Of a stretch of DNA of 64,000 nucleotides, positions 1 through 64,000 are shown piece by piece; the first letter of the stretch is position 1; each line of letters opens with the position of its first letter. The position numbers were made by a program, and so were the translations under genes. The notes below the pieces were generated by a model. That model made no database searches and was not told the origin of the DNA. It saw nothing but the letters and a program-made list of their open reading frames with translations. Source of the stretch: Sergeia podlipaevii (taxonomy: Eukaryota > Euglenozoa > Kinetoplastea > Trypanosomatida > Trypanosomatidae); contig JASANZ010002255.1 in the NCBI GenBank assembly GCA_030849805.1, positions 53,268 through 117,267 on the forward strand, in the 5' to 3' direction.

Positions 1-314
1 GTTTCTTCTCCGCGCCTATAAGGAGCACTCCACACTAAGTGTGCAAATCGTGTTGCATCCTGCGCGTGCTCAAAGCTCACAACCAGCGGTGGCTCCCCAG
101 CCACAGTCACGGCGCATGTGTGCCCGTCTGCGCCATGTACAGCAGCATATTGTACTTTCTCAAGATGAATCGTGCGCGTGATGGCGTCTGCCTGGTCGCT
201 CAAACACACATACAACAGCGTGCCTGCATGATTGATCCGGACACGACGAGGAACGCAGCTACCATTTGCGTCTATTTTGGTGACTTGCACATCCAAAAGT
301 GAGCATTCAGTCAT
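1..314 (-). CDS. Partial protein gene at the left edge, N-terminal ~104 residues only; possible PH-like fold
   Basis: An ATG at 314 opens a minus-strand frame that stays open to base 1, so the gene continues beyond the window. The protein starts MTECSLLDVQVTKIDANG. The composition is that of the neighbouring coding regions and changes sharply to AT-rich at the ATG. A pyrimidine-rich tract and an AG acceptor lie about 35 bases upstream, as expected for a trans-spliced mRNA. The alternation of short hydrophobic stretches (around residues 35-41, 48-57, 65-75) and a final helix-like segment near residues 85-95 resembles a PH-type fold. That is a guess from pattern only. I do not recognise the family and assign no function. 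Confidence 0.7.
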   Translation of the reverse strand, partial: MTECSLLDVQVTKIDANGSCVPRRVRINHAGTLLYVCLSDQADAITRTIHLEKVQYAAVHGADGHTCAVTVAGEPPLVVSFEHAQDATRFAHLVWSAPYRRGEE

Positions 315-776
315 CTATATATGTGCAATATTAGTAGTACTAGGTGTGCTGTGTAAATACACAAGGCAAGCAGCCAGCAAAAGGGAGAGGGGGAAAAAAA
401 GCAAACGACAACGAGAACAACGATGGGCCGCCCCCCCAACCAGGTAGCAAGTTGAGTGCCTTCCTCCGCTGTTCAAATTTTCAATAAAATCAAAAGCGGA
501 GAAGTGTCCTTTGTCCCCTCCTCACTATTGATACGAGATCCAGAGAAAAGAAAAAGAAGAGAAAAAAGAGGGTATAGAGGCCACCGAAGCGCTGCTATAA
601 TACAAATGTAATCCATCATTGGAGAAAAGACAAAAATGGTTCACACACCATCTTCCCTTCTATATTCAAAGTATGCATAGGAAACTAGAAAAGCATTCGT
701 GTTCATGTTTTCTCTTTAGCTATTTTTTTCTCTTCAAAATTCACAATATGGAGGAAAAAAAGAAAAAGAAGCAAAG
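315..776. other. Intergenic spacer, edge gene / ARPC1
   Basis: Contains the 5' UTR and splice signal of the edge gene and the presumed 3' UTR of ARPC1. There is a short C run near 431-438 and several A-rich stretches. No gene seen. Confidence 0.6.
349..400 (-). promoter_or_regulatory. Putative trans-splicing signal (polypyrimidine tract plus AG) for the edge gene
   Basis: On the minus strand a C/T-rich tract (plus-strand purines 379-400) is followed by the first AG at 350-349, giving a predicted 5' UTR of about 34 bases before the ATG at 314. This supports both the strand and the start of the truncated gene. The actual acceptor is inferred, not shown. Confidence 0.5.
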
Positions 777-2009
777 TCACTTGGACGTCCACCATGTTCC
801 AATACGTCCATCTGCACCGGCAGTGGCAAACACAATGGCTCCCTTGCCATCGTCAGAAAATAGCCTTCTCTGACCGAGGCAGCACCTCACACAGTTGATT
901 CCGGATGTATGATGCACAAGTCCGGTCACTGTTGCCAGCACAGCCTCCTCCTGCTCCTCTTCCTTGCCGCTCCTACTGTCACCCCCAGCGCTACTGCTCA
1001 GGTATCCATCTGCTGTCCAAGCGCCGGCATACGTCCACTGACCAGACCGTAAAGAGCAAATAAGAAAAGGGTAAGCATCGTACCCTCCGCACACCAGCGC
1101 GGTGTCCGAGATGAAGTCACATGATTTCGCCGGCAGTGTGGTCAGTGACACAGTAGAGACAAGGAGCAAAGCAGCTCTGGCTGCGTCCTCCACGTCTTCT
1201 GCTAGCTGCATGACATGCACTCTGCTATCATGTGTAGCCACCGCTAGCACGAGGCCAGAGGGGCTCCAGGAGAGAGCATGCACCCAGGCAGCGATACGAC
1301 TGCGCGCATAAACGTGGCCAAACTCCCTGGCTCCGGTGCTTTTGCCATCCACCTTCTTCATCAAAGTCGACACCAGGCACACGGAGCTGTCAAGTGAGCC
1401 AGTGGCCAGCATCGTGTTGTCCGTCGGATGTGCGGCAGCTGCGGTGAGGATGCTGCTGTGCACCTCCTCCATTACGCGGCACACCCACCATCTTTCATCT
1501 GGGTCGTACCGGCCTACAGCAAGATTGCCTGAAGCAGAGCCAACGTACAGCTTCACGCCGGACGCATTCCACGCGGCTGTGGTGAGACCATGACTGACAG
1601 CTGCATCCAACATGACAAGCTGAGGTACCCACTTCTTGGACGGTGCTAGAGGAGTTGCTGTTGTTCTCGCTACAGCTACTGCCGCCACTACATCAGTACC
1701 CTTGTTGATCGAGGCCGATTCCTCATCCCGTACCCATACAAGAGCACTACGATCGTGTGCGCAACTAAGAAGCTGGTCCTTCTCTGAGTGCCATACGATG
1801 CAAGAGACGGTGGACTCGTGATGGTCCAGGGTCTGTGCAGGAACCCATTTGGTGCTGTCGCGGAGGTCCGGGGAGCAATCTACAATGTGAATAAGACGAC
1901 TGCTGCCGGAGGAGAAGGCGACCATGGTGGCATCCTTGTTAAATGCGCAGCAGGTGATGGGCCTATCGCTGAGACAGAAGGAAGATGATGCTGTACGCTG
2001 TGCCATCAT
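777..2009 (-). CDS. ARPC1: Arp2/3 complex subunit 1 (ARPC1/p41), WD40 protein
   Basis: About 410 residues; metazoan ARPC1 is about 370. Family-typical segments occur in the expected order: a first blade beginning CCAFNKDATMVAF; HHESTVSCIVWHSEKDQLLS with an aspartate-containing SCAHDRSALVWV; ERWWVCRVMEEVHSSILT followed by HPTDNTMLATGSLD; and WVHALSWSPSGLVLAVATHD. These match the ARPC1 blades (WWVC and GWVHG motifs) rather than a generic WD40 protein. ARPC1 is a beta-propeller that, with ARPC4/5, scaffolds the Arp2/3 actin-nucleating complex. The frame extends eight codons upstream only through a TTG, so I chose the first in-frame ATG (2009; a second follows at 2006). An out-of-frame ATG lies four bases upstream. 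Extra Ala/Thr-rich insertions and a Gly/Glu-rich loop near the C-terminus explain the added length. Confidence 0.85.
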   Translation of the reverse strand: MMAQRTASSSFCLSDRPITCCAFNKDATMVAFSSGSSRLIHIVDCSPDLRDSTKWVPAQTLDHHESTVSCIVWHSEKDQLLSCAHDRSALVWVRDEESASINKGTDVVAAVAVARTTATPLAPSKKWVPQLVMLDAAVSHGLTTAAWNASGVKLYVGSASGNLAVGRYDPDERWWVCRVMEEVHSSILTAAAAHPTDNTMLATGSLDSSVCLVSTLMKKVDGKSTGAREFGHVYARSRIAAWVHALSWSPSGLVLAVATHDSRVHVMQLAEDVEDAARAALLLVSTVSLTTLPAKSCDFISDTALVCGGYDAYPFLICSLRSGQWTYAGAWTADGYLSSSAGGDSRSGKEEEQEEAVLATVTGLVHHTSGINCVRCCLGQRRLFSDDGKGAIVFATAGADGRIGTWWTSK

Positions 2010-2463
2010 ACATGTACTTACAGGAAAAAGCAAGGGAAAAAAATAATTTTTAATAGGCAGGGAGAATGGGGTGGATATAGGCGAGGAGAAGAAAAAAAAA
2101 AGTTATGTATTCGCTGAAAGGGTAATGACTTCCTGTGTCAAGTAAAGTGTATCTATGTGTTCGTTGCTGTTGTGCATACTGTACTTGGTGGAGAGGCGTA
2201 AAGTAAAAAAAAAAGTGGGAGAAAAAAAGCAGAATATTAGCATCAATTAGACTACGAACAACTTTCATTCATATCTTTAAAAAAAAAAGGGGACTGAGTT
2301 CCTGCGACATAGGTACAATAGCGTCACTACACTAGAGTCGATTATTGCGTCTCTCTCTTTCTCTCTATATGCCTCTTTCATTGCCTATTGTTGTGCTAAG
2401 TATATATATTATAGTTAACAGTCTCTGTGAATGTAAATTAAAAGAGAGAGGGCGATGATTCAG
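2010..2463. other. Intergenic spacer, ARPC1 / PPR gene
   Basis: AT-rich. Plus-strand purine tracts near 2025-2042, 2086-2101 and 2208-2229 are candidate minus-strand polypyrimidine tracts for ARPC1 trans-splicing. A (TC)-rich run lies near 2351-2366 and a TA run near 2401-2410. No gene seen. Confidence 0.6.
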
Positions 2464-5400
2464 TCACTCCTCTGACATGAGCGCTATCAGCATCTCCGCA
2501 TCGAGATCCTCCTCACTCGACAGCGCCATTGCCATGGGAGCAGCACCGGTGCAGCTGCCACCACTCGCAACCTTCTCCCCCTCTTCCTTCTTTACTGTGG
2601 CACTGCCTGAGCCGCCCTTTATGATGGCGCGATAGAGCTCACTCGCGACATGATTGTCAAGAACATTCAGATTCTTTTCCTCCTCAGACCTCCGCTGCTG
2701 CTGCTCTTCCTTCTCATCAGAGCGCCCCTTCCTCACAATAGCTAGAGTAGGTGGGACCCAGTTGGGGGCCGTGCGGGGGTTGTGGTAGTACACATTTTTC
2801 AATGCTCTGCGCAACCCAGCGCACTCGACTTCACCCTCCTCTTCATCGCCACCACCATCACTCTCTTCAGTGTCGTCCACGTCCTCTGACGCATGACCTG
2901 GCGTACCAGGTGGGAAGTTCGGCGCAGTTGCATGTCGCCGCTGCCGTTGCGTGCCCTTGAGGTACTGCTGCTTGAGTCCCACCACATACCTACCACACTT
3001 CAGAAAGTTCCCCGAGACGAGCACGATGGACGCCCCAGCCTCAGCATAGAGTTTGTTAGGGCTATTTACAATATCCAAGCGCGCGAGGTTAATGGCAAAC
3101 GCGGCGCAGCGGGCAAACCAGTCACTCGCAGAGATGCCATAGCGTCTGGTGTCCCGACTGAGCGCGAGTTCCTCCTCAAGAGACACTAAATGGATGACGT
3201 CTCTGTACTCATTCAGAAACTTCACCAGCCTGCGCCGACGATGCTCCACCATGGCGCCGTGCTCACTGCCTGCGTTCTGCCAGATGGAGTCGTGCAGACT
3301 AGCCTGGGGCCCAGCCACGGTGAGACCTTCCACCCTGCGGCCTGACCCCTCTTGTAGCAGAAGTAGGGAGGAGTATGGAATCACTACCGCGGAGTAGTAG
3401 TGAATAAAAGGCAGCACACACGCATCTAGGTCCGCCAACACGTCTGGGGCGAGCACCGCAATGCACGTTGCCTCCCCTGCAGGGATGCATGTAGGGGCTT
3501 GTGGCGGTATTTCAGTAAAGCGATTCATACGCTGCTGCGAGACACGGAGAAGAGGTTTCATGTACTTTCCAAGCCGCGGGTCCAATGTAGGATCAATGCG
3601 TAAGCGCATAAGGGCGTGTTCAAGGGAGCGAAGGTAGAGCGGGTAGCGTTCTAGAAGAAGCTGCTCCAGCGCTGGACCTTGTGTGTCACTGCATAGCGCC
3701 GTCAGGCGCGGTATGTAGCCGCCGCCATAAGCACCGTTGTCTACCTGCTGCTGCTGCTCATGCGCTGGTAATGCTGGAGTGAGATCGGCGAGAGCGCGGA
3801 GTGCGCTTTCATGAATATCAAACAATTGCAGCGCGGTCTGAACGCCTTTCGCCTTCTGCTGTGCGGCGGCGTGAATGAGAAAGGCATACGTGTTGGGTGT
3901 TGGCGCGATGTGATAACGGTCCACCATCATATCTAGCACCTCTTGCGCCTCACGCAGCGTCGCGGCGCCTGCAAGCACCGCGTGAAAGGCGCTTCGAGTC
4001 AGTGGAGCACCAGCTTCAGCAAGCACCTCCAACATCTGTCGAGCATCCGGCCCGTACCCCGCGTTGGTGTAAGATAAGAGCAAGTTAGCGTACAGCTGTG
4101 GCGTAAAGCTATCCGCCCCGCCGGGTACTACTTGCCGAGCCTCATGATAAAAGGCAAAAGCGTGCGTAGGCTCTCGCGTCGAGGCGCAACACGCGATGAG
4201 AGCGGAGTACGTGTCCACGGAGGGTTGCAAAAATCCATCCCTGAGGCGCCGGTACAGGGCAAGCGCAACGGACATGCGCTGAGGGTTATCAGTGGCTCGG
4301 CTGACAGCGTCAATAAGACTTGTGTACAGTGGCACAGAGACGGGAACGGCTTGCGCTGCCTCACTAGTGACAAGAAGTTCCTGAAGCGCCGCAAAGTCGG
4401 CTGCATTGTTGCTACTACGCGCAAGAGCCACCAGGGCAGAGGAGAGGTCGCTGCTTTCCAGTAGGAAGCGACCCGCTTCAGCGTGGTGCAGGAGACGTCG
4501 GTAGAGTGTGCTGGCAATCTCAAAGTTTCTTTCCTTGCCCCCGCAGCATTCAATAGCGGTGATGTGGTCCGTGGCTGTGACGGGGTGCAGCGCGGACTGC
4601 ACCTCCTTCTCCACAACAGCAACGACATCATCAATGCAAAAATCATTGTCGTCACCATCATCGTCTCCTTCGCTTCTTCCTCCGCGGCCACTACTACTAC
4701 TATCGCTACTATGTCTCAGGCTCGAGCGGTCTGACACGACGATGAGTTCTTCAAGCGCGCTGACTGCGGTAATGTGATCTCCTGTCGTGCGCGCCACGTT
4801 GAGCACGCCACGGAGTACCTCCATATATACTGGCACCGGCAGTGTCCACTCAAGCAGAGATGAAAGTGTGGAGGGAAAACCGAGGAGAGGAGATATTTCT
4901 AATTCCGTTACCACAGGAGACACTGCTGTTGTTAATATTGTTGCTTGACCGATAACTTCCTCCTTCTCTCTTTCCACGTTTTGTTTTAGCAATAGTTGTC
5001 CTCCAGCAGCTGCCTCCTGTGCTGCCCCAAACCTACTCGCTGTCTCTTCCTGCTTGTGCATCCATGAATGCACTGCGTCGCTAAAGTCAGACAAGCGCTG
5101 CAGTTCTTGCTGAAGTGCCAGGCCACTCTCCCTGTCCCCAATCACTTCTGAGGCCTGCACCACGTCGTGGACGTCCGCCTGCACGGTTCTCATGATAGCT
5201 GCCACATCAGTCCGCCGGGAAAGGGAGGTGATGGCCTGTGACAGACGAGCAAGTGCTGCGTCAAAGCCCTCTTCTTCTTCCTCCTCTTTGCTCCTAAGTT
5301 CATCTCCTGGGAGCTTGTCTTGCTGTCCTTGAGAACTCACCAAGTATTTTCTGAGAAGTGCCTGCAGCCTGCTCACTTCCTTCAGCAAGTCCACTAGCAC

Positions 5401-5913
5401 CACGAGCGGCCCTGGTGCGTACGGTGTACGCGCGATGTCAGTGATGGAGTCGTACCTTCCATGCTGTAAGCGGTGACGGTATGCAAGGGCAGACAGCGGG
5501 TCGACCGAAGGGGTGGAGACAAACGGCGTTCCCATGTCTGCTTTCTTGAAGGATAGCGCTGTTTGTTCCTCCTCATCAAGTTCATTCCTTGTGCACCCAT
5601 CATGCGCTGCCGAATTCGTCCCCTTATTCTTCTGAGGTGATGGCTTAAGAATCACTGCAGAGACTGGGTCAAAGTCGCGATGGTGCCTTGTTGAGGCGAA
5701 GCTCGTGCTGCCGCTACTGGAGAGGGGAGAGTTGCGAGCTGCTTCTGCCCCTGAGGCCCTACTGCCTCTGTGATCTGACGTTCCCCTCGCCGGGAAACGA
5801 CTAGAGGCGTAGTAGACCTTTTGAAGGGCAAGAGCGCTGCTGAGGGGAGGTAGTACCGACAGACGACGCCTGTCAGTGATACCGCGAGCAAACTGTCGTG
5901 TGTTGGTGAGCAT
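2464..5913 (-). CDS. Large PPR-repeat protein with PIN-like C-terminal domain, probably mitochondrial
   Basis: About 1149 residues. The N-terminus (MLTNTRQFARGITDRRRLSV) is basic with no acidic residue until about residue 14, as in mitochondrial presequences. A low-complexity and coiled region follows. Residues roughly 520-705 hold four to five pentatricopeptide-type helical pairs (for example VDTYSALIACCASTREPTHA and PNTYAFLIHAAAQQKA), which bind RNA in known PPR proteins. Residues roughly 810-980 resemble a PIN/NYN-type fold: a strand VLAPDVLADLDACVL, a VVIPYSSLLLL strand, an acidic segment around EEELALSRD, and a late strand SIVLVSGNFLKC. The usual final catalytic Asp is not evident, so activity is doubtful. 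The C-terminus is Glu/Lys/Gln-rich. Trypanosomatid mitochondria use many PPR proteins in RNA processing and ribosome assembly; the specific role is unknown. The upstream in-frame extension starts only at TTG in a CA repeat, so ATG 5913 was chosen. Confidence 0.75.
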   Translation of the reverse strand: MLTNTRQFARGITDRRRLSVLPPLSSALALQKVYYASSRFPARGTSDHRGSRASGAEAARNSPLSSSGSTSFASTRHHRDFDPVSAVILKPSPQKNKGTNSAAHDGCTRNELDEEEQTALSFKKADMGTPFVSTPSVDPLSALAYRHRLQHGRYDSITDIARTPYAPGPLVVLVDLLKEVSRLQALLRKYLVSSQGQQDKLPGDELRSKEEEEEEGFDAALARLSQAITSLSRRTDVAAIMRTVQADVHDVVQASEVIGDRESGLALQQELQRLSDFSDAVHSWMHKQEETASRFGAAQEAAAGGQLLLKQNVEREKEEVIGQATILTTAVSPVVTELEISPLLGFPSTLSSLLEWTLPVPVYMEVLRGVLNVARTTGDHITAVSALEELIVVSDRSSLRHSSDSSSSGRGGRSEGDDDGDDNDFCIDDVVAVVEKEVQSALHPVTATDHITAIECCGGKERNFEIASTLYRRLLHHAEAGRFLLESSDLSSALVALARSSNNAADFAALQELLVTSEAAQAVPVSVPLYTSLIDAVSRATDNPQRMSVALALYRRLRDGFLQPSVDTYSALIACCASTREPTHAFAFYHEARQVVPGGADSFTPQLYANLLLSYTNAGYGPDARQMLEVLAEAGAPLTRSAFHAVLAGAATLREAQEVLDMMVDRYHIAPTPNTYAFLIHAAAQQKAKGVQTALQLFDIHESALRALADLTPALPAHEQQQQVDNGAYGGGYIPRLTALCSDTQGPALEQLLLERYPLYLRSLEHALMRLRIDPTLDPRLGKYMKPLLRVSQQRMNRFTEIPPQAPTCIPAGEATCIAVLAPDVLADLDACVLPFIHYYSAVVIPYSSLLLLQEGSGRRVEGLTVAGPQASLHDSIWQNAGSEHGAMVEHRRRRLVKFLNEYRDVIHLVSLEEELALSRDTRRYGISASDWFARCAAFAINLARLDIVNSPNKLYAEAGASIVLVSGNFLKCGRYVVGLKQQYLKGTQRQRRHATAPNFPPGTPGHASEDVDDTEESDGGGDEEEGEVECAGLRRALKNVYYHNPRTAPNWVPPTLAIVRKGRSDEKEEQQQRRSEEEKNLNVLDNHVASELYRAIIKGGSGSATVKKEEGEKVASGGSCTGAAPMAMALSSEEDLDAEMLIALMSEE

Positions 5914-6538
5914 ATTACATTTAAATGAAAAAAAAAAAAGCACACACACACACACACACACAAGAAGAGACAAAACGTAAAGGGCAAAAAAGGAAAGCTT
6001 CTATTTTTTTTTTGTGTGTGTGTTTCCAAAATGCTTTCTTGTGATATGGGAGAAAACAACAACAACAAGATAGCCGTTATCATATATAAAATATACATTT
6101 GGGAGAGAGAGAAAATGAGATGCACACAGAGGAATGAAAAGCAACACACACCCACACAGACAGACAGAGAGATGTACTGTACATGAGTAAAATACATCAG
6201 TGAGGCAGAAAAAGTTAAGAAGAACGAAGAAAGAAAGAAAAAAAAAAGTGAATATTTTAGTCACAAAAACCACGTTTTTGTTGTTGTACAAAATGAACTT
6301 TTACTAAGCCACCAGGACCAAATACTCCATACACATTCTTTCTCTTCTTGTTCTTCTTGTTCTTCTTCTTCTCTTCTCCTTTTGAAGCCAAGGAAAAGAA
6401 GAAAAAAAAAAGAAAAGAAAAGAAGAAGAAAGAAGGAAAAGAAAAAAGTAATCACAAAAATACCGGCATGCCCCTCTATTTAAACACCACATAAAGGGAG
6501 AGCAAAAGAGAGAAAGAAAAAAAACCGAAATGCAGCCT
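5914..6538. other. Intergenic spacer, PPR gene / ALG1
   Basis: Contains an A run (5928-5939), a (CA)11 repeat (5941-5962), a T run near 6004-6013, and a CTT/TTC-rich stretch near 6340-6380 followed by A/G-rich sequence to about 6450. The frames through this region are simple-sequence artefacts. No gene seen. Confidence 0.6.
5941..5962. repeat. (CA)11 microsatellite in the 5' flank of the PPR gene
   Basis: Perfect dinucleotide repeat. On the transcribed strand it is (TG)11 and is followed by a 12-base T run just before the ATG. Confidence 0.9.
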
Positions 6539-9028
6539 TCATAGAAGCCTCTCCACTACGGGGTAAAGCGTAGTTTGCCAACTATCTTCCCATGTCGACG
6601 CCACCGCCCGCCGCGCTCGGGCCTGTGCTTGCGCCTCAGCCAGTGTGCGGCCATTGCGAGTGACTCTACCATCTCCTTGAAGACCTACCAGAGAAGCCAG
6701 AATGTATTCAAGATCGGTAGCGGAGGAGAAGAGCCACCCCCTCTCACACTCACCAACTCCGTCACACTGTTGCTGCTGTTGACCAGCAGTAATCCGATTT
6801 TCCTCTCCCATCAGCTCATAGATGGCACCGTACCGCAACGCGAGCACAGGGATACCAGCACCGATCATGTCGACTCCCTTCATGGGCAAATCGAGGCCAC
6901 TGGAAGAGATGTGCAGGCACAGACCAACATCAGCGGCCCCTAGAGTGAGTGCATACTGCTGGTATGACTGCAGGTACACTGTGCTAACGGTGACATATTC
7001 AGAAAGCCCTGCAGCGAGAACGGCGTCTTCAAAGCGGGCACGAGAGGGTCCTTTGCCGGTAATAAGAAGCCACACCTTTAGTGGCTGTGCCGAGAGCAGT
7101 TGAGGTTTCTGTCGTGCGAGTTGCGCTAGCCTTCCATACTCCCGTGCCAGACGGTGATCAAGACGTTGGAGAGCCTCTACCACGAGGGAGTAGTCATCAT
7201 CAGGAGTCCAGCTGGTGGAGCCAACGATGATGATGCCTTGTCTTCGCAGTTGCTGTTGCTGCGGGCGTGAGGAGTTGTAATTTGGGCCACCATCAGAGGA
7301 TGGGCTGGCGAGATCTTCATAAATCCACGCAGGCGGCGGAGCGATGCCCCATTCCGCAGCTCCATCGCCACTCTTCTCATTTCCCCTTGCAGTACCGCTA
7401 CTACTACCGTTACTATTAGTAACTGAGGTGGCAGAACTCGCTGTGCTGCCGCTACCCTCCTCTGCCCTAGCAGTCTGCAGCTCACTACCGTTGACTCCTG
7501 CTAGATAGCTATTCCCGCCGCTATTGTTATCCTTTGGACCGACGGTTTGCACAACTTCAGTGAGAAACTTGAGGCGCGAGGTAGGCCCAAAGAAAGACGG
7601 CGCCACGTCGTACAGAACGACAATGTTGTCCTCCACACCACCATCTGCCATCTGCTCCCTTTCTGAGTCTCGCTCAGTAGATTGAGGGTGCTCTGTGAAC
7701 AGCACCCTCTTCATCGCAAGCCACTTGTTTCTCTTCTCCGCGTCCCACAGCAAGTTCCTTCGCAGGGACTCTCGCATTGCCCTGCTGACGGTCACGTTCA
7801 CATCTCCATCACCAAAGTTGAGCTCAAGGGTCTTGTAGAGCCACATGACGAGAGCAGGGCGGTGTGCGGCTTTTAAAATGGTGTATCCATAATTGTGCCA
7901 GTCCACCACTAGTGCAGGGTAGAATACCCATCGTGAGGAGCGTGATGATTCACTTTTCTTTACAGTCCTCTCCAAGGAGCTATGATCTACGCCATTCACC
8001 ACTGACCCTACGAGGTGTGCGTTGTCACCATCACAGTAATGAGAGGAAGGTCCCGCTGCCGCTGGGCGAGAGCGGCGACAACACTGCTCTCTGATGTCGC
8101 GCAGTGCTCCAGTATTCATCCATGACGCAGGGACAATAAAAAGGTAGTAGACAACCGTGTCATACATGAGCACCATCACACGCACAATCTTCGCCACAAT
8201 CGTGAACGGTACAGAGGGCGGGCTCTGGATAAGAATAAGATCCGTCAAGAGAAGCTGTCCATGACTGTTGACCCGCGTCGCGCTTGCCCTCAGCATTAGC
8301 CAAGCGAACTGAAGAGCGTAGGCGATGGCCTTGTAGGCAGTGCACGCGATCCAGTTGAGGCACTTCAGCCCAAACAGCACCTGAAACCAATCGGGAGGGC
8401 TTGGTGGAGAGACAACGTACCGCGTCGAGAGCAGACACCCTGACAGCTGACGCGGGTACCACCTGGCAGCGTCACTTCCTCCTCTCTCAGTTGACGCTTC
8501 AGGTCTATCACGACTACTACGTGCACTGCGAACTGCATACCCGCAAGGCTCGTTGTTGCCTTCCTCCTTGCCATTGCTAGGGCCTCGCTCATAGGATACA
8601 TAGCTAGCTGGCCCTGCTGTCCCGCTCTTGAGCAGAGACTCGCTCAGTTGATTACCACAGTCAAGACCAATCAGTACAACTTCGTCAAAGCTGCCACACC
8701 GCGCGAGGCTGGCAGCGTGGTACTGCATACGTGGCGACCTTGCAAAGTCCCCCCCTACCACCACTACCGCCCGCCGCACGACGGCCTTCGTAGCGATGCG
8801 CATTGCCGCGGGCACAACGACCCCGTCATGAATGCTGCCGCCATCACTGGAGGTACCGACGACGGGGGAGTTGCGGATGAACCTATGTATGGCTCTGCGC
8901 GCGTTCAAGCGTCGTCGCCGCCCACTCCCAGCCCTCACGAGCAGAGCAAGGTCAATAGAGAACCACATCATCACCGCGCAGGCGAGAGGAAAAAGAAGAC
9001 TCCACGTAAGGTCCTCATATGAAAACAT
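6539..9028 (-). CDS. ALG1: Chitobiosyldiphosphodolichol beta-mannosyltransferase (ALG1), enlarged by insertions
   Basis: 829 residues against about 450-465 in yeast and human. ALG1 transfers the first mannose from GDP-mannose to GlcNAc2-PP-dolichol on the cytosolic face of the ER. An N-terminal membrane anchor spans about residues 9-32. Diagnostic segments are present in order: VVVVGGDFARSPRMQYHAAS; LILIQSPPSVPF; VVDWHNYGYTIL; ELNFGDGDVNVTVSRAMRE; VLYDVAPSFFGP; IIIVGSTSWTPDDDYSLVVE; LLITGKGP; and the GT-B donor-site region CLHISSSGLDLPMKGVDMIG ending in the conserved Glu of AIYELMGEEN. The extra length comes from Ser/Gly/Asn/Gln-rich insertions before the second Rossmann domain and two earlier loops. 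The ATG at 9028 directly precedes the hydrophobic anchor, and no upstream in-frame ATG is seen. Confidence 0.92.
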   Translation of the reverse strand: MFSYEDLTWSLLFPLACAVMMWFSIDLALLVRAGSGRRRRLNARRAIHRFIRNSPVVGTSSDGGSIHDGVVVPAAMRIATKAVVRRAVVVVGGDFARSPRMQYHAASLARCGSFDEVVLIGLDCGNQLSESLLKSGTAGPASYVSYERGPSNGKEEGNNEPCGYAVRSARSSRDRPEASTERGGSDAARWYPRQLSGCLLSTRYVVSPPSPPDWFQVLFGLKCLNWIACTAYKAIAYALQFAWLMLRASATRVNSHGQLLLTDLILIQSPPSVPFTIVAKIVRVMVLMYDTVVYYLFIVPASWMNTGALRDIREQCCRRSRPAAAGPSSHYCDGDNAHLVGSVVNGVDHSSLERTVKKSESSRSSRWVFYPALVVDWHNYGYTILKAAHRPALVMWLYKTLELNFGDGDVNVTVSRAMRESLRRNLLWDAEKRNKWLAMKRVLFTEHPQSTERDSEREQMADGGVEDNIVVLYDVAPSFFGPTSRLKFLTEVVQTVGPKDNNSGGNSYLAGVNGSELQTARAEEGSGSTASSATSVTNSNGSSSGTARGNEKSGDGAAEWGIAPPPAWIYEDLASPSSDGGPNYNSSRPQQQQLRRQGIIIVGSTSWTPDDDYSLVVEALQRLDHRLAREYGRLAQLARQKPQLLSAQPLKVWLLITGKGPSRARFEDAVLAAGLSEYVTVSTVYLQSYQQYALTLGAADVGLCLHISSSGLDLPMKGVDMIGAGIPVLALRYGAIYELMGEENRITAGQQQQQCDGVGECERGWLFSSATDLEYILASLVGLQGDGRVTRNGRTLAEAQAQARARRAVASTWEDSWQTTLYPVVERLL

Positions 9029-9756
9029 TAGTGACTACTTAGGTTATTTACTCGTCTGCTTTTTTTTTCTTTTTTGCTGTTGTCTCCTCCCTATTCGTTC
9101 GACCGTCTCTATTTCACTACGTATTTTGTTTCTTTCGTTTCTCTTTTAATATATAGTTGTATTGTCAACGAAGGAAAGAAATAGGAAGGTAAAAAGGTAG
9201 TAATGATTGTGAAAATAAAAATGATTGCCTAAATGTTTACTATTTCGCTCTTGCTAGCACATACATATATAAATGTGTTTATGTGAAAACTTTCCGTGCC
9301 TGCCTACTTTTCAAGAAAAATTTTAATGAGGGAGATAGCAACAACGACGACAAACAAGAAAAAAGAAGTGCAACAACGAGAGTTATCAACTGTACGTGTG
9401 TGGTGAATATTATCTCGTTGTATCTTCTTTCTAAAATAAAATAAAATAATAATAAAAAAAATGGTGTTGATAGATCGATCGAAGGGAGGAAGAAAAACAA
9501 TTTAGTTAAAGAGGGTAGCAACAGCGCAAAGCAGGGGAAAAGGAAAAAAAAAAAGAAAGATCTCAACAGATCAAGAACAAGATATCACTTGAAGCTTCCT
9601 ACAACTAATGTATATATATATATGAAAAAAAAAGAACATATATGTCTGTATTTATATTGATTTTAATTGACTAGAAAATGATAGTAACAACATGGGTTTC
9701 CATGCAATAAACTCACTTTCCTTCTCTCCTTCTCTCTCTCTCCCCACAAATTCCTT
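9029..9756. other. Intergenic spacer, ALG1 / PPWD1-like
   Basis: AT-rich with T runs at 9060-9075. A plus-strand purine tract at about 9168-9200 is the likely polypyrimidine tract for ALG1. An (AT)n run lies near 9609-9622. No gene seen. Confidence 0.6.
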
Positions 9757-12700
9757 TCACATATTTCCAATGACATCGACGCGCTCCATCACCACCGGTG
9801 AGAGCGGTTTGTCTTCCTTGTCCCTCCGCACCTCACCGACTCCCTTCACCACCTCAGCGCCAGATACCACGTATCCAAACACTGTGTGACACCCATTCAG
9901 CCACGGCATCGGCTCTCCCCCAGGCGCTGTGAAGAAGAACTGCGACCCATTCGTATCCTTCCCGGCATTGGCCATGCACAGCCAGGTGTGCTCACGCGTG
10001 TGGGAGAAGAAAGGAAAGAGCTCGGTGCCCTCGTCCTTGAAGGCAGCCCCTCCCTCAAAGGCGCTCTCGCCACCTGTACCGTCCCCGTGCGGGCACCCGC
10101 CCTGTACAATGGCTCCAGGAATCACACGGTGGAGGGTGAGGGCATTGTAGTATCCGCGCCGTGCCAGTCGCGTAAAGTTTTCTACCGCGAGTGGGGCCAC
10201 CTCAGGAAGGAAGTGCACACGGACGGTCCCGTGGCCTCGTATGTGTATGAAGCACTCAAGCTGTCGTAGTGTCTTACCTCGTGTGGTCAAGGCCGGTGCC
10301 GGGGAGAGTGGGAAGAGGTGCGGAAGCTTGGCGGCCAGCATGACGCGCACACGGTCGTCCTCTGTCACTCCGAGCGCCGTGGATGCAGATGCATCTTCTG
10401 CCCCTGTCTCCTCTGCTCCTTCAAATTTCTTCGCGCCACCTGCCGCTGCTGCTTCTTGCTGGCTTGAAGTTGCGTTCTCCTGCTCCTTGTGACGCGCAGC
10501 CACAGCCGCAGCTCCACCAAGCAGCTCGCCACACTTGAAGTCTCTTTGCTTGCCAAGGTCCTCCAGGAGAGAGGCCCAGGCTTGTGCTTGCTCAAGGAGG
10601 AGAGGGATCGACAAGGGGCTATCTGCTGGTGGCGCGGCCGCGGGCTCGCGCGCCTTGCTTACAAAGCGAGCGATGGAGAACACGCACGTGGTGTCGCTGA
10701 TGTGGTGTCCGTACACGAGCAGTGCAGGCGTACACAGCGACGGTGCCGATGAGGACAATGCGCGCAGTGCTGTGGTCAGGATCAGTGGATCCGCACCGGT
10801 AAGGCTAGAGGAAATGCTACTACCATAACCGCTTCGCTGTGCGTCTATGGCGAGCGCACTCTGACTGGGCACTTCAAACAGCTTCTTCAGCTCCTCAGGC
10901 GCTAGTGCCTTCCCTACTGCGGAGCGAGAAATAATGTTCTTGAGGTTCTGGCTCGGTGACACCACACGACGTAGCAACACCATAGGCGCAGAGAGACCTA
11001 GTGATCTTGTCAGAAGTGCGTGAGAGAAGGCAAGCGTATGCTCTTGCTGTGGCAGGGCTGAATCATTATCTGTGGGCGACGCGGCACCAGGGAGCTGATG
11101 AGGCCCGGCACGAACATAGAGCTCGGTTTCACCTACAGCATGAGCCAACCTGTGCATGGTAGCAGCACACGCATCACCCGCAGCTGCAGCGAGGGACGTG
11201 ATTCTTGCGTGGTAAACGCGCACCATGCGGCCTCGTACCACGCCAGAGGAGGAAGAAGTAGCCTCCATTGCTTCACCACTGCTGTCATTCTGACGATCAC
11301 TGAATAATGTGGTCAGATGCATATCTGTTAGCTCTGGCACCAAGATAAACAGATCCACCCCACCACCACCACTACCACCACCACCAGAGGGCGACGTTGA
11401 TGGACGAAGAAGCACCTCCTCAACATGCACATCAACAGCAGAGCGCTGTGCAACAGCGGCAAGATACAGCTTGAGCTGCTCCACAGTAACTGGACCTTTG
11501 CCCTGCTCCGCGCGCAGTCGGCATGTACCCACTGCCTCCTCGTGCTTTCCACATAATTTTCCGGAGGCAAAGTGGAAAACATAAATACACTGCGTTACAT
11601 GTGCAATTACAGAGTCACTGGTGTGAGAGGAATAGGTAGAGGTGCCCTCTAGCAGCACCCGCAGGCACACCGACACAAAGAAAGCACCACTCACGGTGAA
11701 CGCGACCCCGCACGGCACGTTTCCGACCGCTGCAGATGTTGACGACGCCTTCGCGTTGAGATCCTTCAAAGCGCTGAAAAACCCGGTTTGATGACGGCGA
11801 CTGAACGTGATCCAGCACCGCCACGTGCGTGCCGCGGGAGATGCAGGTGGACACATGGCAAGACCTCCCGTAACTTGGAGCGTTAGCCCAGAAATCACGC
11901 CGTCTGCCTCAGCTACAGAGTTGGAGCTGTCCACGCACGACTCAATCGTTGCATAGTCAATAATACCTTGCGCATCTACCAGCACACATGGAAGCGAGGT
12001 GCCTCCCTGCACGTGGTGAGAGCCAGAAGGAAGTTGGACGCATGAGACGGTCAGGCCTGCTACGGAAAGGCGCGTAGGACGCAGCACGCGGGTGATGCTT
12101 GCAGAGCCGTCATGTGGGAAGCAGGGGAACAGAATGACCCCGTTACCAAGTGGTGTCCAGCTCTGCCCCGGTGGTGCAGCAATAGCAGTAAAAAAGGCAA
12201 TATGAGGCTCGTACTTTCGCTGAAGAAGAAAAGGTTGTGAGGTGAAGCCACTAACCACCACAGCTGGCGAGACTGCTGCTGCTGCTGTGGTCACAACTGG
12301 AGCACGAAAAGAAACACTCGTCCTGGCTTCTATCGTTAGTGTCGTGGGGTTCATCTTGCACACCTCCACATTCACCACCGCTGAGGTGACTTGAGAAAGG
12401 GGACCTGCTATGAGTGTCTCCACGGCAATAAAGAGAAGCCACTGCATGTCTGAGTCTACCCTAACGTAAAATCGAATAGAGATGCCTTCGTCCGGATTTC
12501 TGGCAGGTGAGACGCCACCATGGACGCCATTGCTACTGTTTTTGCCTTCGCGAGAAGCGTCGTCTTCTGATGGCTCGCCGTAGACGCCGCCATCGTGCGC
12601 AAAAATACAGTTCGACTCTCCCAGAATAAACAGACCTCGTGGGAGCTTCCGCCATAGACGCACTGCACCGATGCTATCTATTGTGCAGATCACAGCACCG

Positions 12701-13098
12701 AGCGAGTCATTGAGCACCGCGATATCATGGATTGGCCTGGGGGACCCAGAGAGCAGCTGTGCATGAGTAGCGGCATCAGTGCTGCTGCTGCTGCTGCTGG
12801 TGTGGATGAAGCCACGCTCATACAGCGCGGCAGCTGGGAAGCCCTGTTGCACATACCGCTCCCACAGATCTACTGCAGTTTGAGAGATCTCCTCCTTCTG
12901 CCCCATCACTTTTACTTCAGCTACTTCATGAAGTGACTCGTTTGCCCCCTCTTCGTGCTTCTCCAGTCTTGCTTTCTGAAGAGGTTGCTGCTCGTCATCG
13001 TCTGCGTCTGGTGTGCCTACCACCACAGCAGAAGAGGTAGGCACGGCTTGGCCTGGAATGAAGGGGGTAAACTCCTCATCACTATCGTCACTACTCAT
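9757..13098 (-). CDS. PPWD1: PPWD1-like protein: N-terminal WD40-type propeller plus C-terminal cyclophilin domain
   Basis: About 1113 residues; human PPWD1 is about 650. After an acidic N-terminus the sequence ALYERGFIHT and the following blade ending VRLWRKLPRGL match the start of the PPWD1 propeller. A long divergent middle follows. The C-terminal ~155 residues are a cyclophilin: VRVHFLPEVAPLAVENFTRL, HRVIPGAIVQGG, GSQFFFTAPG and WLNGCHTVFGYVV. The catalytic Arg (HRV), the Gln-Phe-Phe, the Trp and the final His are present. The residue equivalent to cyclophilin A Phe60 is Ala. PPWD1 is a spliceosome-associated cyclophilin, so a nuclear role is likely by family. The frame reaches six codons further upstream only through GTG, so ATG 13098 was chosen. 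A poly-Ser stretch near the N-terminus is encoded by a CTG/AGC triplet run near 12778-12800. Confidence 0.85.
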   Translation of the reverse strand: MSSDDSDEEFTPFIPGQAVPTSSAVVVGTPDADDDEQQPLQKARLEKHEEGANESLHEVAEVKVMGQKEEISQTAVDLWERYVQQGFPAAALYERGFIHTSSSSSSTDAATHAQLLSGSPRPIHDIAVLNDSLGAVICTIDSIGAVRLWRKLPRGLFILGESNCIFAHDGGVYGEPSEDDASREGKNSSNGVHGGVSPARNPDEGISIRFYVRVDSDMQWLLFIAVETLIAGPLSQVTSAVVNVEVCKMNPTTLTIEARTSVSFRAPVVTTAAAAVSPAVVVSGFTSQPFLLQRKYEPHIAFFTAIAAPPGQSWTPLGNGVILFPCFPHDGSASITRVLRPTRLSVAGLTVSCVQLPSGSHHVQGGTSLPCVLVDAQGIIDYATIESCVDSSNSVAEADGVISGLTLQVTGGLAMCPPASPAARTWRCWITFSRRHQTGFFSALKDLNAKASSTSAAVGNVPCGVAFTVSGAFFVSVCLRVLLEGTSTYSSHTSDSVIAHVTQCIYVFHFASGKLCGKHEEAVGTCRLRAEQGKGPVTVEQLKLYLAAVAQRSAVDVHVEEVLLRPSTSPSGGGGSGGGGVDLFILVPELTDMHLTTLFSDRQNDSSGEAMEATSSSSGVVRGRMVRVYHARITSLAAAAGDACAATMHRLAHAVGETELYVRAGPHQLPGAASPTDNDSALPQQEHTLAFSHALLTRSLGLSAPMVLLRRVVSPSQNLKNIISRSAVGKALAPEELKKLFEVPSQSALAIDAQRSGYGSSISSSLTGADPLILTTALRALSSSAPSLCTPALLVYGHHISDTTCVFSIARFVSKAREPAAAPPADSPLSIPLLLEQAQAWASLLEDLGKQRDFKCGELLGGAAAVAARHKEQENATSSQQEAAAAGGAKKFEGAEETGAEDASASTALGVTEDDRVRVMLAAKLPHLFPLSPAPALTTRGKTLRQLECFIHIRGHGTVRVHFLPEVAPLAVENFTRLARRGYYNALTLHRVIPGAIVQGGCPHGDGTGGESAFEGGAAFKDEGTELFPFFSHTREHTWLCMANAGKDTNGSQFFFTAPGGEPMPWLNGCHTVFGYVVSGAEVVKGVGEVRRDKEDKPLSPVVMERVDVIGNM

Positions 13099-13981
13099 TA
13101 GTCCCACTCCCCCCACACTTTCTCTCTCTCTCTCTCTCTCTCTCTTGTATATATATACACACCCACGTACACTTACACGTGATTATATATACTGAAAGAT
13201 ACACAGAAAGAAAAAGATTAGTCAGGAAGGAGAAAAGATGTGGTTCAGGCAGCTGGCGCTTTGTTATTTTTTAAAGAAGAAGAAGGAAAAAGATTAAGCG
13301 GTGACTGCTGTTGCTGCTATTGTTGTTGATAACATCTATTTTTGAAGAATAAAAAAATAAAAAGCAAAAAAAAACAGCAAGATAGCGAGCGAGAGCAAAA
13401 GGATGAGATTGAGTGACTTCAGCAAGCAATGACATAAACAGCACATAAGCAATAGCATTACCGAAGAGAAGTCTTATAATTTTTTCAAAAAGGTGCACAA
13501 TTATATTATTCGTATATGAGGATGTCAACTTGACTGTACTGCCTCTCTCTCTCTCTCTCTTCCCCCTTCCCACTTGCTCGGCTATTATCATTTCTCCTTT
13601 TTTTTAAAAAATTTTACTTACCATTATTTAACGACCTGTACCCACGTCAAGAGCAGAATCACCATTGAACAACAATAACACCCCCCCCCCCAAAAAAAAA
13701 AAAAACTCCATGAGATGTGATGCAGCAACTATGGCACTCCCCCCCCTCCTCACCACTAGTTGCTAAGCTGCTGAGCAGCTAATCAAAAAATAAAAATAAT
13801 AAAAAGAAAGAAAGAAAGGAAAATGCAACTTGTACGCACACTCGCGTTCGCCAAGTTTCTGATTGAGTCTTAACTGTGTGCCACCCCACAACACTTTCTC
13901 TCTCACCAATGTCTTCTTCATCCACTTTTTTTTTCCGCGCGTGTTTATATATATAAGGAGAATAAACTTCCTCTTGTGTCC
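13099..13981. other. Intergenic spacer, PPWD1-like / MHD-like
   Basis: Contains (TC)12 at 13121-13144 immediately upstream of the PPWD1-like ATG, a TA stretch near 13149-13157, plus-strand purine-rich sequence near 13190-13240 (candidate splicing tract), (TC)n near 13543-13560, a C10/A13 junction near 13681-13704, and A-rich sequence near 13785-13820. No gene seen. Confidence 0.6.
13121..13144. repeat. (TC)12 microsatellite just upstream of the PPWD1-like gene
   Basis: Perfect dinucleotide repeat. On the transcribed strand it reads (GA)n and supplies many AG dinucleotides within about 50 bases of the ATG, so the trans-splice acceptor may fall inside it. Confidence 0.9.
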
Positions 13982-15544
13982 TCATAGCTGAGTAACAGCA
14001 ACAGGCTGAAGGAACCACGACACGTAGTGTGCGTACTTTTGCAGCTTTAGTTCCTCCAGCCCAGGCATCACCCGGCGCAGTACGACTCTATCAAACATGG
14101 AGCGCGGCACCCAGTTTGGCTTGTCACTGACAACCTGCAGCTTTTTGATCGAGAGCCCAGAAGACAAACCATTGAGGCTGTAGGTGAGCTCCACGCGTGG
14201 GATAGTGTCTGGCACCCACGCACCACTGCGGTTCTTGCTAGCAGTAATGGCCTTCTCACCACCTTCCTTCACCTTGCGCACGCTCTCTTGCTTTTTCTGG
14301 GCTCTCTCTGAGCGCTTGCGCGACTTGCTGCTCACGGTGGACTTGGAGGCCTTGACGGACGCGCGCACAGAGGCAGAAAACTCGTCACCCTCTTCTTCAT
14401 CATCCTCATCACTACACACCCCCCCTTCCTCGCTTCCGTAAGACATACTATCCCCATCGTAGTAGGGCCGCACCTGATACTCAATCGGCTCGTACACCAG
14501 CGAGAACTGGCACGTCAACAGTGCGCTCGGCACACCGGTGGCACCCTCACCGCTACCCATTTCAGCTCCAGTGAAGGCTTCGTGCGGTGGCGCGGCGCCT
14601 TCCACCGTCTTCCACGTGTGCTCGTCCACCGTACCAATCTCCCAGACACATTGGCGCGGCTTTTCCTTGCTAGGTGGGATGATGCGTCCCAGTCTAGACG
14701 TGGACCACTTCACTATACGATTGCGTTTGTGTGGAAGGTTAATGAACATTTTCACTCCATGTGCGACAGTAGCAAACTCGACCTCCATCGTCAGGCGGCT
14801 GGCCCCGGCGATAGCCTTGTCAGCCTCCAGGTAGGCGCTGCGCACCACGACGCTCCCAATATAATCGCCACCGTTGTTGATGAGCAGCGGAGTTGTCCCT
14901 TCGCGTGCGGACCGATGAACTGTAGAAGAGGGATCACCGGCGGTCTCTTCAGTTGTGCTCTCTACTGTAGATGGCTGAAAACTTGACTGTACAAGGGGAG
15001 AGAGCGCCGCGGTGCTTCGGTAGCGAAGCAAGACGTCGTCTGCAATGCATGCCGGCGTGAAGCAAATATTGCCTGTAGTCTCCAGCTCATAGCGGTCTAC
15101 CATGCAGTTCACGTTCTCAACAAAAACAATCGGGCCGCCCTTCTTCCTCTCGCCACTACTACTTCCAGCCCCACCGGTGAAGGAGCTCTGAGAGTACTGC
15201 GGTGAGTAGCCATAGTCCCCAAAGGAGTCCGTTACAGACTCTGCCATGCTCATCACGCGGTGCCCCTTGCGGCCGACACTGCCACCACTCTGTTCAGCCG
15301 ACCGCACACTTGCGGCAAGCTTGAGCAAGAAGCGATAACTACGCATCACAGAGGTCTCCACCTCCACCGTGCCCTGCACTGGGAAGGGCCCAGTAGCGTA
15401 GTTGGGGCCTGCTCCACACGGGGGCAGCTCCACCACCTCCGTCACAGTAATGGTAACGTTATTGCGGAAGTAGTAGACCGTACCCCGGTAGAAAAGAAGA
15501 CACACGCTGACGGCGCCTACCACTTTTGCAACGTTTCTCATCAT
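13982..15544 (-). CDS. Mu-homology-domain-like (adaptor medium-subunit C-terminal type) protein
   Basis: About 520 residues. After a short hydrophobic stretch (about residues 8-25) comes TITVTEVVEL, like the first strand of an adaptor mu-homology domain. Further matches follow in order: NICFTPACIADDVLLRYRST (compare the F-x-P-P-D-G...L-x-Y-R motif); a long strand pair with MFINLPHKR; CVWEIGTVDE then LLTCQFSLVYEPIEY (the W-x-I-G strand); and LNGLSSGLSIKKLQVV then PNWVPRS (the S-G-L-x-V-x-x-L and W-V motifs near the C-terminus). Adaptor mu subunits bind cargo signals in coated-vesicle formation. The usual N-terminal longin domain of mu subunits is not visible. A Lys/Ser/Glu-rich insertion lies between the last two motifs. 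Two adjacent ATGs (15544, 15541) follow an A run; the frame extends upstream into simple sequence. The assignment rests on motif pattern, and other beta-sandwich families are possible. Confidence 0.55.
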   Translation of the reverse strand: MMRNVAKVVGAVSVCLLFYRGTVYYFRNNVTITVTEVVELPPCGAGPNYATGPFPVQGTVEVETSVMRSYRFLLKLAASVRSAEQSGGSVGRKGHRVMSMAESVTDSFGDYGYSPQYSQSSFTGGAGSSSGERKKGGPIVFVENVNCMVDRYELETTGNICFTPACIADDVLLRYRSTAALSPLVQSSFQPSTVESTTEETAGDPSSTVHRSAREGTTPLLINNGGDYIGSVVVRSAYLEADKAIAGASRLTMEVEFATVAHGVKMFINLPHKRNRIVKWSTSRLGRIIPPSKEKPRQCVWEIGTVDEHTWKTVEGAAPPHEAFTGAEMGSGEGATGVPSALLTCQFSLVYEPIEYQVRPYYDGDSMSYGSEEGGVCSDEDDEEEGDEFSASVRASVKASKSTVSSKSRKRSERAQKKQESVRKVKEGGEKAITASKNRSGAWVPDTIPRVELTYSLNGLSSGLSIKKLQVVSDKPNWVPRSMFDRVVLRRVMPGLEELKLQKYAHYVSWFLQPVAVTQL

Positions 15545-16399
15545 TTTTTTTTCCCCTTTCAAATATATATATATATATGAAACACGCAAAACAAAATAGT
15601 AAATTGCAACTCTTCACCAAAGAAGAAGTACAGTGTCAAACAACAATAAATAATAATAATAATAATAAAAGAACGGTAAGCAAGCAGTTCAGTAGAGCGC
15701 CTCTACAGATAGATAGAGAAATATATCCTTCCTTCCTTGTCGTGGCACAGCAGCTTTTCTTAACTAGAATACCGTACAAAGAAAAGATTATAAGTAGAGT
15801 GTGATTCCTTTACAAGCAAAAACAACAACAACAAAAAAAAACAAAAAAAAACAAAGAGGAGTGACTTGAGAACCTATATAAAGGCAACTATGGATCTATA
15901 TATGTACCTATGTGTGTGTGTGTGTGTGTATGTCAGTAGGATTCGTGCACTTGACTTCCCTCACGCAACGTACTTTGTGCATACATAAAGTGAAAGAAAC
16001 AAAGATAAAAAGAGAGAGAGAGAAAGAAAGGAAAGCTAATTTTTTTTTTTTGAAGATGAGTAGTGGTGCGCACTGCTTTGCACTTGATAGAGGAATTACA
16101 TTCTGATCACAGCGCACGATGCTCTAGCGAAGAAATAATAATAATAATAATAATGAAAAAAGAAGAAGAAGAAAAAAAAACTATAAGGGGTGCTGTGCAA
16201 CTCCTTTCTATCCACTGACGCTTTCGTATTCGTAGTACTTGTTCTGTCTTTTTTAAAAGTATGCAGATGTTCTTCCACTTTTGCCTGCCCATTACGCAAA
16301 GTATATATAGTCGCACATGATCGGGCACTGATGACTTCTTTTTTTTTTTTTTCGGTGTGAAGGAAATAAATCAAAGAAACAAAACGCCTTTACGTCATG
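15545..16399. other. Intergenic spacer, MHD-like / ACBP-domain gene
   Basis: Very rich in simple repeats: AT run 15562-15578, (AAT)n near 15648-15668, (TG)9 at 15911-15928, GA-rich sequence near 16010-16035, an 11-base T run near 16040-16050, (AAT)n near 16136-16154, and a T run near 16337-16350. No gene seen. Confidence 0.6.
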
Positions 16400-18667
16400 C
16401 TATAGTTTTGATGTCGCCTCGCGGCTGCGACCTTCGCTACGAAATGTCTGAATACGCTCCCCCTTCTCCTCATCCAGTCTTGTCTTGCCTGCTGGCGTAC
16501 CACTTCCTGGCTTCAAGAACAAACCCCCAACCTTGGCCCACAGTCCCTGCATGCGTGCCTCCCAGCTTCCTTCCGCACTTGCCCTCTTCTCAATATCTCG
16601 CGTCACTCTCTGCACTCTGAAGCCTCCGCCAGGCGCCTCTCTGTGCTGAAGATCTTCAGGGGCCAGCGACGTATCTGAGCCCTCACCAGCAAGGCTCAGC
16701 GTTGCCCACATGGCGCTTCTGCGAGAGTCTAGCATGAGATACGGGAACCCGGCGGAGAACTGCTCGCTGCACACACGCCACGAAAGCGATAGGATAGAAG
16801 CCAACACGCAAAACGGCTCCGCACTGCGAGTGCTCTCGGTGTCCTCTGTGAGATCCGCTGTGCAGGAGAGTACTCTGGAGGTAATAAGCTGCTCCACCGC
16901 TTCCGCCGCGGCTGCACACGCACATAGCTCTGTGTAGGGTGACGTAGAGTTCTTGTTGCTGCTGCTGCGGTCCCCTTCTTCAGGCGTAACTGACGCCACG
17001 ACGAGGCGCTTTGCCGCAGACGCCGTCGCGACTGCTCCTTCTCCATGTACCATGCGGTTAATCAATTGGTTGTATCTCTCCGGTACACCAGCAAGATGAA
17101 TGCTATGGCCACTTACGGTGTACGCAGTGGAGACAGTTCCATTGCCCCACGGCCTGCTCTGCGCCGCATCGCCATCGCTCTTCTCGCTGAGCACTGAGCG
17201 GTGCAAGGGAAATGCATCCTGTGTACTAGGGTGCGTGCACAGCATGTACCCACACGAGGCGATGTACATGTCCACTGCGGAGACCAAATGGCGTTGCAAG
17301 TCGAACCGGTGCTGCACAAGTGCCAGAGCGGCTGCTCGCTCAGTTAAATAACTAGACTGTTGCTGTCGACGCCACCGTAGGGCCTGCAGCCTTTCCTGAC
17401 GAACAAATTCGCCTTCAAACCGATGCAGGTGAGCAGAGACTGTCTTCAGCACTGCATCGCGGTAAGCCAGTTTCTTTTCGTGAGAGATAGCGGTTGTCTC
17501 GATTGCTTTTTTCCCGACAGGTCCCTTGTTTACCGTCGTCGTTGCGGATGAGTGCGAGGAGGAGGAGAATGCGGAAGTGCTTACGTCCGTGATGAGAGTC
17601 ATGATGGGGTTGCGTAAGTGCCGTGTGACACGCATGAGAGAGTCTAGCCATAAGGCACGCTGACGCATCACATCCGCGGAGGTCTTGTACTCTGACGCCG
17701 TTGCAGCGTCAGCCGTTCTCACCTCTTCCCTCTCTTTCCCTTCAACGCCTTCCCAGTGAGAAAGGTCAGGGAGGAAGTGCCCTGTTAGGAGTGTAAATGC
17801 ACTAGAGGGATCTGATACTTCCGCAACGATCTCCAGACGCAATCCACGCGTCGCATGAGCCTTTCCTGCTCCCGCTTTCACACTTTCCCGCCTGCTCGCC
17901 GTTGACGATGGGCGAACCACAGCGGCGTGAAGTGCGAAGGCATCCAGCCCATCCCGTGCCAGTGGGGAGGTGACCACTGAAGACGGCGGGATCAGTGTTA
18001 ACTCGTATGGAATGCCGTACGTTCTGCATATCCACATGAGAGCAAGGCTAGCGGGGTCGCCCTGGAGTGACTCCACGCAGAAGACATCCCCTGACTCCCA
18101 ACTGCGGCTTCGCTGAGACGTACTAGTAGCAGTAGCAGCTCCACTGGCAGAGGGTTTGTGCACTCGCTCAGCACGATAGATCGCAGCTTCCACAGCAGGT
18201 ACCAGCGCCATAGCCTTGTGCTTCTCGATAAGAGCAAGCATCTCAGCACAGAAGAGCTCAGCGGCCACTGACGGCGTCATGGTGCCACGTAGAGCTGCCC
18301 ATCGGTTCCAACGTGCCTTGCCTGCCACATCATACCACTTGGGGGTGTTGACGTCCACGATGGCAGAGATATATGCTCTAGTTGATGTGCTACTGCTACC
18401 AGTACCAGTATTTTCACTGCTACCAGCTCTAGAGCCGGAAGAAAGAGCCTGCACCGATAAGGTACCTGCTGACTGATAGCTGCTAACATCGGGTGCGTCT
18501 CCGTACAGAGCCTGCTGCCTAAGCGCGTAGAGACGTCTGCGGTCGGCGGTGGTGAGGTGGCGCCAGACACCTTTATGAAAGGCAGGCTGATCCATGAGAG
18601 TGGCAAGCGCGGCACTCAGCTCTGCTGCCGCCACTGTGGCGGGAGAGGATGACGGACATGTTTGCAT
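16400..18667 (-). CDS. Long protein with N-terminal acyl-CoA-binding (ACBP) domain
   Basis: 755 residues. Residues about 12-140 carry an acyl-CoA-binding domain: LTTADRRRLYALRQQALYGD (compare the helix-2 Y-x-L-Y-K-Q-A-T-x-G-D signature), WYDVAGKARWNRWAALRG (compare G-K-A-K-W-D-A-W-N) and SVAAELFCAEMLALI (helix 4). The ligand-contact Lys of helix 2 is Gln here, the basic pair in GKAR is kept, and the helix-4 Tyr is Phe. A Ser/Gly/Thr-rich insertion of about 50 residues separates helices 2 and 3. The remaining ~600 residues have helical, Ala/Arg-rich stretches and no domain I recognise; I see no clear membrane span. ACBP-domain proteins bind long-chain acyl-CoA esters. A targeting or scaffold role for the tail would be speculation. 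The ATG at 18667 is the first in frame. Confidence 0.75.
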   Translation of the reverse strand: MQTCPSSSPATVAAAELSAALATLMDQPAFHKGVWRHLTTADRRRLYALRQQALYGDAPDVSSYQSAGTLSVQALSSGSRAGSSENTGTGSSSTSTRAYISAIVDVNTPKWYDVAGKARWNRWAALRGTMTPSVAAELFCAEMLALIEKHKAMALVPAVEAAIYRAERVHKPSASGAATATSTSQRSRSWESGDVFCVESLQGDPASLALMWICRTYGIPYELTLIPPSSVVTSPLARDGLDAFALHAAVVRPSSTASRRESVKAGAGKAHATRGLRLEIVAEVSDPSSAFTLLTGHFLPDLSHWEGVEGKEREEVRTADAATASEYKTSADVMRQRALWLDSLMRVTRHLRNPIMTLITDVSTSAFSSSSHSSATTTVNKGPVGKKAIETTAISHEKKLAYRDAVLKTVSAHLHRFEGEFVRQERLQALRWRRQQQSSYLTERAAALALVQHRFDLQRHLVSAVDMYIASCGYMLCTHPSTQDAFPLHRSVLSEKSDGDAAQSRPWGNGTVSTAYTVSGHSIHLAGVPERYNQLINRMVHGEGAVATASAAKRLVVASVTPEEGDRSSSNKNSTSPYTELCACAAAAEAVEQLITSRVLSCTADLTEDTESTRSAEPFCVLASILSLSWRVCSEQFSAGFPYLMLDSRRSAMWATLSLAGEGSDTSLAPEDLQHREAPGGGFRVQRVTRDIEKRASAEGSWEARMQGLWAKVGGLFLKPGSGTPAGKTRLDEEKGERIQTFRSEGRSREATSKL

Positions 18668-19753
18668 GCTGGTATGTCCTATATACCAAGAGTTCCCTCC
18701 TCTCTCTCTCTCTGTATGACGCTACGTTGCTTTTGTTATCTCTTCACTTTCTATGTCTCACTTCTATTGAATAGTTGTATAAATAAATGTGTGTGCCTTA
18801 TATATATATATAGTTGCTTCACTGTGCTGATGCGTATTTGACGCTAATGAGCACAAACGAATATATATATATATATAAATGAGATGAAGAAAACGCAACG
18901 TAGAAGTATGACAATAACAATAATTATAATAGCAATGGTTAGAAATGCGTACAAAAAAAATTGAAGTGCCTTTAGGAAGAAAAATGTAGCAGTAAATGCT
19001 ATCAACCCAGTGAAAGAACAGAGATGGAGGGCAGTACTCCATCTTGGGAAGCTCTTTTCATTTAAAAACAAAACAAAAAAATTCTTCAGTACTACTATCA
19101 TCCATTTTTTTAAAAGATAAACAATCATGCGAAGACAAAAACAAGTTTCCCAAGTCACAAAAAAAAAAAAAACAGAATGAAAGAAAGGAATCATAAAAAC
19201 ATATATGAAAAATTCTTCGTGAGTCCCTAACAAGAAGCAATCAAATCCCCCAAAATTGCATTAAAAAATTTACAAATTTCCACCAAGGCATGTATGCCCT
19301 ATCGATGTGCCGTCCTCTTTCCTCATTCATTTCTGGAAGCAGAAAAATGATCACACTGCATATATATATATATATATATATTGATATACACGTGTGTGTG
19401 AAGGATATTCAATGCACGTACACTCACACATGCAAGTATATCCTCTCTTCCCTACGTATTCTGAAGAAAATACCAAAGTATGCAGAATGTTCATGCCAGT
19501 CGACGCGACAACAAAACAACAGCAGTATCAAACGAACAGTTAACAAAAGCGCAAAAAAAAGGCTTAATTCATATATAAGCTAAAGAAAAAAAAAAAGATT
19601 TCTCTAAAAAAGAAATAATAATAATAATAATAACGCAAAAATATGGTCGATTTCAACACACGCACGATCAAGAGAGAATGTAAGGAAAAACAGAAAAAAA
19701 TAATAATCATCGCCTTCCTTCCCTCCTCCTAGCATGCTCCGTCATCTCTCCCT
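18668..19753. other. Intergenic spacer, ACBP-domain gene / LisH gene
   Basis: AT-rich with TC-rich sequence near 18699-18713, TA runs near 18800-18811 and 18861-18877, (TA)10 at 19361-19380 and (AAT)n near 19615-19632. Frames seen here consist of Phe/Ile/Tyr runs. No gene seen. Confidence 0.6.
19361..19380. repeat. (TA)10 microsatellite
   Basis: Perfect dinucleotide repeat in the spacer downstream of the LisH gene, probably in its 3' UTR region. Confidence 0.9.
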
Positions 19754-22700
19754 TCACATCCACATTCCGGGGATAACATCCTCCTCGTTCTCCACCGCTT
19801 CCATAAGTGGACCACCAATCATGCACAGCCTACCGTGCTCAGTGCTCGCAAACACATAGCAGCCCCCATGCACAGCATCGTAGAAGGAAGCGACGCTGTT
19901 GACGACGCCACAGCGGAACTGTTGCTGGTGATGATACGGCAGGGTATCTGGCCCACTCCTTGCATGAGAGGCATGTCCTGCTGGAGGTGCGAAGAGCGCA
20001 GCAACAGTGCTGGCGGCACTCTGACGAGATGCATCTTGCCCCATGACGTTGGCTGCTGCCTCACCGGATTCCGCTGTTCTTTCTTCTACATGCCGCAGAA
20101 CAAGCGACGCCAGTGCGCTTTGAATGGCTTCCCTCTGCTGTGCAGCTAATTGAAAGGGCTCGTGCAGCTGTTGCTGTTGCTGTTGGTAGGGGTACCACGT
20201 ACACCGTGAGTCTTCACCGCCAAGGTAGGTCGTTGTTGTGCTGCCGTCTGCCGCGAAGTGGCAGCTGGTGGAGGATGCTGCTGCTGCTGCCCGGTACGCC
20301 CCAGCGCGGGTATCAAAAGTGTAGCCCCGATTGGGGAGGACGAAGCTCAGGAAGAGGCCAGAGGAGGGCCGCCTGCCACCACCACAGCTTGCCTGAGCCT
20401 TGGCAAGAAACGGCACGATCCCCAAAAGATCTATTTGGCCGCGCACTACCGCAGTGGGGCCGAAGAGATTCACGAGGGCATCGAGCGTGTATAGACGCTG
20501 CTGCTGCCACCGTTGGCGCTTCTTAACGAGCTGGCGTGGGAGGGAGTGCTTTGCGAGTGCCACCTGGGGTGACTGGCGACAACGAGGTAGTGGATCTTGA
20601 TGAACCATCCTTTTCTTCCCCTGTGCTGCTTCCTTGTTCATTTTCTCACCTTTTCTACTTATGCTGCTGCAGCCCCCTTTGATCCTTTCCTCCTCGTCTT
20701 CCGTCTCTCCTTCCCCCTTGTGCAGGGACATGACGGAGTCCGATGAACGCGTGGAGGCAGAGTCGTCGCCGTCGCCGTCAGCGTCATCAGCGGACTTGAG
20801 TGTGCCATCGTCAAGTCCGTCGGTAAGAATGCGCTGCATGACGCGTTGCCGCTGTATTTCCGCTGCTGTCGCTAGGTCAAAGAGGGGGTCGAGCCCACCT
20901 GCTGCACCACACTCTAACGAATCCTGAAACACTTGTGTGCTGCTTAAGCATGAGTTCCTCACCCCAATTCCAGGCGCCGGACTCACGGCAGTGGTTTTCA
21001 CTGTCTCTTCGTTAGGAGTGGGGCATGCGAGACTTCTCTGCAGGCGGACAGTGCGAAGTCGGTCCCCGCTCATCGCGTCAAACACGTGAACTGTTTCGTT
21101 AAGACCACCAACAGTGAGTAGGATAGTCTCAACTCCCAAGGTGGACACATTAGCTGCTGCTGCTGCTGCCTCGCTTCCCTCGGGGAAAGGGAAGGGGGCC
21201 GCCGCTGCGATCTCTTCATCTCCATGCTGTTGCTGCTGCTGCTGTTCTTCATCAGCTTGCTGCGCTGGTCCGTCAATAACGGCAGCAGAACACTGCAGGA
21301 GATACAGAGGGGCCTTGTGAGTGTTGCCATGGGTAGGGATCACACCGTTCAATGTGTTCTCCAGATTCGGCTTCACCGGGCACACAGGGATAACGCGCAA
21401 AACATGACTAAGAAGGACATCAAACACAAGACAGGCATAGAAGCCGGGCTTAAACTCAAGGGGTTTGGTGCTATCCATAAAACTGCGAAAAGGGCCCACT
21501 GACGCCATGATGAAGAGATAGCGGCCGTTCTTAGCCGTTGGTGCTAGAGCCATCCCATTCCACGCCGCAGCATCTTCGTCGTCTGCTAGTGCCCTCACGT
21601 GTCTTTGTGCTGCCGCTGCTGCGCTCCCAATGTTGCTCACGGGGATGGCCTCGCTGTGGTAGGTGATCGCAAAAGCACGCGCTTCGAGCATTGCTGCACT
21701 CTCCGCTACTGCGGCTTCGCTAAAGCTGACTCGTGGCTCGGCAGGATTCTGCTGCTCCTTGTTCTTGGATCGCTTGCTCTTGCTGCTGCTCTTCAATATA
21801 ATGCCTCTTTTCTTCTTCTTGATTTCCTTCACGCTCTCGCCTTCCCTCTCCCTCTCGCACTCGGTTATACCAAAGCTGCTCAAGCTCGTCCCAGCCTCTC
21901 TACATGCCCTGGCTACTCTTCGTACCCACCTTGTGTGCTGTTTCTCTTCTCTCGCGAGGGCCGTCGTGCTCGCCTCATCCTTCCATTGTGGCTCTCCAGA
22001 AACTGCCATGCTCAGCAGGCGGTACGCGGGGCCGCTCGGCCCCATGTTGAGGTCCGCGCTCCGAGTGTGGTGCAGTCCACCGGTGTGGGTGAGAGCCCAA
22101 GGTACCGCGCTAAAGAGGAGGCAGGTGCCACTCTGATAGCGGATACGTGGAATCCTCGCGGTTGCGCTGTGAGGCTTCGTGTGTAGAGGGTGGCTGCCGG
22201 TGGAGCCAGTGGAGGTGATGTTGAATGCATCCTCAGCGGTATAGGCAACGGACAAGTGATCAAGAGGACTACGTGTTTCTGCATCTTCTTCCTCGTCATT
22301 ACCCAAGCGAGTAGTAGTAGTAGCAGTAGCGGCGTAGCCGGCAGCAGTGCGTAGATGACGCCGCTGGCGCTCCTCCTCATCATCAGAGGTGGTAGGATCT
22401 AGTTGGGCGTGCAGCGCGAGCGGATCGGACACCTTCAGCGAAAGCACTTCTTCAATCAGTTTACGCCCTGTCCTGGCCACTTCATCTGCTGCAATCGCTG
22501 TCGGCCTGTTCACCTCATCTGTCCCTCTTTCACCTCTTCCTTCTCCCCTGTGAAGCGTGTAGCGCCGATTCTGCGCCTGCTGCTGCTGAGTAGAGGAGCC
22601 TGAAGAACTGTGATGATTGTGATGATGGCCACGGAAGAAGCGCGAAAAGGCCGCCACTGCAGCGTTGGTTGCTGCAGCCGCGCGTGAGTACCGCCTCACC

Positions 22701-25700
22701 GGCCGCGCCGCACCCCCTGACGCGTCTTGTGCGCTTCTTCCGACAGCGCTGATAATAGCGCCTTCTTCGTTGTCCTGCACACTGGCGTCTGCCACGGCGC
22801 TCGAGCCACTACGCGTCACGACGAGCTCAGACCGAACGGGCACAAGCACGGCGCTACGGTCAAACTGCACGATACGAGTACCAGCGAAGTAGGCGGTGGG
22901 AAGCTCTGGGTCCGCGCGAGGCTCCTGCTGCCGCCGATGAGTTTCCGCGGCAGACCTCAGCAGCGTCATAGAGGCAGGCAGACCCCTCTCACAAACAATG
23001 GTGTAGCGAGGCGGCGATTGCGGGCCTGCGGCAGCGAGACTGTTTGCCGATGGCGTCGTGATGGCCGCCGCGTTGCTGCTCATGCTCTCGCCAGGGATAT
23101 CTAGTTCATTCCACGCGTCGTACATCGCCAGCTGTCCGTCATCGCAGATCGTGTAGATAGCCTCCATGAGGGGAGAGACGATGAGGTCTTGTAGTGAGGG
23201 GGTATGGATGCGCTGCACCACCACGCCACTCGCCGGCAGCCAGCGTACAATGATGTTATCATAGGTGCTGGAAAGGCACTGATAACTGTGCAGTCTAGAC
23301 TGCAGAGCAAGGCGCCACGCACACGTTTCCACATCTATAAATATATTGGTTGTTGCCGTGCCGGTGGTTGCTACTCGATCACCTCCAGGCTGTGTCGTTG
23401 TCTTGTGAATCTGTCGAGTGCAGAAGTCCTGCACTGCCGCGGCGTGGTCAGACGCATCACCGAGACAGGTGCTCCACCCGCCACCCCAGAAGCGTGGATC
23501 CACCCAGCGGGTCTGAACGAGCGGTTTCTCACTCACTTTGAATGTAGCGTAAAGTCTGTCTGGCGTGCGCAGCATCTGCTCTAGAGCCGCCTCTGTGGTC
23601 CCCGCTGAGGGTACAGCCGCACCAGAAGCAGCCGCGGGGAGTGTGTTGTTGCCACTTCCTTTGGGAGACACCCCTGTTATGGATGACTGCCTGCTGGCGA
23701 CACTTAGTGCAATGGGAGGAGGAGCAAACACACCTGTGTCAGCACCGCCGTCTCCACTGACCTGCCCCGCAGCAGCTGCTGCTCCTCTCCCTCCTCCTCC
23801 AGCGCTGCCACCGGCACTATTATCCCTATGGAGGGAGTAGATGCTCACTTTCCCTGTGCATGCAGGAACGACGCTCAACTCCCCTTCCTCCCTTTGCGGA
23901 ACTGCAGTTGGCGCGTACTGCACAGAGGCTAGAACACTGCGCGCATCGGGGGAGAAGTGCACCAACGCACTCGTTGCTTCGTACCAGTGGGGGTGCTCTG
24001 GCATGCCATCGAGCACCGTATCCAACAGTAGCTCCTCCCGCGCATCTAACGAGTTTGGTGAAGCCTTCAGTGCAAAGACCACAATCCGCCCACGCGCAGT
24101 CACAAAGGCCAGCAGAGTGCCACACGGGGTAACAGTGACATGCTGCACTTCCTCTGTGACTTCATCGGCAACGCGCTGAAAAAAGTCGTCGGCCGAGCTG
24201 GCAATTGAATCGTGATCGTCCTCTTCCTCCTCCTCCTCGGCTCCTGCCGTGCGTGTCGCGGTCGCCGTTGTGGTGTCCTCCGTTTCTGACAGCTCCGACG
24301 TTGCCGTACCGCCTTCCATGTGCTGCATCGTGGCATCAGAGGTGGCAATCACACGCTCCACAATAGCACTCAGGTCTCGAGCCATGCGACGGATGACGGA
24401 GGAGGTGCGCCGCTGCCAGCGGGAAGGGGTGCGAGGACGAGGTCGTGGCACGGGTGCGCTGGCAGGAGACTGCGACGATTCTCTCCCCGCTCTTCTTCTT
24501 CTTGCCGTGGCGGCGTCTGCAGGGGATGCTGGCACAGATGTCTGTCGAAGAGTAGCCGACGCGGTAGAAGCACGCGCTTGACGTTGAGGTCCTCCCATGC
24601 TTGCTAGGGTTTCTGCATGGGGCATAGTGTGACTTGCGGCTGTAGAGGAGGCGGTGGGAGAGGCACAAGTGGCCGTGACAGCCGCCATCGCCGCCACCGC
24701 GACAGCTGCTGCGGCTTCTGCTGTTGTCGCTGCGGTCGGCGTGGTAGCGGCACACTCTGAGAACGAGGCTCCGCTAGCTCCTGTTCCTCCACCGGCTGTG
24801 GACGGCAGCGGCGCAGTGCTGTGCTCTTTCACGTTTGACAAGATCGGCACCACATCGCCTCTCGGCTTCACATCTCCGCCAGATGCACTCAGCTGTTGTG
24901 CTTGAAACCTTTCCAGTCTTGCCCTCTGCACTGTCACCAGCGCACTTTGCATCGCTCTCAGCTGCAGCACTACTGGAAGCCCAGAAGCAGGGTGTACAGA
25001 CTCGAGCAGGACTCTGTGATTCGATAGCGCACGTCGTAGCAGATGGCGCTGGTGCTGTTGCCGGACAACCCTTGCTGATTCCCAGTCTCTGCGCTGGAGA
25101 CTCCCACTTCCGCCTGCGCAATCGCCACCGTGATAGCTACTATTCGACTTTATAGAGGCAAGCAAAGCCGCGGGAGCGGTGCCGGTGCTCAGAGCTTGCA
25201 GCATCTGCTTGTATTGTGCGGGCTTGATGACTGGGACAGAGGAGGAAGGGGAAGAGGATAGTGGTGAGCCAATGGCGGTCGCCATGGCGTTTTGAAGTGG
25301 AAAGAAGTTTGAATAAAGCGCTGCTTCTCCGTCTGCAGGGTAAGTGTGAGGCATCGCAGGCCCTTCATCCACCTGTCTCGCAGGCATATGCCTGAGTGAA
25401 CTCGGCACGCTCCTGCCGCCCAACGTACTGCTCCACCCACATGGTGTTCCTTTCTGAAGTACCAAGGCTTCAGCTAATGTGCGGTGCGCTGAGGCTGAGG
25501 CAGCAGCAGCGACGAATGCGCTATCAGAGACCGTGGCCGTCATCGAGGATAATTGCCAGATGGGAAGTGGTCTTTCGTCACCTTGCGCTTCCTCTCGAAG
25601 CGTAGCACCCTCTCCGCGATGTTCCTCGTTGACGCTTTCATGGGCTCTATTGAAGTCCTCGATGGGAGCTGCGGAAAGCCAGAGTTGACAGACACCCCCT

Positions 25701-27688
25701 CTAAATTGACCGGCAAGCACAGCGACTTTGCTCGCCAGTGCTTCTTCCTGCGCAGCCACAAGACCACCACCATCGCCACTCTCCCTTTGATCTCTATTCT
25801 GCGTCGCGGATGTCTCTTCCTTCCCCTCTTCTTGCTCCTCCCTTCCGTGGGTGTGCAGCTTCTCTGCAGGATATTCTTCTAGGTCGTCTGCACAGCGCGT
25901 GAGCCACTTGCCCTGAACTAGAACCAACTTCCCTACAGCGATGCTCATCGTCTGCATACGTGGCGTCGTGGTGACTGGAGATGATGGTCTGCTGGTGTCA
26001 CCATCGACTGCACACGAGGAGGATGGCGGCGGAGGGAGAAGCAGAACGAGTTCCTTGAGAGAATCTAGCATCCACAGCACTGCCTGGGCTCTACAGGTGC
26101 AGTGCACAATGGAAAGATAGGCACCACGGAGATTACTGTGGATGCTCCGCTGCACGGCTTTGCTCACTTCTTCACCAGCCATGACGCTACTGGTAGAGAG
26201 GAAATTGGTGCTTGTGCATGTACCGGCACCCACCGCCGCAGCCACCTCAGAAAACATATCGTCCAAAAGAAGACTTGATCTTGGCAGCGCGCTACTAGAC
26301 ATATGCACAGCAGTGGCAGTGGCAGCAGTAGCAGTGCCGTTGCTCTCTTGCACCGTAGAGGCCACATACCACCCCTCAATGTCGGAGCTACTGTACTGCT
26401 GCAGGACCCATCGCAGCACACACTCCATCTTGCTAGTCCAAGCACCAGAGGTGACGGCGAGAGAGCTAGCGATGCGGGCCGTGAGAAGGCGGTATGGCAA
26501 ATGCTCCCCACAAGGAGATGCGTCCGCTGATGCGATCCACGTCGAGCCACTGTCCTCCTCTTCCTCCGTATTGGCAACAACTGCCAAAGCCTCGCGACGC
26601 AGCTCGCTGAGACAGGACTGAAGACGTGTGGCACAGTGCAAGACAGCGCTGCGTGCTTCCTTCAGCATAGGGGCAGAATAGACGCCGCCTCCGCCATCTC
26701 TCAGAGGATTAGAGAATGCGTCGTGGTGGATTTCTCCCTTTCCATTGTTACGGCAGTTGCGCAGACTGCTGTTACTACTGCTGGTTGTGGGAGTGCCGAG
26801 AGGGCGACTACGTTTCTGTCTCTTTGTTGTTTTCTTCTTACCGACTATTATTTTCTCCTCCCCCTCCTCCTCGTCATAATCGTTGTTTCCTTGCGCTACT
26901 AGCACCTCCGCAGCTTTTAGCGAAGTGCTGTGCTGCCAGGTAAGGGTGTCGCACCGCAATACACACTCCGACAGCTCCAGCTGAAGCCACAACACTCGGC
27001 AGTAGCCTAGAAAAAGAGAGACGACAGCCCGCACCGCCTGGCCGTCATTGTCATCGTCATATTCTTCCTCCTTTGGCGGACTAGAATGGTAGGGAAAATA
27101 TCGATGACTATTGATTATCTCCCCTTCATTAGTGGTGTCTGTGACTGTGCCCACAGAGAGCTCATATACACAGTCCACGACGCCACGGAGGGCATCCATT
27201 ACCTCTTGTTCAGCGGAGATGTAAGCGCCACTAGTGTTGCTGACGCTTCTGCTACTACTCTGCGTGACGAGAGCAACCGTGCATTGGGCCAAGGCGTCCG
27301 CGCAGTGCTTCAGTCTGTTTTGTTTCTGCTCTGAGAGATGCCTTGTAATGGCTTCAATAGAGTGCTGCTGCTGCTGCTGTTTCTGTTTCTGCTCAATCGT
27401 TGCTGCTTGAATACCTTCCCGCGTGCCAGCGTAGTCCTTCCCAAGGCCAGTGCTGCTGGTCATACCCTTAGCACTGTCCTCTGAAGCTGGTTTGATACCG
27501 CTGTTGCTGTTGCTGTTGTGATGAAGTGCACTGACAGATGCATGCGATGAACCACCATAAAGCTTGCCGAGCTCACAGGATAGAGCTGTGGCGGTGTCGT
27601 GAAGCCCCATAGAGCGAAGAAGCTGGTGGAGTAGGGTGTCATCGTCACTGATGGCGCCGCGCTGGGACGTGTCCAGATTGTGTGCCAT
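19754..27688 (-). CDS. Giant LisH-motif protein with divergent WD40/beta-propeller blades
   Basis: 2644 residues in one uninterrupted frame. Residues about 17-45 (DDTLLHQLLRSMGLHDTATA, then LSCELGKL) fit a LisH dimerisation motif. An alpha-helical N-terminal half is interrupted by Gln, Ser, Glu/Asp and Ala runs (for example residues near 105 and 1050-1090). From about residue 1160 come blade-like repeats: VQHVTVTPCGTLLAFVTARG with RIVVFAL; a KVSIYSL blade; YDNIIVRWLPASGVVVQRIH, followed by a blade with CDDGQLAMYDAW; ETILLTVGGLNETVHVFDAM; and a final CYVFASTEHGRLCMIGG. LisH plus propeller architectures serve as scaffolds and ubiquitin-ligase receptors in other eukaryotes, but I could not match this one to SMU1, LIS1, DCAF1 or BRWD proteins. 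There is a Lys/Arg-rich, possibly nuclear-targeting patch near residues 1990-2010. The function is unknown. Confidence 0.7.
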   Translation of the reverse strand: MAHNLDTSQRGAISDDDTLLHQLLRSMGLHDTATALSCELGKLYGGSSHASVSALHHNSNSNSGIKPASEDSAKGMTSSTGLGKDYAGTREGIQAATIEQKQKQQQQQHSIEAITRHLSEQKQNRLKHCADALAQCTVALVTQSSSRSVSNTSGAYISAEQEVMDALRGVVDCVYELSVGTVTDTTNEGEIINSHRYFPYHSSPPKEEEYDDDNDGQAVRAVVSLFLGYCRVLWLQLELSECVLRCDTLTWQHSTSLKAAEVLVAQGNNDYDEEEGEEKIIVGKKKTTKRQKRSRPLGTPTTSSSNSSLRNCRNNGKGEIHHDAFSNPLRDGGGGVYSAPMLKEARSAVLHCATRLQSCLSELRREALAVVANTEEEEDSGSTWIASADASPCGEHLPYRLLTARIASSLAVTSGAWTSKMECVLRWVLQQYSSSDIEGWYVASTVQESNGTATAATATAVHMSSSALPRSSLLLDDMFSEVAAAVGAGTCTSTNFLSTSSVMAGEEVSKAVQRSIHSNLRGAYLSIVHCTCRAQAVLWMLDSLKELVLLLPPPPSSSCAVDGDTSRPSSPVTTTPRMQTMSIAVGKLVLVQGKWLTRCADDLEEYPAEKLHTHGREEQEEGKEETSATQNRDQRESGDGGGLVAAQEEALASKVAVLAGQFRGGVCQLWLSAAPIEDFNRAHESVNEEHRGEGATLREEAQGDERPLPIWQLSSMTATVSDSAFVAAAASASAHRTLAEALVLQKGTPCGWSSTLGGRSVPSSLRHMPARQVDEGPAMPHTYPADGEAALYSNFFPLQNAMATAIGSPLSSSPSSSVPVIKPAQYKQMLQALSTGTAPAALLASIKSNSSYHGGDCAGGSGSLQRRDWESARVVRQQHQRHLLRRALSNHRVLLESVHPASGLPVVLQLRAMQSALVTVQRARLERFQAQQLSASGGDVKPRGDVVPILSNVKEHSTAPLPSTAGGGTGASGASFSECAATTPTAATTAEAAAAVAVAAMAAVTATCASPTASSTAASHTMPHAETLASMGGPQRQARASTASATLRQTSVPASPADAATARRRRAGRESSQSPASAPVPRPRPRTPSRWQRRTSSVIRRMARDLSAIVERVIATSDATMQHMEGGTATSELSETEDTTTATATRTAGAEEEEEEDDHDSIASSADDFFQRVADEVTEEVQHVTVTPCGTLLAFVTARGRIVVFALKASPNSLDAREELLLDTVLDGMPEHPHWYEATSALVHFSPDARSVLASVQYAPTAVPQREEGELSVVPACTGKVSIYSLHRDNSAGGSAGGGGRGAAAAAGQVSGDGGADTGVFAPPPIALSVASRQSSITGVSPKGSGNNTLPAAASGAAVPSAGTTEAALEQMLRTPDRLYATFKVSEKPLVQTRWVDPRFWGGGWSTCLGDASDHAAAVQDFCTRQIHKTTTQPGGDRVATTGTATTNIFIDVETCAWRLALQSRLHSYQCLSSTYDNIIVRWLPASGVVVQRIHTPSLQDLIVSPLMEAIYTICDDGQLAMYDAWNELDIPGESMSSNAAAITTPSANSLAAAGPQSPPRYTIVCERGLPASMTLLRSAAETHRRQQEPRADPELPTAYFAGTRIVQFDRSAVLVPVRSELVVTRSGSSAVADASVQDNEEGAIISAVGRSAQDASGGAARPVRRYSRAAAATNAAVAAFSRFFRGHHHNHHSSSGSSTQQQQAQNRRYTLHRGEGRGERGTDEVNRPTAIAADEVARTGRKLIEEVLSLKVSDPLALHAQLDPTTSDDEEERQRRHLRTAAGYAATATTTTRLGNDEEEDAETRSPLDHLSVAYTAEDAFNITSTGSTGSHPLHTKPHSATARIPRIRYQSGTCLLFSAVPWALTHTGGLHHTRSADLNMGPSGPAYRLLSMAVSGEPQWKDEASTTALAREEKQHTRWVRRVARACREAGTSLSSFGITECEREREGESVKEIKKKKRGIILKSSSKSKRSKNKEQQNPAEPRVSFSEAAVAESAAMLEARAFAITYHSEAIPVSNIGSAAAAAQRHVRALADDEDAAAWNGMALAPTAKNGRYLFIMASVGPFRSFMDSTKPLEFKPGFYACLVFDVLLSHVLRVIPVCPVKPNLENTLNGVIPTHGNTHKAPLYLLQCSAAVIDGPAQQADEEQQQQQQHGDEEIAAAAPFPFPEGSEAAAAAANVSTLGVETILLTVGGLNETVHVFDAMSGDRLRTVRLQRSLACPTPNEETVKTTAVSPAPGIGVRNSCLSSTQVFQDSLECGAAGGLDPLFDLATAAEIQRQRVMQRILTDGLDDGTLKSADDADGDGDDSASTRSSDSVMSLHKGEGETEDEEERIKGGCSSISRKGEKMNKEAAQGKKRMVHQDPLPRCRQSPQVALAKHSLPRQLVKKRQRWQQQRLYTLDALVNLFGPTAVVRGQIDLLGIVPFLAKAQASCGGGRRPSSGLFLSFVLPNRGYTFDTRAGAYRAAAAASSTSCHFAADGSTTTTYLGGEDSRCTWYPYQQQQQQLHEPFQLAAQQREAIQSALASLVLRHVEERTAESGEAAANVMGQDASRQSAASTVAALFAPPAGHASHARSGPDTLPYHHQQQFRCGVVNSVASFYDAVHGGCYVFASTEHGRLCMIGGPLMEAVENEEDVIPGMWM

Positions 27689-29119
27689 TATATTGACAAA
27701 GAAACCTTTAACTTTGCAACGATAATAATAGGAAAAGAAGAGTAATTGAAAATATGTTTCTAGGAATCCGAAAAGGAAGTAGAAAAGAAAAAAAAATGTG
27801 TATGAATGTATATGAATATATTCCTTTCTAAGTTTTTTTTTCTTTTAAAACTTGAAGCACCGTCCTCCCACTTTTTCCTTTCAAGCTGACAAGAGCAAAT
27901 AGTAATAACAATTGTAATACGAATATTTGCCTTTCAAATAGAGACATACAATAGTGAATCTTATCTGCTATGCACTCACTCACCCTCGCACACTAAAAAA
28001 CATGCACCTGCGGTGAAGCTTACAAATAATAAAATAAATGATATTTGCAACAACCGGTAAGGGAAAAAAATAAATAAATAGAAATCAAGCAAGCAAGCAA
28101 ACAAACAAACGAAAAAAGAACCCGCTGAGGCACAAAAAAAAAAAATAAGATAAAAATAACACCTCAAAAAGCAAAACAATAACAAATAGTAAAAAGAAAA
28201 AAAAACTGAAAGCTAAAAGTAGAGGGTTTATCCCCTTTTTTCCTTTCTCTTTCTGTCTCTGTCTCTCTCTCTCTCTCTCTCTCTCCTTCTTTTCTTTTGC
28301 CGATTAGAGCTTGGCAAAATAATGGTGATACGTTTGCAAGGAAAAAGAAGGAAAAAAAAAAGATTGAAAGACGAGAAGAAGAGGGAAAAGTGTATAAATA
28401 GCTATTTGTGGGGAGAGGAAGGAAGAGGGTCCTATGATGGGAAAACTATATATATATAAAGAAAAACAATCACAAAAAACAAAAAAAAGACACAGAGATT
28501 GAATGCGATCGAATACAAAAAAAAGAAAGTTACCTACTATTTTCCCTATCTCTCTCTCTCTCTCTCTCTATTTTTCTTTCTTTCTTTTGCTGAAACCTTA
28601 GTAGAGAATATGTCTGCAGAAATAGGGCTACTTGGTAATGAAGATGCGGCAACAACAACAACAACAAAAAATATAATACTAATTAGGCTGTTGACAGATA
28701 AAAAGTAAACAACAACAACACCACCTATGCATTTAATGTATATGCAAAGCATTGTAGATAAAAAAAAGGAAAACAGCAACAACGTGCAGAGAAGAAGAGC
28801 AAAAGCAATAGATACACATGAGAAGCAAGACAGTTTAGAGTAGACCTCCACTAAATAAATAGCCAAATAACAGCGCGCTTATGTATTCAAGCATAATTTT
28901 CCATTTTTGTTTGCCATTGTATAGCAGCATAGTTTTATTTCATATAAAAAGGGGAAAAAGCAAGAGAAAAATATAAACAGACACACACACACACGCACAC
29001 AATAACAACGGTAGGGCTATGTGTATGTATGTGTGTATGTAACCGTGTATATATATACGGGTTCCTCCATTTCTCATCTCCTCTAGCTCAACCCAGTCAC
29101 CACCTCATGAGCATCATCC
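27689..29119. other. Intergenic spacer, LisH gene / 14-3-3-like gene
   Basis: Long AT-rich spacer with (TC)n at 28262-28284 and near 28551-28569, TA near 28448-28458, (CAA)n near 28650-28668, and (CA)n near 28980-28993. The open frames here are low-complexity Phe/Lys/Ser sequences. No gene seen. Confidence 0.6.
28262..28284. repeat. (TC)n microsatellite
   Basis: Near-perfect dinucleotide run in the spacer between the two giant genes. Confidence 0.85.
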
Positions 29120-32100
29120 TTATCGCAGAGGTCCCATACCCAGTCTTGTGCGTAACGCCATCTGTGTACTCCGCAGCAACGTGAGAATCTTCACAAACTG
29201 GTCCTGCTCCTCCCGCGTGTACCAGGATGGAATCACTAGCGGGATGATGGGAAGCTCTGCGTGCGCACCAGCCCCCTCCACGTTCATTCCCTTGGCACCA
29301 CCCATTGCCGCTCCAGCCGCACTCATGGAAGTGACAGCAGCGGTCGTCGTCGGGGACGCTAAGCCGCCTGAAAACTGCGGGGAATGTGGAAGAGGAATCC
29401 CACCACGCGAATCTGCAACTCGACCGCGTCTCACACTAGTCACAGAGAAGGTACTCCCTGACGATGTCGCACCACTGCCCTTGGTTGTGGCACTACCACC
29501 ACTGCCGCCCACCACCGTGGCTGCCGAGCCTGAGCTGCCAAGGGAGCTCTCAGAGGTCAACTGAACTGCGCGGCACACAGGTGGCTGCACCCTCTCCTCC
29601 ATCACATCATCCAAGTAGGATTCTAAGAGCGTCAGCGCCGTCTCGGGGTCACCGGCTCTGCTAGCAATGAAGTCTACTGTGTTCTGCACCAGCGCCGCGC
29701 GGATGGGGTCGTGTGGAGAGAGCAGTATGTTTGCCTCTTCCAGAGCGGCGGTGTAGAGCTGCGTGACGTCCTGATAGGTGCCTACGATGGGGTAGCGGAA
29801 GCGGTGGTGATGAACAAACGTTGTGATGGCACGAATTGGCACGCCTGAGCTCTGCTGCTGATCTGTAAGCTCCCTAAATGTACTTCGCAAGGCCGTAGAC
29901 AAAGGCTGGGATCCCACAGACCGCGCGCTGCTGCGTGTGGCTATTGCTGGCGGAGCAGACACACCACCGGTGAGTTTGTCAGTGCCAAGCTTAACATCAG
30001 GAGCCTCACTCATGCCCGCTGCTGCTGCTACTGCTTGTGCCTCGTCTCGCGACCCTCCACCATCACTACCTGCCACCTCCCTTTGCTGTTGCTGTAGCGG
30101 CAAAGATGCGGCAGTGGCGGTAGCGCTGCTGCTGCTCGTGACGCCTGGTGCAGGATTGACGGCGGCGTCTGCTGCTGCTGCTGAGCTTCCCTCTAACTCA
30201 GTCGCATTCTCCTCACCATCCTCTCCCTTGCCCTTCCTCATGGGCCCGAAGACGGCCAGCAGGGAGTGAATGGACTCTAAATCCATGCCGCGCACTGCAG
30301 CCGCAACGAGTCGGCTCATCATGTATCCTTTCGGTATCGGAACTACCGTGCCTTGGTCCAGCAGCGCTTGAGCTGCGCGTACCGCGACGGAGTCACTGGT
30401 AGAGAAGACTGAAGCTGCAGTCACGGCGGACCGACCGCGAGTAACTCGAGAGTTTCCTGCTGGGCCAAAGTCTTGTGCGGGGGACGGCCCCACAGCCGCG
30501 TAGCCAGTCTGTGAGTTGCCACTGGTGAGCAACTGAAGATTGCATCCCGGCACAAGCAAGGCCGTAGGGTCAGCGGTGAGAGCGTCACCAGAGCCATGTG
30601 TAGAAGCGGCTGCATAGAAAACGCTACTAGGCGTGTTGGATGCGCCGCCAAGAGACGGCGTATTACTGAGATGGTTGCGGTGGTTAAGATGAAGGCCTGA
30701 GGGAGAAGAAAAGATACCGCCGTCTCCTCCTACTGTAGGACCAGCAGGACCCAAAGGAGCTACACTGCTAGACGACGCCCTGCCACTTCCTTCACGCTGC
30801 TGCCTCTGCTGCTGCGCTGCTACTAGTTGCGGCACCCCGCCGGTGCTGCCGCGAGCGTCTGGAGTCGGGGTCCGGGATGCAGCACCAGAGAGTATTGTGG
30901 TGGTGACACTGCTGCTCTGGGATGGGAAGGGAGGTGACGTGACAGAGATGTCTGGCACCGCTGCCGGGCTGCTGCACTCCACACCTCGCAGATTTGGGTG
31001 CAAACGCATGTCGCGCGCCTCTTCCTTCCCTTCAAGGGCCTCCCCTCGCTTTTGTGAATCGGATGGCCCTAGTGGAAGAGAAGATCGCTGCTGCTTTTGC
31101 TTCTTCTTCAGTTTCCCTCGCTGATTGGGCGATGCCAATGTGGGAAGGGGGTGATCGTGACCTGCCGCCTTGGCACTGCTTGCGTGTCGTGTTGCATTCG
31201 TCGTGGTAGTGGTAGTCGTCATCGTTGTGGCAGGACGTGTGGCAGAGGTTCTCAGAGAAGGCACGGAATGACTGTGAGATGCCTGTATAGTGGAACCGGA
31301 GACCGCGTGTACCTTGCGCGCTCGCCCCTTTCCGCTGGCCGTCGTAGTACCAGTAGTCGTGGCCACCGCAGCAGCGTCAGACCTATTAGTAGCTGCATTG
31401 CCCCCTGTTGACATACTACGCTTACTGTTGCCGCTGTTGTGGTCACGCGCGCCATCAGTACCGGGGGTGGCAATGTTGTTGGCGGTGTCGCCGCTGCCGT
31501 TATTGTTGTTGTTGTGATCCAAGATGGAGGAGAAGCGATCGAGTAGGTTCTCTTCATAAAGCAGTCGATAGAGGTCGCATACCCACTTGCGATAAAACAA
31601 CCACGTGCGATGATCCGAGACGTAGACGGCGGGAATCAGCCAGTCCAGAATGGTACTCACTACGCGAAAAGTGAGGAGTCCAAGTTCGCTACGGACCTGT
31701 TGCTCCATGCTTACTACAGGAGCAAGGGAGGCTTCAACTTGTCGGAGCATGTTTTCCACCTCTACTCTCATGATCGTAGCAAGGGTGCAACCACCGTTGT
31801 CACCGCTGCTAGCGTTGTTGTTGTTGTTGTTGTGGTCGTTATCATTGCCATTGTTATTGTTTGTATTCCCAGAGCGAATAGTGAACGCATTGTCGCCTAT
31901 TACGTTTGCAACGTCTTTGAGTGAGTCCGCAAAGGACATCACTAGCGCCTGCTGTCTGCTGCTACCACCACAACCACCAACGGTATTGTTGTTGTTATCA
32001 AGCGAGGTCCCCATGATGGGCTGCGCCAGCGTAGTGGAGGGAGGTATGCCGGTGGGTGAGGTGATACAGGAGTTAAAAGAGGCGTTGGTGACACCCTGGC

Positions 32101-34402
32101 GCGATTGCTGACCAATACTCACTTCATCTGTAGAGTCCATGTGCCACATCATATGATGATGCTGCTGCTGGGCGGTGGTGATAGCAGCGATGCTTCGGTT
32201 GTTAGTATCACCTTCAGCATAACTCGAGGTCAGTCGCGCAAGGGCTGACACTACGACGTGAACAACGCAGTCCACACCACGGATGCGATGACCATTGCCT
32301 TCCGTGAGGATGCCAAGATCGATAGTGGATAGAGACAGTAGGCTTTCTGGTCGTATGTAGGTACTGTCGTTCCACGGGGACGCACCTAGACTATTGTTAT
32401 TTTGGTGCTGTTGCTCACTAGGGCTCTGTAGGGTTTGGCTGCGACTGCTTCGCTCCACACCGCTAGAGGTTGCTGCCATATTGCGAGCGGCCAACACTGG
32501 CGCCGCTGCTGCAACCGCTTCGATACCTGCCTTGTAGTTGTGAAGAGAAGGGCAGAACACCTTGAAAAGCTCAAGCGCCTCAGGAGAAGGAATAAATGGC
32601 GGTGCAGGGACTTGACCTTGCTGCTGTGCAGGCTGCTCAGTAGCCGTCGGCAGAGTCTGTGCTTGGGAAGCAGGTGCAGCAGAGGAGCGCCTGGCGATGT
32701 CTCTCAAGGGGCCATCACGACCTCCCGTCATTGCTGCTGCTGCGGATACAAGGGAAGGGCTATCGCGATGTATGCCACCGTTTCTATGACCGCCAAAGCC
32801 GACGCCAAGACCGCTTTCTGTCACACTTGGCAGATCCTCAAAACTGCCTGGGGCAGCTCCCGCTGTAAAGGAGAGTGTGGGTGCGGTCCCTAGCAAACTT
32901 TCCGTTATTACCGCAAGCACCGCTGGGATTGTCAACCAGAAACTCCACTGGCCGCTACCGCTGTTCTGCTCGTTCATGCAGTTGCCAACGCCGACAGCGT
33001 TGCTATTGCCAAGAATTGGATTACCAAAGGAGTCCACTAGAATACCTGCGATAGTGTCTGCAGACGAATTCATGCCGCCTCCACCCCCACTGAGACCGCT
33101 GTTGCCCGTCCAACCTCCTCCTCCAGCACTCAAGTTGGCGCCGAAACTGGCAACCCGAGTTATCTTCCGCCGCACACTACTGTCAGTACCACCTGTACTG
33201 CCACGTGCGGAACCACCGATGCTAGCATTGTTGGTGCTGCAGTTACCACCATTACCAGTGCCAAACATAGAGGTCTTCCCGGAAGCCCCAGCTAGCAGCG
33301 CCAGAAGCGCACGAATATCAGTCGACGCAACTCCTGGCTGCTGCTGCTGCTGCTGCTGTGAATTAACGTTTATGGTTAAAGGTGGAGTGAGGACCGTGAC
33401 AGGCAACACAGTTTCTGGGACGCACTGCGATGCGCAATCCTTCAAAGAATAAGGGTTGCCCAGAAAGGCAAAAAACGACTTTTCCCAAATGGTCTCCACC
33501 TGTTGTGGTTGGTGCTCATGGTAACTCTGCTGTGGTGACCCTACGCGCGTGGACGCTGACGCAGCTCTAGCAGCCATGTGCGGGGGTGAAGCCGGCGAGG
33601 ACTCACTGGTGTCGCTACTATGCGCGTTGGTGGTGTCACGACAATCTGGTGCCCCACTTGCCGTCGTGTCATTGCCCTCAGACACGTTGACAGGGCCCTG
33701 TATCGAATCTGTCGATGCGATCGTACTATCCAGGGTGTCAGCGCCATGACGCGTGATCCCCACGCGTCGCCTGATGTGCACTCGGAGGGAGTTCTGGAGT
33801 TCTGTGCGCCTCTGGCTACTAAACACTTGTGGTGGCGGCGGCGGCCCGGTAGAGGTAAAAAAACTGCGATTCGCTGATCGAGGGGCATACTCCCACATCG
33901 ATCCGTTGCCCAAGTTGCTGGTGTTGGCGGCAAAGTAGGAGCCGAAACTGATGTTATCGAGGGCGGTTGCTGCCATTGGGGTTTGGCGTGTCGAGTTCGC
34001 GGGACTGTGATCTGCCACGCTCATAGTCCCCGCCATTGTTGCTGCCGCTGCTGCGTCTTCACGTGTTTTGCTGTCGCACATATCCTCCAGAGCACTGCAG
34101 CGCTCGAGCAAACTGTATTGAAAATCGCGGAGCTCCTCCAGCCTACAGCGCATCTGCGTCACTTTCCGGAGCTCACTCACACGCTGATACACAAGGTGAT
34201 CCACAGTGCTGACAAAGAGGCTGCGCTCCTCTGGTTTCAACACCGCATCAAAGCGCACAAGCGCCAGCAGTAGCTCGACCATGTACTCGTAAGAAATGCG
34301 TGTGTTGTTCTGCTCGAGGTTCTCAAGAAGTGGTTGAAATTCGTTGCGAAGGTCAGAGGCAATGGTTGGCAGCATCATGCCAGCTGCTATGGACGACGTC
34401 AT
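29120..34402 (-). CDS. Giant split 14-3-3-like protein with three large low-complexity insertions
   Basis: 1760 residues. Block 1 (about 20-90) aligns without gaps to 14-3-3 helices A-C around LKPEERSLFVSTVDHLVYQR (canonical L-S-N-E-E-R-N-L-L). Block 2 (about 885-960) contains EQQVRSELGLLTF, LDWLIPAVYVSDHRTWLFYR and CDLYRLLYEEN, matching canonical helices D-E (K-F-L-I-P, V-F-Y-L-K-M-K-G-D-Y-Y-R-Y-L-A-E). Block 3 (about 1540-1605) contains LYTAALEEANILLSPHDPIR, ALVQNTVDFIA and ETALTLLESYLDDVMEE, matching helices F-H (T-H-P-I-R-L-G-L-A-L-N). Block 4 (about 1727-1757) contains ILTLLRSTQMALR, matching helix I. Together they give about 240 residues, the length of a normal 14-3-3. Insertions of roughly 790, 580 and 120 residues fall between them; they are Ser/Gly/Asn/Gln/Thr-rich, with Asn and Gln runs. 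By alignment the phosphate-binding Lys49, Arg56 and Tyr128 of 14-3-3 zeta are Asp68, Val75 and Leu947, while Arg127 is kept (Arg946) and Asn173 is Asn1574. The ATG at 34402 directly follows an A run. The function is unknown; ordinary 14-3-3 dimers bind phosphoproteins. Confidence 0.8.
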   Translation of the reverse strand: MTSSIAAGMMLPTIASDLRNEFQPLLENLEQNNTRISYEYMVELLLALVRFDAVLKPEERSLFVSTVDHLVYQRVSELRKVTQMRCRLEELRDFQYSLLERCSALEDMCDSKTREDAAAAATMAGTMSVADHSPANSTRQTPMAATALDNISFGSYFAANTSNLGNGSMWEYAPRSANRSFFTSTGPPPPPQVFSSQRRTELQNSLRVHIRRRVGITRHGADTLDSTIASTDSIQGPVNVSEGNDTTASGAPDCRDTTNAHSSDTSESSPASPPHMAARAASASTRVGSPQQSYHEHQPQQVETIWEKSFFAFLGNPYSLKDCASQCVPETVLPVTVLTPPLTINVNSQQQQQQQPGVASTDIRALLALLAGASGKTSMFGTGNGGNCSTNNASIGGSARGSTGGTDSSVRRKITRVASFGANLSAGGGGWTGNSGLSGGGGGMNSSADTIAGILVDSFGNPILGNSNAVGVGNCMNEQNSGSGQWSFWLTIPAVLAVITESLLGTAPTLSFTAGAAPGSFEDLPSVTESGLGVGFGGHRNGGIHRDSPSLVSAAAAMTGGRDGPLRDIARRSSAAPASQAQTLPTATEQPAQQQGQVPAPPFIPSPEALELFKVFCPSLHNYKAGIEAVAAAAPVLAARNMAATSSGVERSSRSQTLQSPSEQQHQNNNSLGASPWNDSTYIRPESLLSLSTIDLGILTEGNGHRIRGVDCVVHVVVSALARLTSSYAEGDTNNRSIAAITTAQQQHHHMMWHMDSTDEVSIGQQSRQGVTNASFNSCITSPTGIPPSTTLAQPIMGTSLDNNNNTVGGCGGSSRQQALVMSFADSLKDVANVIGDNAFTIRSGNTNNNNGNDNDHNNNNNNASSGDNGGCTLATIMRVEVENMLRQVEASLAPVVSMEQQVRSELGLLTFRVVSTILDWLIPAVYVSDHRTWLFYRKWVCDLYRLLYEENLLDRFSSILDHNNNNNGSGDTANNIATPGTDGARDHNSGNSKRSMSTGGNAATNRSDAAAVATTTGTTTASGKGRARKVHAVSGSTIQASHSHSVPSLRTSATRPATTMTTTTTTTNATRHASSAKAAGHDHPLPTLASPNQRGKLKKKQKQQRSSLPLGPSDSQKRGEALEGKEEARDMRLHPNLRGVECSSPAAVPDISVTSPPFPSQSSSVTTTILSGAASRTPTPDARGSTGGVPQLVAAQQQRQQREGSGRASSSSVAPLGPAGPTVGGDGGIFSSPSGLHLNHRNHLSNTPSLGGASNTPSSVFYAAASTHGSGDALTADPTALLVPGCNLQLLTSGNSQTGYAAVGPSPAQDFGPAGNSRVTRGRSAVTAASVFSTSDSVAVRAAQALLDQGTVVPIPKGYMMSRLVAAAVRGMDLESIHSLLAVFGPMRKGKGEDGEENATELEGSSAAAADAAVNPAPGVTSSSSATATAASLPLQQQQREVAGSDGGGSRDEAQAVAAAAGMSEAPDVKLGTDKLTGGVSAPPAIATRSSARSVGSQPLSTALRSTFRELTDQQQSSGVPIRAITTFVHHHRFRYPIVGTYQDVTQLYTAALEEANILLSPHDPIRAALVQNTVDFIASRAGDPETALTLLESYLDDVMEERVQPPVCRAVQLTSESSLGSSGSAATVVGGSGGSATTKGSGATSSGSTFSVTSVRRGRVADSRGGIPLPHSPQFSGGLASPTTTAAVTSMSAAGAAMGGAKGMNVEGAGAHAELPIIPLVIPSWYTREEQDQFVKILTLLRSTQMALRTRLGMGPLR
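33339..33358. repeat. CTG/CAG triplet run encoding poly-Gln in the 14-3-3-like protein
   Basis: An uninterrupted triplet run inside the first insertion, coding for a Gln stretch on the minus strand. Similar GTT (AAC, Asn) runs lie near 31500-31517 and 31815-31835 in the same gene. Confidence 0.7.
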
Positions 34403-35390
34403 TTTTTTTTTTTTTTAAATGAAACGAAAAGGTGACTATATAAAATTCAAGGCCACTTCAATGAACTTCCCCCCTCCACTTTGTGTCTCTCTTTCTCTCT
34501 CTCGCACACCTTATCGCTAATATTTGGAGGTATACGAATGCTACAAGTAAAAAAAAAAAGTTGGGTAGATTAGAAAAAAATGAAGATAATATATTTTTCC
34601 TTCTCTATCTTCTCTTGTCGCTTTACGTATATGCGGACGTATGCGTTTGTGATAAAGTAAATGAAAATTAACATTATAATGCAGAAGAAGAGAAGGGAAA
34701 GAAAAGGAAGAGAAAAAGCAAACATTAGATAGATAAGATGCACGATGAAACATCTTGCCAGCATATGTATGTACACTGAGCATACACACATACACAGAGA
34801 TATGAACACCTGTTAAGCAGCCTCATGCAAGTTCCAGGTACCACACCTGCGTAAAGAGTCCATCTTTCATGTAGTGAAGATACATTCACTGCCACAAACA
34901 CAGGCTCTCTCTCTCGTATACTTTTGTTTCTGTACTTTCAATGCACACACATTTCTTTTTCCTTTTTTTTAAATCGTGGAGGGTGACGGCGACTGACTCT
35001 TGGTGCGCTGCTCTCTTCTCATGACTTCAAGAGGCATATAAAGAAAGCAAAAAGAAGAGGAAAGAGACGCACCGGGGTATCAAGCAATGAATAAATAGCA
35101 CTCATCGCATCCTCTTAACAAAAAGAAAAAATATATGTATATATATGTTAACTTACTATTACGCGACTAAATGCTTAGAACAACGACAATAACAACAACA
35201 GCAGCAACAACTAATGAAGCAACACATACACGCGAGTATGCGCCTCTGAGCTAGGCAACGGCGGCCCGTCTCCCTCTAACTCGCTTCTTTGCGCCATGGT
35301 AATGAACTTCACCACACTCTCACTCTCCCCCCCTCCCATTTCGTTCAACAGGCTTTCTCTCTCTTCTCCTTTTTTATATAAAAAAAAAAT
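34403..35390. other. Intergenic spacer, 14-3-3-like / PWP2
   Basis: Begins with a T run (A run on the coding strand) that abuts the 14-3-3-like ATG. CT-rich sequence near 34490-34503, an A run near 34548-34559, TA-rich sequence near 35130-35150 and an A run near 35380-35390. Somewhat GC-richer pieces near 34815-34880 and 35225-35300 contain no convincing frame. No gene seen. Confidence 0.6.
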
Positions 35391-38219
35391 TTACTTTGTG
35401 TCCTCACTAGCCAGCACAGCAGGCTTGATAACATCCCTCTTCATTCGCGCCATATCCATCAGATACTGCATCGAGAAGTAGTTCTCCTTGGCTAGCTGCG
35501 CCAACATGCGATGCTGCTGAAGGCTCTTCAATAGCGTCTTGAGCGCCGGCATCACACGCGTGTTGTCCTGAGCGTAGCTACCAAGAGACTCCCCAGAGTG
35601 CAAAAGAAGAGACTGAGCCCACAGCAATGAGTGCTCAAAGCCCTTGCTGCCTTCGATTTCCTCGCTCACCCATCGCACCAGCAGGGGAAAGGCGGCGGAA
35701 GGTGCGGAGGACACCGCAACTGGGATCGACTCACGAGGCAGCTTGCGTAGACACTCCACGCCCAGCAAGCGATCACCAAGAATAAGGGCTCCCATGAGCG
35801 CCATCACCGGCTGTCCGTTTTGCAGCTGCGCACGAATTGCCTCAGTAGTGATATCAGAAGTCAGCTGAAGTGGCTGGAAGCGAGGCCGACACACACGCGT
35901 TGAAAAGACAAGAAGCCCATCTGTTGTGGCCGCGACAAACTCGGACCCTGTTGGTGCAAACGCAATGTCCATCGTGCGCGCCACCAGCTCCGTCTTGCGC
36001 TTACCCGTAGCAAAGTGTCGGTGACGGCTACCAGGCATCTCCAGCAGCTTCCGACGCGCCAGGTGCACGTCATCATCGTCAACGTCGATGTCTTGGAGAA
36101 AACCGGCCTCGGTTACGCTACGCCACTGGTACTGCTCCTCCGCTCCTTGCACATCGAGGTTGGTGGTGATGGGCCATTTCTTAAGGACATAGCCCTGAGT
36201 GGCGTGGTAGAGTACCAGCCACTTGGAGTCACCACCGGCGATGATCTTCTCGCCCTCGGGAGAGAACGCAATGGACGTGAAGCGGGCGTTGTAGTTGCTA
36301 CTGTTGGGGCCAATGGACTTGTTCCACCCACCGGTGGCGTCGAAGGAGGTCTGGAACGTCTTGATCAGCTCCGGCTCAGTCGGAACGGATGTCTCGTACA
36401 CGGAGATTTCCTGCTTCGCCGTCAGCACCGCCATGCGACGCCCAGTGCTGTTGTACGCCACGCACAGTACTTCAGTGCCAATGTCGAGTACCTCGCCATC
36501 ACCCTTGAGCCTCTCACCACCATCGTTCTGGTTAAAGAGGTCCCAGAAGACAATATTGTGATCCATGGAGCCAGAGGTCAGCGTGGTACCCGAGGGATGG
36601 AACGCGATACAAGCGATGGGAGCTTCATGACCTTGGAAGATATCAATTACGCGGCCAGTCTGTACAGAGAAGAGAAAGATCTTGTTGACACGGTTGCTGC
36701 CAACGGCGAGTACCTCCCCTGAGGGATCCACCGCAATGCACGAGAACTGCGACTCCTCAGGTGGAGTGAAGACGCGGAACTGGCGGTATCGGACAAGATC
36801 GTAGCCGCGCGCAGTACCATCCAGACTACACGTGAAGAACGCATTCGTGCTGGCGCTCGTGGTGATGCCCGTGATGGCACCCGCGTGTTCCGTGAAGGTG
36901 ACAAAGCACTGACCTGAGGACGCCTTCCACACTTTCACCTTGCCATCCTCACCTCCCGAGATGATGTTGCTACTGTCTGCCGTGATGGCGGTCTTGGCGA
37001 TGTCGTAGTAGTGAGCCTGCTCCTTGAGCACGTACGCCTCAGACTTCCAGTCCCATACGAGCAGCTGTTTCAAGTGGGCACTGCCGAACGCTACAAGATT
37101 TCCATTAGGGGAGAAGGACGCCGCTGTGAGGGCCTGGGCGGAGATGGAGAGGAGATGCACCAGCTCAAAGGTGCCAGTCTGGGCAAGTGTATGAATAGCA
37201 AAAATGCCACTGTTGTAACCAATTGCTACGAGACCACGTGCCTTGTGGAAGGCAGTGACGGAAACGTTTCCTTTGTGAGTGAGCATAAACTTACTCTCAA
37301 TCTCAAACCCATTGCGCAGGATCGGGGGTAGGTACGTATCGTCTGCTGTGGACACCCGAACGCCATCTAACTTGAGCTGATCAAGCCGACGGCGCTCCAG
37401 AAAACTACGAGGCATCTTTCCTTCCTCTTCCTCTCCATCTTCCTCGTCCTCTTCGTCATCGGCTTCTTCACCTTCACGCACACGCGCATTGAGCTGCGCC
37501 GTCGCAATGGCTTGCAGCACCTCCTGCCGCGTCACGGCGCCTCGCTTCCATGTCATCGCCACGTTGTCCGCGGACACGCTCACCACCCGCGTGCACTCAT
37601 CATCAACAAACCACGCCCCGAGCACGCCGCTGCGGTGACCGACAAGGGCGTTGTGTTGTAGTGCCATGCCCTTGGTCTGCAGTTTGCCTTGCCGGGGCAC
37701 AATCTTCATGCGGGCGTCCTGACCACTGACGAGGATGTGCTCGCTATCAGGCGTCCAGTCGATCCCAGTGATCGGGAGAGTGAGCACCGAGTGAAGGTTC
37801 TCAATGCGGTGGCAGCCGTGGTAGCTCACCACGCGCTTCGCCGGAGCGGTGTACACCTGCAGTGTGGTCTCGAGAGCCACCGCGACGTACTTGCCGCATG
37901 GGCTAAACTTGGCACAGGAGATGGAGCAGGAGGGGGGGAAGGAGATGGTATCAAGCACAACACGCGCGGAGAGAGAGTAGAAGAAACCAAGCCCGCGCTG
38001 CCCGATCGCGATGACAAGGTCACCATCGGGGGAGATGTCGAAGCACTGGATAGTGCTGTTGCTGCACGTGAGAGAGAGGTGCCCTTCCATCTGCAACTGG
38101 ATAGCTGAAATGTAGTTGTTTACTGGAGAGTACAGCTGAGCCCCATCAGGGCTGAAGGCGACGTTGCCACCCGTATACAGCATGCCGTGCACGGCAGCGA
38201 GCTGAAACCCAGTCTGCAT
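35391..38219 (-). CDS. PWP2: PWP2/UTP1, WD40 component of the U3 snoRNP small-subunit processome
   Basis: 942 residues, close to yeast and human PWP2 (about 920). The N-terminal blades match the family: GNVAFSPDGAQLYSPVNNYI, DISPDGDLVIAIGQRG, KFSPCGKYVAVALE, then ITGIDWTPDSEHILVSGQD. Two propellers follow with clear WD repeats (GGEDGKVKVWKASSGQCFV, CSLDGTARGYDLVRYRQFRV, GSMDHNIVFWDLF). An acidic Glu/Asp-rich loop lies near residues 245-265. The C-terminal ~140 residues form the helical UTP12-type tail (ILGDRLLGVECLRKLPRESI, then PLLVRWVSEEIEG) that assembles with other UTP-B subunits. PWP2 is a UTP-B subunit required for 18S rRNA processing in the nucleolus. No upstream in-frame ATG was seen. 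Confidence 0.93.
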   Translation of the reverse strand: MQTGFQLAAVHGMLYTGGNVAFSPDGAQLYSPVNNYISAIQLQMEGHLSLTCSNSTIQCFDISPDGDLVIAIGQRGLGFFYSLSARVVLDTISFPPSCSISCAKFSPCGKYVAVALETTLQVYTAPAKRVVSYHGCHRIENLHSVLTLPITGIDWTPDSEHILVSGQDARMKIVPRQGKLQTKGMALQHNALVGHRSGVLGAWFVDDECTRVVSVSADNVAMTWKRGAVTRQEVLQAIATAQLNARVREGEEADDEEDEEDGEEEEGKMPRSFLERRRLDQLKLDGVRVSTADDTYLPPILRNGFEIESKFMLTHKGNVSVTAFHKARGLVAIGYNSGIFAIHTLAQTGTFELVHLLSISAQALTAASFSPNGNLVAFGSAHLKQLLVWDWKSEAYVLKEQAHYYDIAKTAITADSSNIISGGEDGKVKVWKASSGQCFVTFTEHAGAITGITTSASTNAFFTCSLDGTARGYDLVRYRQFRVFTPPEESQFSCIAVDPSGEVLAVGSNRVNKIFLFSVQTGRVIDIFQGHEAPIACIAFHPSGTTLTSGSMDHNIVFWDLFNQNDGGERLKGDGEVLDIGTEVLCVAYNSTGRRMAVLTAKQEISVYETSVPTEPELIKTFQTSFDATGGWNKSIGPNSSNYNARFTSIAFSPEGEKIIAGGDSKWLVLYHATQGYVLKKWPITTNLDVQGAEEQYQWRSVTEAGFLQDIDVDDDDVHLARRKLLEMPGSRHRHFATGKRKTELVARTMDIAFAPTGSEFVAATTDGLLVFSTRVCRPRFQPLQLTSDITTEAIRAQLQNGQPVMALMGALILGDRLLGVECLRKLPRESIPVAVSSAPSAAFPLLVRWVSEEIEGSKGFEHSLLWAQSLLLHSGESLGSYAQDNTRVMPALKTLLKSLQQHRMLAQLAKENYFSMQYLMDMARMKRDVIKPAVLASEDTK

Positions 38220-39595
38220 ATGACCTATGCTATAATAAAATATGTAATTATACTAACAAAAGAAGGTAGATGAAGGTACAGAGCTAACTCTCTTTAAAAA
38301 AAAAAAAACTTAGAATGTAAAGAGATTCAAAGAGACTGTTCCCCCACACACTCTCACACACACACACGCCGTTGTCCAAAGGAAAACCCAATGTGCGTGT
38401 GCGTGTGTGTGTATATGTGATGCGGGTGTTGTAATTTAATTTGGAGCACACGACGACGACGACAACAACAACAACAAAAAAAGCTACCAATAAAAAAAAA
38501 AGAATAAGTGAGAAGGGACAGTTATATCACATATTGAAGCAATGCGTATCAAATATATACAAAGGAATCAATTGGAATTACTAAAAGCAAAGAGAAGCCT
38601 CAATGCAAGGGCGCCTCCTCTCTACCCCCTCTTTTTTTTCTCATTTGCTGCTGTTGTATAAGAGGCAAGACTCACTGTCTTCTCGCAGCTCCAGCCAACT
38701 ATCCTTTGACTATAGAGGGGAACTTATACTGGCTTGTCTCTTGTTTTGCTCATGGTCTTTTTTTTCTTTTTTTAAGTATGTCCTCAGCTTCAAGCTGATT
38801 AGAGAATTTAGTTGAAAATAACACACACACACACACACACAAACAGACGGCAACATACACACAATACCGCCGTTTCTCTTCCTCTTCAGCTTCACCGCTT
38901 AACAGGGCATCTTATGAAACTGCCCTCCAAACCCCCCTTTCCAGAGAGATGCATAACTCTCTCTCTCCCCGTCTCTGTGCTCCATCTTTGTCCCCTTCCC
39001 CCTTCGCATTTCTGCTATTTCTTTTTTTTTTTTCCCTCCCCACTTCCCCTTCCATTTATTGATTGATGCTCACGTGTCAATTGATTATGCACGACAGCGC
39101 CTCACCGCCACCGTACATAGCACACACACACACTTACACACACACACACATATGTACACATGCAATCAAATAGCAGGGGTGAGAGGAGAGGGGGAGGAGG
39201 AAAGAAGAAAAAGACGAGCAGCCAGAAAGAGAGGATAATCCAATCTCGATATACCTATAAGCACACCAATACACCCCCATCCAAATCAAGGGTCCTTCTC
39301 TGACATAAGAACATCATCATCATCATCTCTCTCTCTCTCTCTCTCTTTTGCAGTTGATTCACTTTATTCTTTCATTTATTTTTTTTTCTTTCCAAAAAAA
39401 AAAACCAGTTTTTAACCCAACTTAGCAACACACACCTATATTGCAAACAACAAGAACAATAACGCGCCCTCACAATATCGCTTTCCCCCTCTGCCGCTAA
39501 AGAGTATGTGGAGCAGCGCGCATCCTTTTACATTACTCACTTGAAACTTCACCTCCTGCTTCCCTCGCCAAAGCAAAGATTTTTACATACCCATC
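38220..39595. other. Intergenic spacer, PWP2 / GCN1
   Basis: Plus-strand A13 at about 38295-38307 and a purine-rich stretch at 38258-38276 are candidate minus-strand splicing tracts for PWP2. Also (CA)10 at 38821-38840, CA-rich sequence near 39121-39150, and (CAT)5 followed by (CT)10 at 39312-39346. No gene seen. Confidence 0.6.
39312..39346. repeat. Compound (CAT)5(CT)10 microsatellite
   Basis: Two adjoining simple repeats in the presumed 3' UTR region of GCN1. Confidence 0.85.
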
Positions 39596-42500
39596 TTAGT
39601 AGACTGTATCAGCGCAGAGTTCATCGTCCAGATCCGCATCAAACTGGCCAACGACATTCCACTGAGAGCTTGTCTCGCGACTGAAGCTATCATAAAGACT
39701 AGCGCTCGCTGGGTACGTGTTCGCAATGGCATCATAGAAGTACTGTGCCGTACTCATCATCTGTTCATCCGTGTTGTTCGCCAGACGCATCAAGGGCATG
39801 TACACATCAGGCTTGAACTTTTCAGCTGAGACGCACTTGGTAGCCGCAATGGCACCGGCGGCACGCAGAAGCCACATGGCGGTCATCTTGTCCCTAATTC
39901 CGAAGGCCGCTGCCGCGCGCAGGTGCTCCGCGGCGACATCGAGGAACGTCTGATCGGTACGGCCAGGTGCACACACGGTAAGAGAGTACACCAGGGCAAA
40001 GCCCGCAAGCGCCTGGACGCCCTTGGTGGAGGTAGACGCCAAAGCCCGTTCCTTGATATCCGAGAGAGCCTCCTCGGACATGCTAGCGGACTTGCACAGA
40101 GCACCAACCGCCACACAAGCAGCGGTGGCCTGCGCCGGGCTCTCAGCGTTCTCCCAAATGGGTCGGACAAGGTCCATGAGCTTCTGGATGTGCGGGAACG
40201 CCTTTTCAAAGTTGGCGTAGCGCATCACGGTGGAGATAAAGCGGCACATCACAGTGCGCAGCAGCGGAGAGTCCACCGCAGCCTTCTTGGTGACGACCGT
40301 ACCGAGAATGAGATCGGCGTACTTCTCTGAGCGGTGCAGCAGCTGGATCACTACACGGAGCGCCAGCACGCGGGCCTCACCGCTGTCACACAGCGCGGCA
40401 TTGAACATGGCCAGCGCCATGGTGCCCTCCACCATCTTCTCCTTACCACTCGCAGGGTAGTCCATAAGCTGCAGGCAGAGGCGCACGAGCGCGAGCACGA
40501 CGCTGCCCTCGTTGCGCGTGAAGAGCACCTTGGAGCAGCGACCAGCGACCGTGTTGGCAGCCGCCGCGCTGATTGCGCGTGGCGCAAATTCCATCAAGTC
40601 CTGAATGCACTCGACCGCCTCCACCTTCTGCTGAGGGGTGCCGTAGTCCAGTCCGCGATTGTAGAAGGCCATGAGGGACTCGAAGAGGCGAGGTTCGCCC
40701 TCACCGAGAACAGTGAATTCAGGAGTAGAAGATGAGATAAAGGCACGTGCGGTAACGGCAAGAGTGAGTTGAAACACTTCCAAGTACTGAAGCAGGTAGC
40801 GTCCGGCGGCACGCTTGCTCGCGGTGACGTCCTGTTGGTCCTCTTCAGGCATCTCGTCAACCACGCGCTGCTCCAGAGATGAAATGATTTCCGGAATCAT
40901 GCGAGCCGCGTTGAGGCGAGTCTCGTTGTCGTCGTCACCAAGCGCGGTGATGGCGGCACGAAGCACATTGATAATGCCTTCCGTGTTCTCAATGCTTGCG
41001 GCGTAGCAGAAGGCCTCCGCACAGAGAAGTGCGCCAAGACGGCGCTCAGGCACGTTGAGGGCCTTCTGAATGTACTCAATGGGCATGTCTTCGTACTCAC
41101 GCGGGCACATCTCGATGAACTTCTGCATCACATCCGTGGCACCCGGCAGGCGCTGAATGGTAAAGCTGAGCAGGAGATGGATCGTGTCATCGATGTACTT
41201 GCACATTTCATCTTCTGCCTCTTCCACGTCCAGAATGGCATCGATGAGCTCGACGTTGCTCTCCGTGTGCGTTTCCTGCGCCTTGAGGTGCTTGAAGATG
41301 AGCGAGAGCGCAATGCTGGGCTTCACCTTGACCACCTCCACCACACCACGTACGCTCGTGGCGAGCTGCGCTACCACTGCGCTCTCAATGAGGCGGGGAC
41401 CAACAGAGCGAGACACCTTCGCAAATACATCACGCGCCGCCTCTTGCACTGCTTCGTCCGCGTCCTGCATGCCTGGCAGGACACAGCCAACGATCTGGCC
41501 ACCCATGCTGATAAGCTTCTTTGAGTCCGCAAACTGCACCACTGTGGAGAGGCAGACGAGGGAGCCAAGCTTGTTGCGGCGCCCTCCAATGTGGTAGGTG
41601 TCGCACAACACATCGACAAAGCGCTCGATGGTCTCGTTCATGCGCGACGTGAACTCGATCGTCTTGGCCGCCACCTCTACACAGTCCGGATTGTCTGAAG
41701 AGCCAAAGTGGACGAGCAGGCGAACAAGGCCGTCAAAGATCTTACTAATAGCGGCGCGGATGCTAGCCACGCAGGCCTGCCACGCCATGTTCGTGTCGTT
41801 GCGCACCGCCGCACCGTGCTCGTTGCGACCGCAGAAGATGGCAGAGAGCATGCGGACAAGATTGTCGGCGCCGAGCATCTCCTCGAGAGAGGCCAGAATA
41901 GACACGCCGCGCTTCTCGACGTCACGGGCGTTCTCCATGGTGAGGATACCGCCCTCCTCCTCGGTAGCAGCGGCGGCCTGATCGATGCCGGTGGTGGCCT
42001 CGATTGTCTCGGCAAGAGCGGCGCGGTCCTCGTCGGCAACTTCGTTGAGGGCCGCCTGAATGCGCATCTTCTTCTTGATGTGAGCGACAAGGTGCAGCAT
42101 CAGCTTCGAAGACAGCAGCAGCGAACTATGGCGCAGCGTTGTGGCCTCGCTGACAACGCCATTGAGCAGCGGATCGAGCACGAGAGAGAGGTTGCGAGTA
42201 CCGTAGAGGCTGATGATGCTATCACCAGCTGCCAGCGCCACGTCACGGACCTTATCAGAGTAGTGAGAGAGACCCTCAAGCACCCACGGGAACGCCACAG
42301 GCAGGAACTTCTGGAAGCTGTCAGTATCAAAGGTGGAGGGGGCGTAGATCATAATGTATAGGAAGCCCTCCCGCACGGCGGGCTTCTCGTCTGTCATACC
42401 AGCCTCAATGGTGGGGAAGTACAGCTCCAGCATAGACTCTCCGCAAGCCTGCACGAGCTCCACAAACACCTGCGCTGCGCCAGACTTCTCGATCGTACCA

Positions 42501-45500
42501 GAGTGAATCTTCTGGAGCACACCGAAGGACCAGCATGCGATATCATCAATCAACTTGCCGCCCACTGCTGAGCTCAGGCAGCCAATGGCCTTGGCGGCCG
42601 TCGTGCGGGCCTCCGTCTGGGGATCCTGCGAGGCCTCCTCAAGGAGCCGCACAAGGTCTTCCGCGTAGGGCTCCAGCGTCTTGGCGTCGTTGACGAGGTT
42701 CACCATGGAGGCAACGATCTGGGCTGCCTTGGCACGGGTGTGAGGCATCTGACCGCTAAGGCCCCGGGAGAGCACAGGAATGATAAGCGCCAGAGAGGCG
42801 GGGTCCACAACGTTGATAAAACGTGTGTAGAGCAGCGCATCAAGAGCAGGCTCAGTTTCCGTACTTGGCAAGCGCATGGCGTTCAGGATGAGGTCAACAT
42901 GCTCTTGGATCTCCGGGTTGGACACAACGCCAGCCACACGTTTCAGAGCGTTGAAGGCGGCCACGGACACAGAGTTGTTCACATCAAATAGGCACCCAGT
43001 GATGTGCTTCATGATCTGCGGCAGCGTGGCAGCGAGCTGCTTGGGTGAGCAGAAGGCGACGTAGCCAATAAACTGCAGCGGCGCCACACGCTTCTTCGCC
43101 ACATCGGAGTCGAGCATCGCAACAAGACGGGGAATTAACTGACGAAGACCGACACCGGTGAGGTTGCGCATCATAACACGAGAGGCGTCATCGGCGCACT
43201 CGGAGATCTTGGGGTCAAGGTCCGCCACGCCTTCGAGCAGAATCGGGGACACAGAGAGCGCGTAGGGCTCAAAGCGGGTGCCGAGAACGTCACAGAGCAC
43301 CTCTACCAGCACCATCGCACCAGACTTCTCCGCCTGCTTCTTCTCGTTACCCGCCTCCGTGATGGTCTCTAGAATGACGTAACGGCGCAGCGAAGACAGA
43401 CCGAGCCCCTGCAGCACACCGACCAGACCCCATGCGTGCGCCTTCTTCTTAATGTAAGAACCAGAGTGCACCACCTGCTTGATGCACTTGCTCATGAACT
43501 CGTCCAGCTTCTCAGAGTTGCGCACCTTCTCGTTTTGCGCAATCTCCCGCATAGACTCGCAGACGCAGCGGTGCACCATGGCGGACTGCGAGTTATTCAA
43601 AGTGCGGTTCTGCTGATCGATGATGGCCTCGAGCAGCTCCGTCTCCTGAAGGCGGCAGCTGATAATGGTGAGCCAGACGGTGGCAGTCGCAAGGTACAGC
43701 TCCTTGTGCGTCTGCGTCGCGTCCTTGGGTGGCTTCGCCAGTCGAGCCTGCAGCTCCGCGGCGATCTTCTTCAGTGTAGCGAGATCCATGTCCTTGAGCA
43801 CGACGCGACCGGCAGAAAGAATGGACTTCATAAGAGACTCACCCGTTGTGAGGGCCTCTGTGAGCGAGCAGAGGTACTCCATCACAAAGGCGGGCACGTC
43901 ACCCTTGTAGGTGGGGGAGAGCGCTTGAAAGGCAATCACACTGGCAATGCCGCCGACGGTGGTGATGTCCTCCGCCCACGCACGCTGCTGCGCCTCCGTG
44001 GTGTCTCTGCGGGCAAAGAGATCCGTCATCACCTCGACGATGCGTTGGGCATTAGCGGGGTACTGCCCGTAAGTAGCAAGGAAGTACAGCAGATCCGTCC
44101 AGTCAGAGGGCTCCAGCACAAACTCGTACTTGGGGTCAGACACAATCGCAATCACGTTCTTGGCGATGTTGGCGCTCGTATTGTCCTTGACAAACACCTG
44201 GGACAGCACGAGGGCACGGCGGCAGGAGCGGAAGTGTGTGAATCTCCCAAAGGAGGCGGCACTGACCTCGCGGACGGAGCTGACGGTGTTGAAGAGGCCG
44301 GCTTCCACCACGGAGAGCCGGGAGCTGGGAATCATCGCCATGAGTGTGTGGAAGCCCTGCTGCACGCTCTTGTAGAGAGACGGGAAGCTTTGAAGAATGC
44401 CGGCAAAGAGCTCAAGCGTTTCTGTGGGCTGCGGAAGGTCAGGCTGGCCGAGGTTCTGCAGCAGCACGCTCAGTAGTTGATGCTGGGTGGCAATGGGAAT
44501 GGTGGTGGCGATGGCGTTGCCGCCGCGGCCGGGCTTAAAGGCCACTCGTGCAAAGGCAGCAAGGACAACAAAGAGCGGCGCTGGCAGCATCTGCGGAAGT
44601 GCCATACGAAGTGCCTGCGCACGAGCAGAGACGGCAGCCACGTCAGCAACGGTGAGAGTGCGCTCACGCGTAAGGTAGGCCACGGCAACGGCGAGCTCGC
44701 GGACCATCGTCGAGAGCGGGGTGCAGGCAAGGAGTCCAACAATGGCGTCGAGAGATAGCACGGAAAGCACAGCTGGCACAGTGGCAACATCATCATCCGA
44801 GCCATTGATCTTGCTGTTGACGCCGCTGCGGCTAGGCGCAGCGCTGCGGTTCAAGATGGACTGAAGTGACGGATACAAGATGGAAACGCCAATCTTGTTG
44901 AACTTGCCGTTGGTGCCTACTAGGCGGGCGGCGAGGAAGGGCATCTTATGCTGGCGAACCGTGGGCAGAATCACCTTGGTGCGCTTCGCCACCTCCGCAC
45001 GAAGAGCGTCACGCCCCTTGGCGAGTGCAATGGCGTCCTTCTTCTTCATATCCAGAAAGTCATCCTCGGAGGTGCCCTTCGGTGCGCGCTCGGGGTAGTT
45101 CTTCAGAAGTTGCTGCTCGCGCAGAGTGCAGTCCTCATACTCGTCCATCACATCATCCCACTCGGCCGCAATAGCACGATCGCGCTCATCAAGGCCCTGG
45201 AAGTAGGCGGCCGACTCCGTAATAGAGGCGAGCAACTGCACGAAAATATCTTCCGAGGCCGCCGCACACGCGGTGCTAGCGCTGTTGGCGTTGACTGTCA
45301 GCAGGAGGGCCACAGCGCGGCACGCCGCGATGGACTCGTGCTCGTGTGCGTGAAGCATCGTGTTGCGTAGGGCGGCCATCAGGGCAGTGCAGATGCGAGG
45401 CTCTGAAAGTAGGTAATTGTACTCATCCGTAAAGACACGATTGAAGTCGCGGACATCGACGTGCTTCTCGCGAGTGCGATAGCGGCGATGCGGGTGGTTG

Positions 45501-47911
45501 CCAGGAAGGAAAAAACAGGCGTCCTCACTCTGCACGTTGTCGTGCCCGAAGCACGTCAGCACCTGCACCAGCGTCTTCGCAATGCTTGCACAAGCGGGAC
45601 CAGTGGCACTGCTGCTGTCCTGAGCAAGTTTGGGCAAATGACGCAGCAGCGCAGCTGTGATGGTGCGCAGTGCGGTCCCAGCGCTTCCGGAGAGAATAGC
45701 AGGCTTGGCAGCGGTACCAAGGCCGCACACCCCATGCATCGCACTGTTCCACAGCGCCGTCACACTCGTCGCGTCGTCAAGACCGTTCACGTAGGTGACA
45801 AGCGGCTTACGAATACGACCACTGACGTGTGTGAGCAGCATCGCGAGAGCGTCATACTGCTTGGCAACGGTTGCAAGGGCAATGGCAACCACAGCAACGC
45901 GATCGGCCTCGTAGGTATCCTCGCTCTGCGCCAGCAGCTGTCCGAGCACATCCGCGGTGCTCAGCAGAGGCGCCAACTTCGCAATCTTCACAGCCGCTGC
46001 CTCAGCCCCACGCTGCTTCACATCCTCGACGACAAAAGCGAGGGCGAGAAAGGCATCCGGCCGCACAACCTGCACCTCCACGCACTCATCCAGCAGGTCA
46101 TCCACGAGCAAGCCAATCACGTCCACTGGTGTGTGCTTAGGTGAGAGCTGCACAAGCAGCGCACGACGCACGTCGTCCTCCTTCTTGGCCATCTTCACAG
46201 CAGCAAGTAGACCATCCGTGACATAAGCCTCCATGCGGAACAGGCCCACAAGCCTCAGCGCCTCTGAGGCAGATTCCACCGCTGGCGTCGCCACTTCACG
46301 ATCCAACACAGACACAAGCGGAGCCACATCAAACAGTGCCGCCTCAGCAGCAGTGCTCCCCGACTCGCGGCATTCCTGCGGCAGCGCGGAGACCATCTCG
46401 CATACCAAGCGCAGCACAGCCGCCTTCTCTGGCGGGGAGCGGCACCGCGTGGACAATGCAAAGGCCACAGCTTCAATAAATGCCGTGAGCAGCGGAAGCG
46501 CGGCCGCTGAGGAGGAAGACGCGGTGCCCCCTTCCTGAGCACCACGGTAGCTCTCAGGCTTCATGCGGAGAAGGAGCTGCGCGTACATCTTCGAAATCGT
46601 CACCGCCACGTCACGCGTAAGCACCTTCGCATTCGTCACAAACGGTGCGAAGAGTTGCATGAAGGCGTCCTTGCCCCTGGAGGCAAAGAGCTCGGCCAGA
46701 TCGCCGCCTGGCGCAGAGGCTAGCACGCTGACATAATCACTAAACATTTCGCTCGTCACAGTAGTAAGCCCCATGTTGTACAGACAGGCGCTGATGACGT
46801 CTTGAGAATTCGCCAAGACGCCTCCACCGAGAGCATCAGCAATCGTGCGGCCAGAGCCGAGGAGGAGATAGAGGGTGCCGGGGGCTGCCTTGATGGTGGC
46901 AGTGATGATTTCCTTGGTGAGTGCACCAGCACACGCGGCTGCGCAGCTGCATGTGTTGCCAAAGGCGACAATCGTCACAGCGGCGGCTTCCACAGGGGCC
47001 AGCGTGGCTCTCGCGCGCACGCAAGCAGCGGCACCATTGTCTGTCGCGCAGCACGTGCCCATAAAACGACGTAAGCGACGCACAGAGCCGCTCTCAAGAA
47101 ACACAGCATTGCCAGTATGCTCGACCTCCCAAAGTGAATGTTGATGCTGCTGCTGCTCCTTCTTGTTGCTGCTGCGCACCTTGTCCCTCGCCAACGAGAA
47201 CTTGTGGCTGCTGGCATGGAAGATAGCGTACGCACAAGTCACGCTGGCAAGCAGCTTAAAAAATAGGGCCTGAACATCCTCCCTGCTCACCTCCTTGAGA
47301 CGCACGGTGGAGTTGTCAGCCTTGCGAGGCACCACACAGACGCGGCCTCCCTGCGTGGCGCTTCCACCAGCCGCAGAAACTGGTACGTTGCTGCTCCGGC
47401 CAAAGGCCACACTTCGCTTGCTCACCACAGCAGGAACCTCAAACACAACGGGGCTGGCCAGCCTCAACAGCTCCTCCGCACACCGCACCATGGTGCGGCT
47501 GCTGTTAAACAGGGAGGAGGAGGCGGAGAGCTGCGCAACAACGTGAAGAGCTGCGTACCACTCCTGAAGCGTAAGCGGGGTAGCGGTGGCAGTGAAGGGA
47601 AGAAGCTGCCTGTGCATACGGCGCTGGTAGCGAACCTGCACCTGGGGCAACTTGGCGGCGCTGACGACGCACTGAATGACCATCAGGGGGTGGATGGCCT
47701 TGATGGGGCGTTGCGCCAGTAGTCGCATCTCCTCCGGCACCCCATCCACCTTGAGACCACCCTCGAACTGCTCCTGGCGTAGACGGTTGAACTCTGTTAG
47801 CTGAGCGTGTTCCTTTTCAGAAAGAGGGTTGTTGTAGTTGAAGAGGGCCTGCACAGCCATCGGGACCGTGCGCGGACGCTGAAGGGCAGCTGCAATGGTG
47901 GGGAGATCCAT
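39596..47911 (-). CDS. GCN1: GCN1, HEAT-repeat activator of the GCN2 eIF2alpha kinase
   Basis: 2771 residues (yeast 2672, human 2671), nearly all helical HEAT repeats. The central region, about residues 1540-1760, is diagnostic of the GCN1/eEF3-like segment: FEPYALSVSPILLEGVADLD, ADDASRVMMRNLTGVGLRQL, IGYVAFCSPKQLAATLPQI, and YTRFINVVDPASLALIIPVL, followed by HTRAKAAQIVASMVNLV. In yeast this region binds ribosomes and the GCN2 N-terminal domain binds further C-terminal. GCN1 senses stalled or collided ribosomes and passes the signal to GCN2-type kinases. The reading frame is intact over 8.3 kb. The ATG at 47911 lies about 24 bases from a good AG acceptor behind a polypyrimidine tract. Very little low-complexity insertion is present, unlike many neighbours. 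Confidence 0.93.
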   Translation of the reverse strand: MDLPTIAAALQRPRTVPMAVQALFNYNNPLSEKEHAQLTEFNRLRQEQFEGGLKVDGVPEEMRLLAQRPIKAIHPLMVIQCVVSAAKLPQVQVRYQRRMHRQLLPFTATATPLTLQEWYAALHVVAQLSASSSLFNSSRTMVRCAEELLRLASPVVFEVPAVVSKRSVAFGRSSNVPVSAAGGSATQGGRVCVVPRKADNSTVRLKEVSREDVQALFFKLLASVTCAYAIFHASSHKFSLARDKVRSSNKKEQQQHQHSLWEVEHTGNAVFLESGSVRRLRRFMGTCCATDNGAAACVRARATLAPVEAAAVTIVAFGNTCSCAAACAGALTKEIITATIKAAPGTLYLLLGSGRTIADALGGGVLANSQDVISACLYNMGLTTVTSEMFSDYVSVLASAPGGDLAELFASRGKDAFMQLFAPFVTNAKVLTRDVAVTISKMYAQLLLRMKPESYRGAQEGGTASSSSAAALPLLTAFIEAVAFALSTRCRSPPEKAAVLRLVCEMVSALPQECRESGSTAAEAALFDVAPLVSVLDREVATPAVESASEALRLVGLFRMEAYVTDGLLAAVKMAKKEDDVRRALLVQLSPKHTPVDVIGLLVDDLLDECVEVQVVRPDAFLALAFVVEDVKQRGAEAAAVKIAKLAPLLSTADVLGQLLAQSEDTYEADRVAVVAIALATVAKQYDALAMLLTHVSGRIRKPLVTYVNGLDDATSVTALWNSAMHGVCGLGTAAKPAILSGSAGTALRTITAALLRHLPKLAQDSSSATGPACASIAKTLVQVLTCFGHDNVQSEDACFFLPGNHPHRRYRTREKHVDVRDFNRVFTDEYNYLLSEPRICTALMAALRNTMLHAHEHESIAACRAVALLLTVNANSASTACAAASEDIFVQLLASITESAAYFQGLDERDRAIAAEWDDVMDEYEDCTLREQQLLKNYPERAPKGTSEDDFLDMKKKDAIALAKGRDALRAEVAKRTKVILPTVRQHKMPFLAARLVGTNGKFNKIGVSILYPSLQSILNRSAAPSRSGVNSKINGSDDDVATVPAVLSVLSLDAIVGLLACTPLSTMVRELAVAVAYLTRERTLTVADVAAVSARAQALRMALPQMLPAPLFVVLAAFARVAFKPGRGGNAIATTIPIATQHQLLSVLLQNLGQPDLPQPTETLELFAGILQSFPSLYKSVQQGFHTLMAMIPSSRLSVVEAGLFNTVSSVREVSAASFGRFTHFRSCRRALVLSQVFVKDNTSANIAKNVIAIVSDPKYEFVLEPSDWTDLLYFLATYGQYPANAQRIVEVMTDLFARRDTTEAQQRAWAEDITTVGGIASVIAFQALSPTYKGDVPAFVMEYLCSLTEALTTGESLMKSILSAGRVVLKDMDLATLKKIAAELQARLAKPPKDATQTHKELYLATATVWLTIISCRLQETELLEAIIDQQNRTLNNSQSAMVHRCVCESMREIAQNEKVRNSEKLDEFMSKCIKQVVHSGSYIKKKAHAWGLVGVLQGLGLSSLRRYVILETITEAGNEKKQAEKSGAMVLVEVLCDVLGTRFEPYALSVSPILLEGVADLDPKISECADDASRVMMRNLTGVGLRQLIPRLVAMLDSDVAKKRVAPLQFIGYVAFCSPKQLAATLPQIMKHITGCLFDVNNSVSVAAFNALKRVAGVVSNPEIQEHVDLILNAMRLPSTETEPALDALLYTRFINVVDPASLALIIPVLSRGLSGQMPHTRAKAAQIVASMVNLVNDAKTLEPYAEDLVRLLEEASQDPQTEARTTAAKAIGCLSSAVGGKLIDDIACWSFGVLQKIHSGTIEKSGAAQVFVELVQACGESMLELYFPTIEAGMTDEKPAVREGFLYIMIYAPSTFDTDSFQKFLPVAFPWVLEGLSHYSDKVRDVALAAGDSIISLYGTRNLSLVLDPLLNGVVSEATTLRHSSLLLSSKLMLHLVAHIKKKMRIQAALNEVADEDRAALAETIEATTGIDQAAAATEEEGGILTMENARDVEKRGVSILASLEEMLGADNLVRMLSAIFCGRNEHGAAVRNDTNMAWQACVASIRAAISKIFDGLVRLLVHFGSSDNPDCVEVAAKTIEFTSRMNETIERFVDVLCDTYHIGGRRNKLGSLVCLSTVVQFADSKKLISMGGQIVGCVLPGMQDADEAVQEAARDVFAKVSRSVGPRLIESAVVAQLATSVRGVVEVVKVKPSIALSLIFKHLKAQETHTESNVELIDAILDVEEAEDEMCKYIDDTIHLLLSFTIQRLPGATDVMQKFIEMCPREYEDMPIEYIQKALNVPERRLGALLCAEAFCYAASIENTEGIINVLRAAITALGDDDNETRLNAARMIPEIISSLEQRVVDEMPEEDQQDVTASKRAAGRYLLQYLEVFQLTLAVTARAFISSSTPEFTVLGEGEPRLFESLMAFYNRGLDYGTPQQKVEAVECIQDLMEFAPRAISAAAANTVAGRCSKVLFTRNEGSVVLALVRLCLQLMDYPASGKEKMVEGTMALAMFNAALCDSGEARVLALRVVIQLLHRSEKYADLILGTVVTKKAAVDSPLLRTVMCRFISTVMRYANFEKAFPHIQKLMDLVRPIWENAESPAQATAACVAVGALCKSASMSEEALSDIKERALASTSTKGVQALAGFALVYSLTVCAPGRTDQTFLDVAAEHLRAAAAFGIRDKMTAMWLLRAAGAIAATKCVSAEKFKPDVYMPLMRLANNTDEQMMSTAQYFYDAIANTYPASASLYDSFSRETSSQWNVVGQFDADLDDELCADTVY

Positions 47912-49341
47912 CTACTCGACTCTGTAGTGCACTTCTTGATATGTTTAAAAAACAAAAAGAAAAGTGATGTAATAGAAAAAAATCAATGGAATAATCTCCT
48001 TCTTTCTCTCTTTACCCGTCTCTTGGGCGAGAGAAGATTTGGCCAGCGCACGCTTGTTAATGCTGTTGTTGTTATTGCTTATCTCAAGAAACTGACGAGG
48101 CGGTGTAGTGAGGTAACTCGCCTGTCAGTTCGGGATCAAAAAAAAACAAACAAACACACACACACGCAAAAAAAGAGAAGAACAAACACACGCTCTCTCT
48201 CTCTCAGACGCAGTGCAGATGTCGTATTTCACTATTCTATTTTTAAACTACTAATTGAAGAGGCGACAATAATAATAATAATAATAATGAGAAAAAAAAA
48301 AAGAGGAAGATACATGATGTATATATTCAGTGAGAAGGTTCCAAAGAGAAGAAGGTAATCTTAGGGTATTGTCATTCTACTTGACAGACTGCCACTACAA
48401 GATGATATATAGATATATGTTTTGATTCTTCTAAATGTTTGACTTATATACTTTTCTCTTGTCTGCCTCTATAGTTTAGATAAAGAGAAATGAGATATGA
48501 TGAAGCGTTGGCACGCTTCATCGCTCGATCCTTGCTTTTTTTTTTTTACCCCTCCTTTTTAAAACCAATAAATTATGCTACTCTTAGCAATATCATTCAT
48601 TCCTTTGTTGTAGTTGTTGCTGTTGCTGCTACCTTCCTCCTTCTTTTATCCTCCTTTTCTGTTGTAAAAATACATATATATGTACAAAATCCAAATAGAG
48701 AAACAAAAGGTAGAGAATTAGAGAAGAACATGTTTCAATTTTCTTTCTTCTCTTCTATTTTCTTCTCAAATACACCTTCCTCCCCCCCTCCCCTTCCATA
48801 CACACAGATCATGAATAATGAGTGCGGCGAGGTATGGCACACGCGACATACTCGTTTCAATAATGGAAATAATAATAATGATGACAATAAACACAAAGCA
48901 ACCAACAACAACAACAACAAAAGCGAGATGAAGATAAAGATGCGTTAGGAACATGGAAAAAAAAATCTTTCAGCATTACTCATCATCTCAAATGGCTCTC
49001 TCTTTCCATACCCCTTAAAAAAAAGAAAAAAAAAGCACACAACTACTGCTGCATATGAAATCAAAGGTCTAGTACCTAGACACCCACTGTACCTATAAAA
49101 AAATACTCAGAAAGTGAACGGGACAGTTGGGTATGGCGTACAAGAATGAAAAAAAATGTATGAGTAAATAGAACGAAAGAACGTGTATGTATAAACAATT
49201 CAAAAAAAAAAAAGAGGAGCAACTCATTTAAAATTGTATTAGTTACGATATGATACGCGACCGCGCTATCTGCCTCTCCCTCTCCTTTCCTCCACTCTCC
49301 TTCACTCCGTACACCGCCTCACATACACCTCTTCTTTCAAT
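47912..49341. other. Intergenic spacer, GCN1 / phosphotransferase gene
   Basis: AT-rich with CT-rich sequence near 47998-48015 and 48192-48205, (AAT)n near 48268-48288, A runs near 48288-48302, a T run near 48537-48547, (CAA)n near 48903-48920, and A runs near 49018-49035. The 183- and 152-residue frames on the plus strand are simple-sequence artefacts. No gene seen. Confidence 0.6.
47935..47964 (-). promoter_or_regulatory. Putative trans-splicing signal for GCN1
   Basis: On the minus strand a T-rich tract (plus-strand A/G 47947-47964, one C) is followed by the first AG at 47936-47935, about 23 bases upstream of the GCN1 ATG. The acceptor position is inferred from the usual tract-then-first-AG rule. 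Confidence 0.5.
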
Positions 49342-50607
49342 CTACTTTGCTCCTACGAGCGGCGGCTCATTTGCTTTATACTTGATAAACGAAAGGTTCG
49401 ATAGCACCTGTGCAATATGCAGAGTCGCAGCGCAAAGAGCGCCTCCTACCGGACACACAAGAAAGAAAAACCACACAAACACAATGCCGGCAAGTGGGAG
49501 CGGGTTGGCTTCCCGCAGCCTCGCGCACTGCGACGCAATGGGAATGTGGATGATCGTGCTCGAGGTGCACGCACAGGTGATGATCCAGATAGCAGGATAG
49601 GTTAAGGGGCCGAGTGTATATCCAGGCACGCTCGTCGCGGGAAGAGCAGCGACGACGTGGTCATTCTGCATGTTGAGGGCTCCAAGCAGCACCACACTGT
49701 TGATGACTAGAGCGATGGTTGGAGCACGGAAGAGCATGGACCACTTGCGGCGCGCAATGCCAAAAATAGTTTCCGCCTGGCAGATAACATAAAAAAGATA
49801 CACGACCTCTATCACCTTCAGGCGGGCCAGATAGGTCGCCCACTCATCATTGAGAAAGAGGGTAAAAAATGCCTTGGGGACTAGCGCGTTGCCAGAGCTG
49901 GGAAAAATGAGAGGCACCCACATGCCTACCCCGAAGAGAATCATCGCCTCATCCACAGTGGCGATGCGGTTGCCCCAGACAAATGTGCCGGTCTCATAGT
50001 GCAGCGTGTGGGAGAGGACGGTCACAAACGAGATCAGACACACCGATATCGCCATGTTAGCAAGCGAGCCGCCCATGACGGCGAAGCAGCAGCAGGTAGA
50101 CAGCAGAGACGTGATGCAGTCCAGTCCGTGGTCTAGGTACTCCCCAATGACACTGATGCGACGATCGCGGCGCGCGAGGCGGCCGTCGGTGTTGTCAGCG
50201 ACACAGTAGAGAAGGTTGAAGAGTCCACACAGGATAAGGAGCGACGCAGGTGTGAAGAAGGAAAGGCTAGGCTGCATCTCATGTGGAGACAGCGGGGTGT
50301 GACGGATGGACTCGGGGTCATCCATGACGAGTGAGGCAGGCGCTAGCACTGCCCTCCCGGGCTTGAAGACAGTGCCGGGAGGCATCGATGAGATCAAGAG
50401 AAGAGACGAGGTGAGGGTGAGAAACACCCCAATAAGTGTCAACTTGTTCGGGACCCACCACTTGGGATAGTACTTCACAATGTAGTCATAAAATGGAAAA
50501 AATACATACTCGGCAAGAATACTTGGTTGAGGAGGAATACGAGGAGTGCCCTCGGGGGCAGCCTTGGAGAAGAGAAAGTCGCACTCCCCGTCAAAAATCT
50601 CCTTCAT
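49342..50607 (-). CDS. Choline/ethanolamine phosphotransferase (CDP-alcohol phosphatidyltransferase family)
   Basis: 421 residues with several hydrophobic membrane spans. The family signature D-G-x2-A-R-x8-G-x3-D-x3-D is complete: D141 G142, A145 R146, G155, D159, D163, preceded by D138. The N-terminal WVPNKLTLIG fits the P-N-x-L-T segment of choline and ethanolamine phosphotransferases. These ER/Golgi enzymes move phosphocholine or phosphoethanolamine from the CDP-alcohol to diacylglycerol or alkyl-acylglycerol, the last step of the Kennedy pathway. The length agrees with EPT/CEPT proteins (about 390-420). Sequence alone does not decide choline against ethanolamine specificity. The ATG at 50607 is the first in-frame ATG after an A/T-rich leader. 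Confidence 0.88.
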   Translation of the reverse strand: MKEIFDGECDFLFSKAAPEGTPRIPPQPSILAEYVFFPFYDYIVKYYPKWWVPNKLTLIGVFLTLTSSLLLISSMPPGTVFKPGRAVLAPASLVMDDPESIRHTPLSPHEMQPSLSFFTPASLLILCGLFNLLYCVADNTDGRLARRDRRISVIGEYLDHGLDCITSLLSTCCCFAVMGGSLANMAISVCLISFVTVLSHTLHYETGTFVWGNRIATVDEAMILFGVGMWVPLIFPSSGNALVPKAFFTLFLNDEWATYLARLKVIEVVYLFYVICQAETIFGIARRKWSMLFRAPTIALVINSVVLLGALNMQNDHVVAALPATSVPGYTLGPLTYPAIWIITCACTSSTIIHIPIASQCARLREANPLPLAGIVFVWFFFLVCPVGGALCAATLHIAQVLSNLSFIKYKANEPPLVGAK

Positions 50608-51487
50608 GTTTGCCTCTCGCTTGATGCTTTTTTCAAAAAAAATAATTTTTTTTCCCCCTTATGTGTGGGGAGTGGCTTTGACCGCTAAAAAATCTATAGT
50701 CTTAGGTTCCGTACTCTAGGCCTAAGAAATATTTTATTTTTCAAGAGAAAAATAAAAAAAAGTAGTACGCACCCTGCTTTCTCTCTCTCACTTCTTCCCT
50801 TCGCGGCGACACTTTAGACAGAGACTGTTGTGTATATCTGTGCGTGTGTATGTGGAAGAGGTGCTTGCGTACGCGTGTATATGTAAGTGATTGCTTCTTC
50901 TTCGTATGCATATAAATATAAGCAGAGAAATCAAAGAATAAGATTTCATTCAAAAGAAAGAAAAAAAAACATCCAAAAAGTATGCCATAGCCACCGTCAA
51001 ACTCTCCAACATGTAAGAGAGGGGGACAACACCTCGGACGCTATCATTTTTAAATTAATATTATTGTTGTTATTTCCTTTCCTTCTTTCATATATATGAT
51101 GTTACCACACGTGGTAGAACTACTACCACACAAATTCATGCACTTTTGGATCAATCAAAGAAACTGTAAAAAAAAAAAGTCTCACCCCCCACCCCCCACA
51201 CCCAACCTCACACGCCCTCTCTCTCTCTCTCTCTCTCATAGCAACTGCGTTTACACCAGCAGCACAAACAAACAAACAAACAAAATCAACAACAAAAAGG
51301 AGGTGAAAGGAAAAGGAGAACAGTAGGAAAAAAAAAGTGCATAGAGACACACACACACACAAGAATCATCTCGTACCCTTCTCCCTGACCAGATACCATT
51401 GGCACTGTTTTCCACTTTCCCTCTCACTTCAGTCTCTCCGGCTCTCTCGCCCTCTCTCTCTCCCCCCCAAACTGCAGTAGATTAGAA
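50608..51487. other. Intergenic spacer, phosphotransferase / uS8m
   Basis: A/T runs near 50630-50660, a plus-strand A/G-rich stretch near 50740-50762, (TC)n at about 51218-51237, (CAAA)n near 51266-51282, CA-rich near 51349-51361, and CT-rich sequence to 51470. No gene seen. Confidence 0.6.
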
Positions 51488-52393
51488 TTAGTGCACCATC
51501 ATGAGACCGCGGCCACCAATGTTCTCCCGGACAGCTTGAATGTGATCAATAATGCGATTATCAGCTGTGCGGCAAATGTACACAACGAGACGGTTATGAA
51601 TACCGTGCGTATTGAGCAAACGTCGCATCATCTTCGGCGACCATTCAAACTCTGTTTTTCCATCGTAACTGCAGGGCTCAATGATATTAATAGTGGGCTC
51701 ATTCTGAAAGTACTTTAGCTCCACAGCGAAAGCACGGTCGTTGTGAAAATCGCGGAAGCCAGCCACCAGGCCATGATCAAGCATCACCTTGGCGCAACCA
51801 CGGGTCTCTATCGTCGAAGGCACAATCACGAAGCGCTTGCGCTGCTCTGAACCCTCGCGCAGACGATGGCAGAAGTCATATATGGGGGTGAACACATTAT
51901 ACGTCCAGTCACGCGGCTCACGCTTCTCAATCTGAATGCGATCGGTATCCTGCTGGCTCGGGCGATCATAAGTGCCGTAGTAGAGTGCGTGCTCACCCTT
52001 GTGCTGGAAGAAGAGACGGGTAATAGGATCAGCTGGGAGATCGCGTTTTCGCTCCACTCCAGGCAGATCTACCAGCTTCTTACGAGGATAGGCACTGCTT
52101 GCTGCACCAAGCCTGGCAGCTCGAAAGGGATCGCGTTCTTCTGCAAGGAGTTCGTTTAGTTGCTGACGCAGCTTCTTCTCATCATGAGCTTTGTCGTTGG
52201 CAATGGCGAAGAGACTGCCCCGACGCGCCTTGTTGCCTAACAAGGCCTTACTTTGCGCTGCCGCTGCAGCGGCCACAGGGGATGAAGAAGGAGAGGAGGT
52301 GGCCCGATAATGACTAGTGGTAGCTCCAGGCATAAAGGCCGACGTGGCACTTCCATACACACGTGCAAAGCAAGAAGTCGATGCTCGAAGCAT
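51488..52393 (-). CDS. Mitochondrial small-subunit ribosomal protein uS8m
   Basis: 301 residues. The N-terminus (MLRASTSCFARVYGSATSAF) is basic and Ser/Ala-rich, a typical mitochondrial targeting sequence. The last ~135 residues match ribosomal protein S8: FTPIYDFCHRLREGSEQRKR (compare D-P-I-A-D-M-L-T-R-I-R-N-A), KVMLDHGLVAGFRDF, FAVELKYFQNEPTINIIEPC and a C-terminal GGRGLMMVH in place of the bacterial G-G-E-V-L. uS8 binds the central domain of the small-subunit rRNA. The ~165-residue N-terminal extension is usual for kinetoplastid mitoribosomal proteins, which replace shortened rRNA. Only residues beyond about 168 are covered by the family match. Confidence 0.85.
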   Translation of the reverse strand: MLRASTSCFARVYGSATSAFMPGATTSHYRATSSPSSSPVAAAAAAQSKALLGNKARRGSLFAIANDKAHDEKKLRQQLNELLAEERDPFRAARLGAASSAYPRKKLVDLPGVERKRDLPADPITRLFFQHKGEHALYYGTYDRPSQQDTDRIQIEKREPRDWTYNVFTPIYDFCHRLREGSEQRKRFVIVPSTIETRGCAKVMLDHGLVAGFRDFHNDRAFAVELKYFQNEPTINIIEPCSYDGKTEFEWSPKMMRRLLNTHGIHNRLVVYICRTADNRIIDHIQAVRENIGGRGLMMVH

Positions 52394-53217
52394 TGCCTTA
52401 TACTAAATTGCTGATCTGTTCACTCTATATATACATCAGCAAGAAAAAAAAAAACGAAAGAAAGAAAGGAAAATACAAGTGCATTTTATCCATTAGAACA
52501 ACAACAAAAAGAAAATTCCGTAGTCAGCATTTGCAAGACGCATACACACGCAGAGAGAGAGAGAGAGAAAAAAAAAAAATATGCTGCACTTTTGCTTTCC
52601 CCCCTTCTGTAAATCAAAAAAAAAAGTGCGAGGACGATATAGCACGGCACTACACTAATTACTTTTTTTATTATAAAAATGCGTGAAGAAGGACAATTAA
52701 ACGAGAAAAATAAATAAATAATTAAATAAAGCAAACTTGCAATGTCCTCTGTGCGCACGTTAGCTGATGTGCTTTCTCCTCTTTAAAGAAGAGAAAATTA
52801 TAGGAGTAAGAACAAAAAAAAGAAAAGAAAAAACAACAACAACAACAACAATCACACCAGTAGCACACAGAGCGCGGCGCACAGGCGTGGCAGCGACATA
52901 TCATCATGACGTTTCCACTACACCATGTATTTTTTCTTCCTTCACACTTCTTTCGTTACGGTTGAGCTACTAGCTTAACATATAACGTGAGATGACTGTG
53001 CTGGCATTTTCTTTTCTCCTCTCTTTTCCTCCTTTCATTATGCTTTTTTTAAAGTCTTCAACTACCATTGTTAGACTATTAAAATAGCTATTGCAACTTC
53101 AAAAGAAAGAAAGAAAGAGGAGAGACTCATAACAGAAAACAAAATAAGCCTTCCATGCTTCTTCCTCATCTCTCTCTCTTCCCAACACCTTACTCACCTT
53201 TCAGCACCAGCCAACCA
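52394..53217. other. Intergenic spacer, uS8m / RPB5z-like
   Basis: Holds the uS8m splicing tract, a GA-rich run near 52553-52567 followed by A13, an A run near 52616-52625, (AAC)n near 52834-52850 and A/G-rich sequence near 53100-53120. No gene seen. Confidence 0.6.
52423..52473 (-). promoter_or_regulatory. Putative trans-splicing signal for uS8m
   Basis: A 33-base minus-strand pyrimidine tract (plus-strand A/G 52441-52473 with a single C) is followed by AG dinucleotides at 52426-52423, about 30 bases before the uS8m ATG. An ATG at 52436 lies between tract and acceptor and would be removed by splicing there. Confidence 0.55.
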
Positions 53218-54102
53218 TTAAATGACCTGCCTGTACATCTCGTAGGACCCACTATCGGCACTCGGACGTACAATCTTCACCACATCACCGCGCTGCAAGC
53301 CCAAGTATTGTACCATGGGGTCACTCTCTAGCATACGCGGCAGCTGGGCCACAGTGAAATTCCTATCTTCCAAAAAATTGCGAGCCTCGGATTCGGTGAG
53401 GGCGATATGCTGAGGCACGGTCTCGTGACGGGACGGATTGAAGCTGAGAGTTTCCTCCTCGAGCACCTGAATGCGTAGAAGTTCACGGCCTGTTTCACTG
53501 TCAAGGTGACCGCTGAGCTCGCGCACGTCACGCAGAACAGCAGGACCGACTTTACCAGCAGCCACCACAAGTATCACCGCCGCGCGCTTCTTGAGCGCCT
53601 TCTCGCGGAACTCAATGACTTCCTTGATGGACAGCGTGGCGGAGCCAGAGAAGAAGACCAGCATCTGCTTCCCCTTCTTGCTATTTTTGCCCGCCTCCTT
53701 GGCAGCTGCCGCGTCGCCTGACGATGATGACAACGGTGCTGAGGCTGCATCCGCGTCTGATGCCGTGCAGGAGAGTCGCATTGCATTGCGCATTGCGATC
53801 CACTCCCCTTTCATTGCCCGCCTAATCATCTCTGCGTGCTCGCTGCCGTGACCTTCCTCTTCTTCTTCCTCAGCTGCTGCCGTGCCACCCTCGCGGGCTG
53901 CGGTCTGCGGGGTGATCACAAAGTTAGAGAGGAACCAGTCGTAGTCAAAACCATCTTCGACAGAGAAAAGGTCAGGCTGCGCGAGGGCCTCTGCGACGCT
54001 GGAGGGGTGGCGAATGGTGTAGCCACGGTCGATGCACAGCTGAATGACCGTGTTGAAGGCACGGTACAAGCGAGTGATCTTGAATTCTTCAATCGAGCTC
54101 AT
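53218..54102 (-). CDS. RPB5-type RNA polymerase subunit, divergent paralogue (RPB5z-like)
   Basis: 294 residues from MSSIEEFKITRLYRAFNTVI. The C-terminal assembly domain of RPB5 is clear: VPQHIALTESEARNFLEDRN, then AQLPRMLESDPMVQYLGLQR and GDVVKIVRPSADSGSYEMYR followed by the terminal QVI. The N-terminal jaw begins with LYRAFNTVIQLCIDRGYTI and is enlarged by a Glu/Ala/Ser-rich insertion of about 80 residues before MLVFFSGSATLSIKEV. Trypanosomatids are known to have two RPB5 proteins, one of which (RPB5z) is associated with RNA polymerase I. This more divergent copy is the better candidate for RPB5z, but the assignment is inferred. The frame runs 97 codons upstream through A/T-rich leader sequence; the ATG at 54102 fits the conserved start, so the extension was dropped. 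Confidence 0.85.
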   Translation of the reverse strand: MSSIEEFKITRLYRAFNTVIQLCIDRGYTIRHPSSVAEALAQPDLFSVEDGFDYDWFLSNFVITPQTAAREGGTAAAEEEEEEGHGSEHAEMIRRAMKGEWIAMRNAMRLSCTASDADAASAPLSSSSGDAAAAKEAGKNSKKGKQMLVFFSGSATLSIKEVIEFREKALKKRAAVILVVAAGKVGPAVLRDVRELSGHLDSETGRELLRIQVLEEETLSFNPSRHETVPQHIALTESEARNFLEDRNFTVAQLPRMLESDPMVQYLGLQRGDVVKIVRPSADSGSYEMYRQVI

Positions 54103-54637
54103 CTCCTTTTCTTTTTCCTTACTCCCAAAAATTTTTATGAGTGTATGTGTGAGGTTGCTGGAGTTTTCGCTTTCCGCGATCCTTTTTTTTTTTTGAATGT
54201 ACATTAAAAAAAAATTGTAAAGAGATGAGAAAAGCACACACACACACAAAAAAAAAAAAGTAATGACAGCATGATTACGTTTCATAGAGGGTACCCCCTT
54301 CAAGTTTTTTTTCCATACGTAAAGAGAATATATTATTGGCTGTATAGAAAGGCAAGTATACAGGTCGCCAGGGCACACGACGACCCCACCCATCTAGAGA
54401 GGGAAAGAAGACTACTCACAGACATACAAGATAGGTAGTGCTCACCTATAAAAATTCTCTTTTTTTTTTTTTTTGTTGTTGTTTAGTCAGTAATGTTATC
54501 AAAGACGTGCTTAATCTCTCTCACCAACACTTTCTATCTCACACTCATACACACGTCCACAACACATTCATCGTGACATAGTCAAAGTAGGTAATGGAGG
54601 TATAGATCCTTCTCTCTCCGTCTAGCCATCCACCCTT
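54103..54637. other. Intergenic spacer, RPB5z-like / RPB5
   Basis: Plus-strand T runs near 54182-54194 and 54459-54474, A run near 54247-54259 preceded by (CA)n at 54236-54247. CT-rich sequence near 54605-54620. No gene seen; the spacer separates the two RPB5 paralogues. Confidence 0.6.
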
Positions 54638-55339
54638 TCAGACAACCTGTCTGTATGTGACGTAGACACCTGCTGACTGACTTTTACGCTCAATCTGAAC
54701 TACACGGCCCCTCTCTAAACCAAAATACGCCGACACTGGGTCAGTTGCGAGTAGTCGAGGCAGCTGACTCACCTCTAGCGCATGAGCCTGCAGCACCGCC
54801 TTGACTTCCTCATCCTCCAAGGGAATGTGACGTGGCACCAAATCGTGCTTTGTAATATTCACCGCAAGATCATCCTCCTCAAAGACCTGCACCCTGATGC
54901 CTTGGTCACTGCGGTTGATGTTGTCAACCGTCTTCTTCACAATAGGGTTGGGCTTGTTTGGAGTGACGAAAATCACTCGATGGCAGTTATCGCGCTTCGA
55001 CATGGTCAAGTACTCCTTCATGCACTCAGACGAGAGTCCTCCAGGAGGCACAAAGAACACCACCGCGTGCAGCACCTTCTCTCCTACGCGCCGCTCCGCA
55101 GGCATTGTCATCTTATCGCGTCGGATGACGCGCTTTGTGCGACGACCGCTGCCAAAGTCGTCCGGGCTAGCCGCATCAACTGGGCACTCATCAACGTACA
55201 TATCCATGAAGGCTTCGTAGCTAGTAGGAATGAGCTCCTGGGCTACTTGGTATTTACGGTCCATCATCATCTCCCCCACTGTCCGCATCACACGGTACAG
55301 CTTGTGGTATTCAATGTTGCTTTGGCCAATGGCTGCCAT
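54638..55339 (-). CDS. RPB5: RPB5/RPABC1, RNA polymerase subunit (conserved copy)
   Basis: 233 residues; yeast and human are about 210-215. The N-terminal jaw starts YHKLYRVMRTVGEMMMDRKY. The assembly domain is highly typical: VNITKHDLVPRHIPLEDEEV, VSQLPRLLATDPVSAYFGLE, and RGRVVQIERKSQSAGVYVTY with terminal RQVV. It keeps the N-I-T-x-H-x-L-V-P-x-H motif better than the downstream paralogue, so I take it as the standard subunit shared by RNA polymerases. A basic insertion (RRTKRVIRRDK) sits in the jaw domain. It lies directly upstream of the divergent copy in the same orientation, which suggests tandem duplication. Confidence 0.9.
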   Translation of the reverse strand: MAAIGQSNIEYHKLYRVMRTVGEMMMDRKYQVAQELIPTSYEAFMDMYVDECPVDAASPDDFGSGRRTKRVIRRDKMTMPAERRVGEKVLHAVVFFVPPGGLSSECMKEYLTMSKRDNCHRVIFVTPNKPNPIVKKTVDNINRSDQGIRVQVFEEDDLAVNITKHDLVPRHIPLEDEEVKAVLQAHALEVSQLPRLLATDPVSAYFGLERGRVVQIERKSQSAGVYVTYRQVV

Positions 55340-56574
55340 GTTACTCGTATAAAAGATTGTTTCCTTTTTTGTTTGTTTGTTTATACAAATCGTTGTGGTT
55401 GCTTCCTACTTCTTTACAATAGCACAAGAGAAACGAAATCCCCCAACACACACACGCAAGGACAAAAAAAAATAAAATAAAAATAAAAAGCTAGACAGTT
55501 GATAATAAGCGAGGTGGTGCTCGTTCACGGCACCGACTTGTGCTTGTTTTATGCACAATTGCTTAAAATAATAATAAAAAAGAGCATGCAGAGAAATAAA
55601 AAAAGAAAGAAAGAAAGAAAGAAAGAAGACGCGGAAAATGACAAAGGCAAAAAGTAGGCTCACTACTACTAGCGATACATATAAATAAATAAATATATAA
55701 ATGTCAAGAATACAAGGTAGTTCATCAAGGTATAGAAACCTTACATCTGGAAATGTTCCTTTAAAGGCACTTTTTGTTTGTTTGCTTGTCCGCAAGGGAT
55801 CCCCTTTTCTATTTCCCCATTGCTCATTCAGAAACGTCCCCGCATTTGCGCTGACTCTCACTACCAACAATGTATATATATGTAGAGAGGGATGATATCC
55901 TCGTGGTACCTTCGGAGTAGTAGTTGCACCATGTATGTTCGTCTTTGTCTTATCTTTTTTTTTTTTCTTCCTTTTCCTCCTTCTTATTCAAAAATAATAT
56001 GCAAAAATAAAAGTGAAAGTGTTGAAGCAGCAGCGGCAGCAGCAGGATTGCTATATGCGCACCCAGTTTACATATATATCTCGCTCTTCCCTGCGTGCAT
56101 GCGGACAAAGCACACACGTAAGGAGGAGCCCATTCGCTAAAGGTAAGAGGATAGGGTAAAAGAAAGGCACCTAAACATAACATGTTTTAAAACGCACACA
56201 CATACACACACACACACGCACGCGCGAAGAGGGCTATATAGCAATATACACATATATATACGTCTACATATACTGTCCCCCCCTCCCACCTCCTCCCTCT
56301 CTGTCTTCAATATCAATTGCCCGCCACATCGCTGGTATCACTGGCACTGGCGTGGTCAACCACACCAGTCCATCTGTTTCTGCTGCTTCTACTGCTGCTA
56401 GCAGCGGTGGCCGTCATAATAGCATGCGTTGCACCGGCCCCGTGCGCAGCCCTCTGTTCTGCCGCATCGGATTCCATAGCACCGCTGAGATGATAAGGTT
56501 TCTGTTGCTGCCGAGTAGTAGCTATATCCGCCGATGGTAATGAAGCAGCGGCACACGACTGCGCGTATTAAAAT
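55340..56574. other. Intergenic spacer, RPB5 / LysM-PDZ gene
   Basis: Plus-strand A-rich tract at 55459-55489 is the likely polypyrimidine tract of RPB5. Also (TTTG)n near 55368-55382, (AAAG)n near 55603-55626, CA-rich runs near 56196-56220, and TA-rich sequence near 56250-56260. The part from 56313 to 56567 is GC-richer and coding-like on the minus strand (see separate entry). Confidence 0.6.
56313..56477 (-). other. Possible small ORF or frameshifted tail downstream of the LysM-PDZ gene
   Basis: A minus-strand frame is open for 84 codons (56567-56313). It contains an ATG at 56477 that would give 54 residues starting MESDAAEQRAAHGAG. The Ala/Ser/Gln/Asp-rich composition resembles the coding regions here and not the surrounding AT-rich spacer. 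It is in a different frame from the gene ending at 56575, and in its own frame a TAA lies at 56570. It may be a small gene, a former or alternative C-terminus, a sequencing frameshift, or GC-rich 3' UTR. No conserved motif is seen. Confidence 0.3.
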
Positions 56575-59500
56575 TCAATGGAACGCGTGGTCGACCGTCT
56601 CGTCCCCGCTTCCTGCAGATACGCTATGGGACTTCAGCGTCTTCCTTCTCGCAGTGCTGCTTGTGTACACCGTCGACCGCGGAACGTTCGTCATGACCTC
56701 ACCATTACGGGCTCTATAGGTAGCGTCGCCCTGAAATCGACGAGGGCTTTGTGAAAAAACGCGAATACGACATTGCTCACTGTTGCGACTGACTGAGTCC
56801 TGTCTCAGCTGCTGAGCAAGGTATGCGGCTTCAAGGGCAACTGGGTCGAAGCACGCCCTCGAAGAGAAGTCTGGCTGTTCTTCTTCTTCTCGATGCTGTG
56901 GTTGACCATCTTGAGACACTCCCCGTGAAAACATTCTGCCTGGGGACCGAAGAGTCCCTTGCCACGCCTCGTCGCGCTTCTCGCGTGCAACGCTCCTGTG
57001 CTGAGAAACAGCGGTTGGAGAGCTGTTGCTACGCACCACGGTTGGTGCTGGACCAGCTGACTTGCTAGCGACCCGAACCACCTCGGAACTTCTTGAGGTA
57101 GTGCTTGGTTGTATCGTAACTGCGGTGGCTGAGCATGGCACATCAACCGGAGCTCGGCGAGAGGAAGCTGGCAGAGCGTGCGGATGCGTCATCGGTCCTC
57201 GCGTGTGCATCACCGCGGCAGGTGCAAAGGGGCCAGGGATACCCGCATTCACCAGCCGCACTCGATGTGCCGTTATGGATCCCTCCATTGCCGCCGAGAC
57301 CACAGTGATAAAAACAACTCCGGGACCCCCAGCGTCCGTGACTGCGGCCGCCACACGCTGCTTGAACTCCCTAGGTGAAGAGATGGCATGCCCGTTTACA
57401 GTGCGGATCACGTCCCCCTCACAAATACCTGCCTCAGCGGCTGAACCACTCGCCTTCAGAACCGTCAAGATTCGATCTAACCGCACTCCGATGCGTGTGC
57501 TCAAGCGGACCGGAGCGCCACTACGCCTCGCCTCGCTTTCCTCTCCATCTTTACTATCCGCGTGGTGTCCAGGCGGAGCAGACTTGCCCTCGCTTTTACT
57601 TTCCCCTTTGTCTTTGTCTGACAGCGGTGCTGAGCAAAGGCCATTCAGGTCCTTCAGGTCTGCGACTGTGGTGGTGGTGGTGGTGGTAGTGGAGGCGGAG
57701 GCATGGATCGGACAAGCACGGACGCGACTCTCTGCCCCGCCCCGAGCCGGTACAGGAGGAGGAGACGTCTTGACCACATTGCTATCTAGAGAGGCGGCGG
57801 CAGGGGCAGCAGTATCCACAGAAGTGCTGGCCTTCTTTTCTGCAGGCACCAATGATGGAGGCAGGAGTGATCGTGCAGAGGTGACCATTTTCATGTGCTT
57901 GATGGAGAGCTGTGAAGGCGGCTGCAGCGCGGCTTGCCGTCTGCGCTCCGAGGGCTGCGGCACCTCGAGTAACGCAGTGGGCTCCTTTTCGAGCGACTGG
58001 CTGAGCATGGAAGATCCTGCCCCTTCTCGACTACGTGACTCTCGAGGCTGACTCGTGCTGCCACACTTCTCGACGTGTTGTTGTTGTTGTTGTTGCTGTT
58101 GCTGCGACGGTGTTAGCAAAGATGGCACTGATGTTGGTGGTGCTATTGGTGCGGAGGACGGAGGCTGCTGCTGCTGCTGCTTCGCCCCTTCCGCGTTCGT
58201 CAGAGGCGCATTAGTCGCTAACGGTGAAGAGGTAAGAAGAGCTTGGTGCTGGTGCTGGGTGGCGCAACTGACTGGATCCGTGTGGCACTCCATGACGTCC
58301 GCCTTGGGAGCCGCGCGGTCAACTGGTCGTGGCTGCGGCGTAGGTTGCCACCCCCGTGGTGAGCTGAGCACTGACGAGACCCCGCTCTCAATGCTTCGGC
58401 ATACAGACGAGTGCTGCTGCTGCTGTGGCTCCTTGCGAGACTGCGATGCATCCTTTGCTGGAGGGGTAGAACCCGAAAGAGAAGAGTCCAGCCTCGTGCG
58501 TGGCACCATCGGAGACACTGGTGACGCAGAGTACCTTCCAGGGTTCCCTTCCCCTTCATCGTGGGCACTCATAGGGCCTATAGGAGTAGGAGATCCCTCT
58601 CGAGTGGAGCTACTGCCACTTTGACTCACCCTCAGCGAGTAGCCAAGCAGAGGGGTGTGGGGGTTGCCAGACATGGAGCCCACCGTCATCAGCAGCTGAT
58701 CATCGTCCTCAGAAAGGCCAGAACGGGGAATTACAAGTGTAAAGGCATCTGGAACAGGTCTGTCCACTGCCCAGTCGCGCAGCGTTGGGTTTGCCTCCTG
58801 CAGAGCCTCTAGTGAGACGTCATACTGCAGGGAGAGATGAGTGAGGGTGACAGGCTCGTTCTCTGGAGTGCATGCGCGTACTTGACTGACATTCGCCGTG
58901 TCATTTATGTTTGAGCTGCGGTCTCGCTCTAGCGCAAAGGGCACATAGATAGGCTTCTCTTCCGCGCCATAGTGCTCCACAGGCTGATCCATCACAATAG
59001 TAGTCATGCTTCCTGATGAGAATGGCGAGGTAGGCTCCGCATGATGGTGTATGCCGACCTGGTTCTTCGTGGCGCGTGCGAGATTCTGCGTGGCTACTGG
59101 CGCAGGCTTTCGCCGTGCACCTCCCCCTACTAACTTTACAGCCACCGAGGAGGTAGCCGAAGGGCCTGCGAAGCTGCTAACCTCCTCGTTGGCGTCGTCA
59201 TTTAGAGGCTCCTCCTCGGGTTCAGGATTGCTGTGCTCGCTGGCATGATCCAGCACCTCCTTGTCGGGCAAAATGAGAGATTGCCCTGCGCTAGAGCTAT
59301 TTGTTTGTGAGTTGGGAGGGGCCTTGACATCTCCCATAGAGTTGCCGCTGATGCCATTGATGCTGCGACTGCTCGTGACTTGGCTCCCTTGACAGTTTCT
59401 GTAGAGACGCAGTGTCTCGGAGAACACACAGTTTTCCATCCCTTCGCGCAGAGCCTTCTCACCGTCCGTCTTGGCGACATCTAACGTTTTGGTACCAAGC

Positions 59501-61428
59501 CACGATGCTGCCGGTGGAGAGACCAAGTCGAAATCTAGAAGGAGACAGGATGCCTTCTCCTCTTTCTTTGCTTTCCCCTTTGCTATATTACCACTGCCTT
59601 TTGTAGTTTTCTTTCCTTCTGTTACTGTGTTGCTCACCGTTGCGCTCTCTTTGACTTCCCACTTAATGTTTTGTATGCACAGAGGAGGCAGTTGAAGGTG
59701 CATCGCGATATCTTCCATGATGGTGGCCTGTAGCATCTTCGCTTCGACGTTCCGCTGAACAAGAGACCATTGAGAGCCTGCTATTCGGGCCTGGCCGTGA
59801 TACAGTGAAGGCGATGTCGTCTGAAGCAATCGCTCCTCGCTTCTACGACTGGGAGAGCGCGCATTCGGAGAGTACTGATGAGGCACGTCAGGCGGTGGCT
59901 GCTGAAGTGGGGAACCTGCACGAGTGCCGGCCGAAGGTTCGCGCGGCTGAGATGAGGACGATCCCAGCGAGCTCTGACCTGCACTAAGCCTTGTCGTGGT
60001 AGAAGCAGCCTCTAGCTGCTGAGGCGACTGGCCTTGCTGATCCGCCCACTTCACAGTCGGCGATCCTTCCCTATATCTGTGTCGTTTCAAGCTGCTGGTG
60101 TTGCCAGAGTCCTCACTTTCCGGCCCCGCCGCCCTCAGCTTCTTTTTTTCCATCTCTTCCATCTCTCGTCGTCGCTGCTGCATGTATTCTTGCTCGTGCA
60201 TCTCAACCATGCCTGGAAACGAGCATAGAGACAGCCGCATGTTGATGTTCTCTGCGTCTAGACCGGCTGCCACGGAGGCGGACGAGTGTTCCAGCACAAG
60301 GTGAACATAAATAAACGCCTCCACGATGGAGAAGCGGACGTTGCTGATGTCTTCCATCAGCAGCACTGGCACTTCCTCACCATAGTTGAAGAGCTCCATC
60401 ACATCAGAGCGTAGCGTGCGCTCTATTTCTTCCTTGCGATCTGCTAAGATGACACTCCAGAGGTCGCCGGAAATACGACACGTGTGCGTAGTAGTGAGCG
60501 AGCCATCAGATCGTGCAATCACTGAGGATGCAGGACGACTACCATACGGAGATATATCTGGGCTATGGTGAATAGTACCACTCCCGCTACTGTTGATAGT
60601 GGCGGTGTTTCCTTTCAAGATTAAGCCTACGCCACCAGAAGGTTGTGTCAGACTCGTCGTACCACCACTCACACTGCTATTGCTACTACTTTGGAGACGA
60701 TTAGAGGAGGTGGCAGTCATAGAACTAGGCGAGAGAGGCAATGGGGGTCGACCTGGCTTCACAGGGGCAGCAAGGGGATGGGCATCTACAGGGACTCCAC
60801 TTTTGAATGTATGAACGTGATTGCTTCCATTCATGCCGTCATTGCCTGTGGTGCTAACCACAGCGCCATCTCCAGGCGAGCGCAGCTCTGGTACTTCCTT
60901 TGCCACTCTTGGAAACGCAATCCGAAGCAGCCGCTGTGCATCCTTCAGGTTCATAGCAGTAGCGCGTAGTGTCTGCTTGGCTCTCAGCACATCGGCGACA
61001 CTGTCGGTGTCTTGAGAGGTCAAAGCAGGCTTGCCTAGCCCAGGTATAGTAGCCCCTCCTTTCGTAGCTGCTTTGACCACATCACGAACTGCTAGCGAGT
61101 TTTCTGTAATGTCGCCGAGCTTGCGATGGAGCATCCCCTGCATGGCCAGCGTGGTAGAAGCCTCCAAGCCCTTCGCTACAAGCGAGTTGTCACCACTGCC
61201 GTTCTGCCCTACATTGGCTAGTACCGCAGTCACACCTAATTGAACATTATTGGCTAACTTCATGATGTTGCCGCCCTGACTCGTAAGCACGGCCTCGATG
61301 GTATTGCTCTTCGTTTTACTATCTGTACTTTCGGTTGAGGTCTGATCACATGTAGAAACAAAAGGACCAAGACAGCGCATGAGCCCTTGGAGGACGCTTA
61401 TAACGTCCTTGTACGCCTCAGCTTCCAT
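56575..61428 (-). CDS. LysM- and PDZ-domain protein with two divergent internal modules
   Basis: 1617 residues, no signal peptide or clear membrane span. Residues about 310-380 (SGDLWSVILADRKEEIERTL, then DVMELFNYGEEVPVLL and ISNVRFSIVEAFIYVHLVLE) and about 546-625 (IAGSQWSLVQRNVEAKMLQA, then MEDIAMHLQLPPLCIQNIKW) look like two divergent copies of one module of the pattern G-x-x-W-S ... D-[VI] ... N-[VI]. Residues about 848-900 are LysM-like (VTLTHLSLQYDVSLEALQEA, NPTLRDW, ending FTLVIP). Residues about 1308-1380 form a PDZ domain (GVRLDRILTV, GSAAEAGICEGDVIRTVNGH, ISSPREFKQRVAAAV, GVVFITVV). The linkers are Ser/Pro/Gln-rich with a Gln run. Intracellular LysM domains occur in eukaryotic proteins without a peptidoglycan role. 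The function is unknown; a cytoskeletal or scaffold role is plausible by architecture only. Confidence 0.75.
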   Translation of the reverse strand: MEAEAYKDVISVLQGLMRCLGPFVSTCDQTSTESTDSKTKSNTIEAVLTSQGGNIMKLANNVQLGVTAVLANVGQNGSGDNSLVAKGLEASTTLAMQGMLHRKLGDITENSLAVRDVVKAATKGGATIPGLGKPALTSQDTDSVADVLRAKQTLRATAMNLKDAQRLLRIAFPRVAKEVPELRSPGDGAVVSTTGNDGMNGSNHVHTFKSGVPVDAHPLAAPVKPGRPPLPLSPSSMTATSSNRLQSSSNSSVSGGTTSLTQPSGGVGLILKGNTATINSSGSGTIHHSPDISPYGSRPASSVIARSDGSLTTTHTCRISGDLWSVILADRKEEIERTLRSDVMELFNYGEEVPVLLMEDISNVRFSIVEAFIYVHLVLEHSSASVAAGLDAENINMRLSLCSFPGMVEMHEQEYMQQRRREMEEMEKKKLRAAGPESEDSGNTSSLKRHRYREGSPTVKWADQQGQSPQQLEAASTTTRLSAGQSSLGSSSSQPREPSAGTRAGSPLQQPPPDVPHQYSPNARSPSRRSEERLLQTTSPSLYHGQARIAGSQWSLVQRNVEAKMLQATIMEDIAMHLQLPPLCIQNIKWEVKESATVSNTVTEGKKTTKGSGNIAKGKAKKEEKASCLLLDFDLVSPPAASWLGTKTLDVAKTDGEKALREGMENCVFSETLRLYRNCQGSQVTSSRSINGISGNSMGDVKAPPNSQTNSSSAGQSLILPDKEVLDHASEHSNPEPEEEPLNDDANEEVSSFAGPSATSSVAVKLVGGGARRKPAPVATQNLARATKNQVGIHHHAEPTSPFSSGSMTTIVMDQPVEHYGAEEKPIYVPFALERDRSSNINDTANVSQVRACTPENEPVTLTHLSLQYDVSLEALQEANPTLRDWAVDRPVPDAFTLVIPRSGLSEDDDQLLMTVGSMSGNPHTPLLGYSLRVSQSGSSSTREGSPTPIGPMSAHDEGEGNPGRYSASPVSPMVPRTRLDSSLSGSTPPAKDASQSRKEPQQQQHSSVCRSIESGVSSVLSSPRGWQPTPQPRPVDRAAPKADVMECHTDPVSCATQHQHQALLTSSPLATNAPLTNAEGAKQQQQQPPSSAPIAPPTSVPSLLTPSQQQQQQQQQHVEKCGSTSQPRESRSREGAGSSMLSQSLEKEPTALLEVPQPSERRRQAALQPPSQLSIKHMKMVTSARSLLPPSLVPAEKKASTSVDTAAPAAASLDSNVVKTSPPPVPARGGAESRVRACPIHASASTTTTTTTTVADLKDLNGLCSAPLSDKDKGESKSEGKSAPPGHHADSKDGEESEARRSGAPVRLSTRIGVRLDRILTVLKASGSAAEAGICEGDVIRTVNGHAISSPREFKQRVAAAVTDAGGPGVVFITVVSAAMEGSITAHRVRLVNAGIPGPFAPAAVMHTRGPMTHPHALPASSRRAPVDVPCSATAVTIQPSTTSRSSEVVRVASKSAGPAPTVVRSNSSPTAVSQHRSVAREKRDEAWQGTLRSPGRMFSRGVSQDGQPQHREEEEQPDFSSRACFDPVALEAAYLAQQLRQDSVSRNSEQCRIRVFSQSPRRFQGDATYRARNGEVMTNVPRSTVYTSSTARRKTLKSHSVSAGSGDETVDHAFH
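58076..58104. repeat. Triplet run encoding poly-Gln in the LysM-PDZ protein
   Basis: A (TTG/CTG)n run reading CAA/CAG on the coding strand, giving about ten Gln residues between the LysM and PDZ domains. Confidence 0.75.
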
Positions 61429-62155
61429 AACAGGACACCTATATATATATATATATATTTAAATGAGTAAGAAGATGAAGGCGTATTTGTGTGTATATTT
61501 ACTATAATGGTGGAGGGGTGGGGGTGAAGGTGGAAAAACGGTACTTGCGTGTGTTTTTATATAGATATTATTATGCTGACTCACTCACAACGGAGATGTT
61601 TAAAAAGAGAAGAAAAGAGAGAGAAGGAATAGAAAAGAAAAAGTACGAATCAACAACACCAGAACCACACACGCACCCACACCTCTTAAGAGAATCTAGG
61701 AAATAAATTTAAATCAAAGTGCAGCAATCAAAAAAAAAAATATGTATGTATGTAAACCTCCCTGTCTCTAATGTTTTGTGAGTTCGTGTTTGTTTCTTCT
61801 GAGAAAAATGTAAACTAATATGGCATTCAAAGCAGGACAAAACGCTGCTGCTGGACAAGATGTAAAACGAAGGAAAAAAAAGGGCAAAGAAAGAGTGAAA
61901 TGAATATTAAGAATGCAATAAAAAAAAAATGGATGGTAAAAGCAGCGTAGCATAAAGCCACGCTCTTCTTTTTTTTTTTTTAAAGAAGACGCTTCAAAAC
62001 CATTTGAAAGGAGTAGATACATACAATTTTCTTTTTCTCTTTTTGAGTTAGCTTATCAAAACAACGAAGAAACACTTCTCTGTAAATGGCGAAAAAAACG
62101 ACGACAGCAGCAACAACGAGAAACAGGCCACCCGAATATTTTTATTCATCTATCA
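61429..62155. other. Intergenic spacer, LysM-PDZ / SNU23-like
   Basis: (AT)9 at 61441-61458, A/G-rich sequence near 61600-61645 (candidate minus-strand polypyrimidine tract for the LysM-PDZ gene), A runs near 61730-61740 and 61921-61929, a T run near 61970-61982. No gene seen. Confidence 0.6.
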
Positions 62156-62422
62156 TCATGAAGCAGATACGGCGCTAGATTCCTCACTCTTTCTCAGCTT
62201 GCTCCATGACTGAAGACCTAGATCTTTCGCCTTGCGGTCAACAAGCGCTAGCACATCCTCTACTGTGACGTCTTCATCTTTTTTATACTTTTGTTGCTCA
62301 AGTAGCAACTCCCCACTGCGTTTCTTATGCTTGAGACTAGCCTTGTGCGAGCTCGCAGATAGGCTATCAGAGAAGTGAATATCGCACACTGAGCAGTAAA
62401 ACCCTCCGGGTGAGCTGCTCAT
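62156..62422 (-). CDS. Small U1-type C2H2 zinc-finger protein, SNU23/ZMAT2-like
   Basis: 88 residues from MSSSPGGFYCSVCDIHFSDS. A single matrin/U1-type finger has ligands C10, C13, H26 and H32 (C-x2-C-x12-H-x5-H), followed by a basic helix KHKKRSGELLLEQQKYKK and a short helical tail (VEDVLALVDRKAKDLGLQ). The finger start F-Y-C-x-V-C-D resembles SNU23, a U4/U6.U5 tri-snRNP protein whose finger contacts RNA near the 5' splice site. Yeast and human SNU23 are about 195-200 residues, so this is much shorter. A role in trans-splicing would follow if the assignment holds. An upstream in-frame ATG at 62473 would add 17 residues, including a Lys run encoded by an A run. Since A runs often precede ATGs here, I prefer 62422. 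Confidence 0.65.
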   Translation of the reverse strand: MSSSPGGFYCSVCDIHFSDSLSASSHKASLKHKKRSGELLLEQQKYKKDEDVTVEDVLALVDRKAKDLGLQSWSKLRKSEESSAVSAS

Positions 62423-64000
62423 GTCTACTAGTGCCGCACTCTTTTTTTTTTTTAAAGAAAGAGATGGCAACAAATAAAAACAATAAGGTAAGGGGGGAGG
62501 GGAAGGGGGAGAGAAGATACTAGATGACTGTTGTGCCTAATCAAGAAACGTAAGCGACTACGGAAAGAGCTCTATATTAATTGTAAGAAGCAAAAAAAAG
62601 AAGGAAAGAGAGATAATTAAAAAGAAGGAGAAAGATGATCATACATATTGTTTGATGACTATTAATGCAGCAGGCACGCTCTATATAAAGTATCTAAAGA
62701 GAATGCCATTCATACATTCATGCCCGCCTCATAGCAGCTGCTTTCTCCCTCCTCCCCTTTTTCTTGCTTTGCAAAAATAAAAAATAAAATAAAATAAAAG
62801 GGGAAACACAACAGGGGGAGGGGGGAGGGACAGTACTTTTAACACCATATGTGCGCAGGAGAAATCACAATGAAGTAGCAGCCTTCCTGCTGCTTATTTG
62901 AATATTTGTGTTTTGTTTTGTTGTTGTAGTGTCTCTCTCTCTCTCTATATATATATATGTGTGTGTTATTCATACAGATAATAGATAAATAAATATAAAT
63001 ATAGATAAATCGTCCCGCAAGCAGTACTTTTCCTAGTATAACATCTTTCAGTTTAATCCTATTTTGCGTATAGTTATTTCTGCCGAGAGAGAGAGACAAG
63101 AAAAAGAAAAAGATGTTCTCTGATGCGGATACGTTATTTTTTTTTCTCTTGGGGAGGGGAGGGGTGTGGAGGAGATGTTTTATAGATTACATATCTTTCG
63201 TCGCGTTCTAGCACTAAGTGTCTCTCTCTCCTTCTCCGTTCTTCTTACGTCTCCTTTCATCCTTGCAGCTCGCGGACAACAATAACAAAAAGCAACAACA
63301 ACAACGACGACAGCAATACCAATAAAGAAAATAATAATAATAATAATAAGAGTAAAGAAAAACAGATTAAAAAAAAAGCAGGAACCAAAAAAAAAAAAAA
63401 ATTGGCAAAAGAAAGGGGGAAAACGAGTATAATAAATATCATCTCAAGCTGCACGCATGTGCATGCGCATGGGATATGTATGTATGTATGTTTTTTTTTT
63501 TTTTCGGAAATCGTTATTTGCGGTTATGGCGCGAAACAAACAAGCAAGCAAACAGTAAAGAGGTAACACGAAGTAACAGGAAAAGAAAGAGAAAGAAACA
63601 ATATTTGTAAGTCGCATTGATAAGAGAAATACACAAACAAAAAAAAAATATGGGAACCAAATCTTAGAAAGAAGAGAGGCAGTGACCAAAGCCATTGCGG
63701 CACTGGATATGCACCGTTTCAGGGATAACGCTACATACACCAACCAACATGTGTCCCTAGAGCAAAAGTAGCTCATGTATTTCCACCACATTCTATTTTG
63801 TTTTCCTCTTTCCTTTACCTCTCTCTCTCTCTCTCTCCTTCATCTTGCTAATATACATCAAATACATGGCAAATAGTAAAAAAAAAAGAAAGAAAAGAGA
63901 AGGAAAACAGGTGCCTTTATATATATAAAATTATTAAAAGGAATAATATGGCGCCTGCGGTAATCACGTGGAGAAGAATCTCACTAAAAAAAATATATAT
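62423..64000. other. Intergenic spacer at the right edge
   Basis: Repeat-rich: plus-strand T11 near 62442-62452 (before the SNU23-like start), (AAAAT)n near 62776-62798, TC/TA run 62933-62957, (AAT)n near 63330-63350, A14 near 63388-63402, (TATG)n near 63477-63491, T14 near 63491-63504, (TC)n near 63821-63837. A GC-richer island at about 63660-63790 contains no convincing gene or tRNA-like structure. No gene seen. Confidence 0.55.

Follow-up and report, generated by a model that had tools for sequence, protein, structure and literature searches.

14-3-3 proteins are compact, conserved phospho-readers. A 1760-residue protein encoded in a 64,000-nucleotide stretch of the 23.4-Mb genome of Sergeia podlipaevii (the window, i.e., the whole stretch of DNA that was analysed) raises the question of whether this fold can be divided among four distant parts of one chain, and what would then become of the cup and its phosphopeptide groove. 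From the letters of the sequence, a preliminary description had proposed four blocks in 14-3-3 helix order, separated by insertions of about 790, 580, and 120 residues in inter-helix loops, and a distinct subfamily. The analysis supports that interpretation, with the following layout.

29120..34402, minus strand: open reading frame of the split 14-3-3-fold protein, 1760 residues from an ATG (sole Pfam family, PF00244; 12 relatives)
34064..34384, minus strand: block 1, residues 7-113, with helices A (11-30), B (35-51), and long C (57-111) (conservation; Pfam profile positions 11-62)
31784..34063, minus strand: insert 1, residues 114-873, low-complexity, between helices C and D (alignment)
31502..31783, minus strand: block 2, residues 874-967, with long helix D (874-926), E (931-950), and an extra short helix (953-967) (Pfam profile positions 74-126; conservation; predicted structures)
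29807..31501, minus strand: insert 2, residues 968-1532, between helices E and F (alignment and predicted structure)
29561..29806, minus strand: block 3, residues 1533-1614, with helices F (1543-1560), G (1566-1582), and H (1586-1602) (Pfam profile positions 137-196, E 0.0029; conservation; predicted structure)
29264..29560, minus strand: insert 3, residues 1615-1713, between helices H and I (alignment)
29141..29263, minus strand: block 4, residues 1714-1754, with a conserved PSW motif and helix I (1730-1753) (conservation; predicted structures)
34541..34560, minus strand: polypyrimidine tract with a terminal AG, located 138 nt upstream of the start codon, a candidate spliced-leader acceptor (sequence read)

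The helix limits of block 1 were transferred from the model of a relative, P0128, as the structure prediction for the window protein covered residues 868-1760. Measured between fixed block edges, the inserts are 761, 572, and 107 residues long, close to the sizes first proposed. In the window protein, S, G, N, Q, T, P, A, and H together account for 64-73% of insert residues vs. 31-42% of block residues. Within an alignment of 13 members, short conserved islands occur in insert 1 (residues 200-211, 304-320, 496-521, 600-632, and 700-724) and in insert 2 (1281-1291 and 1330-1380). Insert 3 is variable except for an island at residues 1646-1659, where SVxx[VI]RR was found by eye in 9 of the 13 aligned sequences.

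Several other minus-strand reading frames of the window were noted. Two genes for RPB5-type subunits of RNA polymerase lie side by side (53218-54393 and 54638-55339) and match the Pfam Rpb5 C and N domains, the N-domain match of the former being only short. A 2771-residue frame with EF3/GCN1-type HEAT repeats (39596-47911) is probably GCN1-like, and one of 1617 residues (56575-61428) contains two stretches of the FAZ1 conserved domain and weakly matches PDZ. Neighbours such as this FAZ1-domain protein, together with the closest relatives of the genome's 14-3-3s and of the split protein, point to a trypanosomatid source. The frame at 9757-13116 (1119 residues) ends in a C-terminal cyclophilin domain, that at 16400-18667 (755 residues) has a partial acyl-CoA-binding-protein match just below the cut-off, and that at 19754-27688 (2644 residues) matches no Pfam family at E ≤0.01.

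Against Pfam, the whole protein matched the 14-3-3 family PF00244 at E 6e-8 (33.0 bits, just under the curated cut-off of 33.2). This was also the best family for three of the excised blocks searched alone: residues 38-89 of block 1 matched profile positions 11-62 (E 0.021), residues about 897-951 of block 2 positions 74-126 (E 0.031), and residues 1544-1603 of block 3 positions 137-196 (E 0.0029). The three profile stretches are consecutive and in order, which bears out the helix order first proposed for these blocks. Blocks 1 and 2 each matched one additional, weaker family (E 0.074 and 0.062), and no Pfam family matched the block 4 piece or two pieces that contain most of inserts 1 and 2.

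Of 121 canonical-type 14-3-3s (one from the own genome and 120 listed among 7991 matches), the 93 with 215-275 residues went into a local 14-3-3 HMM, and the other 28 were dropped. The whole protein scored 13.3 bits, whereas none of 1000 window-shuffles exceeded 3.9; the joined blocks scored 22.2 bits, against at most 7.3 for 2000 window-shuffles and 8.7 for 2000 full shuffles. Permuting the blocks leaves the HMMER score of such a local model unchanged, and their order was therefore judged from coordinates and structure. Conversely, 56 of the 93 canonical 14-3-3s scored higher with a family HMM than any of 1860 shuffles. With HMMs of the single blocks 1 to 4, the best shuffle was exceeded by 1, 41, 30, and 0 of the 93, respectively, and the 99th percentile of the reported shuffles by 23, 88, 52, and 0; thus, it is blocks 2 and 3 that carry the sequence evidence. 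Block 4 (ILTLLRSTQMALR) was not significant in this test, with none of the 93 above either threshold. Its proposed identity as helix I comes from the predicted structures, through which the block is assigned to the 14-3-3 fold.

Other searches were less telling. hhalign in global mode aligned block 1 badly (36% probability). A PF00244 scan of the own genome at E ≤10 returned two canonical genes (L001 and L002) and, third, block 3 at E 0.136, a value that proves nothing alone since 2 of 14 control genomes also match at this level. PDB sequence searches yielded candidates that were set aside, namely three thrombocorticin rows within insert 3 for the window protein (best E 0.11) and one phycocyanin row for the full-length family profile (E 2.1).

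The distinct subfamily that had been postulated was recovered by a search with the joined blocks. Twelve proteins matched at E 5e-47 to 1.8e-31, and none of the remaining candidates (2181 in all) did so at E ≤10. They represent about ten other trypanosomatids, namely Phytomonas sp. (two proteins), Trypanosoma theileri, T. melophagium, T. conorhini, T. rangeli (two), T. grayi, T. cruzi, T. congolense, and Leishmania donovani, plus the source of P0126, and are 1146-1878 residues long. Residues 10-115 of the window protein had retrieved none of 112 candidates at E ≤1, a negative that the joined-block search overturned and that was thus a matter of sensitivity. A T. brucei member is not among the 12 matches, which is no proof of absence, and in the own genome, where 4 candidates were scored, none was a paralogue at E ≤1. 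In the alignment of the 12 relatives with the window protein, conservation is strongest in the four blocks, and the inserts occupy identical positions in all 13 members while ranging over 463-1001, 251-572, and 78-107 residues, respectively. PF00244 was matched by 10 of the 13 at E ≤1, and a further three families are each matched by a single member. None of the 12 relatives has a precomputed Pfam domain, 11 have a name at source that calls them uncharacterised, hypothetical, or unnamed, and the terms used retrieved no paper on the family from the open-licence literature; it is apparently uncharacterised so far.

Structure prediction, another check proposed at the outset, gave a 14-3-3-like packing. 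The model of P0128, made without any canonical 14-3-3, is a nine-helix antiparallel 14-3-3 fold with the nine helices packed together, and helices D to I are present in the prediction for residues 868-1760 of the window protein. The predicted core of the family is a complete nine-helix 14-3-3 fold. As had been suggested, the inserts are located in inter-helix turns (C-D, E-F, and H-I), and helices C and D are longer than usual, insert 1 joining their distal ends; in P0128, all but one residue of this insert have a pLDDT <50. In a whole-domain comparison with VIA-align, which re-examined Foldseek's best 491 chains, all 50 rows listed were 14-3-3 entries. Foldseek alone gave the 14-3-3 rows in its own listing a probability of 1.00 and an E of 0.12 or worse, weak because the domain is split. 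Among viral structures (BFVD), there was no credible match (18 rows at E ≤10, best E 1.5).

The family shares with the canonical 14-3-3s the predicted nine-helix fold and helix order, motifs of the EER, LIP, and DPIR-like kind visible in the sequence, and the residues K120, D124, R127, N173, and R222 (the last in all 13 members). It differs in its length (vs. about 250-260 residues), in its three long inserts, and in its longer helices C and D, so that the window protein, with 1760 residues, is not the compact, short-loop chain of about 245 residues expected of a 14-3-3. The groove has also changed. Positions are given here in human zeta numbering, matched by motif, and counted over the 13 members; in canonical 14-3-3s, K49, R56, R127, and Y128 bind phosphate, and N173, E180, N224, and W228 anchor the peptide. 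Position 49 is D, Q, or G (Asp in 11, Lys in none), and positions 56, 128, and 228 are L, V, or I; L, F, or V; and L, respectively, in all 13, from which E180 and N224 are also gone. Only R127 (12/13) thus remains of the first set and N173 (12/13) of the second. The changed groove positions had a mean pairwise identity of 0.608, vs. 0.50 for all block positions, a difference that is not significant (P 0.17, 9 of the 13 members). To judge from these residues, most of the canonical phosphate pocket is replaced.

A decorated but genuine phosphopeptide reader, in which other residues stand in for the lost pocket, is an unlikely alternative in view of these replacements. It would draw on the retention of R127, of K120 (13/13), and of D124 and N173 (12/13), on R, K, or H at position 60 in 12 of 13, and on the precedent of SMG5 and SMG6, which have a tyrosine in place of a pocket lysine of SMG7 and are both termed weaker phosphoserine sites (PMC4132714).

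Another conceivable origin would make the family a trypanosomatid version of the SMG5/6/7-EST1 14-3-3-like/TPR proteins and not of 14-3-3 itself. SMG5, SMG6, and SMG7 share a 14-3-3-like fold, and SMG6 likewise pairs a diverged 14-3-3-like domain with a low-complexity region, through which it mainly contacts UPF1 independently of phosphorylation (PMC4132714). In SMG5/6/7, helical hairpins adjoin the domain (PMC4132714), whereas in the split family low-complexity regions interrupt the domain itself. This origin is very improbable; EST1-type families are absent from the Pfam matches of the 13 members at E ≤1, and the 50 structural rows listed from Foldseek's best 491 chains are all 14-3-3s. Screening the own genome with PF10374 gave no match and was uninformative, as none of 14 controls matched either. 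Finally, an accidental likeness of helical stretches within a large low-complexity protein, to which the single-block E values of only 0.003 to 0.03 and the lack of a Pfam match for block 4 might point, is scarcely credible given the shuffle controls, the order of the blocks, the conservation that peaks in exactly these blocks, and a nine-helix model obtained without a canonical template.

The whole of the evidence thus very probably describes an apparently uncharacterised trypanosomatid family with a nine-helix 14-3-3 core, three long inserts, and a mostly replaced pocket, which would act as a phosphate-independent, one-cup scaffold with arms. The packing of nine helices in one predicted model suggests that a single polypeptide brings four distant segments together into one cup. 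The 14-3-3 dimer forms through helices A, B and C', D'; of the positions concerned, R18 is found in no member, position 21 (Asp) is Tyr in all 13, and E89 is kept in all 13. With the phosphate pocket missing, the cup would serve as a scaffold whose partner binding is probably independent of phosphate and of canonical phosphoserine/threonine recognition. The inserts, as long flexible arms dotted with short conserved islands, may tether further partners or fold back to occupy the groove. For these arms, the low-complexity region of SMG6 and the self-blocking of Cp14b are analogies, not evidence. Cp14a and Cp14b of Cryptosporidium parvum are likewise diverged parasite 14-3-3s; three standard phosphopeptides had no effect on either, and Cp14b is blocked by parts of itself (PMC3154893). 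They are described as differing by altered helices, pocket, and tail rather than by long inserts ('insertion' is absent from the main text), and Cp14b still binds the phosphoserine of its own tail (PMC3154893). A more specific version of the scaffold is conceivable but doubtful: a trypanosomatid-wide pseudo-14-3-3, its groove re-specialised for a fixed phosphate-independent ligand, possibly an island of its own inserts, which would make it a self-regulated scaffold with an extended C-D hairpin and one cup from four segments of a chain of 1.1-1.9 thousand residues.

Research on 14-3-3s 'is largely a study in conformity', and the authors of the Cp14 study knew such divergence only from Apicomplexa (PMC3154893). 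Were the fold to persist in a conserved relative despite inserts of up to 1001 residues and the loss of most of the pocket, this would show how much interruption it tolerates. Trypanosomatids are parasites, some of which cause disease in humans or plants, and their biology would also gain a conserved scaffold candidate that has had no name until now.
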